Positions 1 to 64,000 of a stretch of 64,000 bases of DNA are shown piece after piece. Both the position numbers and the translations under genes were made by a program. This DNA comes from Zingiber officinale (lineage: Eukaryota > Streptophyta > Magnoliopsida > Zingiberales > Zingiberaceae): assembly GCF_018446385.1 (NCBI RefSeq), contig NC_056000.1, positions 47,958,722-48,022,721 of the forward strand, written 5' to 3'. The first letter of the stretch is position 1. Each line of letters begins with the position of its first letter. A model generated the notes under the pieces. That model was not told the DNA's origin, searched no databases, and saw nothing but the letters and a program-made list of their open reading frames with translations.

Positions 1-3000
1 GTCCGTTGTCGGAAATCAGTCGGCGAGGGATGCCGAACCGACAAATGATGTGTTGCCATATGAACTTTTTGACCATTTGTTCGGTGATCTTTGCCAGCGG
101 CTCGGCCTCCACCCACTTGGAAAAATAATCGACCGCCACTAGCAAAAATTTCCTCTGCCCGGTTGCCATCGGAAATGGACCGACAATATCCATTCCCCAT
201 TGATCGAACGGACATGAAACAGTTGATGCCTTCATTTCCTCGGCCGGTCGGTGGGAGAAGTTATGGTACTTCTGGCACGAAAGGCACGTAGATACTGTCC
301 GAGCGGTGTCTGCTTGTAAGGTCGGCCAAAAGTATCCGGCTAGCAGGATCTTCTTAGCTAGTGATCGTCCGCCCGGATGTCCTCCGTACGATCCTTGATG
401 TACCTCTTGGAGGATGTAAGCCGAGTCTTCCGAGCTCACGCATTTCAACAGCGGACGAGAGAAAGCCTTCTTATAAAGCTTATCGCCGATGAGTGTGAAC
501 CGACCGGCCCTCCTTCTTAACAGCTGGGTTTCGTTCCGGTCGGACGGTGTGGCTCCCGAGCGGAGGAACTCTATGATGGGTGTCCGCCAGTCGCTTGGAA
601 ATGTGAGGCCTTCCATCCGGTCGACGTGCGCCACCAACAGTACTTTTTCAATTGATTGCTGAATGGCGACCGGCGTTATTGCGCTCGCGAGTTTGGCTAA
701 CTCATCGGCTGCTTGATTTTCTGCTCTGGGTATCTTCTGGACAATAACTTCTCTAAAATCAGCTTTGAGCTTCTCGAAGGCTTCAGCGTAGAACTTGAGC
801 CGAGCACTATTGATTTCGAAGGTACCAGAGAGTTGCTGAGCGGCTAACTGCGAATCCGAGTGAAGAGTTACCCGACCGGCTCCCACATGCCGAGCTGCCT
901 GCAAGCCGGCTATGAGGGTCTCATACTCTGCTTCATTGTTGGTAGCTTTATAATCCAGCCGGACGGATAAGTGCATCTTCTCTTCTTGAGGGGAGAGTAG
1001 CAATATTCCAATCCCGCTCCCGAGCCGAGTGGACGACCCATCCACATATATTCTCCACATAGCTTCCGTCTCTGGCCTTTGCACCTCAGTCACAAAATCG
1101 GCCAAGGATTGCGCTTTGATCACCGAGCGGGGTTGGTATTGGATATCAAATTCACTTAACTCCGTCGTCCATTTGATGAGCCGTCCGGATGCCTCTGGAT
1201 TTAGTAGCACACGTCTGAGCGGACTATTGGTTTTGACAACGATCGTATGCGCCAGGAAGTATGGACGAAGGCGCCGAGCGGCGAGAACCAGAGCGAAGGC
1301 TAGCTTTTCGAGCCCAGTGTAGCGAGATTCAGCATCTTTTAAAATGTGACTAAGGAAATACACAGGCTCTTCTCCACTCGACCTCACTAAAGCTGAGTCG
1401 ATTGCCTGCTCGGTCAAGGATAGATAAATACAGAGCGGCTCACCAATAGTCGGCTTGGCTAATACCGGGAGCGAATTCAGATATGCCTTTAAATCTTCGA
1501 ACTCCCGGTCGCATTCTTCGTCCCAGTGAAATTTTGTAGCCTTGCGCAAGATCTTGAAAAACGGAAGGCTCCGGTCGGCGGTTTTGGAAATGAATCTGGA
1601 CAGAGCGGTTATCCGACCGGTCAAACGCTGCACTTCCCTTGTATTTCTTGGAGGCGGCATATCTTGTAGAGCTTTCACCTTGTTGGGATTTGCCTCAATT
1701 CCCCGCTCGGTCACTATGTACCCCAGAAAGCGCCCTCCTTTTGCTCCGAACAGACACTTCTGGGGATTTAGCTTAACTCCATATTTGCGCAGCGTTCGGA
1801 AGGTTTCCTCCATGTCTTTGAAGAGATCGGCCGCTCGGACGGACTTAATGAGAATGTCGTCCACATAAACTTCTAGATTCCGTCCGATCTGCTCTCTGAA
1901 TACTTTATTCATCAAGTGCTGATATGTGGCCCCCGCATTCTTCAATCCGAACGGCATCACATTATAGCAATAAGTGCCGTCGGCCGTCACGAAACTGACT
2001 TTTTCTTGATCCTCACGGGCGAGCGGCACTTGGTGATAGCCCTGGTAGGCGTCGAGCATACAGATTAATTCGCAGCCGGCGGTAGAGTCCACCAGCTGAT
2101 CTATCCGAGGTAGAGGATAAAAATCTTTCGGGCAAGCTTTGTTGAGATCCCGAAAATCTATGCACACTCTCCACTTGTTGCCTGGTTTGGAGACTAACAC
2201 TACGTTAGTCAACCAGCTCGGGAACTGTACCTCGCGTATAAGGCCGGCCTCCAGAAGTTTTTCCACCTCCGCTCGGATGATGGAATTCTGCTCGGCGCTG
2301 AAGTCCCTTTTTCTTTGCTTTACTGGTCGTGCGTCCGGTCGGACATGTAGCTCGTGCTGCGCTATGCTCGGCAAAATTCCGGGCAGCTCATGTGTCGACC
2401 AGATGAAGACATCATGATTTCTTCGGAGGCATTGGATCAGTTCTTCTTTATGCTTCTCCTCCAGATCCGACGCTATAAAGGTTGTGGCCTCCGATCGGGT
2501 TGGGTGAATCTGCACTTCCTCCTTTTCTTCATAAATTAAAGAGGGTGGCCTTTCGGTGATGGCGTTTACCTCGATCCGGGGCGCCTTCCTAACGGAATTG
2601 GCCTCTGCTCGGACCATCTCGATGTAGCATCGCCGAGCTGCTAGTTGATCTCCCCGTACTTCTCCCACTTTGTCCTCCACGGGGAACTTGATCTTCTGAT
2701 GGAAGGTTGAGACGACAGCTCGGAATTCGCTGAGAGCCGGTCGTCCCAAAATGACGTTGTAGGACGAGGGAGAGTCGACCACCACGAAATTTGTTGTCCT
2801 TGTCCTGCTGAGCGGCTCTTCTCCCAGCGAAGTAGCCAGCCGGATCAGTCCGGTCGGCTGAACTTCGTTACCCGTAAACCCGTAGAGCGGAGTTGTCATG
2901 GGCAACAGCTCGGCCCGATCAATTTGCAGCTGATCGAACGCCTTCTTGAATATGATGTTGACTGAACTCCCTGTGCCAACAAATACGCGGTGAATAGTGT

Positions 3001-3326
3001 AATTGGCTATTACCGCTTTGATGAGCAGAGCATCGTCGTGGGGTACTTCAACTCCTTCCAAGTCCCTGGGCCCGAAACTAATTTCGGGTCCTTCTGCTCG
3101 TTCTCGGCTACAGCCGACCGCATGAATCTGGAGCTGCCGGACGCTCGCCTTTCTGGCTCGATTGGAGTCTCCTCCGGTCGGCCCGCCAGCTATAACGTTG
3201 ATCTCGCCTCGGGAAGTATTGCTTCTATTTTCCTCCTCCCGAGCGGACGGTCGGGACCGTTCTCTGGATGCTCGGTGATTCTCCTGCCTTGGAGAACGAC
3301 GCCGATCGGGAGTTTGTTGCTGTGGT
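1..3326 (-). mobile_element. Ty3/gypsy retrotransposon, Tat lineage, protease-RT-RNase H-integrase part
   Basis: Read on the minus strand the stretch gives, from right to left, the end of gag and the protease region (about 3300-2700), reverse transcriptase with the YVDD box (about 2400-1600), its RNase H (about 1550-1050), a second plant-type RNase H (about 1000-600) and the integrase zinc-finger and core (about 300-1, ending in the FGIPRRLISDNG motif). The pol order RT-RNaseH-IN is Ty3/gypsy. The extra RNase H is the mark of the Tat/Ogre/Retand group. I saw no break in the parts I read, and the frame appears to run off the left edge, so this stretch looks whole. No LTR of this element can be assigned with certainty inside the window. 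Confidence 0.9.
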
Positions 3327-3520
3327 GACTATAAATCCTTTGAGTTGACGAATTCAACAGTCAAGCGACGACTATAAATTCTTGAGTCGACGAATTCAAC
3401 AGTCGAGTGGTGACTATAAATCCTTGAGTTGATGAATTTAATAGTCGAGCGATGACTATAAACGTCGGATCAACAATCGAGCAGTGACTATAAACCCATG
3501 AGTCAACGAATTTAATAAGA
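3327..3520. repeat. ~42-bp tandem repeat, about 4.5 units
   Basis: Successive units begin with gactataaa and carry the core gagtcgacgaattcaacag with small changes. The first three units are 42-43 bp and the last two are shorter. It abuts the gag side of the gypsy pol and stops where the reverse copia LTR fragment starts. Similar phrases (ctctaaacccatg) recur at 5410-5510 and 7245-7340, so it probably belongs to the same gypsy family. Confidence 0.75.
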
Positions 3521-4490
3521 TGGGTCGACCCCCTTCTTGGACACCAAGATGGACCTTTCTTTGGATGAACTTAAGGCTTTAATGAGGCTACGACAGGGAC
3601 CTAGAGGAGAAATTGGTTTTGGTCTTCCGATGAGCTTAAGTATCCCGTGTTCGCCCCGAACATACAACTCAAGTTCATCGATAATAACTCATTCCACTAG
3701 AGAGTTATTATTGCACTACCGCACCAATCCCAAATTACATTATGGGCTCCTTCTTATCATGAGTGTGTTAGTCTCCCTGTATTTAAGATAACGAATGTCC
3801 ACTAATTAAGTAAGTTACTGACAACTCACTTAATTAATATCTAGCTTCAAGAGTAGTACCACTCAACTTCATTGTCATATCGGACTAAGTCCACCTGCAG
3901 GGTTCAACATGACAATCCTTATGAGCTCCTCTTGGGGGCATTCTCAACTTAGATAATTAGGACACAGTTTCCTTCTATAATCAACAATACACACTATAAA
4001 TAATATCATTTCCTAACTTATCGGGCATATTGATTTATCGAACTAAACCTCAACCTTTGATAAACCAAAGATATAAATATTAAATATATGCGCTTATTAT
4101 TATATTAGGATTAAGAGCACACACTTCCATAATAACTAAAGTCTAGTTCTTTTATTAAGTCAGTACAAAAAGAACTTACCTAAAATGGTCCTACTCAATA
4201 CACTTAGAGTGTACCAGTGTAATTTATTAATCAAGATAAACTAATACTTAATTACACTACGACTATTTCGATGGTTTGTTCCTTTCCATCTTAGTCGTGA
4301 GCAACTGTTATAATTTATAAATAACTGACAACACGATCTTCTGTGTGTGACACCACACACCATGTTGTCTACTATATAAATTAATTGAACAATTACATTT
4401 AACAAATAAATATAGATATTGACCAATGTGATTCTTTTATTTCAAAAATAAATGTTTACAAAAGCTAGGCTTTTAGTATACACTCTAACA
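3521..4490 (-). mobile_element. Copia LTR fragment (same family as 38219-47569), reverse orientation
   Basis: The reverse complement starts with TGTTAGAGTGTATACTAAAA at 4490 and follows the first ~900 bp of the 2.4-kb copia LTRs seen at 38219, 45167, 55749 and 62929. This includes the phrases gttcgggcgaacacgggat and cggtccctatcgtagcctc. Left of about 3575 the similarity fades. The far end of the LTR is missing and no matching target duplication was found (gaaag on the right, taaga on the left), so this is a truncated LTR. It interrupts the PF04195-like region at 4491. Confidence 0.8.
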
Positions 4491-6318
4491 GAAAGGTTCC
4501 CAGCTCGGACAACTTAGGATAATAAAAATAATAGAATACTCGAGGCAATAAAGGGATACCGTGCAAACAAAAAGCACAACTACCCCTCACAACAACCTAA
4601 AGGAGTTAGACATTAATTGGTGCAGGAAGATACAAAAGCATTTATATACGGCTGAGAAGAAAGGGTGAATGGGAAAATGAAGACCGACGCAAAATTGGTC
4701 CTTAAAGAAGGGCAAGAAGCCATGCGAGAGGTAGATGGGGTCGATAGTAGGCAGAGGGGATGACGATTTGATAGTCGGAGGAAAAACTGTAGGTGAATTT
4801 CATCTAATCAATCTCATCCTCGTTGAACTTGGACCTGGTAGAAATGTACTAGAGCCCAGGGATGGACGCGGGAGGTTGAGGGGAGACAACCATGGAAAAC
4901 CGAGAAAGAAGTGAATCGTGGACTCAACGAAAGAAAGAAAGGAAAGACTTACTGAGAAAGGTCGTTGACGAAGACAATGAGAAGGAGAAGCGTCAAAGAA
5001 CATGCTCGAGAACGAAAACGCGAGGAAGTATGAAGATAACGCCGAGTAAATAAGGGCTTGTAAATCTTGCAGGTGATCGCTCTAAGCCGTCTGATCGAGG
5101 GTTTAGAAAATAAGGGCAAAATTTGACTGTGGAATTCGAAAAGGCACTTGTCACATCAACCGCGGATATCTGCCTCTCACATCATGTGTATAGAGGTAGA
5201 AAGGATTGGACACGTGGCGGCTGGTGACAGGGAAGCATTAATAGAGCAGCGTGCTCAGCCACAATGGCCACAGATTTGCACAGTCTTCCAGAAATTAGGA
5301 GGACATTAGTAGCCAATAAAGGGAGCTCTTCCAAGAAAGCGACGAGATGTGAAAATTTGCTAAGTGTTGTCGCCAGCCATCTTAATCGTCATAGAGCTCT
5401 GACTAAGATATAGTCGAGCGGGGGCTCTAAACCCATGTATGTAAAATGATATTCGAGTAGTGGTTCTAAACCCATGTGCTTAATTAGTCACCGAACGACA
5501 CCTCTAAACCCATGGGAGGAATCAACTTTGATGTTCACCATATTCGAGCTGCGGCTCTGAGCTCTGGTCAGTAAAATATAGCAGAACGACGACTATGAAG
5601 ATGATATGAGCCGATCAGAAGCTCGGAAATAGAGAATGCCCGATCAAGGAAAGGTCACTTAAGGCACAACTTGTCCAGTCAATTGGATTTATAGTCTCCT
5701 TTGACTAGACTTGAGGGGAAGACTTGTGATCTGGCGATAAAAGGGGTCCATCAAGTGTGAGTCAAAGGAGGAGATAGTAACAAACGTGGAAGTCAAAGTT
5801 AAGATTGTCAATGATGGTCAATAGTGGTCAACATCCCCACCAAAGATGACCAAGGGAAAGGCGACACCAATTGTCGATCGAGCATAAAGTGTCCAATCGG
5901 CCAGGTGGCTTGCTTAAGCAGGACACCCATCCGGCCAGGAGCATTACGGCAAGAACATCAGATGCTCATTACAGATCAGAGGAACATTAAGGTGGCCGGA
6001 GCGCTTGTCCGGTCGGATGGAAATAATCTATTGAACCAAGTCATTGTGGGGAAAAGTAGCAAAGGTCGACTGAGAGGAGTCCCACTCGAGCAGCCGATGA
6101 ATATGATACTTCTGACCGAGCAAGCTGGAAGCTGCTTAGAGATAGTTCAACAAGCTTCGATATCTGCTGAGAGAGGGTGGCTTCATCACTTCCATCTGCT
6201 AGCTAGTCGGGAGGTTGGGTCGATCCGGAAAACAAATGAAAAAATAATGCTCTCTCTAGTATTTATTGAAGGACAACATTTTATCAAAAATGATAGACTC
6301 CACTCGAGCTTGGAACAG
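4491..6318. repeat. First copy of a ~1.83-kb direct repeat (gypsy-related)
   Basis: The block starting gaaaggttcccagctcggac recurs at 6319 with an offset of 1828 bp, measured both here and at the motif atggtcaacatccccacc (5824 region against 7652). It holds part of a minus-strand PF04195-like reading region (about 4491-5000), then a non-coding part with repeated ctctaaacccatg phrases and a tail rich in cggtcgg and gccgga. The open frame at 5824-6378 (+) is not recognised as a protein and looks like LTR-type non-coding sequence. Confidence 0.8.
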
Positions 6319-6720
6319 AAAGGTCCCCGGCTCGGACAACTTGGGATAATAAAAATAATAGAATACTTGAGACACTAAAGGGATACCGTGCAAACAAAAT
6401 AGGACAACTACCCCTCGCAACAACCTAATGGAGTTAGATATTAATTGGTGCAGGAAGATACACAAGTATTTATATACGGCTGAGAAGAAAGGGTAAATGG
6501 GAAAATGAAGACCGGCGTAAAATTGATCCTTAAAGAAGGGCAAGAAGCCGGCGAGAGATAGATGGGGCCGATAGTAGGCAGAGGGGATGGCGATTTGATA
6601 GTCGGAGGGAAAACGGTAGATGAATTTCATCTGATTAATCTCATCCTCGTTGAACTTGGACCCGGTAGAAGTGTACCAGAGCCCGGGGATGGACGCGGGA
6701 GGTTAAGGGGAGACAACCAT
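6256..6720 (-). mobile_element. Transposase_28 / PF04195-like reading region of a gypsy element
   Basis: The minus strand encodes phrases typical of the plant family named 'putative gypsy type transposon': FNEDEINQMKFIYRFP, then YRPHLSLAGFLPFF, then FYAGLHFPI, a stretch on surface-loop residues, and YYPKLSEPGTFLFQ. The family is found in Tat-type gypsy elements as an extra frame outside gag-pol. Its function is unknown. A partial second copy lies at about 4491-5000, cut by the copia LTR. Both are broken fossils. Confidence 0.7.
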
Positions 6721-7918
6721 AGAAAACTGAGAAAGAAGTGAATTGTGGACTCAACGAAAGAAAGAAAGGAAAGGCTTACCGAGAAAAGTCGCTGACGAAG
6801 ACAAGGAGAAGGAGAAGCGTCAAAGAACATGCTCGAGAAAGAAAACACGAGGAAGTATGAAGATGACACTGAGTAAATAAGGGCTTGTAAATCTTGCGGG
6901 TGATCGCTCTAAGCCGTTTGATTGAGGGTTGTAGAAAATAAGGGTAAAATCTGACCGTGGAATTCGAAAAGGCACTTGTTACATCAATCACGGATATCCG
7001 CCTCTCACATCATGTGTACAGAGGTAGAAAGGATGGGACACGTGGCGGCTGGTGACAGGGAAGCATTAATGGAGTGGCATGCTCAACCACAATGGCCAAA
7101 GATTTGCACAGTCTTCCAGAAATTGGGAAGGCATCAGTAGCCAATAAAGGGAGCTTGCCCGAGAAAGCGACGAGATGTGAAAAATTGCTAAGTGTTGTCG
7201 CCAGCCATCTTAATCATCATAGAGCTCTGACTAAGATATAGCCGAGCGATGGTTCTAAACCCATGTATGTAAAATGATAGTCGAGTAGTGGTTCTAAACC
7301 CATGTGCTTAATTAGTCACCGAACGACACCTCTAAACCCATGGGAGGAATCAACTTTGATGTTCACCATATCCGAGCTGCGGCTCTGAGCTCCGGTCAGT
7401 AAAATATAGCAAAACAACGACTATGAAGATGATATGAGCCGATTAGAAGCTCGGAAATAGAGAATGCCCGATAAAGGAAAGGTCACTGAAGGCACAACTT
7501 GTCCAGTCAGTCGGACTTATAGCCTCCTTTGACTAGACTTGAGGGGAAGACTTGTGATCTGGCGATAAAAGGGGTCCATCAAGTGTGAGTCAAAGGAGGA
7601 GATAGTAACAAACGTGGAAGTCAAAGTTAAGATTGTCAATGATGGTCAGTAGTGGTCAACATCCCCACCAAAGATGACCAAGGGAAAGGCGACGCCAACT
7701 ATCGATCGAGCGTAAAGTGCCCAATCGGCCAGGTGGCTTGTCTAAGCAGGACACCCATCCGGCCAGGAGCATTACGGCAAGAACATCAGATGCTCATTAC
7801 AGATCAGAGGAACATTAAGGTGGCCCTGAGCGCTTGTCCGGTCGGGCGGAAATAATCTACTGAACCAAGTCATTGTGGGGAAAAGTAGCAAAGGTCGACT
7901 GAGAGGAGTCCCGCCCGA
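6319..7918. repeat. Second copy of the ~1.83-kb direct repeat
   Basis: Closely similar to 4491-6090 with scattered base changes. The copies part at about 7918, after gaggagtcccgcccgagcag. Beyond that point this copy continues into an LTR-like tail with a TATA box, while copy 1 continues into the 3' side of the PF04195-like region. Confidence 0.8.
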
Positions 7919-8215
7919 GCAGCTATCCTGTTCGGCCAAACAGTGAGACCATTCCCCGTATCTCTTGATATCCCTTTGGGAGATAATGCCGTTGATAATA
8001 GGGCATGGTTAACATGTGGATCGTACAACGGAAGTTTCTACTGTCTTGTCAGAGATTTGCATATCCTGTTAAGGTATAGCGTCAGAGACACTTGTTGATA
8101 TATCCTTTCATAGGACAGTTTGGAGAACGTGCCACAGCTTGAGGAGTGTCCACGTCGTCCATTGTAGCACTATATAGGGGGAGTCCATGCACCGCCCGAA
8201 GTACGCGTTACTCAT
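7919..8215 (+). mobile_element. LTR-like tail with TATA box
   Basis: This GC-richer stretch ends in actatataggggg at 8169-8181, followed by sequence typical of a transcription start, just before AT-rich DNA begins. It directly continues repeat copy 2. The TATA box reads on the plus strand, opposite to the pol at 1-3326, so it may be the LTR of a separate plus-strand element. Family assignment is inference. Confidence 0.45.
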
Positions 8216-8984
8216 TATCCACGTTTGAGTACTAATTTTTCTCCTTTAATATAATTCCTCTTAAATTTAACATTATTTAAAGAAAATCTAGTATATTTTC
8301 TATAACACTATTTATAAAAAAATCTAGTATATTTTTAATCCAATTGAAATGAAAAAAGTATCGTACTCAATTTGATAGAAAACATACTTGATTATGGTTT
8401 AATGTGTTAAATTGAAAAAAAAAATATACTTATCTTTTAGACTTTTAATATCTAAACAATATGAAGAAATTATATAAATTATATCATTATATTTAATTAC
8501 ATTTTTTTTAATGGGGACTACGTGTAAAATTTAAACGGTAAATTAGAGAAAAATCTCCAATCATAATGTTAACTTTACATGCAATCCCCATGTCCAAAAA
8601 ACTTTGTTTCCACTCCCTGCATGTAAAATATTACTTGATAAAAAATATACTAGATTATAAGTTAATATACTCAATTTAAGAGAATTTATACTGATTTTTA
8701 GATTTTTTGTACGTAAAAATATTATGGGCAATTAGGTAAAGATATTTAAGTGGGGAGTGAAAACAAAAATTTTCATAGGTGAAGAATATATACAAAGATT
8801 TATTTATCAATAGGGACGGTAGGTAAAATTACCCATAAAATTAGCCTGCTGACATCATCTCTCGATGGGATCACGTTCCCACGCAAAATAATGACATACA
8901 TAAAAAACATGAAATTGATCGAACTGAAAAGACAAATATGCCCATGCCTAATTATGAGTTCCCATCCTTTCATGTCTCTCCTCA
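8216..8984. other. AT-rich intergenic sequence
   Basis: No gene, RNA or clear transposon was seen. The phrase aatctagtatatttt occurs twice (about 8284 and 8318). The short open frames here are chance. Confidence 0.6.
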
Positions 8985-9369
8985 CACGTGCTCCTGGCTA
9001 GAGTCGACCACGCGCCCTGCAGGTGAACCCGGCTAAGCACGTGCGCAAAAATCGCGTGGAAGCAGACCGACTCAATTGCCGGCCGACGCGTGGATCGACC
9101 GCCGCACCGTCTGGCGCTTTACCCGAATCGGCCCCTCCGCACGTGAACGCGGAACCCCAATCACGTGCTCATCGCATCCCCTCCGCTTTCTTAAACCCGA
9201 ACTAATCATTACCGTCGAGTTATCGCAGCCTGCCACTGGATGGATGACGCGTGTACAGGAGCGAGAATCGGGCCGGAAAAGCAGACTCGCGCCACGTCGG
9301 ATATGGACGCGAAAAAAAATTGAAAAGATAACGGGTAAACGACAGCGACCTCTGGTAACTGTCCACGTG
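8985..9369. promoter_or_regulatory. Cluster of five G-boxes (CACGTG) upstream of the GATA gene
   Basis: Exact CACGTG occurs at 8985, 9038, 9140, 9162 and 9364, with a further gccacgtcgg at about 9293. G-boxes bind plant bZIP and bHLH factors such as HY5, ABFs and PIFs. The cluster is 0.6-1 kb upstream of the GATA start codon, and the previous gene-like feature on the left is transposon DNA. Control of the GATA gene is therefore likely but inferred. Confidence 0.6.
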
Positions 9370-9876
9370 GCGGTTGTATGGTCCGCGGCCGAGCTGTAAC
9401 CGTCGTGCTTAAGCGTGGGCGAAGGAACTTTCGAAGACCGATTACCGAAAATGCCCCTCATTAAAAAAATATTTTTATTTGACAAATTTAAATACTAATT
9501 TAAAATACTTTTTTCTATAATTCCTACTAAAATGCTGTGAGACCTGTAAATTCCTTAACTTTCCTCGGGGGGAGGAAACTGACGCGGCGTTTGGTCCGTT
9601 ATTTGTGAGTAGGCACGAAGAGAGAGCCGTAAATTAACGTGCTTGACGGAGACGGATCGCGCAACGGGCCGGTGGCTAGGCTAGGACAGTAATTGATGAC
9701 GAAGGTGGGGGTAGTTTGGGCATCGTGGGGGTTACTTCATAGGGGACTCTTCGATGAAGGTGATGAAGGGGGCTCTTTCCTCGCGCGCATAAATAATTAA
9801 CTTTAACTTACCCTTTCGCTTTATTTCCAACGCCAGTCTTCGCCTTTGCGTTTGCGACGACCACCTGCAAATCAAT

Positions 9877-9881
<5 letters not shown>

Positions 9882-9917
<36 letters not shown>
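9882..9917. repeat. (CT)n microsatellite in the GATA 5' leader
   Basis: A run of about 18 CT units lies 25 bp before the start codon. It is followed by a telo-box (aaaccctaa, 9920-9928). Pyrimidine tracts of this kind are common in plant core promoters and leaders. Confidence 0.9.
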
Positions 9918-9921
<4 letters not shown>

Positions 9922-9941
9922 ACCCTAACTTCGAGGCCGGA

Positions 9942-11442
9942 ATGGAGGCGCCGGAGTACTTACCCGCCGGTTTCTGGCGAGCCGGGAACCCGCATTGCGT
10001 ACCGGAAAAGGACGCCGGAGGGGGGGTGGACCAGTTCGCCGTCGAGGACCTGCTAGATTTTTCCAAGGAGGAGGAGGGGGAGGGGGAGGGGGAGGAGGAG
10101 GGGGAGGGGTGGGTCGTCGCAGGAAGCGACGAAGGCGGATCCGATGACGCGGTGGGTAACTCTGCCGATTCCTCCACCGTCACGGCGGTGGACAGCTGTA
10201 GCAACTCCCTGTCCGGATTCGAGCAGCATTACCCCGAGGGCCTCTCCTTCAGGAGCTTCCCCGACGCCAGCCTCTCCGACGACCTCTGTGAACCGGTAAT
10301 TCCATTTCTGTTTTAACATCGTCTTAGTGTGTGCTGATCGTCTAACGTTCATAATTTGAAATCTGTCTTTCTACGATTTGAAATCAATTAAACCACCGAT
10401 TTGAGAAGAGAGATCTGTTTTCAGCTTCTTGGGATGGAATTGTTTCAAAATGTGCAGACAGCAGGCGAATGAAATTCGTCACTGGGGCTGGAAATTTCTG
10501 TTTTAATTTTCCAATTAATTTCAGTTCAGTTTTTGTTATTCCTTTTGTTCCAAGTAAAACTGAAACAATTATGAAGAAACGTCCCCACTGATATCGACCT
10601 TGATGCTTGGGACGATAATTGTGTTCTAGAAATGGAAAGTTGGAAGGAAGATGCTTTTTCCGGTTACTGGAGGCCTTTTCACCTTCATTTCATTTGATTT
10701 CCTTTTTTGGTTGCAGCAGTACGATGAGTTGGCGGAGCTGGAAATGGCGGTGTCCAATTTTGAGGATTCCTTCTCCAGCGAAGACCTGCACAAGCTTCAC
10801 CTCATAAATGGCGTCAACTCTGCCTCTTCCTCGTCCTCCTCCTCGGCCACCGTCACATCCGCCGGCAGGCTTGCAGAGGACTCCGTCGGCGGCGGTGAGA
10901 AGCAGATTACCACCTTCCGTCCGGAGGCGCCCGTCCCTGGCAAGGCGCGGAGCAAGCGCTCCCGCGTCGCCCCATGTAACTGGTCCTCCCGGCTACTGGC
11001 CGTATCCCAGTCGGCGTTCGTCTCGCCTTCCCCTGACTCGGAGCTCATCGCAGCGCCCCCCGTCGCCCGCGCCCCGCCCAAGAAGGCCGCGAAGAGGAAG
11101 GAGCCGGCCGGTCTCGCCTCCGCGGACGGGCGCCGCTGCGTCCACTGCCAGACCGACAAGACGCCGCAGTGGCGGACGGGGCCGGTGGGCCCCAAAACGC
11201 TCTGCAACGCCTGCGGCGTCCGCTTCAAGTCCGGCCGCCTAGTCCCGGAGTACCGCCCAGCCGCAAGCCCCACCTTCGTCGTCTCCCAGCACTCCAACTC
11301 CCACCGCAAGGTCCTCGAGCTCCGCCGCCAGAAGGAACTCGACGAACTCGCCGCCCCGCCCGCCGCTCTCTTCGACACCCTCCCGCCCATTCCTCCCGCC
11401 TCCTTCTTGATCCACGGCCCGGACATCCGACACCTCTTCTAA
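9942..11442 (+). CDS. GATA-type zinc-finger transcription factor (GATA5/GATA12-like)
   Basis: Two exons, 9942-10295 and 10717-11442, joined in phase 0 with a GT donor (CCG|GTAATT) and a TTGCAG acceptor, give 359 residues. One zinc finger of the plant form C-X2-C-X18-C-X2-C uses Cys259, 262, 281 and 284, with the core [19 protein letters not shown] and a basic tail. The N-terminal VEDLLDFS motif and acidic stretch are typical of subfamily A members such as Arabidopsis GATA5 and GATA12. These are nuclear factors binding WGATAR sites, often in light or growth control. The start at 9942 fits the MEAPEYL opening; the frame upstream is the CT repeat. Residues ~45-57 are a Glu/Gly run encoded by a GAGGGG repeat. 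Six nt downstream of the acceptor AG lies another possible AG, so the first Gln of exon 2 could vary. Confidence 0.93.
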
Positions 11443-12442
11443 AGAACCCCTCTCGTCTCCGGCGACTTACCTCCCTCCCGTAGGCATTAATTTGAAGAAA
11501 TTTGGACTCCACGACATGCTCCTTTTTTTCAAGCATCTCATCTCTCTGTCCTAATTTTTCCTTCTGTTCTTCAAAATTAACTCTAGGCGAGTTTGATCCT
11601 TAACATAAAAAGGAAAAAAAAGAAATAATTCACTTCTTAAATAACAATCAATAATTTCTCTTTCTTATATTTTTATATATTTCAATTTAGTGCATCAGTA
11701 AAAATTAATAAAATAAACTTGGCTGTAGCGTAGAATACGAATATGGCATTGATGTAGGCGTCCTCGCGATCCCAGGCACCTGCTGCTGCGGCTGATTCTA
11801 AATACTGCGTTGGGGGCCACAGCGCATAAAGAGAGGACTGTGTGATTTTTTGAAGGGTTAGGTGGGCACATGGTAACGTGGAGACGGAGTGGAGGCCACG
11901 TCTGGTGGCACGTGCGGGGGCGGGAAAGGCAGTGCTCCGTCGGCAGAGTTTTACGGGGAGAGCGAGACCACATATATTACGCGCATGAGGAGGATGCATT
12001 TTAAAAAATAATTTTAAATATTTATTTAATTTAGTATAGCTTTTATGAAATATAGTTATATTAACTTTTTTCTTAATTAACATGCCCCCAGTCCACATTT
12101 TCGATCAATACATTTGTCAAATAAGAGAAATAATTATAAATACCCATGACTTTGACAAAGTCATTATACTAGTTTAAACACTTAGATTATGGTATATTGA
12201 CAGACACTTCTAGCATTACACCAAGCAACTATCATTAACCTTGAGAATTCTTTAGGACAATTTATCACTAATATTTGATATGCATACCGATAAGCAGCGA
12301 ATTACTCATCCTAAAGTGTTCTTACAGCGACAGTAGTATTCGACAATGGATTGCCCACCAACGAAGATTTCACAACCATCAAACTCCACGATAATCCACT
12401 TATCGCGATCTCTGACAACATAAGTGCTGAGCCTAATTTATC
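11443..12442. other. Convergent intergenic region (GATA and GH17 3' sides)
   Basis: The GATA gene ends at 11442 and the GH17 gene ends at 12443 on the other strand. A GC-rich island at about 11750-11990 carries a G-box (ggcacgtgcg, near 11908) and a minus-strand open frame of 138 codons that I do not recognise and regard as chance. The rest is AT-rich. Confidence 0.5.
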
Positions 12443-15400
12443 TTAATGAGAGGCAATGCCCGCAATGTAGACAAACAATAGAGTGAACATGTAAGGCAGG
12501 CTTTCTTTTAGCCATGAAGGATTGCTGCCCTCTGAACTAGATGTTAGAGCCGCTGATGTAGTAGAATTCCCAGTGCCCATCTTACTGTGAAACACAACAC
12601 ACAGAAAGAGTATTACCCGAAAAAGTCGGTAAAAATCTCGTGAATTTGACTGAGAAATTATGGTACCTCGAGGTGGAATAAACACATGCATCATAACCTG
12701 CAACAGAATTACAATCTTAGTGAACCAAAAAAATATTAAGACCATAAAAATTTAGTTAGTTCAGAAATTGTTGGTTCAGTTTGTTCAGAAAGCTCAGCAG
12801 AATAGATGGATCGTCCATGTTTTGTTCTGGGAAGTACTTCAATAGATCAGGAAATGAGTGATGGATTTTCTTCGGCAAATATTTCTAAATCCACACATTT
12901 CTGAAATATTGCACCTAGTTTTCAAATTGTCCGAATACCATAAAAATCCTCGAAGTAAATTAAATGAGCTTGCAGCCCTTTCGAACATTTAGATGACTAC
13001 CATTCCAGCCTGAATGCTCTGTAATCACCCATGCTATATAATCCTGTTCTTTTACTTGTTAACATGCAATATATCCATTCCAGTCTAATATTCTTACCAT
13101 TCATCCTAAAAGTATAGCATAGATAATTTCCAAGGGGAGCTTGTTACACAAATTAGAACTCTCATAAGCAAACCACATGCTAAACGCGGCAATAATGAAT
13201 CCCCAAAAATAATACTTTCATGTAACCCTTGAACAGAGAAGATGGACAATGATCCATTCAACCTCAGATCACTGTACTCACTGAGAGAGAATATAAAGAG
13301 AAAGATGACAGACATACATAGAGTGTGGAAATTGAAGCAGACAAGGCTAAAATACAAAAACATGAAGAGCATCTTAAGGAAGATGAGTGACTTGGGTACA
13401 ATGTGATTTGAATAAAGCAAGTAAGGAGAAGGTCAGCTTGCTGAAAACAAAGAGATCAAGTTCGCTAGCATCAAGAGCCTTCTACGCATAGATAGGGGAC
13501 AGTGCAACAGATTAAAGAAGAAATCAGTTGTGCAACAAACAAGGCAGCAGATAAAGGAGACTGCAGGCAGGCAGAAGTCCTGGGCTTGGAAATGAATAAA
13601 AGGGACGGATGGCTTTTACCAGAGGTAGGAGTGGATCTCCCAGAAAGAGAAGCTCAGATGCAACGGGATTATGAGGAAAAGGATCCACCAATGACGTTGG
13701 ATGAAGCTTGCTGCTCACTGTTAAAACCGGTCCTGAAATATTCTCCACAGCTTTGATTACCATACACTATGATTTCCATAATTTCATTAGAACGTCTGTA
13801 TATTTTCATATGTTAGTTTCCAAGACAATCATGTACAGAACTTGAATAAACATCTTACACATAGATCTTAAGTCTCCAAAGTTTGAACCACATAAAAGAG
13901 ACAGTGAAGGTTATCAATGTGTGTGAGGTAGAGATTGAGCACGGGTAATAAAAACCAGTATCAATAAAGGACTGGTGAGATATTTGGCTCCACAAATTCT
14001 CCCTTACCCTCGACAAGCTGAATTGGTGCTTCAGGCTAGGATGTGAGCTGGAGATGCCAGTTTGATTGGCAGTGATGGAGATGAATTGTGAAAGTTCATG
14101 AGGGTTGCCTATGACTTGCTTCTTCATAGCGTACAGAAGGCAAAAATAATGGAAGTTAGTGTGGAGGGTGATAGCATGTCACACGTGAAGAGCATCACAA
14201 TGAGCTAGTAGGTTGGAGGCAAAGACAACAGTGCTTTTATAGGGCAGGTGGATGCCCTAGATGTACCTCTAAAAGAGCACTAGGCACACGGATGAGAGGA
14301 AGAACAATTATTTTGAGAAGAGGGAAGGAGAAGAGGCCCATTGCTATAAGCATGTGTGAGATGTACATATTGACAAAAAGAACAAGGAAAAGGCGACTGA
14401 TCCCGTCCAGAAGCTAAGTCAGACGGAGGAGCTGTTGACGAAGATAGGGATGCTAATAGAGAGAGGACTTGAAGCTAGAACTGGAAGACGCAGTGCAGAC
14501 TTCGGATCTTGGCGCGAGACAGGGAAAGACAGTCAAAAGTGATACTCGCGAGCCTATGCACACCATAGGGAGATCACACGGGAACGTTAGGGTGAGAACC
14601 GAGGAAGGGTTTCTGTCCCAGACACTCCGACGTTCATATCAAAACGAGGGTACAGCGAAAAGTGCAGGAAGAAGATGGACAATAGAACTGTAGTAGATAC
14701 GTATATACGCACGTACCTGGCCAATGGAGATGCCCCCTTTTTATACTGCTTCTCATAACCTCCGCAATAATGAGGTGTCATAGTATGTCGGATGATGGAG
14801 GATGTACAATGAATTTCCATTAGGTAGAGGTAGGTTCCGTGACATACATGTGGCAGAATATTGGAATATTTCTTGACGAATAACCGTTATTCCTTGACAG
14901 GTGGTTGCGATTCGCTGACAGTGTTGTCTCCTGGCGATAGTCAAACCGACACTGGGCCGATCGTGTGTATGTTGGGAACCACGCCCCTCAGAAGCGAGAA
15001 GCTGAGTCCTGGAGATCCGACTCTGATCAGGAGTAAACTGGGAACGATGCCTATGAGAAGTGAGGGGCTGAGTCCTGAGATCCGACTGGCGCGGGGGCCG
15101 ATCGGGAGTAGATTGGGAGTCGTGCCTATGAGAAGTAAAGGGCTGAGCCCTGGGATTCCGATCGGCGTAGGGGTCGACCGGGAGTAGGCTCGGAGTCATG
15201 TCCATGAGAAGTGAAGGATTGAGCCGTGGGGGTCCGACCGGAGTGAACCCAGAGCAGTAACCACGAGGCACGGGGAGTTGAGTCCCAGAAGATCCAACCG
15301 GCTATGGGGACCGATCGGCTGTGAACTAAGAGCAATAATCCTAAGACAGGGGAGCCAAGTTCCAGGGAAATGGTCCATTCGGACACGTACTCTCCGACCT

Positions 15401-18400
15401 TGACTGCCACCTCTTCTTGACCTTTTACCACCACATCACCTTGACTATTGACCCCACACTATCCCTGGGGTCATCCACTATACGAATCAGCGACCTTCCA
15501 AGAATATTTTTTGGGAATCCTAACTATAAAAGGAGTGTTTGGTTCCATGTAGAAGGTGTAGGAATAAAATATTGTATTGTCTTGTTTAAATACCTATACA
15601 TGGGTATATATACGACTAACGATGAACATCTAAATCAACACCAATCTGAGACTAAATCCACTGCACTGATATCCCTATTATCTCTAATACTCTTAGACAA
15701 GTTATATTGATATTAATTAGAATTAAAATTAATATTTATGTTATATATAATATGTATCAGTTATATAATTAGAATCTGTAGTTATATTAGTTTGACAGTT
15801 ATATTCTCCTAAAGTTATCAATTTATATTAGTTATAAAGATTAATAGTAACCTAGTAATGTCAATATATAACAACTAATTATCTGAATATCAATTTTCTT
15901 GGCCCTTTAAAGCGAGTTGAGATCTTCTGTCCCAAAAATGATGTATCCCTATGTCCCCTCGCTGATCGGACGGACTAGATCACATCTCAAGGATGCAGTG
16001 CACATCACGAGGATGTCATGACCGTCCGATCGACAAGGGGACACGAGGACACGCCATTTTTGGGACAGAGGATCTCAACTACTTTAAAGCGTGGCAAGTT
16101 TCAATACAATACAAAAATAAAAAATAAAAAAACCATGCATTCTTGTAGGTAAGCCCTGTAAAACACCTATTGATTTCATCATTATCCCATCTGATATGGT
16201 ATGTTGTAAGTGGGGCTAGATTTAAGGTGAGGTAGTAGTCAAAGTTAGGGTGATGTGGCAATCAGAGTTAGAGCACATGCAGTTGAACGAGTCACCCTCG
16301 TCCGGGTTTAGCCCCTCAGCGCTAAGGCCTCCAGTAAGTCGTTCAGACTTAAGAGTAGGTCGGACTAAAGAGTCGGTCGATCCAAAAACTGGTCGGACTT
16401 AAGAGACTGCACTACGTATCAAGGTACTAACATAAAACCAGTAGGTCACAAAGCCGGTTGGATTTAGGGGACCCAGCTTCCCATTTGTTAAGCATAAGTC
16501 TCTTAGCATATGGTCAGTTAACCCTAAAGTTGGTCGAACTTAAAGGACTTGTCGCTCCACTTGTTGCTAAGATATACAGAATAAACTCGATCGGTCGGCA
16601 GCCTCCCAACATATAGCCAGATGCACTAAGATTTGGTCAGACTTATAGGAGCCAAGGCGCTCAGCATACAGTCATTTAGCATTACAATATCTCCCAGCAT
16701 ATAGCCAACAGATACAAAAGTCGTTCAGTCTTATGGCTCATAGTCCCTCATTTCTCAGCTCTTTATTACTAGCTACCAGAATACTCAGCATGATAAGGTA
16801 ACACTCAACATATCGCCAATCGGACATTCATAATGTCGGTCGGGCATTCATATACTCGGTTGGATATAAGGCCGATTGGATTTCTTCCCGGAAACAACCA
16901 TGTTAGAGAATAGCAGCTATTGGTCGGGAATATTCGAATATTCTGACACATACCTGTAACAAAACCTTCTTATAAGGGTAACTATACAACTTTCATCATT
17001 ATGGCGGAGGTTACAAACGACTGTTCATATACGTGTAATGGAAGATTCCTCAAACGATGGTTGTACATCTTCTAGACTATACGCCTTCCATTACTCGACA
17101 TCTTTTGCTCGCAAATATGATATGCTGCCTGATGATTGTGGAAGTTCTAAGAGGCGATATAAAAAGGGGTTCTCTCTGTTGGCAAGGTACGCTTTAGTAC
17201 GCTACATTACGCTTTACTACACTTAATCACACACTCACTTCTACTGTTCATCTTCTCCACTTTTCGCTTGCCCACCGTACTAACTTGAGCGTTGGAGGGC
17301 CTACGCCAGAGACCCCTTCCCTAATTCTCGTCCTAACGTTCTGCTCTTGCGAGTGTGTGCAAAAAGGAGCTGAAAGGAGTGTCAGACGTCATTGTTTCTC
17401 CCTAGCAGAGTCATCTCCTTGTCAACAACAAAGCCACCTACCCAGCGCACCGTCTCCATCACCTTTAGACATGATCACTATCAAACTTGAGTAATTTCCC
17501 ATAACTAGGTATTAATAAAGGTTTGCCTCATCGATTTAGGTGTTTGCAAGATTTTTTCCCAAGTTCAGCAAAATTCAAAAAACTGCCTTCAAACACAGGA
17601 TAATTCAACATAGAATAAAGGCATACTTACTTGGATCTTTGATAGTTTTTACTCCTGTACCTCCAAAGTTGCAAGCAACATCAGTAGCACCATTCAGCTG
17701 ATAGAAGCTATTGAAAGCATAAGATGCATGAGAAGCCAATGTATCTGGTTGATAACATGGCTGACTAGGTTGAATAGCTGAACAATCAACATTGCCTGAG
17801 CCACAAGCCCAGTTCAGTGCATTTTGTAAATCTGCGTCTGAAGCATTGCTGGAAGCCACACACCAGGTACCATTCGAACTAGTGATATTTGCCCCAGTAA
17901 CAATGTCCACATTTCCCATACCAGTCCAATCAAGACTATACACACTAGTCTGATCTGGATAGAACAGACCCCAATTCCTCTCTGACTCCAAACCTGGTTT
18001 CCTATTCTCATTGAACAATGAAAAAACATAGATATCAATTTGCTCCCCTGGCTTTGTCGGAGTTCCAGCATCATTGACAACATGACGAATCAGATTGGTG
18101 TTGTAAGTCTGTGCATTATCTGGAGTTGCAGCAGTTTCCTTAGCAGCACCTTTGTTTGGCCATCCTGATTCAGTGACCATAATCTTCAATGTTCTAAAAT
18201 TTAATGCCATTAGAGCGAAAAAGATAGAATCCAACTGTGCATCAAACATGTTTGTGTACACAAGACCAGTATTTGGATCAATTACATCAACTGCTGATGA
18301 AGAGAAGAGAGCATAGTCCAAAGAGACGTTACTAGGAGACTCTCTATAAGCATAGTAGGGATAGAGATCCACCATGAATGGAGAATTGTTCTCAACAAGG

Positions 18401-19508
18401 AACTCTAACATAGGCTTCAAAAAGAATGCATATTTACTGTCCAAAGCCCCAGCCGAAGGTGGAAATGATCTGGATAAAATTCCAAGAGAATGTGTGCTAG
18501 ATACTTTAATTCTTTTGTGCAAGCCAACCTTCTTAAGTGCTGTAAGAACATTAACCATGGCAGGTACCACCAAGGCTGAAACATTGTCTTTGATCTCAGT
18601 GACCTCAGCTCCCACCGTAATGTAGGTGATCATTGTCGCTGGGTAGTAGGGGAGTATACTGTTCTTGAGCCAAGTATCGACATTGGATTGGTACTGTGAG
18701 AAAGGGAGCAAGTCCGAGTTTGGAACACCAACCATGAGCTCCACGCCTGTGTTAGCAAATGCCTTGATTACCTGTATGTTGGAGTCATAGATTCGAACAT
18801 ACTTGATAGAGTGAAGCTGGATCAGCTGTGCAACTTTGTCTGGTGTTGGAAGGTCATCAGCATTGCGGCCGTAGCACACACCAACCTTGCTTCCATTACA
18901 ATGAACTGTGACAAGAGTTGGCAAAACATATCACATTCGTATAAAGTTCAGCAATTGACAAAAAAAAAAAAAAAGAAACTTCAAAAAAAAATTATCTTCC
19001 TTCATTTAATTTGAATATATAAAAAGAAGATGAATCTCTTCTGCTTTGGGCCCTAATTGTTCTGTAGCTCTTTGTCATTGTAATGCATTCTGCATCTAAA
19101 TGAATATGATGTATTAGGCTGAAAAGTGATAACGGGAAGTACGATAAGGTTTAGATGAAGTACTTCAAGCAAGAAAGAGTTTGACGGGGAAGCACTTAAA
19201 TATTTTGCTCCTGATGATCACAACACAACAAATGAGGAATACCCTATCGGGTATGAAATAGCAACGCCTCGAAAAATCATCGAGAAGATACAGAAACGAA
19301 ACCTAGACTTCTGAAGGAATATCTACATCTAAAACTTCACCATCCAAGATAGCATCACTAACACCTGTTGTCAGTCCTAAGAATAAAGCGAGTAGAGAAA
19401 CTCAAGCAAAAACAGTAAAGTTCATCTTGGAAAGCACTCACCGGCAAAGAAGGGCATGAGCAAGAGTAAGAAGGCGATCGAAGGAACCAGCGTCAACCGT
19501 CTCCCCAT
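12443..19508 (-). CDS. Glucan endo-1,3-beta-glucosidase, GH17 plus X8 (CBM43) domain, GPI-anchored type
   Basis: Four exons on the minus strand, 19442-19508, 17631-18905, 12667-12697 and 12443-12584, sum to 1515 nt and 504 residues, with all phases and GT/AG sites agreeing. A signal peptide fills residues 1-22 (hydrophobic run AFLLLLMPFFA). The GH17 barrel covers about 26-350, with the likely acid/base Glu123 in VGAEV and the nucleophile Glu268 in VTESGWP. VGAEV replaces the commoner VGNEV but is known in plant members. The X8 callose-binding domain starts at W370-C371 and finishes in the micro-exon (DPSYDACVY). The C-terminus is Ser/Thr-rich and ends in a hydrophobic tail (YMFTLLFVYIAGIA), as in GPI-anchored plasmodesmal or wall callose-degrading enzymes. 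Intron 2 (12698-17630) is 4.9 kb and filled with repeats. I chose the start at 19508 because it gives the signal peptide; an in-frame ATG at 19625 does not. Confidence 0.92.
12667..12697 (-). other. 31-nt micro-exon of the GH17 gene
   Basis: The minus strand reads ctgttgcag, then the exon, then gtacc. It supplies the codons for YDACVYSTS plus split codons at both ends. Phase 1 on entry and phase 2 on exit match the neighbouring exons exactly. It completes the last cysteine of the X8 domain. The following intron (12585-12666) is only 82 bp. Confidence 0.88.
12698..14390. other. Proximal part of GH17 intron 2
   Basis: AT-rich to mixed sequence without recognisable coding content. The frames at 13502-13756 (+) and 13106-13420 (-) match no family I know. 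The position inside the intron rests on the splice sites at 12697 and 17631. Confidence 0.5.
14391..15540 (-). mobile_element. Gypsy-like LTR fragment in GH17 intron 2, reverse copy
   Basis: The reverse complement shows a core promoter (agtataaaaaggggg, 14733-14747) followed by ccatcttcttcctgcacttttcgct and ccttcctcggttctcaccctaacgttc. This matches, base for base in many runs, the plus-strand copy at 16270-17490. On its upstream side lies a ~77-bp tandem repeat (14975-15370). It is a fossil and its ends are approximate. The family is not certain; the layout suggests a Ty3/gypsy LTR. Confidence 0.55.
14975..15370. repeat. ~77-bp degenerate tandem repeat
   Basis: Five to six units each carry a phrase like cctatgagaagtgaggggctgagtcc followed by gatccgaccgg. 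Clear unit starts are near 15042, 15119 and 15196 (spacing 77). Outer units are shorter and more changed. It lies in the upstream half of the reverse LTR-like fragment. Confidence 0.65.
15915..16080. mobile_element. MITE, Mutator-like, 10-bp target duplication
   Basis: A foldback element of about 166 bp. The left end AGTTGAGATCTTCTGTCCCA and the right end are inverted copies for about 27 bp with one mismatch, and inner parts (cgtccgatcg, gtcccc) also pair. It is bounded by the direct repeat ctttaaagcg at 15905-15914 and 16082-16091. A 9-10-bp duplication fits Mutator-like elements. It has no coding capacity and lies inside GH17 intron 2. Confidence 0.8.
16270..17490 (+). mobile_element. Gypsy-like LTR fragment in GH17 intron 2, forward copy
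   Basis: Inverted partner of 14391-15540. A promoter-like gatataaaaagggg (about 17156-17169) is followed by the same leader phrases (cacttttcgct, ccttccctaattctcgtcctaacgttc). The upstream half (16300-16880) is a loose array of phrases such as ggtcggacttaagag. It is a fossil with approximate ends. Confidence 0.55.
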
Positions 19509-20534
19509 CGAATCAGCGACTCCTTGCAAGGAGGGATCCTCCCGGAATGCGTCCACCTTCACCACTGTCTTGGCGAGCGATCTCATACCAAGGCCGACAT
19601 TTTGACCTCTTCCTCCTGGATTCATCCTGTCACGCTTCCATCGCCAGTGTGCCGTTGGCTTCGCGGCACGGCCTTCGAGGGCGGTCTCACTGGTCTGCCG
19701 CAGTCAGCTGAGCGTCGAGTAAAGCCACCGCTGCGCGGACCTCATTCGAGTGTTGTTAATTGCGGTTTAAACATGTGGGTGGAGTCCGGAAATTTTGATT
19801 CTTTTTTTCCTCCCAATTTTTTTTTTTGGTACCTTATTATTAATTGAACACCTCCATGGGCTCCATGACCCGGCTGCACAGCTGTACGCGCGAGTTTTGA
19901 AGGAGACAGACATGCGTGGGGTCCAGTCACCGAGGTCCAACAGAGCACATTCCTTTCGCACCCAAATCTTGTTTCGAAGACCAATTCAAAGCTCAATGTG
20001 GTCCCTGATGGGAATACCAGTATTGGGGTGGGTAAACAATTGGGCCAATTGAACAGATTTATTTTCTGCTTCATTTGAAATACAAAGCGGCCGATGATTC
20101 GGTGGCCGTGATCCGTCCGATGAGATGGGACGAAAGATTAGCGGATGAGATGTGGTGTCTAGATCATTCTTGGCACTGTTCAGCACGTGCCAACGCAGTA
20201 ACACACTACTCACAGTGTATTTGTCGACATTCTCGTAATTAATTGTGACTTATCAGTTTAAATGACGGTTAAAAATATATTCAAATATTAAAAGGTTTTT
20301 CATATTTTGAATCTCTGGGGAGGAAATTTTAATACTTGAAATTTTATGTGGTCAGCTTATGTTTGTATAATCTTTAGGTAGTAAAACTCTATTTTGGTAT
20401 TTTCGAGGGGGTATGTGAAAATCCAGGGCCAATGGAAATTTTGTTGAAAAGCGTCGGGCACGCGATCGAGGAGGTAGAGAAGTGTGCTGAGGCGGGAGAT
20501 CGTCGAGGAGGGCGACGAGAAGGGGGTGAACTCC
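19509..20534. promoter_or_regulatory. Shared divergent upstream region of GH17 and AP-4 sigma genes
   Basis: The two start codons face away from each other and are 1026 bp apart. The GH17-side half (19509-19760) is GC-rich. I saw no clear TATA box for either gene, and the frames here (for example 19986-20213) are chance. Confidence 0.5.
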
Positions 20535-23500
20535 ATGGGGATCCGGTTTGTGTTGTTGGTGAACAAGCAAGGACAGACGCGGCTGGCGCAGTACTACGCG
20601 GAGCACCTCACCCTCGACGAACGCCGCGCCCTCGAGGGCGAGATCGTGCGCAAGTGCCTCGCCCGCACCGAGCAACAGGTCAAACCTTCCTCTTTCCTTT
20701 ATCACTGCGAGCTTTGTAGATCCATGTTAGGGTGATCTGTTTTTTGGGATGATTACCTCAAATTTGTCTCTTGGATTTGCTATCCTCAAGGAATGGTTTT
20801 TCTGATCGAGATCCGTTTATTAATCAATCATGTCCAAAGACGTTGATGTGGGTAATGATCGATTGCAACGCCTAACTATCATTTTTTTGCAGCTTGATGT
20901 CTCTAAACTCACGGACATTAGGGTTGAAAGATTTGACTTTGTTTCTAACAAGAATAAACAGCCGGGCTATCTAGCATTCATAGTTAGCGAATTCTGAAAG
21001 TTTTGGGCTTAGTGTTTTTTGCTGTTTGACCAAGTTTGATGCTTATCTTCCCCCCTCAGTTTCATAATGTTGTTGGCTGCGAATGGAGGCTCTTAATTAG
21101 ACTCAGATGCATTTTAGTGTAATGAGATCTGTTGATTTTAAGAGTCTAGTGACTAAAATGGTTCAGATTTACACTATTTCATACATATTGTATATAGCCA
21201 ACTTATTTTTTTTAAAAAACTTTCTCTAATTGCAGTGCTCATTTGTTGAGCATCGGAACTACAAAATCGTGTACAGGCGCTACGCATCACTTTTCTTCTT
21301 AGTAGGAGTTGACAATGATGAGGTAATCCATACTACCCTGTTTGTAATATTCAAGTACTATCATTTTTTTTGGTGGTGCGATAATGTCCTCAATTATCTA
21401 ACTTACACTAATGGGATATATGGCAGCAAATGGAATACACCTACTGCGGGAGTTTGTTATAAGTATGAGAAATGCATATATTCAAACAGGAAATTTTGTT
21501 TTTAGGAGTAAAATAATCTAGTGCCAGTAGTTTCTTATTGTGGGAATATCAAAATACAACTACTAGTAAAAGAATAACAAAAGAAAGAGTGTTAATACAT
21601 GGTAGAAGTTTGCCTATTTGGGATTTTTATTCTTAGTTCAAAAAACATGCATGCCATTCATAAATTTCTATACACTAAGATTGATTGAAGTAAATGAAAG
21701 GCTGAAGAAAGAATGTTGTTGTAAGGATTTTGGAGATTATTGATCAATGATTTTTTGAAGGTTTTTCTATAATTTCTCATTAGCTAATAAGGTGGCTTAA
21801 TTGGTAATTGATCTCGTCAAATGTATATTTAGGCTTTAACTCTACACTTTTTGGTGATGTTCTTGTTTTCGCTATCGAAATATTCTTCTCCTCCCAGCTA
21901 GCTTCCTTTGATCCAACATTTTTGATTGCTTCTCTTATCAATTGAGCTACTTTGTTCCTAAATCTAACTAAAATAGGAAGATGAAGATTAGGGGTTAGGT
22001 ACTAAAATTAGGGTAGGTTATGTGGACTGTTGGTTCCATGAGATGGATGGGTGACCATCGACCCTCAGCTTGAGATATGGATTATGACTGGAAGACCAAA
22101 TTGGTTTAAAAACCGTTTAACTGATCGGGTCTGGCAGAGATATTACCTTATTCCTAATAGTAGCAAACTGAATGGCATAAACTAGTTCGATATGTCCAAA
22201 GTACTTATCCCTGTAATGCCTTGGCCCAGCTCATGGAGGTATAATGAGATTTCTCAAGGTTTCCCAACCTCTTGCTTCTAAAGGCTTCTTTCTCTTGGCT
22301 GGATTTTGGTCCTTCTTACTACAAGGATCATGTATTCCATACATCTTCTCTCTCCTAGGGTTTCAAGGTCCCTTTGCCACTGCTTCTCTATATCTTTTAT
22401 GCTATGTCTACTTCAAAGGGAGGGAAGAGAATGGAAGGAAGGCTAAGAAGGAAGTGGGAAGGGGAGGAAGAGCGGAAGGACTCCCCTCCTTTCATTTACA
22501 CAGAGTGAAGGATGATAATGGACAATATAAAAGAGTGCTAGACCACTGAACCCGTTGTTGTTCTAACCTTTAATCAACAAGCTATCTCCATACACGAGCC
22601 CTCTTGTGGTGACTTCAGTGATCCCCCTCACCCTGTGGATCCACTGTGATCTCTCAGCAGTGGTTATAGTGATCCCTTTGGCAACAACTACAATGACCCC
22701 CTTCTCAGTGGCAGCCATAGTGATCCTTTGGTTGCAAAATCATTTGTTTCCCCTAGTGATGACCACAATAATTCATTAGTGGCAAAATCAATTCCCAATG
22801 ACCATGGGTTTAGTGGATAAGTTTTGATAAGTTTTTTCAAGTGTTGATGATAGCATGGGCATTTCCAAAGAACCCCTCATTCTGCCCCCTTCCATCCTGT
22901 TTTTGGTGGAAATTTCGTCCAAATCCTGTTTCGTGCCCGAACTAGATAGATGAGGGGCACAAAATAAGGCTGCTTCCCATTTCCTCACTGGCAAATATGA
23001 AGTCGTTCCACAGAAATAGAGAAGCTGTTAGTGCTTCAACCAGAAGCAATAGCTTAATACTAGTTCAATGGATAAGATGACTGCATTCGAGCTCACTAGA
23101 GAATGGGATGCCAGTGGTCTGCCACCAAGCTCATTCTGAATTTGGAGCAGTACATTGGAATCTTGAAGGATCGCCTTGAATGCATGGTTGTATCTTTGAT
23201 TAGAAAATGGGTCTTCCCTTTGTTTTGAATAAGTCAGAGAGTTGCAATTAACTGTCAACTTAGAGCTGCGACAAACCTGACTAGCTAATGGGAGTTGTAG
23301 GCTATCCTGCCTATGGCATTGCATTTCTAGTCTACTTTGTTAGAAAAGCAACCACAAGAGGTTGAGAACAAATAAACTGCCGACCTGCTTATACTATTTC
23401 TGTATGTTACATAAGGCTTATTCTACTTTGTTTGGTTTCGTCTTCATGGCTCTGGTGTGATACTGCTTGTTCTCGCCTCTGTAAAAGCAACTGGTGAAAA

Positions 23501-24012
23501 TAACTCGTTTGATTGAAAGTGTTGCTGGTCAATCTCTGCTGGCATTATTGTGTGTGCTTCTGGTGGAGCACACATGGAAGGAGCAAACAATTCAGCTCAG
23601 TTATTGCATATGTTGCAATGGGCGCCGTTGTAGACGTTATTGCATATGTTGTGTTCATTTGTGCAGAGAATGTTAAATTATACTCAATGATCTCTTTGAA
23701 CTCCGGTTAACTAATATCAACTGTCTTTTTTAGAACGAACTAGCAATCTTGGAATTCATACATCTGTTTGTTGAGACAATGGACCGCCATTTTGGTAATG
23801 TGGTAAGTTACCATTAATTTCCGCATTGCCCAACATAACCACTGAGATTCGTGTTGATCGTTTTCACCTCTCGGCAGTGTGAGCTCGACATCATGTTCCA
23901 TCTCGAGAAGGCGCATTTCATGCTGGAAGAGATGGTGATGAATGGGTGCATCGTGGAGACCAGCAAGTCGAACATCTTGGCACCAATTCAACTCATGGAA
24001 AAAGCTTCTTGA
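20535..24012 (+). CDS. AP4S: AP-4 adaptor complex subunit sigma
   Basis: Four exons, 20535-20678, 21236-21322, 23734-23802 and 23878-24012, all phase 0 with GT/AG borders, give 144 residues, the usual length of clathrin-adaptor small chains. The opening MGIRFVLLVNKQGQTRLAQY, the FVEHRNYKIVYRRYASLFF block and the end GCIVETSK...IQLMEKAS fit AP-4 sigma better than AP-1 or AP-2. The subunit is part of the AP-4 heterotetramer at the trans-Golgi network, which in plants sorts vacuolar cargo. The start is fixed by the conserved MGIRF; an in-frame ATG 51 nt upstream is not conserved. Intron 2 is 2.4 kb. Confidence 0.95.
21323..23733. other. Intron 2 of the AP-4 sigma gene
   Basis: No coding content recognised. 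At about 22600-22790 a degenerate repeat with phrases like agtggcagccatagtgatcc recurs four to five times. Its origin is unknown. Confidence 0.55.
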
Positions 24013-24911
24013 TTCATGCTTGCTGTAATAATAATACCCCATTACTTGTGGTTTTCCGAAAACTCGGTGCAATATAAATGAAACTGAGTTGCCGCCGTAG
24101 GCTATTTCGTGTGCATCATCAAATGACAACTGACATGAAGCTGTTACCAGCAAATCTTAGCCAATTTCATTCCTACTTGTACTATTACATCATAACTCTA
24201 GATTGATTGGGAGCATCTTTTCTTAATCAATGTTGAATCAATGAGCTCTTATTGTGAATTTAGTCGAAGGAGAAGAGAACGACGAAGCGGAAGACGACAA
24301 GGACTAGGTTTTGGATGGGTGGTGGTGAGCACAAAGGAGGGTCTGGGAGTGCAGTGCGGTGCAAGCATTTACGCAGAGACAGATTGCTACATCCGTTTTG
24401 GAAGGCCACGGCAGCTTGTGTGATTCTGAGTGTTGGGTTTCCTTTAAGGTGGCAATAATTTAAGCAAAAGCGAAAGAGAGTGAGACCCCATGCAATGAAG
24501 TGGGCGTACGTAAAAGTAGGACTCCAGTCCTTGCACGTAATTCTTTTAATGACGCTTTTCCATAGATTTATCAATAACATTATTATCTGCCGTGCCTAAT
24601 TAATTAATTGGAAGGTGACATATTTATGAATTAATTTTCATTGAACTTAATCAACGATCAATAAAATTATTTATTTAATTTATCTAAATTCTTATTATTA
24701 TCTTATATATATATATATATATATGAACAATGTTTCTCAAATGTGAATGATTACTCTTAAATTCAGATACATAACTGATTATACATTAATGGGGGAATAA
24801 AGGGATAATTAAAAATACTTGGGGGAAAAAAATCTTCGAAATGTAGTGACGGGGAAAAATAGATTTATTTAATGACAAGATTTTTTAAAAAATGTCGAAG
24901 GTTGTGGATTT
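24013..24911. other. Convergent intergenic region (AP-4 sigma and CCCH gene 3' sides)
   Basis: AT-rich, with a (TA)n microsatellite at about 24703-24724. No gene was seen. The small frames at 24241-24423 and 24260-24580 are unsupported. Confidence 0.55.
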
Positions 24912-25658
24912 TTAATCCTTCACCAACTCTGACACCCACCCCAAGTCCGGCAGCGACGCGGCCGACGCCGACGCTTCATCCTCCTGCTGCTTCCATTCGT
25001 CGAGAATATTAAAGCTCTGCCGCCACCGCCCTGCTGGAGCTTCCCACTGCTGCGCCGCCGCAAACGTGGCGTCTCCTCTCCCTCTCGACGGCGGCAACGA
25101 CTTCGCCTTGCTCAGCTTCAGCTTGCTCATCCCCGACGCCAGCTCCGACAGAGGGGACACCAGCGTCGACTTCGGGGACGCGCTCCCCTTTCCCGGCGTG
25201 AGAACGATGCGCAGCTGGTCAGGGGAATGAGCGAAGAAGCACACCCGCCGACGGCAGGCGGCGCCGTCCTTGCACGCTTGCGTCCGGTAGCGCGCCGGGT
25301 GGAGCCACGTCTCGAACACCCCGTGGGCGAGGTCGCAGGCGTCGCCGCGGCGGCACCCGCCGCCGCGGCGGAAGTCGGGGCAGGGCGCGCCGGAGTAGTG
25401 GTACCGCCGCGGGTCGCGCCGCCGCGCCTTCTCTCCCGGGTGCGCGAACGGACACTCCGTCCAGTCGTGCGCCCGCCCTCGGCCGCACCGCCGCACCTTG
25501 AACTCGTACATCCGAAACTGGTCGGCGCCGCACGAATCTGCACAGCCGCTGCCGTTGCAGGGCAGGAACCTCTGGAGCGACACGACGTCGTCGGAGTAGG
25601 ACCAAAGAAGAGGAATGCGGACGCTGGGTCGGAGGCGCATTGGTTCGCTGGAAGCCAT
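24912..25658 (-). CDS. Plant RR-type tandem CCCH zinc-finger protein
   Basis: Intronless, 248 residues from the ATG at 25658. An arginine-rich pre-finger (C-X5-H-X4-C-X3-H, Cys58 to His73, HDWTECPFAH) precedes two fingers: C-X8-C-X5-C-X3-H (Cys93, 102, 108, His112), then 16 residues, then C-X5-C-X4-C-X3-H (Cys129, 135, 140, His144). This is the plant-specific RR-TZF layout. Family members bind AU-rich RNA, go to stress granules or P-bodies and act in ABA, GA and stress responses. The frame extends upstream to ATGs at 25715 and 25772, but a TATA-like tttataat lies at about 25712-25719, so I prefer MASSEP at 25658. A G-box at 25902-25907 lies upstream. Confidence 0.9.
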   Translation of the reverse strand: MASSEPMRLRPSVRIPLLWSYSDDVVSLQRFLPCNGSGCADSCGADQFRMYEFKVRRCGRGRAHDWTECPFAHPGEKARRRDPRRYHYSGAPCPDFRRGGGCRRGDACDLAHGVFETWLHPARYRTQACKDGAACRRRVCFFAHSPDQLRIVLTPGKGSASPKSTLVSPLSELASGMSKLKLSKAKSLPPSRGRGDATFAAAQQWEAPAGRWRQSFNILDEWKQQEDEASASAASLPDLGWVSELVKD

Positions 25659-27235
25659 GGGAAGCGATCGGAGGCGGTTTTCGGCCGTGGTAGGTAACTC
25701 GAAAGCGGAGCGCATTATAAAGGCAGGCGAGGAAAGATGGGGCGGGGCCCGGACGAGGACGGTGGGGTCCATGCGTTTATTGGTAATTTATTGTGGTGAG
25801 TAAATATGTTTTTGGGCGATTCAATTTGGAATTAAAATAGCGGGTGGGAAACGGACGGCGCTTGGATTATCATCGGCGGTTGGTGGAAAAGCTGATGTGG
25901 ACACGTGGATAAGGTAGAGTGGGCATTTGACGCGCAGGAGCTGCGTGCCCCGTCAGCCACTCGCATAGAAATAAACAAACGAATACAAATTAGTTTGAAA
26001 TATATATATTGGAAATTAATGGCGTGTTACTTTTCCGTTTAGCTGACAAGAAAATGTGAAAGATGGAATCTTTGATTGTAGTATCGATTAATCTAGAGAA
26101 GGGAAAGCTCGAGAAGCAAATGGAAAGAGAAAGGGCGAGAGGGCTTTGAGCAAATATAAGCTTTGGAGTGACTTTAGTGTAGGTAGTGTTTGTTGGCTGG
26201 TCTCCATGTACAATAGGTAACTTAGGGGGCATCTCCAATATGTAAAGTTTACGAGAGTTTTGTAAAATTAAAAAAAATTGAATAAAAAATTTTGAACCTA
26301 TAAAGATGAGATTTGAAGTTTATAATTTAAAAGTAATAGTAAAAATATAAATCTATTTTTTTTATTAGATTTGATACAATATGTATGAAATCATACAACT
26401 CATACTATGACATGTCATTGTCCATATTTTAATGAATTTTTATATTATTGATGTGATATATTAAAATCTCAAAAAAAAAATTCATTTAGAATTAAATGTC
26501 CTTAGTATCAAAGAGCTCAAAAGCAACAGAATGCTTGCATTGATTTCAGCAACACTTTTTATCGAGTATTTCGAGTTTATATGGAACTAATGCACTACAT
26601 ATGTGAAGCATAAAAGAAAATGTATTTTAAAATCCTAAAGGGCATTTTGGAAAAAGAAAATAATCTTTTTTAAAAAATTAAATTCTTTTATCCATTGACT
26701 CACCAACCAACAACCAATTCCTTTTATCCAATTTATCAGTATATGGACCTTCGGCCTGCTCGATGGCAGCGACATTAAGTAAGTCGTTGCCTTTGTATCT
26801 TTTGATGAAATTTGTTATAGTAAGACAAATAAATAAATGTGTTTTATTTAAATCAAAAGCAAATGGATTGATTTTGGAGGTTTATAGTCATTTAGCTCTA
26901 TAATAAATTTATAAAAAAAAAATCCAAATAAAGTGGACAACAACACCACCCATTACTACGAGTACTTCCAGTGGAAAAATTCCATAGGACCGGATCTATC
27001 AGGATTTATCATTTTTATTTTTTTTAATCCACCAAACATTCACTTTATACTATTTTTTTTTTCACCACAAAGAGATCACTTATGTATACAATAGATAAGC
27101 ATGATTATCTTATTGATTAATTATTAAGTTATACCATTATATATATAATAAAATTAATCTGATTTAGATATGAAGTTGAATTCATGTAATCTCGGGCAAA
27201 AAGTAAATCTAGTGAATGAAGTTAAAAATGATGGA

Positions 27236-27273
<38 letters not shown>

Positions 27274-27703
27274 GGTTAGATGATGAAGAAGAGACATGCA
27301 AGAGACTAAGATTAGAAGCAATCCTAATTTAAATGGCGGATCATTCAATCTCCAGATGCAACGATTGATAAAGATTAATAGGAAGGCCATAGTATCCGTA
27401 ATCTTTAAAACAAAAATCAAACGTATCGAACATAAATGGATTTAACTAGAAATGCTAAGGAATTTAGTACTGTAAATAATCGGCAAGGTGAGCGAGAATG
27501 CAAACGCAACTAAATCAAAAATGATCGACGGACAGTGATAATTTAAGCAACAAACCAAATTAAATGTCGATTCTATTTATGAATAGAAACGATTCAGCAA
27601 TCGTATGATCAAATGATAAACTAACAGGCCATAATAACACGCTAATATCAATAGACAAGGTCCAAATCGGAGACACAAATAGGAGCAAAAGGCGCTGTTT
27701 AGA
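25659..27703. other. Intergenic region between CCCH gene promoter and eL27 3' side
   Basis: The first ~350 bp are the probable CCCH promoter (G-box cacacgtgg at 25902). The rest is AT-rich, with an (AT)n microsatellite at about 27239-27266. A block starting gggggcatctccaat (26224) resembles the start of some plant MITEs, but no matching inverted end was found. The eL27 3' UTR is expected near 27500-27703. Confidence 0.5.
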
Positions 27704-28111
27704 TTAAAACCTGAGCTTGGTGAAGAACCATCTGTTCTTTCCGGTCTTGAATCGCTCCTCGAAGCGGGCCTTGGCCTCCTTGGAAGCAGCGACCTTCTTG
27801 TCCCGGGTCTGGAGCGCGTCGAGGGTGACAATGTCCTTCAGATCCACGTCGAGGGTGTAGCGTGTGGGCATGATGTGGTTGTAGTTCACCAGCTTCAGGA
27901 ACGGCTTCACCCGCGACTTCTTGGCCGTCTTCTTCGCGGAGTCCTTGCGGATGACCTTTTTGGGGTACTTGGCGATGCCGGCCACCAGGCAGTGGCCGTA
28001 GGCTCGCTCCCGAGTGCCGTCGTCGAAGGCCCGAACGATCACGGCCTTCCGCCCGGCGAAGCGTCCCTGCAGGATGATGACAGCCTTGTTGGGCTTCAGA
28101 AACTTCACCAT
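27704..28111 (-). CDS. RPL27: Large ribosomal subunit protein eL27 (60S L27)
   Basis: A complete intronless frame of 135 residues, the family's normal length. The KOW-type N-terminal part runs [20 protein letters not shown] and continues to about residue 35. It is followed by the conserved [10 protein letters not shown] and a basic C-terminus ending [10 protein letters not shown]. It is a structural protein of the cytosolic 60S subunit. The start at 28111 matches the invariant MVKFLKP. Confidence 0.97.
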
Positions 28112-28295
28112 ATTCGACTTCTTCTCAGCCTCACCGCCGGCGCCGCCGCAAATTGACTCTCGCTAATCGTCGCCGCAACTCTGATCCCACGAAAAGGAAG
28201 CCCACCGCCAGCGGAGGGTTTTTATAAAGTGCATTTAGGGTTGACAGGAGTAGAATTTCATTGGGCCGAAGAAAAGGAGCCCATAATGGGCCGGA
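28112..28295 (-). promoter_or_regulatory. eL27 leader and core promoter: TATA, telo-box, site II motifs
   Basis: On the minus strand, upstream of the start, there is a TATA box (tataaaaa, about 28219-28226), telo-box-like aaaccct (about 28216) and aaccctaaa (about 28245-28253), then site II type TGGGCC/ATGGGC elements at 28262, 28279 and 28287. Site II plus telo-box is the known signature of plant ribosomal-protein promoters that respond to TCP factors and growth. Confidence 0.75.
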
Positions 28296-28693
28296 TTCGG
28301 GTTTCGGTAGAAGAAATATAAAAAACTTTTAAATTATGACAATTTAGCTCGATGGCATTATTGGCATGGATGAAATGAAAATTGTACCATCAACCTAACT
28401 GAGATGGTTAGTGGAAAAATATTTAGCGGACAGGCATAAATCCCTAAGTAGCATATAACTCACCTCCTTATCCACTTCTCGATCACTACGATTTATTTCT
28501 CATCCATTTCTCGATTACTACGATTTATCTTTTCCGTGTTGATTCTGAAACGAATTAATTAGAATGCTAGGACGAACACTTTAACTTTTTGCCGTGTGAA
28601 TGAAATGAAAATTTTAAAATAATAAAATATTTCAAAAATAATTTAAAATATTGAAGAATATTTTATTAACTTGCATAGCCAACCTACTAAGAT

Positions 28694-29369
<676 letters not shown>

Positions 29370-29586
29370 CTATGTTTCAAATCCAAATCAGACCTCTATG
29401 TTTCAAAATGACAATTAAATCTCTCATTTTTCTAAATCAAAATAATCTTCGACTACTTTGATGGGAAATGTAAGGAAGACTCACATAAAGTTCCATCATT
29501 TATACATATCGTTTTATCAATCTCCACTCTCCTTCATGTCTTCCATCAGAAGTGTTGCCCAAGTCTGATCGATGATTGGATGACAA

Positions 29587-31386
29587 CTAGAGAAAAATGA
29601 TAGCCACCACAATGGAGGCTAGAATTGTACAGACCAATGCCTGCAGAAAACAAAAAAGTTGCCATTACCTTTCATTGGCAATTATCACATGAAAATTTGG
29701 GTGAAATCAGTCCTGAAAGTGATGTAGTTCGAATTAATGGGGATAGGCCACTGTTATCAACTTATAAAATGAGAAACTCTAAAAATTTCAGCATCTTCAC
29801 ATGAATCTTCAAGAGTTATGGTATAGAAATCTGTCCATTGAATATGATTCTAGAGTGTTCTCTAATTCAATTTAAGGCAGGTTTAAGTGATTTCTTTATA
29901 AAGACTGCAGCAAGTGATTAAATTGTGTTTCAAGCAAAAAGGATTCTACTAACGAAAAAAAAAAGGGAGAGGAGACAGACCGCTATTGCACAAGCAGCAA
30001 GCCCACTTCGCTCACGGGGATCCTTGTCGTAGTATTTGCACAAGTAGAGAATTGCAGCACAGTACCATATCAATGGGCACAAACATCCCAATAGCAAACT
30101 GCAGAAGATGCGCACAAAATATGAAGACGACGGACAATAAGAGAAATAGGAAGAGGGATATTAACCATGACCACCCTATTCCACAGCCAAAGCATGGAAG
30201 ACGCTTGTCAAATTTTGTCAGTTGAGGATTTTCATCTCCTAACAAATTGTAGTCTCCACCACGGTCCGTATAATCATGAGATTTCCCTGTAATCAGACAT
30301 GAGCTTTATATTAATTATGATAAATTGATCCAAAAGATTTAGATTTTGGCAATTAAAAATATCTTTCACCATTGACTGCTTATGAATCCTTAAAACAATA
30401 ACACAAATAGCTCCATCTTAAAATGTTCACAGACAACTAAAAAAATAGCAATCCGTTTACAAGTTCTAATATAATAGATTATAGAATGCTTATTTCCCAT
30501 GCACTAAGGTTTTTATTTTGGGAAACAAATAAAAGGATTCAAGTCGCAAGACATTCTTCAACTAACCATTTAGAATAAGTTTCCAAACAAACTGATCTAG
30601 TGATGATGCAGTCGTTAGAACAGCAAGAGCCTAGCTAAGTGTATAAGATATAAGAACACTTTGCTTAATTTAGCACATCAACTGTCATTAGTCTACACTC
30701 AACATCAGATGTAAGTTCAACCTTACAACAAATATGTGTGGGTATGGTTGTGACATTCAACATAGTAGAAGATGCCAGCTAGGAAAGCTGGAAAAGAGCT
30801 GGGATGTGGTTGCCACTTGCCAAAGTCTTGGGATTGGGACCTGCCTTCGTCGAAAGATTTGGGGATGGAAGCCCAAGGACTTCTATATATAACTTTCTAA
30901 CAAAAAAAGACTTAGCACGTTTACAATTGGTAGCATACACTCAACATCAGATGTGAATTTCATCCTCGTATCAAATATGTGCATGTGTATGCTCACAATC
31001 ACATGTGGTAAGAGCATACTTTAATATGTTAGGCTAATATTTGCTACTCTGACCAAAACATCCAATACATTTATCTGATAGTAACCGCACAGACCCTTAA
31101 AAACAAGTAAAGTACACCTTATGATCCAATCAGCTGTCACATATACCAGCAATAATATTTGGTGACAATCTTGCATAAAGTTTGGATCCATATAGGCCAA
31201 GCCAAAATAATCAGGATAAACGTGGTTTGCTCATAATGATGATGATGAAAGTTTGATTCTATTAAGAAAAAAAAAGTGACATTACATATATTGCGGTGTC
31301 CACTTATTTGTACTAGACAACAAGACAGTTAATTTTGAGGAAAATATTCAGAAATAAGACTGAAGGAAGATGCTACCTTGCTCCAT
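29587..31386 (-). CDS. Small eL18a-like membrane protein (60S ribosomal protein L18a-like family)
   Basis: Four coding exons on the minus strand, 31377-31386, 30166-30286, 29981-30098 and 29587-29640, sum to 303 nt and 100 residues. Phases agree throughout and all borders are GT/AG. The product starts MEQGKSHDYTDRGGDYNLLG, has KRLPCFGCGIGW, a first membrane segment (LLLGCLCPLIWYCAAIL), the motif YYDKDPRERSGLAACAIA and a second membrane segment to the end. This is the plant family annotated as 'L18a-like'. Despite the name it is a two-pass membrane protein, not a ribosomal one, and its function is not settled. The exon joins are inferred from the sequence. The 10-nt first coding exon is the least certain part. 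Confidence 0.82.
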
Positions 31387-33010
31387 GATTGCACAAAATT
31401 CTGTGCCAGCAGTAATCAGTTTCTTTTATCCGCTTAAACAATCTGCTTCATAAATGTCAAGTATCATCAAGACAAGCAAAGAGGCTTGCATATTGGTAGA
31501 CACGAATGCATGGTGAAGGTGGTATTTCAAATGAATTTTCTTGTATAACTTCCAAATTCCAATTGTAGCATTTTTTATTAATTCAAACCATGAAAGATAT
31601 TCATTGCAAATATACGACAGTAAAGTAAAATGATATAGACTTCTCAATAAATTTAAAAGAGTAATGCCTAGATCCTTATATGACGTCAATCAACAGAAGA
31701 AGTTATTCAAAAACCAATGGCCATAAGTACTGCATTGACCCAAATCCACCAAGGATTTTCCATTTACAGCTCTGTTTACTCCAATAGCAGGGAATGGATG
31801 GAAAGGACGAGTGGAGAAGTGAAAGTAGAGTATCCATTGTGGTCTACTTGTTTGATGGAGTGGAAGAAGGATTGAGTACCAAAAGACAATTTTAACCACA
31901 TCAGTGTTACCCTCTCCGCAGATCGTGTGTGCCTCCATCCACACTTGCTGAGTTTCGACCTTTATTGAACCTCCACTATCTTAGGCCTCTACAGGGCATT
32001 TTTTCCCATCGCCAAATCCCACCAAGACTCATTGTCACCACTCCTATTGAGCCTCGGCCATTACCAAGTCATACCTCAATACCTCATCTTCGCCAGTTGT
32101 GTCTACTCAAACCTTGTCTACCCGACCTCAAAAACCTACACTTAGATGTAGCTTGTCTTGATCGCCTCAGAAGGGGTTTCTTCATCATTTCACCTCCCTC
32201 CCCTCTCTCCCTGCACTTGTCTGATCTTGGGCAAACATGTTTTGGATGTTTTCAGCTTCCAAAAAGTCAGTTGTGGTGCCCTTCCATCACTAGATTTGCT
32301 GGAGTAAACACTAGAAATACTAGCCATGCCACCCCGTGCACATAGTTATTTTCCCTCTAAAGGGAGTACTAAAAGTTGAGATCCTCAAATTCGTCCATTC
32401 ACAGGAATAATGCATCAAAGGGCAGGATCCACTCTTGAACCTTAGAAGACCATGACTTCACAATCCGAGTCAAATCATCCTAATCTTTGAATCTACTGCA
32501 AGCCAAACTTGGTACATGGACGAACTTGCTACTTAACAAAAATGACTTGGACTTTAAAGCGCATATGCAGCGAAGAAAAGAATCAGCTAAAATCACACCA
32601 TCAGCAAAAGGAGTATGCCGTGAAGAAGGAGAAGAAATCCAACCAAGACAAATACCAGATCGCGGCGTCAGAAAGATTGGCGGAAGAGATCGGCTGGCGG
32701 ACGCAGGCGAGCGGCGGAAGAACTTAGGGAAAAGACCTTCGGCGGCAGGAAAAATGGCGGAAGAGGGGGAGGATCGGCTAGGGTTGGACGGATTTTGGTC
32801 ACGGACGCAGAGGAGTGTGGTGTTTTTGAGGGGAGTCGCGGTTGAAGAAGGATCGCGAGTTTCTTCTCCACAGGAATATTTTATTCCGGTAATGTTAATT
32901 TCGGTAATAGATGGACTATTAAATTCCATTTTGACTTTATTAACCGCTAGTAAACACAGCACGACTCTGTTCCAACTGCCATTCTTAGTATCAGATAGGG
33001 TGGTCTGATA
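31387..33010 (-). other. Upstream region of the eL18a-like gene, possible non-coding first exon
   Basis: The GC-richer stretch 32590-32870 reads on the minus strand like a plant 5' leader (ccaaccctagccg, pyrimidine-rich runs) and could be a spliced 5' UTR exon. The open frames on both strands here (32487-33008 +, 32480-32962 -, 31929-32345 +) match no family I recognise. Confidence 0.35.
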
Positions 33011-35640
33011 TAAGTTAAAATAAATTTAATTGGACAAAAATTAAAAGTTACTCTGAAAAAAATATCGAATTTATTTTTAAAATACCCTAATTCTAGTCTT
33101 TTTCGCTGTAAACTTATCTTTGAAGGATGGAATGGAGTTGGAAAATATCTCAAAATGAAAAAAAAAATAAAGAGAGAAAAGAAAAAAAATTCTCAAACAA
33201 GAAAAAGAAAAAAAAAATACAACTCCCCTGCATGGCTATGTGATTATTCAAGATCGTCGTTCATGATCACATCAGAAAATTCGGCTACACAGAGAGGAAG
33301 GAAATTATTTTCTATTCAATTTGGACCAACTAAAAAATATCAAAAAATAATTTATAAATCTACCTTCCAAATTCCAATAGAAGAATAGAAAATATTAAAA
33401 ATTGCTAAAAACATGTGTTATATAACATAAAGTAAGTTTACCAGCTATCATCATAGTTGTCGCCATTAACTATTTTGATTAAATTATAGGAATTTTTAAT
33501 TGATTATAAAAAATATTTTAATATATTAATTTTAATTAAAGTTAACCAATTTATTATAATATATTATAATTGCTATACGTTGTAAAAATATAATAAAGTA
33601 TTTATTGGTATTTTTAAATGAATTTTTTAATAATAATAAATATAAAAGGTATTGTTTTTATATGTATATTTTTCACAATGATAAAATGATGAAGGAGAAG
33701 AATAGGATGATAAGCAAGAGAAAGTCGACAAAGACAGGAGTTTGAGCTCGAGAAAACTACGAGTCAAGTTTGAGAAAGTCTGTTTGAGTAGAGATTTAAA
33801 CCATAGACCTTAAATACATTAAATAACATGTTTTAACCATAAATTCCTCCTTAATTTACTTTTTATTTTAAAAATAATAATAATTTTAATTATTAAAATA
33901 TTAAATTAACGTGACACCCTCGAGCTAGTGTTAAATGAACTCGAGCTTGACTCGAATGTTAAATGAGCCGGCTCGAGCTCGGTTAAATTTGAGTTCGAGT
34001 CGAGTTTTGACGGAGCCATTCGGAAACGGCTCACGAATGATTGTTCATTTGCATCTCTAAGATGGAGCACTAGAGAATTAATTTCATCCATGGGAAGGGA
34101 TAAATGAAAAATATTTTAAAACGCTTTTAACTTTGAATGTATATAAATTATGTTTTAAATTTACAGATAAATTAAAAGACCTTTAATTTAGCTAGTCGCC
34201 GCAAGTCAGTCTGATCATGACGCTTCTTTACCACGTCGACAAATGATCGGGCCGCCCTTGGCTTAAGCAACGAGAATTAGAGAGTAACTGTTGTCAACCG
34301 AAAGCTAGTATTATGCGGATGATGCTCAAGTCAGGCGCAGAGAAGGCAACAAATTCTTTATAATATATAAAATTACTTGTTAACTGTATTAAATTTAATA
34401 ATTATTTTTTTTTTTTATATTTAGCAGTTTCTCATTTATAAATTTTTCATATGGTCCATAACTATAAAAATGTTCTACAATTACAGTGGGGTTTTAGTTG
34501 AAATTCGTTCGTAATTAATTATGATTTTTTTTGGGGTACATATTGTCATTTAGATTGTAATTTAAGTCGGGATAGATGATCGAAAGCCGCTAGCAGTGAA
34601 TAGGTAATCGGCAACTGAGCTATTGGATGTAGAGAAATTATAATTATTAAATTTTATACACAAATAATTATTAATAGTATAAACAATATTATACTAAATA
34701 TGGTGTTAAGAGGATTTACTCACAAAGATGAACTTTGGGAAAACGAAGTAGCTAGCTAGTCTAAAACAGTACTTGAGAGCATTTTTTACATGAACTTGAG
34801 AACAAGTGGCAGAGTATGAACTGTACACGTCAGCTCAGGTCCTCATAACTGTCCAAACCATCTCTCCCATACGCCCATCCACCCTGCTGAGCTCCCCTTC
34901 GTGCTCAATTTATGTTGGACTGCAGTTATGTGACTCTGTCCACAGGCCGAACACTGAGCCAATCTCAATGAGAGAACTCATCTGAGTTTTCCTTAGATGA
35001 ATTGATATTTAGATCGGATCGGATGAGATAGTAATTATCCAATGGACTATGGACTATTGAATTTATTGATTCACGTATAAATATTGAAAATAAGTTTTTA
35101 AAATCAATTAAAGAGAAATATTAAGAAATACAAAAATAACAGCATTATAAAAATATTATTAAATTAATTAATTTTTATTAAATGTCAACTAAACAGACTT
35201 TATATAGATAAAAACTCTAAAACACGAAAGAAATAAAAAATCATTGAAAGGAAAATTCCTAATAAAAGAGAAAAAAATCCTATCGATAAAAATTCTAAAC
35301 GGATTAAAAACTCTAAATATCTAAAAAAAAATAGAAATTATTAAAAATATTTAAAATACAAAAAAATAAATAATTTACTAAAAATAATAAAAAAAAATGG
35401 TAAAGAATCCTCCTGTATTAAATCTTGTTTCAGTGTAACTAGTTGATGTGTAGTAGTAAGCAGCAGGTTGAAATATAAACAAGCAGTGTTTCTGAACAAG
35501 TGGTGGACAAATCTGATCGAAACAAGCAGTCTTTTTTGCCACGCTGAGAAACTTGCTGGTTGTTCAGAAACAAGATTAAAGCACCTGTAAGTTTCAGATT
35601 CCTCCATTTAAGTTGTCCAGTTAACTGAAACTTTCTCTAA
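33011..35640. other. AT-rich intergenic sequence
   Basis: No gene was recognised. At 33908-34040 a short block is packed with gagctcga / ctcgag phrases, a type of degenerate repeat common in plant transposon debris. The rest is poly-A/T rich. Confidence 0.55.
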
Positions 35641-35696
35641 GCATAATTCATGAACGGAAGAATATGTTTGTGCAATCATTTTAGATTCAGGTTGAC

Positions 35697-35780
35697 TAGT
35701 TTAGCTAAATTTAAATTGACTCAAACTTGAATTTCAATAGTTTAGCTAAATTTAAATTGACTCAAATTTGAATTTTAATA
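35697..35780. repeat. Tandem duplication of a ~41-bp unit
   Basis: The unit tagtttagctaaatttaaat... is present twice in a row with two or three differences. Confidence 0.8.
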
Positions 35781-35789
35781 TTTAACAAT

Positions 35790-36942
35790 ATGTAAGAAAG
35801 AAATTAAATAGGTTAAGAAAAGACATGTAGATTAGATAACGGGAAGTCCTAATTGGAGGTTAGACGATGAAAAAATCTTAATGAGTGAAGAAAGGCAATG
35901 GAAATCCTAGCAGGCTAAGCAAGGAAAAAGTCCAAATGGGTCAAAGGTTGACTGGATGCTTGATGATCGGAAGTCCAACAAGAGTTGGCACAAGATGAAA
36001 AGTTTAAATAGGTCAAAGGTTGATCAGACACTTGGTGAATAAGCCCTGGCAGATCAAGATTAACCGAATGATAGACAATGGAAAGTCCCAATATGTCACG
36101 AATGACTAGATGTTGAACAATGAAAGTCTTGGTAGATTGAGGTCAACTAGATACCGAGCAAGATGTGATTTCAACTTCAGAAAGGCTGAAATTAGTGTCA
36201 GTAATCGATTGTCAAAGAGTGGAATCGATTGACAAACTCTAAACTCGAATCTTAGGATTTTAGTACTCGAATCAATTGAGCAGTGTCAATCGATTAGGGT
36301 GATCGATTGGCAGGAGATGTGATTCGAATAGAAGGTGTTGAATCGATTAGGTAGATTGTCTAATCGATTGGAAATTGTTCTAATCGATTGGGGGATGTTT
36401 TTGTGAAGCACGAAAAGGTGTTGAATCGATTAGGCGAATCAATTCAGCATGACCCAATCGATTAGGGTAATCGATTGGGAGCTTTGTTGCGACAACATGG
36501 AAGTGTTGGAATCAATTAGACAATCAATTAAAACCAAACCAATCGATTGAGGTCTTTTCGTGATAGCACAAAAAGCCTTGGAATCAATTAGGACAGTCGA
36601 TTAGAGGCTTCTAATCAATTAGTATGACTCACAAATTGATTAAATGCTCGAAAAAGAACTGTGCTGTAAGTTTTCGAATGGTCGTTTGACATGGTAATCT
36701 ATTAGGGGTAAGCCTAATTGATTAGGAGATGTCAAAGTAATCTTAGAAAAGGGGTTTTGTATGATTTTAAGAACACTTGCTTCAACTAGTTCTTGAGTGT
36801 TTGGAGAAGAAGTGATATTACATTTTCCACCACCAAGAGACAATCCAAAGCAAGAAAAGAGCAAGCAATGCAAGGTTCTTGATTGTAAATTCTAAAAGTC
36901 GTTCTCGATTGTATTTTATATTCGTGTTCTTATTTTCTTGTT
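35790..36942. mobile_element. Old LTR-element sequence with AATCGATT palindrome array; continues at 54911
   Basis: The first half has phrases such as gtcaaaggttgactggatgcttgatg, typical of plant LTR debris. From about 36195 to 36735 there are about ten exact AATCGATT and about eight one-transition variants. The outer gag-only element was inserted into this sequence. It resumes at 54911-54991 with cgcctccgagaaggaggttttcatag, a phrase usual near plant LTR ends. No coding region was seen. It is a fossil. Confidence 0.55.
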
Positions 36943-36947
36943 GTATT

Positions 36948-37971
36948 TGTTGGCAATCTTTGGACCGGCTAGAAGGAGAGTTGAATAGCCGATCACCCCA
37001 CCCCAAATCGCTTTCCTACGTATTCGTTTGCACAGCGAAATACAAATAATACATATACGAATATGAAAGATAAACTACAAAGACAAGAAAGCAAACCATT
37101 ACATGTCAATTTATGTGGTTCAGAGATAACTTACTTCTACTTCACAACTGTTCGTAAGATGGACGATCCTTATCCGTTAGTGGATTAGCCCCTTGTAAAC
37201 TCCGGTTACCTCAAGTCTCCTTGTAGGTGGAGAAACCTCATCATAACACCAACCGAGATCTCTTGGATTACAAAGAGTACTTGAAGACTTTGATGACTAC
37301 TAATTAAGGTTAACCACTACTAATTTCGCCAACCAAGACAAACCACCCCAAGATCCATTATATAGAGCTTAAGAAAATTAGCAAGTTGATTTTACTGTTA
37401 CCAGTTGACTGATACTTTCACTAGTCGATTGGTACTGGCCAACGGTCCTCTGCAGAACCCGTGATTCTGCCAACGGCTCTTTACTAGTAACTGATCCCTT
37501 CAACCATTGGGCACAGAAGCATTCTGTGCCCTGCCCTAGTTGACTAGTCCAGACGTTAGTCGACTGGTAAAACCCTAAACCTAGGGGTTTCCTTCTCAAG
37601 TACATTTCTCTCGCACTTGGATCCTCACGACTCACTTGACTCTTCTTTACAGCCTTGACCTCTTGCCTTCAAGCTTCCTTTCTCTGGCTCTTGTCCCTCA
37701 GATGCATTCAAGCTTGCATCTTGTCCCAATGTTATCCTTAGCGTACGCCCCGAAGTGTGATTCACTTGGCTTGTCTTTGTTGTATTGTCCATGATCCCTC
37801 AGATGCTCTATCTTTTACCAAACCTGAAGTCATCAAGTTAAGTCATATGTGTATTTAGCAAACCTGCACAACTCAAATATATATCAAATACAAGGTTAAA
37901 CCTAACTTAAACCCTTTTGTCCAAACATCAAAACTCATGGTCACACCGGACCCTCAAGATTAGTTACAACA
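36948..37971 (-). repeat. 3' LTR of the outer gag-only element
   Basis: 1024 bp; the reverse complement begins TGTTGTAACTAATCTTGAGG. It matches 53875-54905 along its length, with many small differences, so the insertion is not recent. It contains agtcgactgg-type palindromes at about 37385-37570. Confidence 0.85.
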
Positions 37972-38218
37972 ATCTCCTCCTTTTTTATATTTGATAATAC
38001 GTTTAAATTAGGAAAAACATAATAGCAATCAACTATGCCAAGTCACACTTGAATTTACATTTCCAAGGCTACACATTTAGACTTACACCACCAAGAAAAT
38101 ATGTAATATGCATTGGAACCTATCACAAGGCTTCCCCTACACCTAAGCTCCCCATTGAGCTAGGAATTTTTCCAAAAGGATATTTAAGAACCTATCACAA
38201 GGCTCCCTTACATCTAAG

Positions 38219-40634
38219 TGTTAGAGTGTATACTAAAAGCCTAGCTTTTGGTATAAACATTTATCTAGAAATAAAAATCACATTGGTCAAATATCTACAT
38301 TTATGATAAATGTAGTTGTTCAATTAATTTATATTGTAGATAACATGGTGTGTGGTGTCACACACAGAGGATCATGTTATCAGTATCTTATAAATTATAA
38401 ACAGTAGCTCACGACCATAATGGAAAGGAACAAACCATTGGAAGGTCGTAGTGTAATTAGGTATCAGTTTATCTTTACTGTATAATTACACTAGTACACT
38501 CAGAGTGTATTGAGTAGGACCATTTGAGGTCGTTTCTTTTATACTGATTTTATAAAGAAACAAAGACCTCGGTTATTATGGAAGTGTGTGCTCTTAATCC
38601 TAATATAATAACAAGCACATATATTTGATATTTATTTCTTTAATTTATCAATGGGTGAGATTTAGTTCGATAAATCAATAAGCCCGATAAGTTGGGAAAT
38701 GGTATCACTTATAGTGTGTGTTGTTGATTATAGAAGGAAACTGTGTCCTAGAGATACTAGGTTGATAATGTCCTCAAGAGGAGCTCATAAGGATTATATT
38801 GTCATGTTAAACCCTGCAGGTGGACTTAGTCCGACATGATAATAAGGTTGAGTGGTACTACTCTTGGACTAAGATATTAATTAAATGAGTTGTCAGTAAC
38901 TCACTTAATTAGTGGACATTCGATATCTTAAACACAGGGAGACTAACATGCTCATAATAAGAAGGAGCCCAAAAATGTAATTTGGGATTGGTGCGGTAGT
39001 TCAATAATAGTTCTCTAGTGGAATGAATTATTATTGATAAAATTAAGTTGTGTGTTCAGGGCGAACACGGGATGCTTAATTTTATCGGGAGACCAAAACC
39101 AATTCCTCCTCTCGGTCCCTATCGTAGCCTCTTATTTATAGAGTTCTATACCCACCTATACCCACCTTCTATACCCACCAATAAGGGGCCGACCAAGCTA
39201 GCTTGGGAACCAAGCTAGGGCCGGCCTAGGTATAAAATTGGGTGGCCGGCCCTAGCTTGAACCCAAGCTAGTGGGGGCCGGCCAAATTAAATTAAAAAGG
39301 GATTTTAATTTTAATTTTTATTATGTGGAAGAAATAATTTATTAAAGAGAATTAAAATAAAAATATCTCTCTTGTAAAAGATCTACAAAGATTAAAGAAA
39401 GAGATTAAATCTCTTTCCTTATTTGTAGATTGGTGAGATATTTTATTTTCTCTTTAAATTATCCACATGTTGATAAAATTAAAATTATAGAAATTTCCTT
39501 TTATCAACCATGAAGAGATTTTAAAGAGAAATTTTATTTTTTAAAATTTCCGGAAACAAATTAGGAAGTTTTAATTTGTTGATTAAAACTTGTCTAATTT
39601 ATTTCCTCTTGATGTGGCCGGCCATTAGAGATTAATTGGGGAAATATTATTTTATTTTTCTCAATTAAATCATGTCAAGGGAATTAAGGAAATTTTATTG
39701 TAATTAAATTTCCTAATTTGCCTAGGCCAAGGAATATAAAAGAAGGGGTGAGGGTGCCTTCACAAGATACAACCTCTATTATTCTCCCTCTCCTATTCTT
39801 TGGTGTGGCCGGCCAACATCTTCTCCCTTTCTTCCTCTTTGTGGTGGCCGAAATTCTCTATTGCTTGGAGCTCTTGTGGAGGCCGGATACTACTTGGAGA
39901 AGAAGAAGAAGAAGAAGGAGAGAAAGCTTGCATCTCTTGGAGCTTGGTTGGTGTTTTTCTTCTTCCTTGGTGAAGCTTTATTTTTTTGTGGCCGAACCTA
40001 GCTAGGAGGAGTAGAAGGTGGTTGGTGGTTTCTCATCTCGGAAGATCGTTGCCCACACAACGTCCGAGGTTAGAAGAGGAATACGGTAGAAGATCAAGAG
40101 GTTTTTTTTTCTAAAAGGTATAACTAGTAATTTTTCTTTCCGCATCATACTAGTTATTTTTGGAAATAATACTAAATACAAGAGGCATACGATTCTAGAG
40201 TTTCGAATTTGTTTTCGATATAGTGTTCTTTTGTTTTTCTTTTCCTTGTGATTTGATTGTTCTTTTCGGTTAACCTAAAGTTATTTTAGGAAATTAAATA
40301 TTAGCTTTCTATAAAAGGTTTTGTCTAGTCGGTGGTGGTTGCTCCCATATCCAAGAAGGCCATGTGCCTCGCCACGTCGAACCGATTATGGAAATTAATA
40401 TTTAATGGAATTAATAACTTAAGGTGACTTGGGTCGAACGTGTTAAGTTCCGCAGGAGATTCAAGTCAAAACCTAAAAGAACAACTAGATTAAGTTTTGG
40501 ATCAAACGTGTTAAGTTCCGCAGGCGATCCAAAATTTAATTTAAAAGAACACATGGTAGCTAGGAAAAGGTTCAGACCTTTGTACAAAATTTTTGTACAG
40601 TGGAACCTCTAGGCTTTCCGAGTAGCAACCAACA
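38219..40634 (+). repeat. 5' LTR of copia element A
   Basis: 2416 bp. It includes five GGCCGGCC palindromes (about 39218-39810), a TATA box at 39735-39740 and, near its end, two copies of gtgttaagttccgcagg (about 40440 and 40508). The 3' LTR is nearly identical. Confidence 0.92.
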
Positions 40635-43600
40635 ATTGGTATCAGAGCTAGGGTTTTGCCTCTGTGTATTTGGTATTAGTTTAATTATGCACATGTCATA
40701 CATAATTTAGGCAGGATAATAGTAGGATGTGCTAACTTTGTGGATGCAGGATCCAACTATTATGGCTTATAGTTTTATGTGTGTGATTGGACCCTTGGAC
40801 ATGTCAAGGGCATTTATATGTGTGTGCATGATTGTATTATAAAATACAGCAGGAGCTGTATTTAGTTTTATTAGGATTTTATTTTGATCTAGATACATGT
40901 ACATTCCTTTTATGGAATATAGGATCAAAATTGTAAAATTCTATTTATGTCACGGATCGAATCTTGCAAAGCGTGGAACCTTCTAAGGACCAGAGGTGCA
41001 GCGGAACAAGGAGCAAGATGAATGCGACACCGGTGGCGGTGGCCAAATATGGCAGCAGCTTGGGATGACAACACATGGAGGATAACTAGAGATAAAAGCC
41101 ATAATAGTTGAAAATTAGATTTTCTATTTATTGCTTTTATATTGTGCATGTTAGTTTACAAGTTTAGTAGGCTAGCATAGTTAAAATTCCTCATTAATAA
41201 ATAACTAAGTGGGAGAGGGATTTTAAGTAAATCCCATGGTCTCCATTACTGGTTTGTAAGTGATGCAAACAAGCTTGCGCGGCTCTGAGTGCCTTCCTCC
41301 ATAACGGATGAGCTAGTTTGCAGATCACTAGAACAGACTTCCATTTTTGGATGACTATAGAAAGTTGATTAAGAGCGTGTGATCTTCCCCAACGGAAGGG
41401 GCATAATCTTATTAATGGACTTAGTGTCAAGTAATGGTATACACTTAGACACATCTAATAGTATCCTCCCCATCGGAGTCACTGCTATTATTTGTGTGAC
41501 CAAATGAAACCAACTATTAATTTGTCATAAAACTAGGTTGACAAGATAATAAAATTAAAGGGTTAAAACCCCTCTTACAAATGATTGATTTTGTATACGT
41601 CCACACTAACGTGGCATACAAAATTAACGGTGTTTGAGATAATTTTATTTGTCATAAAGTTACGTTGACAAGATAGTCAATGGGTAAAACCCTCCTCTTA
41701 CAAATGTTGATTTTGTATACGTCCACACTAACGTGGCATGCAAAATTCACGGTGTTTTGAGGTGTTGGTAAATTTAAATAGTATTGTTAGAGGAATCAAT
41801 ATTATTTTAAATTTAGAGTCTTGACCAAATATTTGATTAAAGATAGACCAACTATTAATTTTATTCGTCATAAAGTAAGGTTGACGAGATAATAAAATTA
41901 AATGATAAAATTTCCTCTTTGAATTTGTATACGTGGCATACAAAATTCATGGGGATTTTTAAGGAGTTGGTCTTAACCAAATATTTTTGTGATTCTTAGG
42001 ATGATGGTCAATCCCTAGCTGATATACTTTAGGATAGACTTAGTGGTCCCAATAATAATTGATTGGAAATAGGATTTGGACATTAAGGTAGACTGTCCTC
42101 TTAGAACTAAGAACAATTTAAGTGTATTTAATTCATTAGTTGAAACATGTCTAGTGGTGTTATCTACCAGAACCTGGAGTGTAGATACAGATGTCATTAA
42201 TCATGTCGGTAATTCATTGCAGGGTTCCAGGAAACCCGACAACTAAATGAAAATAAAAGCACCGTCCACATGGGCATTACTGCAAAAATAGCAGCTGTTA
42301 CAGTGGGAGAGGTTTATTCTCTAAAAGGAATAAAATATGGATTATTAGAAATTGTCTTTACATACTAAGTTTAGAAAGAACCTGATTTCAGTTTCTAAAC
42401 TATTATAGAATAGATATTGTGTCTATTTTGATAACAAAGTTGTTATCAAGAAAAATAGGGAAGTTATCTATTCTGGTATGTTGGTTGAAAATTTAAAATC
42501 CAATAACTCTCACGATGCAACAAATGGAAATTAGTAACACATCTTCTAACTTTAAGAGAAAGTAACCTTCGGAAATGAACCAATTATATCTTTGGCATCT
42601 AAGGCTAGGTTATATTAACTTGAGTATGATTCATTGGTAGCTGATGAACTTTTGGGTTCATTAGTAGTGGAAATCTTTCCAACCTGCGAGTCTTACTTGG
42701 AAGGAAAAATAACCAAGAAGCTTTCAAGTCTAAGGGGTATGGAGTCAAAGATATGTTGAAATTGGTTCATTCTGATTTGTGTGATCCTATGACAATCCAA
42801 GCAAGAGGTTGTTTCAAATATTTCATCTATTTTATAGACAACTATTTGATATACGGATACATTTACTTGATGTGCCACAAGTCTAAGTGCTTTGATTAGT
42901 TCAAAGAGTATGAGGCTGATGTGGAGAAATGTCAAGGTAAAGTATCAAGACACTACGGTGAGATCGTAGTGGCAAGTACCTCTTGGGAGAATTTAGGAGT
43001 CACTTATCGAAGTAGGGATTCAATCCCAACTAACTACACCTAGGTATATCCCAACAGAATGGTGTAGAAAAAGGAAGGTATAGGACTCTTATGGAAATAA
43101 GTAGATTGATGATGAGTTATTTAGAAAATTACCAAATTCATTTTAAGGATATACTCTGGAAACGGAAGTGAACATAGTACCTTCCAAAGTCAGAACTCTC
43201 TACTCATATAGAATTGCTGAATAGCGTAAGCCTATTTTGAAGCATATTCGGATTTGGGTAGTCCAGCACATATGCTGAAGAGAGACAATGATAAGTTGGA
43301 CAGGAATTCACTTGTTTGTGGGTTATCCTAGAGAAATGAAAGTAGGTTTATAGTCTTAAAAATCAGAAGGTCATTATTAGCATCAATGATCGATTTTTAG
43401 AAAAGAACTATGTAATAAACCTCATGCCCATAAGAAAATTTGTTCTTAAGGAAATAATAAAAGACATGTCTAATCTAGTACCAACTGTACAAGATGAGAT
43501 ACCACAAGGAAACTGCAACACGTATCACAAATGATACACAATTGAAGAAAGTGCCTCATCGTAGTGGGAGGGTTGTTAGGCAACCTAAAAAGATTTATGT

Positions 43601-45166
43601 TTTGGGAGAGTTTTTTGGACTCGATCCCTGGAGGACATGAATCTGATCTCCGGACATATGACGAAGCACTCCAAGTAAAGATGCAATATCTTGGCAAAGA
43701 GTAATGAATAACAGAATTAGAATATATGCATTCTAATAAAATCTGGAAGCTTATAGAACCACCAAATGGTATAAAAGCCTTTGGGTGTAAAAAGGTCTAT
43801 ATTAGGAAAAGAGGGATAGACAGGAAGGTAGAAACTCTCAAAGCAAGGCTAGATGAAAAAGGAAACTTTTTCACTGGTAGTCATGCTTAAGTCTATCCGG
43901 ATTCTTTTATCTATTTGGCAAGTGGATGTCAAGACAGCATTCCTTAATGGAAGTCTTGAAGAAAACATCCATATAAAGCAACCAGAAGGGTTCATTGCAA
44001 AGGGCTAAGAGCATTTTGTGTGTAAGCTCAATCAGTCTATGGACTGAGGCAAAGCTTCAAGGTCTTGGAACATCCGGTTTATCAAAGTAATCCAGATCTA
44101 TGGATTTAGTAACCGGATAAGTCTTGTGTATACAAAAGATGTGATGGAAACGTGGTGGTATTTCTTGTACTATACTTAGATAACATTTTTGGTAGTTGGA
44201 AACAATATCAAAATGTTGTCAGAAGTAAGGGTATGGTTGTCCAAACAATTCGATATAAAGGACTTGGGAGAATGTATATATTTTTGAGATCAAAGTAATA
44301 AGGGATCGCAAGAAAAGAATATTTTACTTATCCCAAGCTTCATACATCAGAAATATCCCTGCTCGTTTTAAGCATACAAAACTCCAAGAAAGGTTTCTTA
44401 CCTTTTCAGGATTGAGTAACTTTATCTAAAGATATGTCTCTGTAGACTTCAAAGGAGATAAAGGAAATAAAGGCAGTTTTTATGCTACGGTGTCGAAGCC
44501 TAATGTATGCTATGCACGAGATCGAATCTGTTTGCCAAGGGCATAGTTAGCAGATATCAAAGTAACCAAGGACAAGGGGACTGCAGGAAAGCATATATTG
44601 TAGTACCTTAGAGGCACTAGAGATTATATGCTAGCTTACAAGGCAGTTAATTTAGTCCTTGTGGGTTGCATGGATTTTGACTTCCAATCGGATAGGGACA
44701 ATAATAAGTCAACCTCGGGGTTTTGTGTTTACTTTAGGAGGTAAAGTCATAACTATGGAAGAGTGATAAGCATAGGTGTTTTCTGGACTCACCATAGAAG
44801 CTTAGTATATGGCAAGCCTCGAGGTAGCTATAAAAGCGAATGACTCAATAATCTCAAGATAGGCTTAGATATGATTTGGTTTGTCCAAAGATTATTACAA
44901 TTTATTGTAATAATATTGGTGCGATAGCAAACTTCAAGAAACCATAAGTCTATAAAGGCAAGTAAACACAATAGAGCTAGTACCACCCAATACGAGAAAT
45001 CGATAAACGAGGAGAAGTTGTTGCTACCTAGATTGCATCGGTGATGACCTATAGATCCTTCCACCGAGGTCCTTAAGGCAAGAGCTTTTGATGGACATGT
45101 TGAAGGGTTAGGAATCGGATGTATGGCACAGATATAGACCTTAGTCTTTTAGTATAAGTGGGAGAT

Positions 45167-47569
45167 TGTTAGAGTGTATACTAAAAGCCTAGCTTTTGGT
45201 ATAAACATTTATCTAGAAATAAGAATCACATTGGTCAAATGTATACATTTATGATAAATATAGTTGTTCAATTAATTTATATTGTAGATAACATGGTGTG
45301 TGGTGTCACACACAGAGGATCATGTTATCAGTATCTTATAAATTATAAACAGTAGCTCACGACCATAATGGAAAGGAACAAACCATTGGAAGGTCGTAGT
45401 GTAATTAGGTATCAGTTTATTTTGACTGTATAATTACACTAGTACACTCAGAGTGTATTGAGTATAACCATTTGAGGTCGTTTCTTTTATACTGATTTTA
45501 TAAAGAAACAAAGACCTCGGTTATTATGGAAGTATGTGCTCTTAATCCTAATATAATAACAAGCACATATATTTGATATTTATTTCTTTAATTTATCAAT
45601 GGGTGAGATTTAGTTCGATAAATCAATAAGCCCGATAAGTTGGGAAATGGTATCACTTATAGTGTGTGTTGTTGATTATAGAAGGAAACTGTGTCCTAGA
45701 GATACTAGGTTGATAATGTCCTCAAGAGGAGCTCATAAGGATTGTCATGTTAAACCCTGCAGGTGGACTTAGTCCGACATGATAATAAGGTTGAGTGGTA
45801 CTACTCTTGGACTAAGATATTAATTAAATGAGTTGTCAGTAACTCACTTAATTAGTGGACATTCGATATCTTAAACACAGGGAGACTAACACACTCATAA
45901 TAAGAAGGAGCCCAAAATGTAATTTGGGATTGGTGCGGTAGTTCAATAATAGTTCTCTAGTGGAATGATTATTATTGATAAAATTAAGTTGTGTGTTCGG
46001 GCGAACACGGATGCTTAATTTTATCGGGAGACCAAACCAATTCCTCCTCTCGGTCCCTATCGTAGCCTCTTATTTATAGAGTTCTATACCCACCTATACC
46101 CACCTTCTATACCCACCTATAAGGGGTCGGCCAAGCTAGCTTGGGAACCAAGCTAGGGCCGGCCTAGGTATGGGTGGTCGGCCCTAGCTTGAACCCAAGC
46201 TAGTGGGGGCCGGCCAAATTAATTAAAAAAGGATTTTAATTTTAATTTTATTATGTGGAAGAAATAATTTATTAAAGAGAATTAAAATAAAATATCTCTC
46301 TTGTAAAAGATCTACAAAAGATTAAAGAAAGAGATTAAATCTCTTTCCTTATTTGTAGATTGGTGAGATATTTTATTTTTTCTTTAAAATTATCCACATG
46401 TTGATAAAATTAAAATTATAGAAATTTCCTTTTATCAACCATGAAGAGATTTTTAAAGAGAAATTTTATTTTTAAAATTTCCGGAAACAAATTAGGAAGT
46501 TTTAATTTGTTGATTAAAACTTGTCTAATTTATTTCCTCTTGATGTGGCCGGCCATTAGAGATTAATTGGGGAAATATTATTTTATTTTTCTCAATTAAA
46601 TCATGTCAAGGGAATTAAGGAAATTTTATTGTAATTAAATTTCCTAATTTGCCTAGGCCAAGGAATATAAAAGAAGGGGTGAGGGTGCCTTCACAAGATA
46701 CAACCTCTATTATTCTCCCTCTCCTATTCTTTGGTGTGGCCGGCCAACGTCTTCTCCCTTTCTTCCTCTTTGTGGTGGCCGAAATTCTCTATTGCTTGGA
46801 GCTCTTGTGGAGGCCGGATACTACTTGGAGAAGAAGAAGAAGAAGGAGAGAAAGCTTGCATCTCTTGGAGCTTGGTTGGTGTTTTTCTTCTTCCTTGGTG
46901 AAGCTTTATTTTTTGTGGCCGAACCTAGCTAGGAGGAGTAGAAGGTGGTTGGTGGTTTCTCATCTCGGAAGATCGTTGCCCACACAACGTCCGAGGTTAG
47001 AAGAGGAATACGGTAGAAGATCAAGAGGTTTTTTTTTCTAAAAGGTATAACTAGTAATTTTTCTTTCCGCATCATACTAGTTATTTTTGGAAATAATACT
47101 AAATACAAGAGGCATACGATTCTAGAGTTTCGAATTTGTTTTCGATATAGTGTTCTTTTGTTTTTCTTTTCCTTGTGATTTGATTGTTCTTTTCGGTTAA
47201 CCTAAAGTTATTTTAGGAAATTAAATATTAGCTTTCTATAAAAGGTTTTGTCTAGTCGGTGGTGGTTGCTCCCATATCCAAGAAGGCCATGTGCCTCGCC
47301 ACGTCAGTACTGGGAACCGATTATGGAAATTAATATTTAATGGAATTAATAACTTAAGGTGACTTGGGTCGAACGTGTTAAGTTCCGCAGGAGATTCAAG
47401 TCAAAACCTAAAAGAACAACTAGATTAAGTTTTAGATCAAACGTGTTAAGTTCCGCAGGCGATCCAAAATTTAATTTAAAAGAACACATGGTAGCTAGGA
47501 AAAGGTTCAGACCTTTGTACAAAATTTTTGTACAGTGGAACCTCTAGGCTTTCCGAGTAGCAACCAACA
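45167..47569 (+). repeat. 3' LTR of copia element A
   Basis: 2403 bp, same order of features as the 5' LTR, TATA box at 46666-46671. The frame at 46649-47041 is LTR leader sequence, not a gene. Confidence 0.92.
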
Positions 47570-47574
47570 CTAAG

Positions 47575-49502
47575 CTCCTCATTAAGTTAGGAATTTTACC
47601 TTAAAAGTATTTAACGTTTTTTACTTAAACCTTATTTCTCTCACTTTGCCTAATATCAAAAAGCTTTCAACAATATCCCAATTGTTGAAACTTGATCATC
47701 CAGACTAACCATAAACTCATGTATTTATCTCCCAAGGATCTCATACACCTATACGAATTGTCCCGATCAAACCCAATACTAAAAAATAGTTTTGGACTTG
47801 TACCAGTCGACTGTCACAGTTATTAGTCGACTACTCTCATCGAATTAAACTTACAGAACCATTCTATATTCGATAAATACTATTACCAATCAACTGATAT
47901 CTGCATTAGTCGACTGACACCATATTTTCAACTCAAATTATATTTTGAACCCAACTTCAAAAATGCACTAAAAATTTCACAGACATCCAAAAATCCCTAA
48001 ATTTTATGAAGATGTCTATTTTACCTGTGTCTACTTAGAAAAAATATATTAAAAATGTACATATTTCAGATCCCAAGATTGACACAAATTCCAAAACTAA
48101 CTAAATGGTTCAATTCAACTTTGATTTAAAGTCCTAGTTTTGACTTTCTCTTGATGTATCTGTCGATACTAAACTTAATGCATCCCTAGCATTAGTTTAT
48201 GTGCCATCTATACATCCAAAACCAATCGTCATGTAATATGAACCCAATTTCATATTTTCACGTATGAAACATATCCCATATGTACCAATTCCCTATGTTT
48301 GAAACTCAAGTCCGTCTCCAAATCATTTTGACACATTTCATGACACATCTAGAATCCCAAGCAATATCCACTTGAGATCCATTGGCCATAGTTCCTAAAT
48401 TAACTCTTTGAGCTATCCCTAGAGCTCTTGACCTTAGCTATCTTCTTATATACTTTCTCCACTATGGTTAAACCACAATGCTCCACCTTGGACACCTCAT
48501 CCTTGCCATAATCATATGCAACCCTAGCATATTTCTTCTCATTGGCCTTAGATGACTCTCCCTTGCCCTTGGTTACTCCTCCCTTGTCATTATCATGTGT
48601 CACCCTAGCATATGATCTCCTTTTGACCTTGGAGGGACTAGATTGATATCTGAAACCCAATTTATCATTGTTTGATTTTTGGCTACCCAACACCATACCT
48701 AACCCCTTAGATCCAATATTGAATTTCTCTAGGATTTTCTCTAAATTATCAAGCTTTACCTTTAAAGCTTGATTCTCCTTTTCTAGACTCTTAATTCTAG
48801 AATTGACTTGTCTACCTTGGACATTACTAGACATACCCATCTACCTAGGCATATGTCTTTCCTTCCCCTAGGTTCTCCATTTCCTTCTTCTCCTTAGGTA
48901 ATGAGAATTTAACTTGTTTAAGTCTATCATGCATAGGTACCTTAGGATTAATTCTAAAATTTACCCTACTTCTATCATAATGCTTAAATCCAAAATTATG
49001 CATGGGCATACTTTGATTAACAAAATCATTTTTCCTAATATGCATGGGAAAATAACAATTTGAATTACATTTCAAATTAGGGTATATCTCCCTTACACTT
49101 GAAGCTCCCCCTTGACTTGAGCTTCTCTTCTTCTCTCATTTCTTCAAATGTGCTAGCTTCTTAATCTCCCTCTTCTTAAGACATTTGGTGTGGTTGTGAC
49201 CCTTTTCTCCACACGTGAAGCATACAATGCTCATTTTCCTCAAGGTTTCTTGATTCTTACAACCCATGTTAGTATTTAAAATAACTTAATTGGATTAGGA
49301 GTTACCTTCTTCTTACTCATTGGTCACCTACTCTTGTAATATCCTTTCTCATTGCACCTGAAACAAATAATGTAGTCCTTTAACTTCACTTCGGTGGAGG
49401 TGCTAGCAAGGTTGACTATTCTAAGTCCTCTTCTTCATCCGTCATGGCTTTTTCTTCAACCTTTGATAATGTTTCCTCATCCACACTTGTGGATGACATT
49501 TT
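47575..49502 (-). mobile_element. Gag-derived interior of the outer element (zinc-knuckle and coiled-coil part)
   Basis: The minus strand at about 49130-49400 shows zinc-knuckle phrases (CFTCGEKGHNHTKC and a second CFRC-type). At 48400-48840 there is a Lys/Glu-rich coiled-coil segment (RIKSLEKENQALKVKLDNLE). The layout resembles the C-terminal part of the gag at 50391-51845. The stretch 47575-48400 is non-coding and holds agtcgact palindromes at about 47815-47925. It is a fossil. Confidence 0.7.
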
Positions 49503-50335
49503 TGTTGGAACCCCGAGGTGTTTTGATGTGATCAAACAAGTTAAGTTAGGTCCTACTTTGTCTAACCCTTGTGTCTAAGTGTGCAGGAGCTTAGGAACAC
49601 AAGAAGTCGAGCGGAGGACGCGGTTAGCGAGAAGGACGGCATGGGAGAGAGCCGACGGGCTCGGTGAGTCCGAGGGATGAGGTGACCGCGGAAGAGTACA
49701 CCGGTGGACGAGAAGAACGTGCGCGATGTTCGAGGGACGAGAAACCGGGAAGGAAGGCTGCTCGAGGAGAAGGCCGAAACTTGGGTTCGGGTGAGTCCTA
49801 TTCCGGATGGCCGAGATCACCCAAGCTAGCGGAGTTGGAGTGAAAGTCTTAGACCGAGAAAAGTCAACTATGTTAACTTTCCTGGTCCGGGCGCCCAGAA
49901 CCATTCAGGGTGCCCGGACTCGGATTTTGACCAGGATCGCGTCAAACGCGATCTGAACGTTGGGGGATAAAATTTTATCCCCCCCCCCCAGGGCGCCCCG
50001 AACAGTGCTATAAATATAGCACTGATCTGCACAGTTAATAAAACTAACTTGTAATCCATTGTCTCTGTGCTTTATATTCTTTTGTACTGTCAACGTTGTA
50101 AGAGGCTACTCCGCCCAGAGGAGAATCAGATAGTGCGCCATCGTTGCCTTGGATTTGTAATCCTATGATTGCAAACCAAGTAAACCCTTTGCGTCTGAAT
50201 TTGTTTTAAATTAGTCTCTTTTATTTATTATTACAAGTTCTTTTAAATTAGTTGAATATCTGAGAAAGGTTTGTGGTTTATTTTTTGTAGGGCAATTCAC
50301 CCCTCCCCTCATGCCGACCTCCAAAGGGACCAACA
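49503..50335 (+). repeat. 5' LTR of the inner gag-only element
   Basis: The TATA box lies in a 20-nt inverted repeat (agtgctataaatatagcact, 50004-50023). A GC-rich block with GGGCGCCC-type palindromes precedes it. Confidence 0.88.
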
Positions 50336-50390
50336 AGTGGTATCAGAGCAAGGCGCTTCAGGAGGACTAACCGCCGATCGAAGCAACGAG

Positions 50391-51845
50391 ATGGCCGGAC
50401 CAAGCATCGTTCCACCAAAATTCGAGGGGGACTTCGCAGACTGGAAGCGACGTATGGAGGTATTCCTAAGAACTAATTTTGAAATTCGGTTTATTATGAA
50501 GTATGGTTTTGTAGCTCCGATGAATCAAGATGGAGAAGAAAAAGAAGAGAAACATTGGACAAAGAAGGAGCAGAATGAGTCTGTAGCGAACAACCGTGCG
50601 AAATATCACCCGCTGAGCGTGTTGCCGCCTCAAGAGGTTAACCGCATCGGAAGCTATTCATCTGCTAAAGAACTCTGGGAGAAGTTCCTGGAACTCCATG
50701 AAGGCACGTCCGAAGCGAAGCTCGCTAGAAGAGACATCCTCCGGAACAAGCTGATGAACATCCATCTGGAAAAAGGTGAGAAGGTAGCCAGTCTACACGC
50801 GAAGGTAAAAGAACTGATTAATGGTCTCGAGAACCTCGGAGAAATGGTAACAAATCAGGACACAATACGCTACGCACTCAACGCGTTTCCCAGAACTTCA
50901 GAATGGACATCAATCGTCAATGCCTACTATATTTCGAAAGACCTGGAGGTAAGTATTTTAGAAGAACTATTCTCCACTCTTGAATTGCATGAAACCAGGT
51001 GTGCCGGGACAACAAAGGAAGCAAGCCAGATGATTGCACTAAACGCAACCAAGAAGGATGAACCCGAGTCAGATTCAGAAGACGATCAGGAAGCATACAT
51101 GGTAAGAAACTTTAAAAAGTTTTTTAGATCTAATAAATTCAAAGTAATGCAGAATAAAAAGAATCCAAGAAATAGAAGAAGGATGTGTTGCTACCAGTAT
51201 CAAAAGGAAGGACACCTAAAAGAGGATTGCCCAGAACTAAAGAAGGACAAAGGCAAAATTCCCAAGAAGCACAAGAACCTAAAAGCTACTTGGGACGACA
51301 CTTCATCATCTGAGTCTGAGATTCAAGAATATGTCGGGCTAGCGCTGATGGCAAGCTACGAAGGGCAAAACACATCAGAACCTAGCATCGATGAAGGGGG
51401 AGCGACCTCAGATGAAAGCAGCGAAGCAGGGGGAGATTCAAGCTTCAAGTCTGATATGGTAAGTGAGGTATGCCTCTTACCCCCTGATCAACTTTACTTT
51501 GGTATTAAGGCAATGGCTAAATCCATGTATAAATTAGAAAATAAAAATACCAAATTAGAAAATAAAATTTTAGAAACAAAAAGAATTTTAGCAAAATCAT
51601 GTCTTATAGAGGATTTAGATAAATTGAAAATTGAAAATGAAAAACTAAAAGAAGAAATAGAAAGATTGAAAAAGTCTAATAGTTCAAATATTTCTACTTT
51701 TAGAAATTATAGAGGACTAAACTGGTATTATAGATTTCACCAAAATCAAATTAGAAAAATATCAAAGGCCTATGTACCTAGAAAATATTTAATTAACCCT
51801 GTAGGAAGGAACCTCTATTGGGTTCCAAAAACCTGTTTAATTTAA
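50391..51845 (+). CDS. Gag protein of the inner gag-only element
   Basis: 484 codons from the ATG at 50391, just after the primer site; the upstream part of the frame is LTR sequence. The N-terminal half (FEGDFADWKRRMEVFL, LWEKFLELHEGT, then KLMNIHLEKGEKVASLHAKV) is the copia Gag/UBN2 fold. A zinc-knuckle region lies at about residues 265-280 (GHLKEDCPELKK), an acidic Ser-rich linker follows, and the C-terminal third is a Lys/Glu coiled coil. The frame looks whole. Gag packages element RNA into particles. No pol follows, so reverse transcription would need another element. Confidence 0.85.
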   Translation: MAGPSIVPPKFEGDFADWKRRMEVFLRTNFEIRFIMKYGFVAPMNQDGEEKEEKHWTKKEQNESVANNRAKYHPLSVLPPQEVNRIGSYSSAKELWEKFLELHEGTSEAKLARRDILRNKLMNIHLEKGEKVASLHAKVKELINGLENLGEMVTNQDTIRYALNAFPRTSEWTSIVNAYYISKDLEVSILEELFSTLELHETRCAGTTKEASQMIALNATKKDEPESDSEDDQEAYMVRNFKKFFRSNKFKVMQNKKNPRNRRRMCCYQYQKEGHLKEDCPELKKDKGKIPKKHKNLKATWDDTSSSESEIQEYVGLALMASYEGQNTSEPSIDEGGATSDESSEAGGDSSFKSDMVSEVCLLPPDQLYFGIKAMAKSMYKLENKNTKLENKILETKRILAKSCLIEDLDKLKIENEKLKEEIERLKKSNSSNISTFRNYRGLNWYYRFHQNQIRKISKAYVPRKYLINPVGRNLYWVPKTCLI

Positions 51846-52102
51846 AATTAAAATTAGACTTAGCATTTTCAGCAAGGAAATTAAACAACTAATTTCTTTA
51901 TGAGACTTTGTCTAAGGAAGTGGTTGTTACTTCAATAACCAAGAAAGCCTAGTGCCTCGCCACGACCTGGAAGCCAAGTATCAAAATAAAACGTTTAATT
52001 GACTAACTAAAAAAAAGCATTAATTTAATTTACTTAATGTTTTAAAAGAGTTATTCAATTTGTGTTAGAAAATATTTAAAATTGATTTAAAAAGATTTTT
52101 TT

Positions 52103-52360
52103 ACCTTAGAATTTTTTTTATGAAAATTACCTTAGAATTTTTTTTTATGAAAATTGACTTAGATTTTTTTTAAAAAAATTTACCTTAGGATTTTTTTTTA
52201 TAAAAAATTGCCTTTAAATATTTTTAAAATTTGACTAAGAATTTTTTATGATAACTGCCTTCGAAATTTTTTTTATGAATATTGACTTAGAATTTTTTTA
52301 AAAATTAGAAAAGTTTGTTTAGAACGTGTTTTTAAGATTTGCCATAGAAATTTTTTTATG
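52103..52360. repeat. T-rich degenerate tandem repeat in the inner gag-only element
   Basis: About eight to ten units of the type ccttagaatttttttatgaaaatt, 25-35 bp each, lie between the gag stop and the polypurine tract. Confidence 0.7.
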
Positions 52361-52523
52361 TGATCAAAGGGGGAGAAGAATGTTAAGTCTAGGGGGAGGT
52401 ACATTTTTTTTTAAAATTGAAAAATCTTTAGACTTAGTTGCAAATTACTTGCAAATTAACTGTTTTTATTGTATTTGTTTACCCTAACTTAACTTGGGTT
52501 GCTCACATCAAAAAGGGGGAAAT

Positions 52524-53371
52524 TGTTGGAACCCCGAGGTATTTTGATGTGATCAAACAACTTAAGTTAGGTCCTGCTTTGTCTAACCCTTGTGTCTAAG
52601 TGTGCAGGAGCTTAGGAACACAGGAAGTCGAGCGGAAGACGCGGCTAGCGAGAAGAACGGCACGGGAGAGAGCCGACAGGTTCGGTGCGTTCGAGGGACG
52701 AGGTGACTGCGGAAGAGTACACCGGTGGACGAGAAGAACGTACACGGCGTTCGAGGGACGAGAAACCGGGAAGGAAGGATGCTCGAGGAGAAGGTCGGAA
52801 CTTGGATTCGGGTGAGCCCTATTCCGGATGGCCGAGATCACCCAAGCTAGCGGAGTTGGAGTGAAAGTCCCGGACCGAGAAAAGTCAACTCTGTTGACTT
52901 TCCTGGTCCGGGCGCCCGGAACCATTCCGGGCGCCCAGACCCAGATTTTGTCTAGGATCGCGTCAAAAGCAATCTGAACGTTGGGGGATAAAATTTTATC
53001 CCCCCAGGGCGCCCGGAACCCCTTCGGGGCGCCCCGAACAGTGCTATAAATATAGCACTGATCTGCACAGTTAATAAAACTAACTTGTAATCCATTGTCT
53101 CTGTGCTTTCTATTCTTTTATACTGTCAACGCTGTAAGAGGTTACTCCGCCCAGAGGAGAATCAGATAGTGCGTCATCTTTGCCTTGGATTAGCAATCCT
53201 CTGATTGTAAACCAAGTAAACCCTCTGCGTCTGAATTTGTTTCTAATTAGTCTCTTTTATTTATTATTATAAGTTCTTTTAAATTAGTTGAATATTCGAG
53301 AAAGATTTGTGGTTTATTTTTTGTAGGGCAATTCACCCCTCCCCTTTTGTCGGCCTCCAAAGGGACCAACA
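52524..53371 (+). repeat. 3' LTR of the inner gag-only element
   Basis: 848 bp. It has the same TATA hairpin at 53040-53059 and four GGGCGCCC-type palindromes at about 52905-53035. Confidence 0.88.
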
Positions 53372-53874
53372 ATTTCCTCATCCTTCTCCTCCTTGGGTAT
53401 TAAACATAAGTCAACTTTCAGTTGTTCTACCTCCACTTGACCCATGCACTATGTCCTTTTCTTCAGACTTCTCCCCTTCATGTGTAGGCATAGATTCTTC
53501 ACTTAGAACCTTCTTTACTTTGCTCCACAAATTATGTGTGTTCTCGTATTTACCTACATGACGTACAACATTATTAGGAAAAATATCAATTAAAATTGAT
53601 ATTACCTTTGAATTTACCTTTGATCGTGAGATTTGCTCTGTCGTCCAATAACGTCGTCGGAGTCTCTTCCCTTTCTTATCTCTTAGGACTTTAAATGTCT
53701 CCTCAATAACCATTATGGTGTTCTGATCCATCTCAAAGAAGTTCTTCATTTTCACATCCAAAAGTGATGCCCCATAGACTTCCTCCTTCATACTTCTGCG
53801 GAACCATCAAGCTAGTCATCCTTAACTTCCTCGACGGTTAGTCTAATAGAGAGTGTCCTCGTTCTAATACCACT
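53372..53874 (-). mobile_element. Gag N-terminal part of the outer element
   Basis: The minus strand at about 53411-53850 encodes a copia-type gag start (MKNFFEMDQNTIMVIEETFKV region). It sits beside the primer site at 53862-53874 and is separated from the rest of the gag by the inner gag-only element. It is a fossil. Confidence 0.65.
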
Positions 53875-54905
53875 TGTTGGGGATATTTGGATCAACTATA
53901 AGGGGAGGTTGAATAGACAATCATCCTAAATCGCTTTCCTACGTATTTGTTAGCACAACGTAATACAAACAATACAAATACGAATATGAAAACTAAACTA
54001 TAAAGATGAGAAAGCAAACCACTGCACGCCAATTTACATGGTTCAGAGATAACTTGCTCCTACTCAACGGCTGCCCATAAGGTGGATGATCCCTATTCAT
54101 CGGTGGATTAGCCCCTGATAAACTCTGGTTACCTCAAGTCTTCTTTTGGGTGGAGAAACCTCACCACAACACCAACCAAGATCTCTTGGATTACAAAGAG
54201 CACTTGAAGACTTTGATGAATACTAATTATGGTTAATCGCCACTAATTTTGTCAACCAAGACTAGCCACCCCAAGCTTTATTATATAGAGCTTGGAAAAA
54301 TCAGCAAGCTGGTTTTACCGTTACCAGTCGATTGATACTTTCACAAGTCGATTGGTACTGGCCAACGGTCCTCCATAGAAGCCATGATTCTGCCAACGAC
54401 TCTTTATCAATTTATTGGTACCATCACCAGTCAACTAATCCCTTCAGTCGTTGGACACAGAAGCCTTTTGTACCTTGCCCCAGTTGACTGGTCTAGATGT
54501 TAGCCGACTGGTAAAATCCTAAACCTAGGCTTCCCTTCCCGAGTGCATTTCTCTCGCCCTCAGACTCACTTGACTCTTCTTTGCAGTCTTGACATCTTGC
54601 CTTCAAGTCTCCTTCCTTTGGCTCTTGTCTCTCGGATGCATTCAATCCCGCGGCTTGTCCCAATGTCAACCTTCGCATATGCTTTGAAGTTTACTTCCTC
54701 GGCTTATCCTTGCTTCCTTGTCCACGTTCCCTCGGATGCTCCATGCTTCATCAGACCCGAAGCCATCAAGCTAAGTCATATGCATATCCTGCAAACTTGC
54801 ACAACTTAAATGCATATATCAAATATAAGGGTAAACCAAACTTAAACTCTTTGCCCAAACATCAAAACTCATGGTCACACCGGACCCTCAAGATTGCTTC
54901 CAATA
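53875..54905 (-). repeat. 5' LTR of the outer gag-only element
   Basis: About 1031 bp, pairs with 36948-37971, and is followed by the target duplication gtatt at 54906-54910. Confidence 0.85.
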
Positions 54906-54991
54906 GTATTCCGTGATTGAGCTTGTACTAGGTCTTTTCGCCTCCGAGAAGGAGGTTTTCATAGTACATATGTGAGAGTGAGGAGTTTGTT

Positions 54992-55032
54992 GGGATCGTT
55001 CGTACTCGGCTAGAGAGGGGGGGGTGTGAATA
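54992..55032 (-). mobile_element. Short LTR-end fragment related to the outer element
   Basis: The phrase tgttgggatcgttcgtactcggctagagaggg...gtgaatagc resembles the LTR end at 36948 (ttggaccggctagaaggag...gttgaatagc). It is cut at 55033 by copia B sequence. Confidence 0.45.
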
Positions 55033-55748
55033 GCAGTTCTTTATGCTCCGGCTGACAGAAGCCTAATGTATGCTATGCACGAGACCAGAAATCTGTTTTG
55101 CCAAGGGCATAGTTAGCAGATATCAAAGTAACTCTAGACAAGGACAGTGGACTGCAGTAAAGCATATATTGAAGTACCTTAGAGGTACTAGAGATTATAT
55201 GCTAGCTTACAAGGCAGTTAATTTGGTCCTTGTGGGTTACATGGATTTTGATTTCCAATCGGATATGGACAATAATAAGTCAACCTCGGGGTTTTGTGCT
55301 TACTTTAGGAGGTAAAGTCATAACTATGGAAGAGTGATAAGCATAGGTGTTTTTCTGGACTCCACCATAGAAGTTTAGTATATGGCAAGCCTCTGAGGCA
55401 GCCATAAAAGCTGAATGACTCAATAACCTCAAGATAGACTTAGATATGATTTCTGGTTTGCCCAAAGATTATTACAATTTATTGTAATAATGTTGGTGCA
55501 GTAGCAAACTCAAAGAAACCATAAGTCTATAAGGCAAGTAAACACAATAGAGCGCAAGTACCACCCAATACGAGAAATAGTATAAACGAGGAGAAGTTGT
55601 TGCCGCCCAGATTGCATCAGGTGATGACCTATAGATCCTTTCACTAAGGTCCTTAAGGCAAGAGCTTTTGATGGGCATGTTGAAGGGTTGGGAATCAGAT
55701 GTATGGCAGCAGATATGACAGCTTAGTCTTTTAGTATAAGTGGGAGAT
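55033..55748 (+). mobile_element. 3' interior end of a copia element (RNase H part), first tandem unit
   Basis: Carries the copia RNase H phrases GIVSRYQSN, WTAVKHILKYL, GTRDYMLAYKA and KSTSGFCAYF, then a polypurine tract directly before the LTR at 55749. It is about 99 percent identical to 62213-62928 with a constant offset of 7180. It is a broken fossil, and its left edge is an abrupt junction. Confidence 0.85.
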
Positions 55749-58428
55749 TGTTAGAGTGTATACTAAAAGCCTAGCTTTTGGTATAAACATTTATCTAGAA
55801 ATAAGAATCACATTGGTCAAATGTCTACATTTATGATAAATGTAGTTGTTCAATTAATTTATATTGTAGATAACATGGTGTGTGGTGTCACACACAGAGG
55901 ATCATGTTATCAGTACCTTATAAATTATAAACAGTAGCTCACGACCATAATGGAAAGGAACAAACCATTGGAAGGTCGTAGTGTAATTAGGTATTAGTTT
56001 ATCTTAACTATATAATTACACTAGTACACTTAGAGTGTATTGAGTAGGACCATTAGAGGTCGTTTCTTTTATACTGACTTTATAAAGAAACAAAGACCTC
56101 AGTTATTATGGAAGTGTGTGCTCTTAATCCTAATATAATAACAAGCACATATATTTGATATTTATTTCTTTAATTTATCAATGGGTGAGATTTAGTTCGA
56201 TAAATCAATAAGCCCGATAAGTTGGGAAATGATATCACTTATAGTGTGTGTTGTTGATTATAGAAGGAAACTGTGTCCTAGTGATCTAGGTTGATAATGT
56301 CCCCAAGAGGAGCTCATAAGGATTGTCATGTTAAACCCTGCAGGTGGACTTAGTCCGACATGACGATGAAGTTGAGTGGTACTACTCTTGGAGCTAGATA
56401 TTAATTAAGTGAGTTGTCAGTAACTTACTTAATTAGTGGACATTTGTTATCTTAAACACAGGGAGACTAACACACTCATAATAAGAAGGAGCCCAAAATG
56501 TAATTTGGGATTGGTGCGGTAGTTCAATAATAGTTCTTTAGTGGAATGAATTATTATTGATGAAATTAAGTTGTGTGTTCGGGGCGAACACGGGATGCTT
56601 AATTTCATCGGGAGACCAAAACCAATTCCTCCTCTCGGTCCCTATCGTAGCCTCTAGTATATAGAGATTTATACCCACCGCATACCCACCTTCTTACCCA
56701 TCCAATGGGGCCGGCGAAGCTAGCTTGGAACCCAAGCTAGGGCCGGCCAAGTCCAAGTGGATGAGTCATGTAGGTGGCCGGCCAAAGCTTGGGTCCCAAG
56801 CTTAGGTGGCCGGCCACTAGAATATTAAAAAGGATTTTTATTAAAATTATTTCTTATGTGGATATCATGTTTTTAAAAGAGAGTTTAAAAATTAAAAATT
56901 TCCTTTATAACTTTCTACAAAAGATTAAGAGAAGAGATTAATCTCTTTCCTTATTTGTAGATTAAAAGGATGGTTTTAATTTTTGGTAAAAACTTTCCTT
57001 ATTTGTAAATCATCTACATGTTTAAAAGAGAGTTTAAAATTTGAAATCTTTCCTTATTTGTTGATTAAAGGAGGATTTTAAATTTTAAGAAAACTTTCAA
57101 TTTTAATCATGTTCATGATTTAAAAGAGAGTTTAAAATTAAATATTCTCTTTTATAAGTTTCTACAAAAGATTAAGAAAAGATTTGATATCTTTCCTTAT
57201 TTGTAGATTAAAAGAGATTTTAATTTTTAGAGATAACTTTTTTTTATCCACATGTTTAAAAGAAATATTTTAATTTATAAAATTTCCTTTTTATTAACCA
57301 CCATGAAGGGAAAAATTATTTGAGAAATTTTTATAAATTTCCGAAAGCAAATTAGGAAGTTTTAATTCTTGTGTGAATTAAAATTTCCTTGATTTGTGGA
57401 ATGGTGTGGCCGGCCATTGTATTTGTAAAAAGGAAATTATTTTTAATTAAATAAAATTTTCTTTTTCATGGCAAAATAATTAAGGAAGTTTTTAATTAAA
57501 TTTCCTTATTTGCCAAGACCAAGGATTATAAAAGAGGGGGTAGAGAAGGCTTCATGGTGAACAACTCTATTATTCTTCTCCTCTCTTTTCCTCCTTGGTG
57601 GCCGGCCCTAGCTTCTTCCTCTTCTCTTCTTCTTATGGCCGGCGGCAACCTCTCTTGGAGCTCTTGATGGTGGCCGGTTCTAGCTAGGAGAAGAAGGAGA
57701 GAAAGGTGGTTTTGTTTCTTGCATCCCTTGGAGCTTGGTGGTGGTGGCCGGACCTCTACTTCTCTTGGAGAATTGTGGTGGCCGAAACTTGCAAGGAAGA
57801 AGAAGGTGCTTGGTGGTTCTCATCTCGGAAGATCGTTGCCCACACAACGTCCGAGGTTAGAAGAGGAATACGGTAGAAGATCAAGAGGTCTTTTTAGAAG
57901 GTATAACTAGTAATTTTTCCTTTCCGCATCATGCTAGTTATTTATGGAAATAATACCAAATACAAGAGGCTTACGATTCTAGTATTTCGAATATGTTTTT
58001 CGAAGTTGTGTTCTTTTATTTTTTCTTTTCCTTGTGATTTGATTGTTCTTTTCGGTTAACCTAAAGTTATTTTAGGAAATTAAATATTAGCTTTCCATAA
58101 AAGGTTTTGTCTAGTCGGTGGTGGTTGCTCCCATATCCAAGAAGGCCATGTGCCTCGCCACGTCAGTACTGGGAATCAATTATGGAAATTAATATTTAAT
58201 GGAATTAATAACTTAAGGTGACTTGGGTCGAACGTGTTAAGTTCCGCAGGAGATCCAAGTCAAAACCTAAAAGAACAAATAGATTAAGTTTTGGATCAAA
58301 CGTGTTAAGTTCCGCAGGCGATCCAAAATTTAATTTAAAAGAACACATGGTAGCTAGGAAAAGGTTCAGACCTTTGTACAAAATTTTTGTACAGTGGAAC
58401 CTCTAGGTTTTCCGAGTAGCAACCAACA
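55749..58428 (+). repeat. Copia B LTR, complete (2680 bp)
   Basis: TGTTAG...CCAACA, the same family as copia A but about 270 bp longer. The extra length is in 56850-57300, where phrases like tccttatttgtagattaaa and tttaaaagagagtttaaa recur several times. TATA box at about 57526; five GGCCGGCC palindromes. The primer site attggtatcagagc follows. Confidence 0.92.
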
Positions 58429-61400
58429 ATTGGTATCAGAGCTAGGGATTTGCCTCTGTGTATTTGGTATTAGTTTAATTATGCACATGTCATACATAAT
58501 TTAGGCAGGATAATAGTAAGATGTGCTAACTTGGTGGATGCAGGATCCAACTATTATGACTTATAGATATTGTGTGTGTGATTGGACCCTTGGACATGTC
58601 AAGGCCATTTTATTGTGTGTGCATGATTGTATTATAAAATACAGCAGGAGCTGTATTTAGTTTTATTAGGATTTTATTTTTTGATCTAGTTACATGTACA
58701 TTCCTTCGAGGAATATAGGATCAAAAAATGTAAAATTCTATTTATGTCGCGGATTGAATCTTGCAAGGCGTGGAACCTTTTGAGGACCAGAGGCACAGCG
58801 GAACAAGGAGCAAGATGGATGCGACAACTAGACCCGGTGGCGGTGGCCAAAGATGGCAGCAGCTAGGATTGGTGACACACGGAGGACAGCAATAGATAAA
58901 AGCCATAATAGTTGAAAATTAGATTTTTCTATTTATTGCTTTTATATTGTACTGTGTGTGCATGTTAGTATACATAGACTAGTATAGTTAAAAATTCCTC
59001 GTTTATAAATAACTAAATGGGAGAGGGATTTTTAAATAAATCCCATGGTCTCCATTACTGGTTTGTAAGTGATGCAAACAAGCTTGCGCGTTGGCTCTGA
59101 GTGCCTTCCTCCATAACGGATGAGCTTGTTTGTAGATCACTAGAACAGACTTCCAATTTTGGATGACTATAGGAAGTTAATTAAGAGTGTGTGATCTTCC
59201 CCAACGGAAGAGGCATAATCTTATTAATGGACTTAGTGTCAAGTAATGGTATACACTTAGGCATGTCTAATAGTATCCTCCCCATCGGAGTCACTGCTAT
59301 TATTTGTGTGACCGAAGAAAACTAACTATTAATTTGTCAAATAAAAAGGTTGACAAGATAATAAAATTAAAAACCCCTCTTACAAATGTTTGATTTTGTA
59401 TACGTCCACACTAACGTGGCATACAAAATTCACGGTGTTTGAGGTAATTTTATTTGTCATAAAAATTTATTGACAAGATAATTAATGGGTAAAACCCTCC
59501 TCTTACAAATGTTTAAATTTTGTATACGTCCACACTAACGTGGCATGCAAAATTCACAGTGTTTGAGGTGTTGGTGAATTTAAATAATATTGTTTGAAGA
59601 ATCAATGTTATTTTAAATTCAAAGAGTTTTGACCAAATATTTGATCAAAGACAGATCAACTATTAATTTTATTCGTCATAAAGTAAAGTTGACGAGATAA
59701 TAAAATTAATGAATAAAATCTCCTCTTCGATTTTGTATATACAAAATTCATGGAGATTTTAAGGAGTTGATCTTGACCAAATATTTTTGTGATTTTTAGG
59801 ATGTTTGTCAATCCCTAGTAGTCATACTATAGAAAAAGACTTAGTAGTCCCAATTGTAATGATTGGAAATAGGACTTGGACATTAAGGTAGACTGTCTTC
59901 TTAGAACTAAGAACAATTTAGGTGTATTTAATTCATTAGTTGAAACATGTCTAGTGGTGTTATCTACCAGAACCTGGAGTGTAGATACAAGATGCCATTA
60001 ATCATGTCTGCAATTCAGGGTTCCAGGAAACCCGACAACTAAATGAAAGGTAAATCACCGTCCACATGAGCACTACTGTAAAAGTGGTAGTTGTTGCAGT
60101 GGGAGATGTTTATCCTTTGATAAGAATAAAATATGGATTTTAAGTAATTGTCTTTACGTACCAAGTTTAGAAAGAACCTGATTTCAGTTTCTAAACTATT
60201 ATAGATATTGTGTCTATTTTGATAACAAAGATGTTATCAAGAAAAATAAGAAAATTATCTATTCTGGTATGATGGTTGACAATTTATAATCCAATAACTC
60301 CCACGATGCAACAAATGGAAATTAGTAACACATCTTCTAATTTTAAGAGAAAGCAACCTTCAGAAAAGAACCAATTATATCTTTGGCATCTAAAAGCTAG
60401 GTTATACTTGAGTAGGATTCATTGGTAGCTGATGAACTTTTGGGTTCATTGGTAGTGGAAATCTTTCCAACCTGCGAGTCTTACTTAGAAAGAAAATAAC
60501 CAAGAAGCTTTTAAGGGGTATGGAGTCAAATATATGTTGAAATTGGTTCATTCTGATTTGTGTGATCCTATGACTATCCAGACAAGAGGTAGTATTGAAT
60601 ATTTTGTCTATTTTATAGACAACTATTCAAGATACAAATAAATTTACTTAATGTGCCGCAAGACTAAGTACTTTGATTAGTTCAAAGAGTACAAGGCTGA
60701 TGCGGAGAAATGTTAAAGTAAAAGTCACTATGGTAAGATCGTAGTGGCAAGTACCTCTTGGGAGAATTTAGGAGTCACTTATCAGAAGTTGGATTTTAAT
60801 CCCAACTAACTACATCTGGTACACCGCAACAGAATGATGTAGTAGAAAAAAGGTATATGACTCTTATGGAATAATTAGATAGGTGATGAGTTATTCAGAA
60901 AATTACCAAATTTGTTTTAAGGATATGCTCTGGAAACGGAAGTGAACGTAGTACCTTCCAAAGTCATAACTCTCTACTCATATAGAGTTGCTGAATAGGC
61001 GTAAGCCTATTTTGAAGCATATTCGGATTCGGGTAATCCAGCACATATGAGAGATAATGATAAGTTGGATAGGAGTTCACTTGTTTGTAAGTTATCCTAG
61101 ATAAACAAAAGTAGGTTTATAGTCTTAAAAATCGGAAGGTCATTGACTGATTTTAGAAAAGGACTATATAATGAACCACGTGCTCATAAGTAAATTTGTT
61201 CTTAAGGAAATAATAAAAGACATGTCTAATCTAGTACCAACTGTACAAGATGAGATACCACAAGGAAAACTGCAACACGTATCACAAATGATACACAATT
61301 AAAAAAATGCCTTGTCGTAGTGGGAGGGTTGTTAAGCAACCTTAAAAGATTCATGTTTTGGGAGAGTTTTTGGACTCGATCCCTGAAGGACATGAACCTG

Positions 61401-62928
61401 ATCTCCGGACATATGACGAAGCACTCCAAGATAAATATGCAGCATCTTGGCAAAGAGTAATGAATAATAGAATTAGAATATATGTATTCTAATAAAATCT
61501 GGAAGCTTGTAAAACCACCAAGTGGTGTAAAAGCCTTTGGGTGTAAAAGGTCTATAATAGGAAAAGAAGGATAGACAGGAAGGTAGAAACTTTCAAGGCA
61601 AGGCTTGATGAAAAAGGAAACTTTTTCACTGGTAGCCATGCTTAAGTCTATCCGGATTCTTTTATCTATTTGGCAAGTGGATGTCAAGACAACATTCCTT
61701 AATGGAAGTCTTGAAGAAAGCATCCATATAAAGCAACCAGAAGGGTTCATTGCAAAGGGCTAAGAGCATCTTGTGTGCAAGCTCAATCAGTCTATGGACT
61801 GAGGCAAAGCTTCACGGTCTTAGAACAGCCTTTTTATTAAAGTCTATGGATTTATTTAGTAACCGGATAAGTCTTGTGTATACAAAAGGCGTGATAGAAA
61901 CGTGGTGGTATTTCTTGTACTATACGTAGATAACATTTTTGGTAGTTGGAAACAATATCAAAGTGTTGTCAGAAGTAAGGGTATGGTCGTCCAAACAATT
62001 CGATATGAAGGAATGTAAATATTCTTGAGATCAAAGTAATAAGGGATCGCAAGAAAAGAATATTTTACTTATCCCAAGCTTCATACATCGAAAAAAATCC
62101 CTGCTCGTTTTAAGCATACAAAACTCCAAGAAAGGTTTCTTACCTTTTCAGGATAGAGTAACTTTATCTAAAGATGTCTCTGTAGACATCAAAGGAGATA
62201 AAGGAATTAAAGGCAGTTCTTTATGCTTCGGCTGACAGAAGCCTAATGTATGCTATGCACGAGACCAGAAATCTGTTTTGCCAAGGGCATAGTTAGCAGA
62301 TATCAAAGTAACTCTAGACAAGGACAGTGGACTGCAGTAAAGCATATATTGAAGTACCTTAAAGGTACTAGAGATTATATGCTAGCTTACAAGGCAGTTA
62401 ATTTAGTCCTTGTGGGTTACATGGATTTTGATTTCCAATCGGATAGGGACAATAATAAGTCAACCTCGGGGTTTTGTGCTTACTTTAGGAGGTAAAGTCA
62501 TAACTATGGAAGAGTGATAAGCATAGGTGTTTTTCTGGACTCCACCATAGAAGTTTAGTATATGGCAAGCCTCTGAGGCAGCCATAAAAGCTGAATGACT
62601 CAATAACCTCAAGATAGACTTAGATATGATTTCTGGTTTGCCCAAAGATTATTACAATTTATTGTAATAATGTTGGTGTAGTAGCAAACTCAAAGAAACC
62701 ATAAGTCTATAAGGCAAGTAAACACAATAGAGCGCAAGTACCACCCAATACGAGAAATAGTATAAACGAGGAGAAGTTGTTGCCGCCCAGATTGCATCAG
62801 GTGATGACCTATAGATCCTTTCACTAAGGTCCTTAAGGCAAGAGCTTTTGATGGGCATGTTGAAGGGTTGGGAATCAGATGTATGGCAGCAGATATGGCA
62901 ACTTAGTCTTTTAGTATAAGTGGGAGAT
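58429..62928 (+). mobile_element. Interior of copia element B
   Basis: 4.5 kb, colinear with the interior of copia A: primer site, gag region, integrase (about 60380-60800), reverse transcriptase (about 61490-62040), RNase H (about 62210-62900) and a polypurine tract. The coding region is broken many times. With the LTRs at 55749 and 62929 it forms a structurally complete element that runs off the right edge. Confidence 0.9.
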
Positions 62929-64000
62929 TGTTAGAGTGTATACTAAAAGCCTAGCTTTTGGTATAAACATTTATCTAGAAATAAGAATCACATTGGTCAA
63001 ATGTCTACATTTATGATAAATGTAGTTGTTCAATTAATTTATATTGTAGATAACATGGTGTGTGGTGTCACACACAGAAGATCATGTTATCAGTACCTTA
63101 TAAATTATAAGCGGTAGCTCACGACCATAATGGAAAGGAACAAACCATTGGAAGGTCGTAGTGTAATTAGGTATTAGTTTATCTTAACTATATAATTACA
63201 CTAGTACACTTAGAGTGTATTGAGTAGGACCATTAGAGGCGTTTCTTTTATACTGACTTTATAAAGAAACAAGACCTCGATTATTATGGAAGTGTGTGCT
63301 CTTAATCCTAATATAATAACAAGCACATATATTTGATATTTATTTCTTTAATTTATCAATGGGTGAGATTTAGTTCGATGAATCAATAAGCCCGATAAGT
63401 TGGGAAATGATATCACTTATAGTGTGTGTTGTTGATTATAGAAGGAAACTGTGTCCTAGTGATCTAGGTTGAGAATGTCCCCAAGAGGGGCTCATAAGGA
63501 TTGTCATGTTAAACCCTGCAGGTGGACTTAGTCCGACATGACGATGAAGTTGAGTGGTACTACTCTTGGAGCTAGATATTAATTAAGTGAGTTGTCAGTA
63601 ACTTACTTAATTAGTGGACATTTGTTATCTTAAACACAGGGAGACTAACACACTCATAATAAGAAGGAGCCCAAAATGTAATTTGGGATTGGTGCGGTAG
63701 TTCAATAATAGTTCTTTAGTGGAATGAATTATTATTGATGAAATTAAGTTGTGTGTTCGGGCGAACACGGGATGCTTAATTTCATCGGGAGACCAAAACC
63801 AATTCCTCCTCTCGGTCCCTATCGTAGCCTCTAGTATATAGAGATTTATACCCACCGCATACCCACCTTCTTATCCATCCAATGGGGCCGGCCAAGCTAG
63901 CTTGGAACCCAAGCTAGGGCCGGCCAAGTCCAAGTGGATGAGCCATGTAGGTGGCCGGCCAAAGCTTGGGTCCCAAGCTTAGGTGGCCGGCCACTAGAAT
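62929..64000 (+). repeat. Copia B 3' LTR, first 1072 bp, cut by the window edge
   Basis: Matches 55749-56820 with roughly 1-2 percent difference by eye. The minus-strand frame at 63625-63855 is a shadow of LTR sequence. Confidence 0.92.

What the first reader, a model, noticed from the sequence alone, without database searches (positions are those of the whole stretch)
36948..54905. A gag-only retrotransposon nested inside another gag-only retrotransposon
Both the outer minus element (own interior ~2.7 kb) and the inner plus element (interior 2.2 kb) have LTRs, primer site and polypurine tract but show gag and no pol. Such elements are known in plants as TR-GAG. Two different families, one inserted into the gag of the other, suggest that this class is active and mobilised in trans here. 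The inner gag frame looks whole.
Basis: partly seen in the sequence, partly recalled or inferred. Interest (0 to 1): 0.7.

Follow-up and report, generated by a model that had tools for sequence, protein, structure and literature searches.

The report
Two gag-only retrotransposons, one nested
In what is very probably the ginger genome, a jumping element that carries only the gene for its shell protein has landed inside that same gene of a second, distantly related element; both belong to large families without copying enzymes, so they probably borrow them from other elements, a way of life already known in plants.

Summary
Outer element A (minus) and inner element C (plus) each have LTRs, a primer site, a polypurine tract and gag, and no recognisable pol; a third, younger element B (38219-47569, decayed pol) also sits in A. 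A relative of A that is uninterrupted at both places (L072) confirms the nesting. They are not private deletions: all 82 scored relatives of gag C and all 150 of gag A have frames of gag size; 28 of 30 fetched C copies have two LTRs around a 2.05-2.39 kb interior; of 5,818 C-type gag ends genome-wide only 65 have a codon not starting with T at the stop position. In C, variants shared by three or more copies favour third codon positions (47:40:107) and private ones do not (113:102:118), so gag was selected while the family spread. No pol-bearing partner was found, in a search that was not exhaustive, so mobilisation in trans is inferred. C's frame is open but lacks one zinc-knuckle cysteine, A's gag is broken, and neither insertion is recent. 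These are TR-GAG-type elements, a known kind, abundant here by motif count.

The parts
36947..37969 (-). 3' LTR of outer element A
   Evidence: 80.5% to 53874-54903; K2P 0.196 over 1006 aligned sites
53874..54903 (-). 5' LTR of outer element A
   Evidence: further LTR copies genome-wide
53858..53873 (-). Primer binding site of A (GTGGTATTAGAACGAG, decayed)
   Evidence: relative L072 reads GTGGTATCAGAGTAAGG at the same place
53373..53873 (-). A interior, leader and gag N-terminal part (matches gag of L074, E 2e-18)
47570..49501 (-). A interior, rest of gag (decayed CCHC knuckles, coiled-coil-like stretch; stops and frame changes) and 3' non-coding part
   Evidence: no pol match
37970..38218 (-). 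A interior, last 249 bp with polypurine tract
38219..47569 (+). Element B: Copia with 2.4-kb LTRs (97.8%), decayed pol, inserted in A with TSD CTAAG on the plus strand
49502..50336 (+). 5' LTR of inner element C
50337..50353 (+). Primer binding site of C (GTGGTATCAGAGCAAGG)
50271..51845 (+). Open frame of C; gag from the ATG at 50391 (484 codons), Retrotran_gag_2; zinc knuckle with Tyr for its second Cys
51880..51985 (+). Conserved non-coding block just after gag C, shared by sister families L065 and L069 and, in variant form, by the LTRs of B
52506..52529 (+). Polypurine tract and start of 3' LTR of C
   Evidence: the pattern (A or G at one base) occurs 27,103 times in the genome
52523..53372 (+). 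3' LTR of C
   Evidence: K2P 0.079 to the 5' LTR

Best explanation
A and C are members of two distantly related families of non-autonomous Copia-type LTR elements that code for Gag and nothing else (TR-GAG type), very probably in the ginger genome. Shown: structure, nesting, lack of pol in the copies examined, shared replication signals, and past selection on gag in the C family. Inferred: their RNA is packed by their own Gag, while reverse transcriptase, RNase H and integrase come in trans from a pol-bearing Copia that recognises the same primer site, polypurine tract and TGTTGG...CCAACA ends. A landed first; C later jumped into the acidic linker of the A gag; B came last.
For: Order by LTR divergence A 0.196 > C 0.079 > B 0.011 fits the nesting. 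Empty site in L072. Gag-only relatives: 82 of 82 frames 518-578 aa, own copy included; 28 of 30 with two LTRs, interiors 2,052-2,393 bp; 150 of 150 frames at most 639 aa; L072; PPT sample. C-type gag end: 97 of 100 listed sites have an in-frame stop; 65 of 5,818 have a codon not starting with T there; 2 of the 3 exceptions in the list were read and neither shows pol. Selection: shared variants 47:40:107 by codon position, private 113:102:118, chi-square p 6e-5; C against L069, which was found by its PPT and not by protein, 143:103:225 over 415 codons. Shared signals: AAGTGGTATCAGAGCAAGG in C, L073, L074 (one change in L072), and CATCAAAAAGGGGGAGATTGTTGG in members of both gag groups. Gags of the two groups are homologous (33% over 98 aa, E 2e-15).
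Against: No pol-bearing partner was found. The 30 RT loci fetched look like one lineage by the start of their RT and have no LTR match to A, B or C, but the tool scored only the best RT matches. The primer-site core alone is no proof of a common partner: B, of another family, has it too. L072 and A have a somewhat different PPT. For A itself selection is not visible: A against L072 gives pN/pS 1.1, 1.2 and 0.6 in three pieces. The 30 C copies were ranked by protein likeness, which may lower dN; the private-variant control answers this only in part.
Confidence: 0.78

Rival explanations
1. A and C are ordinary internal-deletion derivatives of pol-bearing families that happen to be seen here without pol.
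For: Deletion derivatives are common in plants (established knowledge), and only part of each family was read.
Against: The same gag-only layout, stop and spacing recur in 28 of 30 C loci, in a second A copy and in sister families; 65 of 5,818 gag ends have a non-T codon at the stop.
Confidence: 0.05
2. Selection on gag dates from a pol-bearing ancestor; the gag-only families themselves copy passively and their Gag is not needed.
For: Between-family divergence is old and dS is near saturation.
Against: Variants shared among C copies, which arose inside the gag-only family, are third-position biased while private ones are not; the block right after gag that C, L065 and L069 share places their split after the gag-only layout arose (inference).
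Confidence: 0.13
3. Pol is present but too diverged, or sits in a part not read, so these are autonomous elements in disguise.
For: The A-group element L074/L066 has about 2.3 kb of unexplained sequence after gag.
Against: C has only about 680 bp between gag stop and PPT, too little for pol; in 7 of the 8 A-group PPT loci no plus-strand frame of 100 aa or more lies there (L062 has two); 8 of the longest such frames from L066, L068, L070 and L071 have no Pfam match over a cut-off; tblastx against Copia RT loci is empty for L066, L071, L073 and L074 but positive for decayed B.
Confidence: 0.04

Closest known systems
[quoted passage not shown]
   Same: Two LTRs and one gag ORF, no pol. An Arabidopsis member (AT5TE33540, 562-aa Gag) was caught transposing in ddm1 (PMC8704663, passages). 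Inpactor puts elements with only GAG, or GAG and AP, in this class (PMC6022998, passages).
   Different: Many more motif sites here than the 3,147 TR-GAG elements reported over 195 species in PlantLTRdb (PMC10025401, passages), though motif sites and intact elements are not the same measure; no autonomous relative found here, while AT5TE33540 has one.
RLG_Quinta with RLG_Cereba (einkorn wheat)
   Same: Non-autonomous family that contributes Gag and is thought to be moved by a pol-bearing partner sharing LTR motifs, PBS and PPT (PMC11302176, passages).
   Different: Centromeric, Gypsy (by its RLG name), partner known; here Copia-type, partner unknown.
Barley RLC_Giselle, RLG_WHAM, RLG_Sabrina_A
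   Same: Non-autonomous families with potentially intact gag; WHAM and Sabrina are among the five most abundant barley families and have no close autonomous partner (PMC5738225, passages).
   Different: Other lineages; WHAM and Sabrina are Gypsy, Giselle has a related autonomous family (Inga).
SIRE/Maximus Copia lineage
   Same: Gag with CCHC knuckle and coiled-coil tail, and the PPT style, recall this lineage (recalled, from no call). SIRE is prevalent in Amomum, also Zingiberaceae (PMC11066291, passages).
   Different: Lineage is fixed by RT, which A and C lack; not tested.

Membership tests
TR-GAG | Two LTRs with target duplication | tested here: met
   C: LTRs and 5-bp TSD with one mismatch. 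A: LTRs, no clean TSD
TR-GAG | PBS and PPT present | tested here: met
   in A both are decayed
TR-GAG | Gag domain encoded | tested here: met
   C: Retrotran_gag_2 E 1.7e-14. A: only by homology to L074 gag
TR-GAG | No RT, RNase H, integrase | tested here: met
   with B as positive control; relatives
TR-GAG | Short element (under about 4 kb in the original description, recalled; quartiles 3.6, 4.8, 8.1 kb in PlantLTRdb) | tested here: met
   C 3.87 kb; A about 4.7 kb without B and C, above the recalled limit but within the quartiles; the A-group element L074/L066 is about 7 kb
Cross-mobilised pair (Cereba/Quinta type) | Pol-bearing partner with same LTR ends, PBS and PPT | tested here: inconclusive
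   None among 30 RT loci or at the two gag-end exceptions read; genome not exhausted
SIRE lineage of Copia | RT phylogeny | not testable with these tools
   No RT in A or C

The most novel reading that the evidence does not exclude
Ginger holds a whole clan of gag-only Copia families (at least C, L065, L069 and the two groups around L071 and L066) that lost pol before they diverged, kept gag under selection, and rose to more than ten thousand shared PPT-LTR junctions per haploid genome while depending on a scarce pol donor.
Probability: 0.4. Interest if true: 0.6.

Novelty: new member of a known kind. Interest (0 to 1): 0.4.

Why it matters
Gag-only families this abundant bear on why non-autonomous elements keep gag at all: the split between shared (selected) and private (neutral) variants argues that an element's own Gag helps it spread even when its enzymes are borrowed. 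Practically, the published ginger annotation kept as intact only LTR elements with complete Gag-Pol and called LTRs without flanking Gag-Pol solo (PMC8342452, passages); such a scheme would miss or misfile these families and could distort accumulation and removal rates (inference).

Tried and rejected
Solo-LTR reading of the C16 allele: a single C LTR hit there suggested recombination, but L061 carries C interior as well, so rejected. RVT_2 loci as partner: L031-L060 look like one lineage by the start of their RT and show no LTR match to A, B or C. RVT_1 search gave no use. Rfam over 36900-64000: one match below its gathering score, at 59134, none near C. One search used a pattern one base too short and is not used; the original TR-GAG paper is not held, so its definition is second-hand. 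Papers with both TR-GAG and Zingiber: 0 in the library; a search on SIRE, gag and Zingiberaceae gave no gag-only ginger family in its listing. Searches for the conserved block as an Angio-domain SINE were seen as a listing only and not followed.

Full report
What is there. The window lies in a 3,090,333,446-base assembly whose second contig is 194,392,478 bases. The haplotype-resolved ginger assembly of PMC8342452 has 3.1 Gb, 22 pseudochromosomes and a largest scaffold of 194.39 Mb (passages read); it lists 219 scaffolds where this copy has 211 contigs. The organism is therefore very probably ginger, Zingiber officinale (inference). A self-comparison gives three LTR pairs in the region: A, minus, 36947-37969 and 53874-54903; B, plus, 38219-40634 and 45167-47569; C, plus, 49502-50336 and 52523-53372.

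Anatomy. C starts TGTTGG and ends CCAACA, has GTGGTATCAGAGCAAGG directly after the 5' LTR and CATCAAAAAGGGGGAAA before the 3' LTR. Its frame 50271-51845 matches Retrotran_gag_2 (E 1.7e-14, above the curated cut-off). A has the same layout in decayed form; its gag is recognised by homology to the gag of L074, not by a Pfam match of its own. Against three Copia RT loci, tblastx finds nothing in A or L072 and, in C, only matches to a gag piece of a neighbouring element in L040, while the badly decayed interior of B matches at 4e-23 to 5e-31.

Nesting. L072, a second member of the A family, has LTRs of 0.95 kb (the first 100 bases or so missing) and 1.04 kb (82.8% alike), a 2.6-kb interior colinear with the three pieces of A, and no insert at either place. 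Joining the flanks shows the empty sites: C sits in the acidic linker between the N-terminal part of gag and the zinc knuckles, with GAAAT/AAAAT as target duplication; B sits further down with CTTAG on both sides. LTR divergence (K2P) is 0.196 for A, 0.079 for C and 0.011 for B, or about 7.5-15, 3-6 and 0.4-0.9 million years at 1.3e-8 and 6.5e-9 per site per year (the slower rate is the one used in PMC8342499; the faster is recalled). C is also present in the matching place on contig C16, so it is probably older than the split of the two haplotypes.

Families, not deletions. The best 82 relatives of gag C, the window's own among them, have frames of 518-578 aa, 10 of them without any stop. The best 150 relatives of the C-terminal piece of gag A have frames of at most 639 aa. 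For comparison, 18 of the 150 best hits of the general Copia gag model have frames over 1,000 aa, so gag-pol frames are seen when present. These are capped lists of best matches (82 scored of 167,932 first-look candidates for C, 150 of 57,673 for A). Frame length alone would miss a gag and pol split by a stop, so DNA was read. Of 30 fetched gag-C loci (4.6 kb each, the window's own included), 28 have both LTRs within the stretch, with interiors of 2,052 to 2,393 bp; L003 and L013 do not. L017 and L018 are two units of one tandem array, so the 30 are 29 places.

Genome-wide count. The C-type gag ends in a conserved motif followed four codons later by the stop. A degenerate pattern for it, ending in A or G, occurs 5,818 times with 0 in the reversed control. 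Of the 100 listed, 97 have a stop there and 3 a codon not starting with T. Over the genome 65 of 5,818 have a codon there that does not begin with T, and many of those are, by eye, one-base changes or shifts of the stop; T-codons that are not stops were not counted apart. Two of the three exceptions in the list were read: L076 is a gag-only copy followed by PPT and LTR; L075 is a gag remnant whose likeness to C ends soon after, with no tblastx match to Copia RT loci and no Pfam match in the two frames tested. So a pol-bearing relative with this gag end is absent or very rare; a partner with a different gag end is not excluded.

Wider clan. The PPT-LTR junction CATCAAAAAGGGGGARATTGTTGG occurs 27,103 times exactly in the assembly, which holds both haplotypes, and 0 times in the control. 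Ten of the 100 listed places, all on contig C1, were read over 2 kb: two (L065, L069) are relatives of C with gag and the same 3' part; eight have another LTR type. Seven of these eight are, or share long stretches with, L071 or L066; L062 shares only its last 400 bases or so. Upstream reads for L071 and L066 (L073, L074) show PBS, gag and no pol; for L066/L074 the 5' LTR start matches the 3' LTR over 106 bases at 99%, while in L073 no LTR start in the same direction was found, so that element is not shown to be complete. Both gags carry CCHC knuckles over the Pfam cut-off; that of L074 is homologous to gag C. The A gag belongs with this group. C and this group share AAGTGGTATCAGAGCAAGG, longer than the primer core that B also has, and the PPT-LTR junction. 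How many of the 27,103 junctions are gag-only is known only from this small sample.

Selection. Among the 30 C copies, pairwise dN/dS has a median of 0.24 over 434 pairs, but these copies were ranked by protein likeness. A test less open to that bias splits variants: those seen in a single copy fall evenly on codon positions (113:102:118), those shared by three or more favour the third (47:40:107), p 6e-5. This is what is expected if gag was under purifying selection in the spreading lineages and decayed freely after insertion. L069 and L065, found by PPT, also differ from C mostly at third positions (143:103:225 and 120:98:166). For A no selection is visible: A against L072 gives pN/pS of 1.1 and 1.2 in two pieces and 0.6 in the third, as expected of two long-dead copies. 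The window's own C copy, although open, has lost the second zinc-knuckle cysteine, which the 29 other fetched copies keep.

How it likely works. Shown are layout, nesting, lack of pol in what was read, shared signals and past selection. Inferred is that Gag made by these elements packs their RNA, and that RT, RNase H and integrase come from a pol-bearing Copia with the same signals.

What is known. Gag-only LTR elements are a named class, TR-GAG; one was shown to move in Arabidopsis ddm1 (PMC8704663, passages). Barley and einkorn have gag-bearing non-autonomous families, in einkorn with a proposed partner (PMC5738225 and PMC11302176, passages). PlantLTRdb lists 3,147 TR-GAG in 195 species (PMC10025401, passages). 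No paper in the library held both TR-GAG and Zingiber. The finding is therefore a new member of a known kind; the abundance and the selection signal are its interesting part.

Noticed in passing
window 51880-51985 (+); variants at 40350, 47277, 58136: A conserved non-coding block (around CCAAGAAGGCCTAGTGCCTCGCCA) follows gag in C and its sisters L065 and L069, better kept between these families than gag, and recurs in variant form in the LTRs of B-type elements; 9,963 exact copies of the 24-mer in the genome. Function unknown; no Rfam match.
   Followed up: partly
window 55033-64000: B-type array right of A: LTR copies at 55749 and 62929, each preceded by the same interior end (98.8% alike over 1.8 kb), looking like an LTR-interior-LTR product of unequal recombination.
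   Followed up: no
window 4487-6094 and 6314-7923: Direct duplication of 1.6 kb at 93.5% identity, next to a B-type LTR piece in inverse orientation at 3584-4490.
   Followed up: no
L061 (C16 allele), 2970-4301: The matching copy of C on the other haplotype aligns at 93.9% only from the C position 50875 onwards; before it other sequence lies there, so another insertion or rearrangement probably sits in its gag.
   Followed up: no
L017 and L018 (C18:37582246-37589913): Two C-type gags 3.1 kb apart in tandem, an LTR-interior-LTR-interior array.
   Followed up: no
window 10630-11442 (+), 17605-18930 (-), 28911-29369 (-): By eye, without a database search: frames like a GATA zinc-finger factor, a beta-1,3-glucanase, and a plastid photosystem protein fragment.
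   Followed up: no
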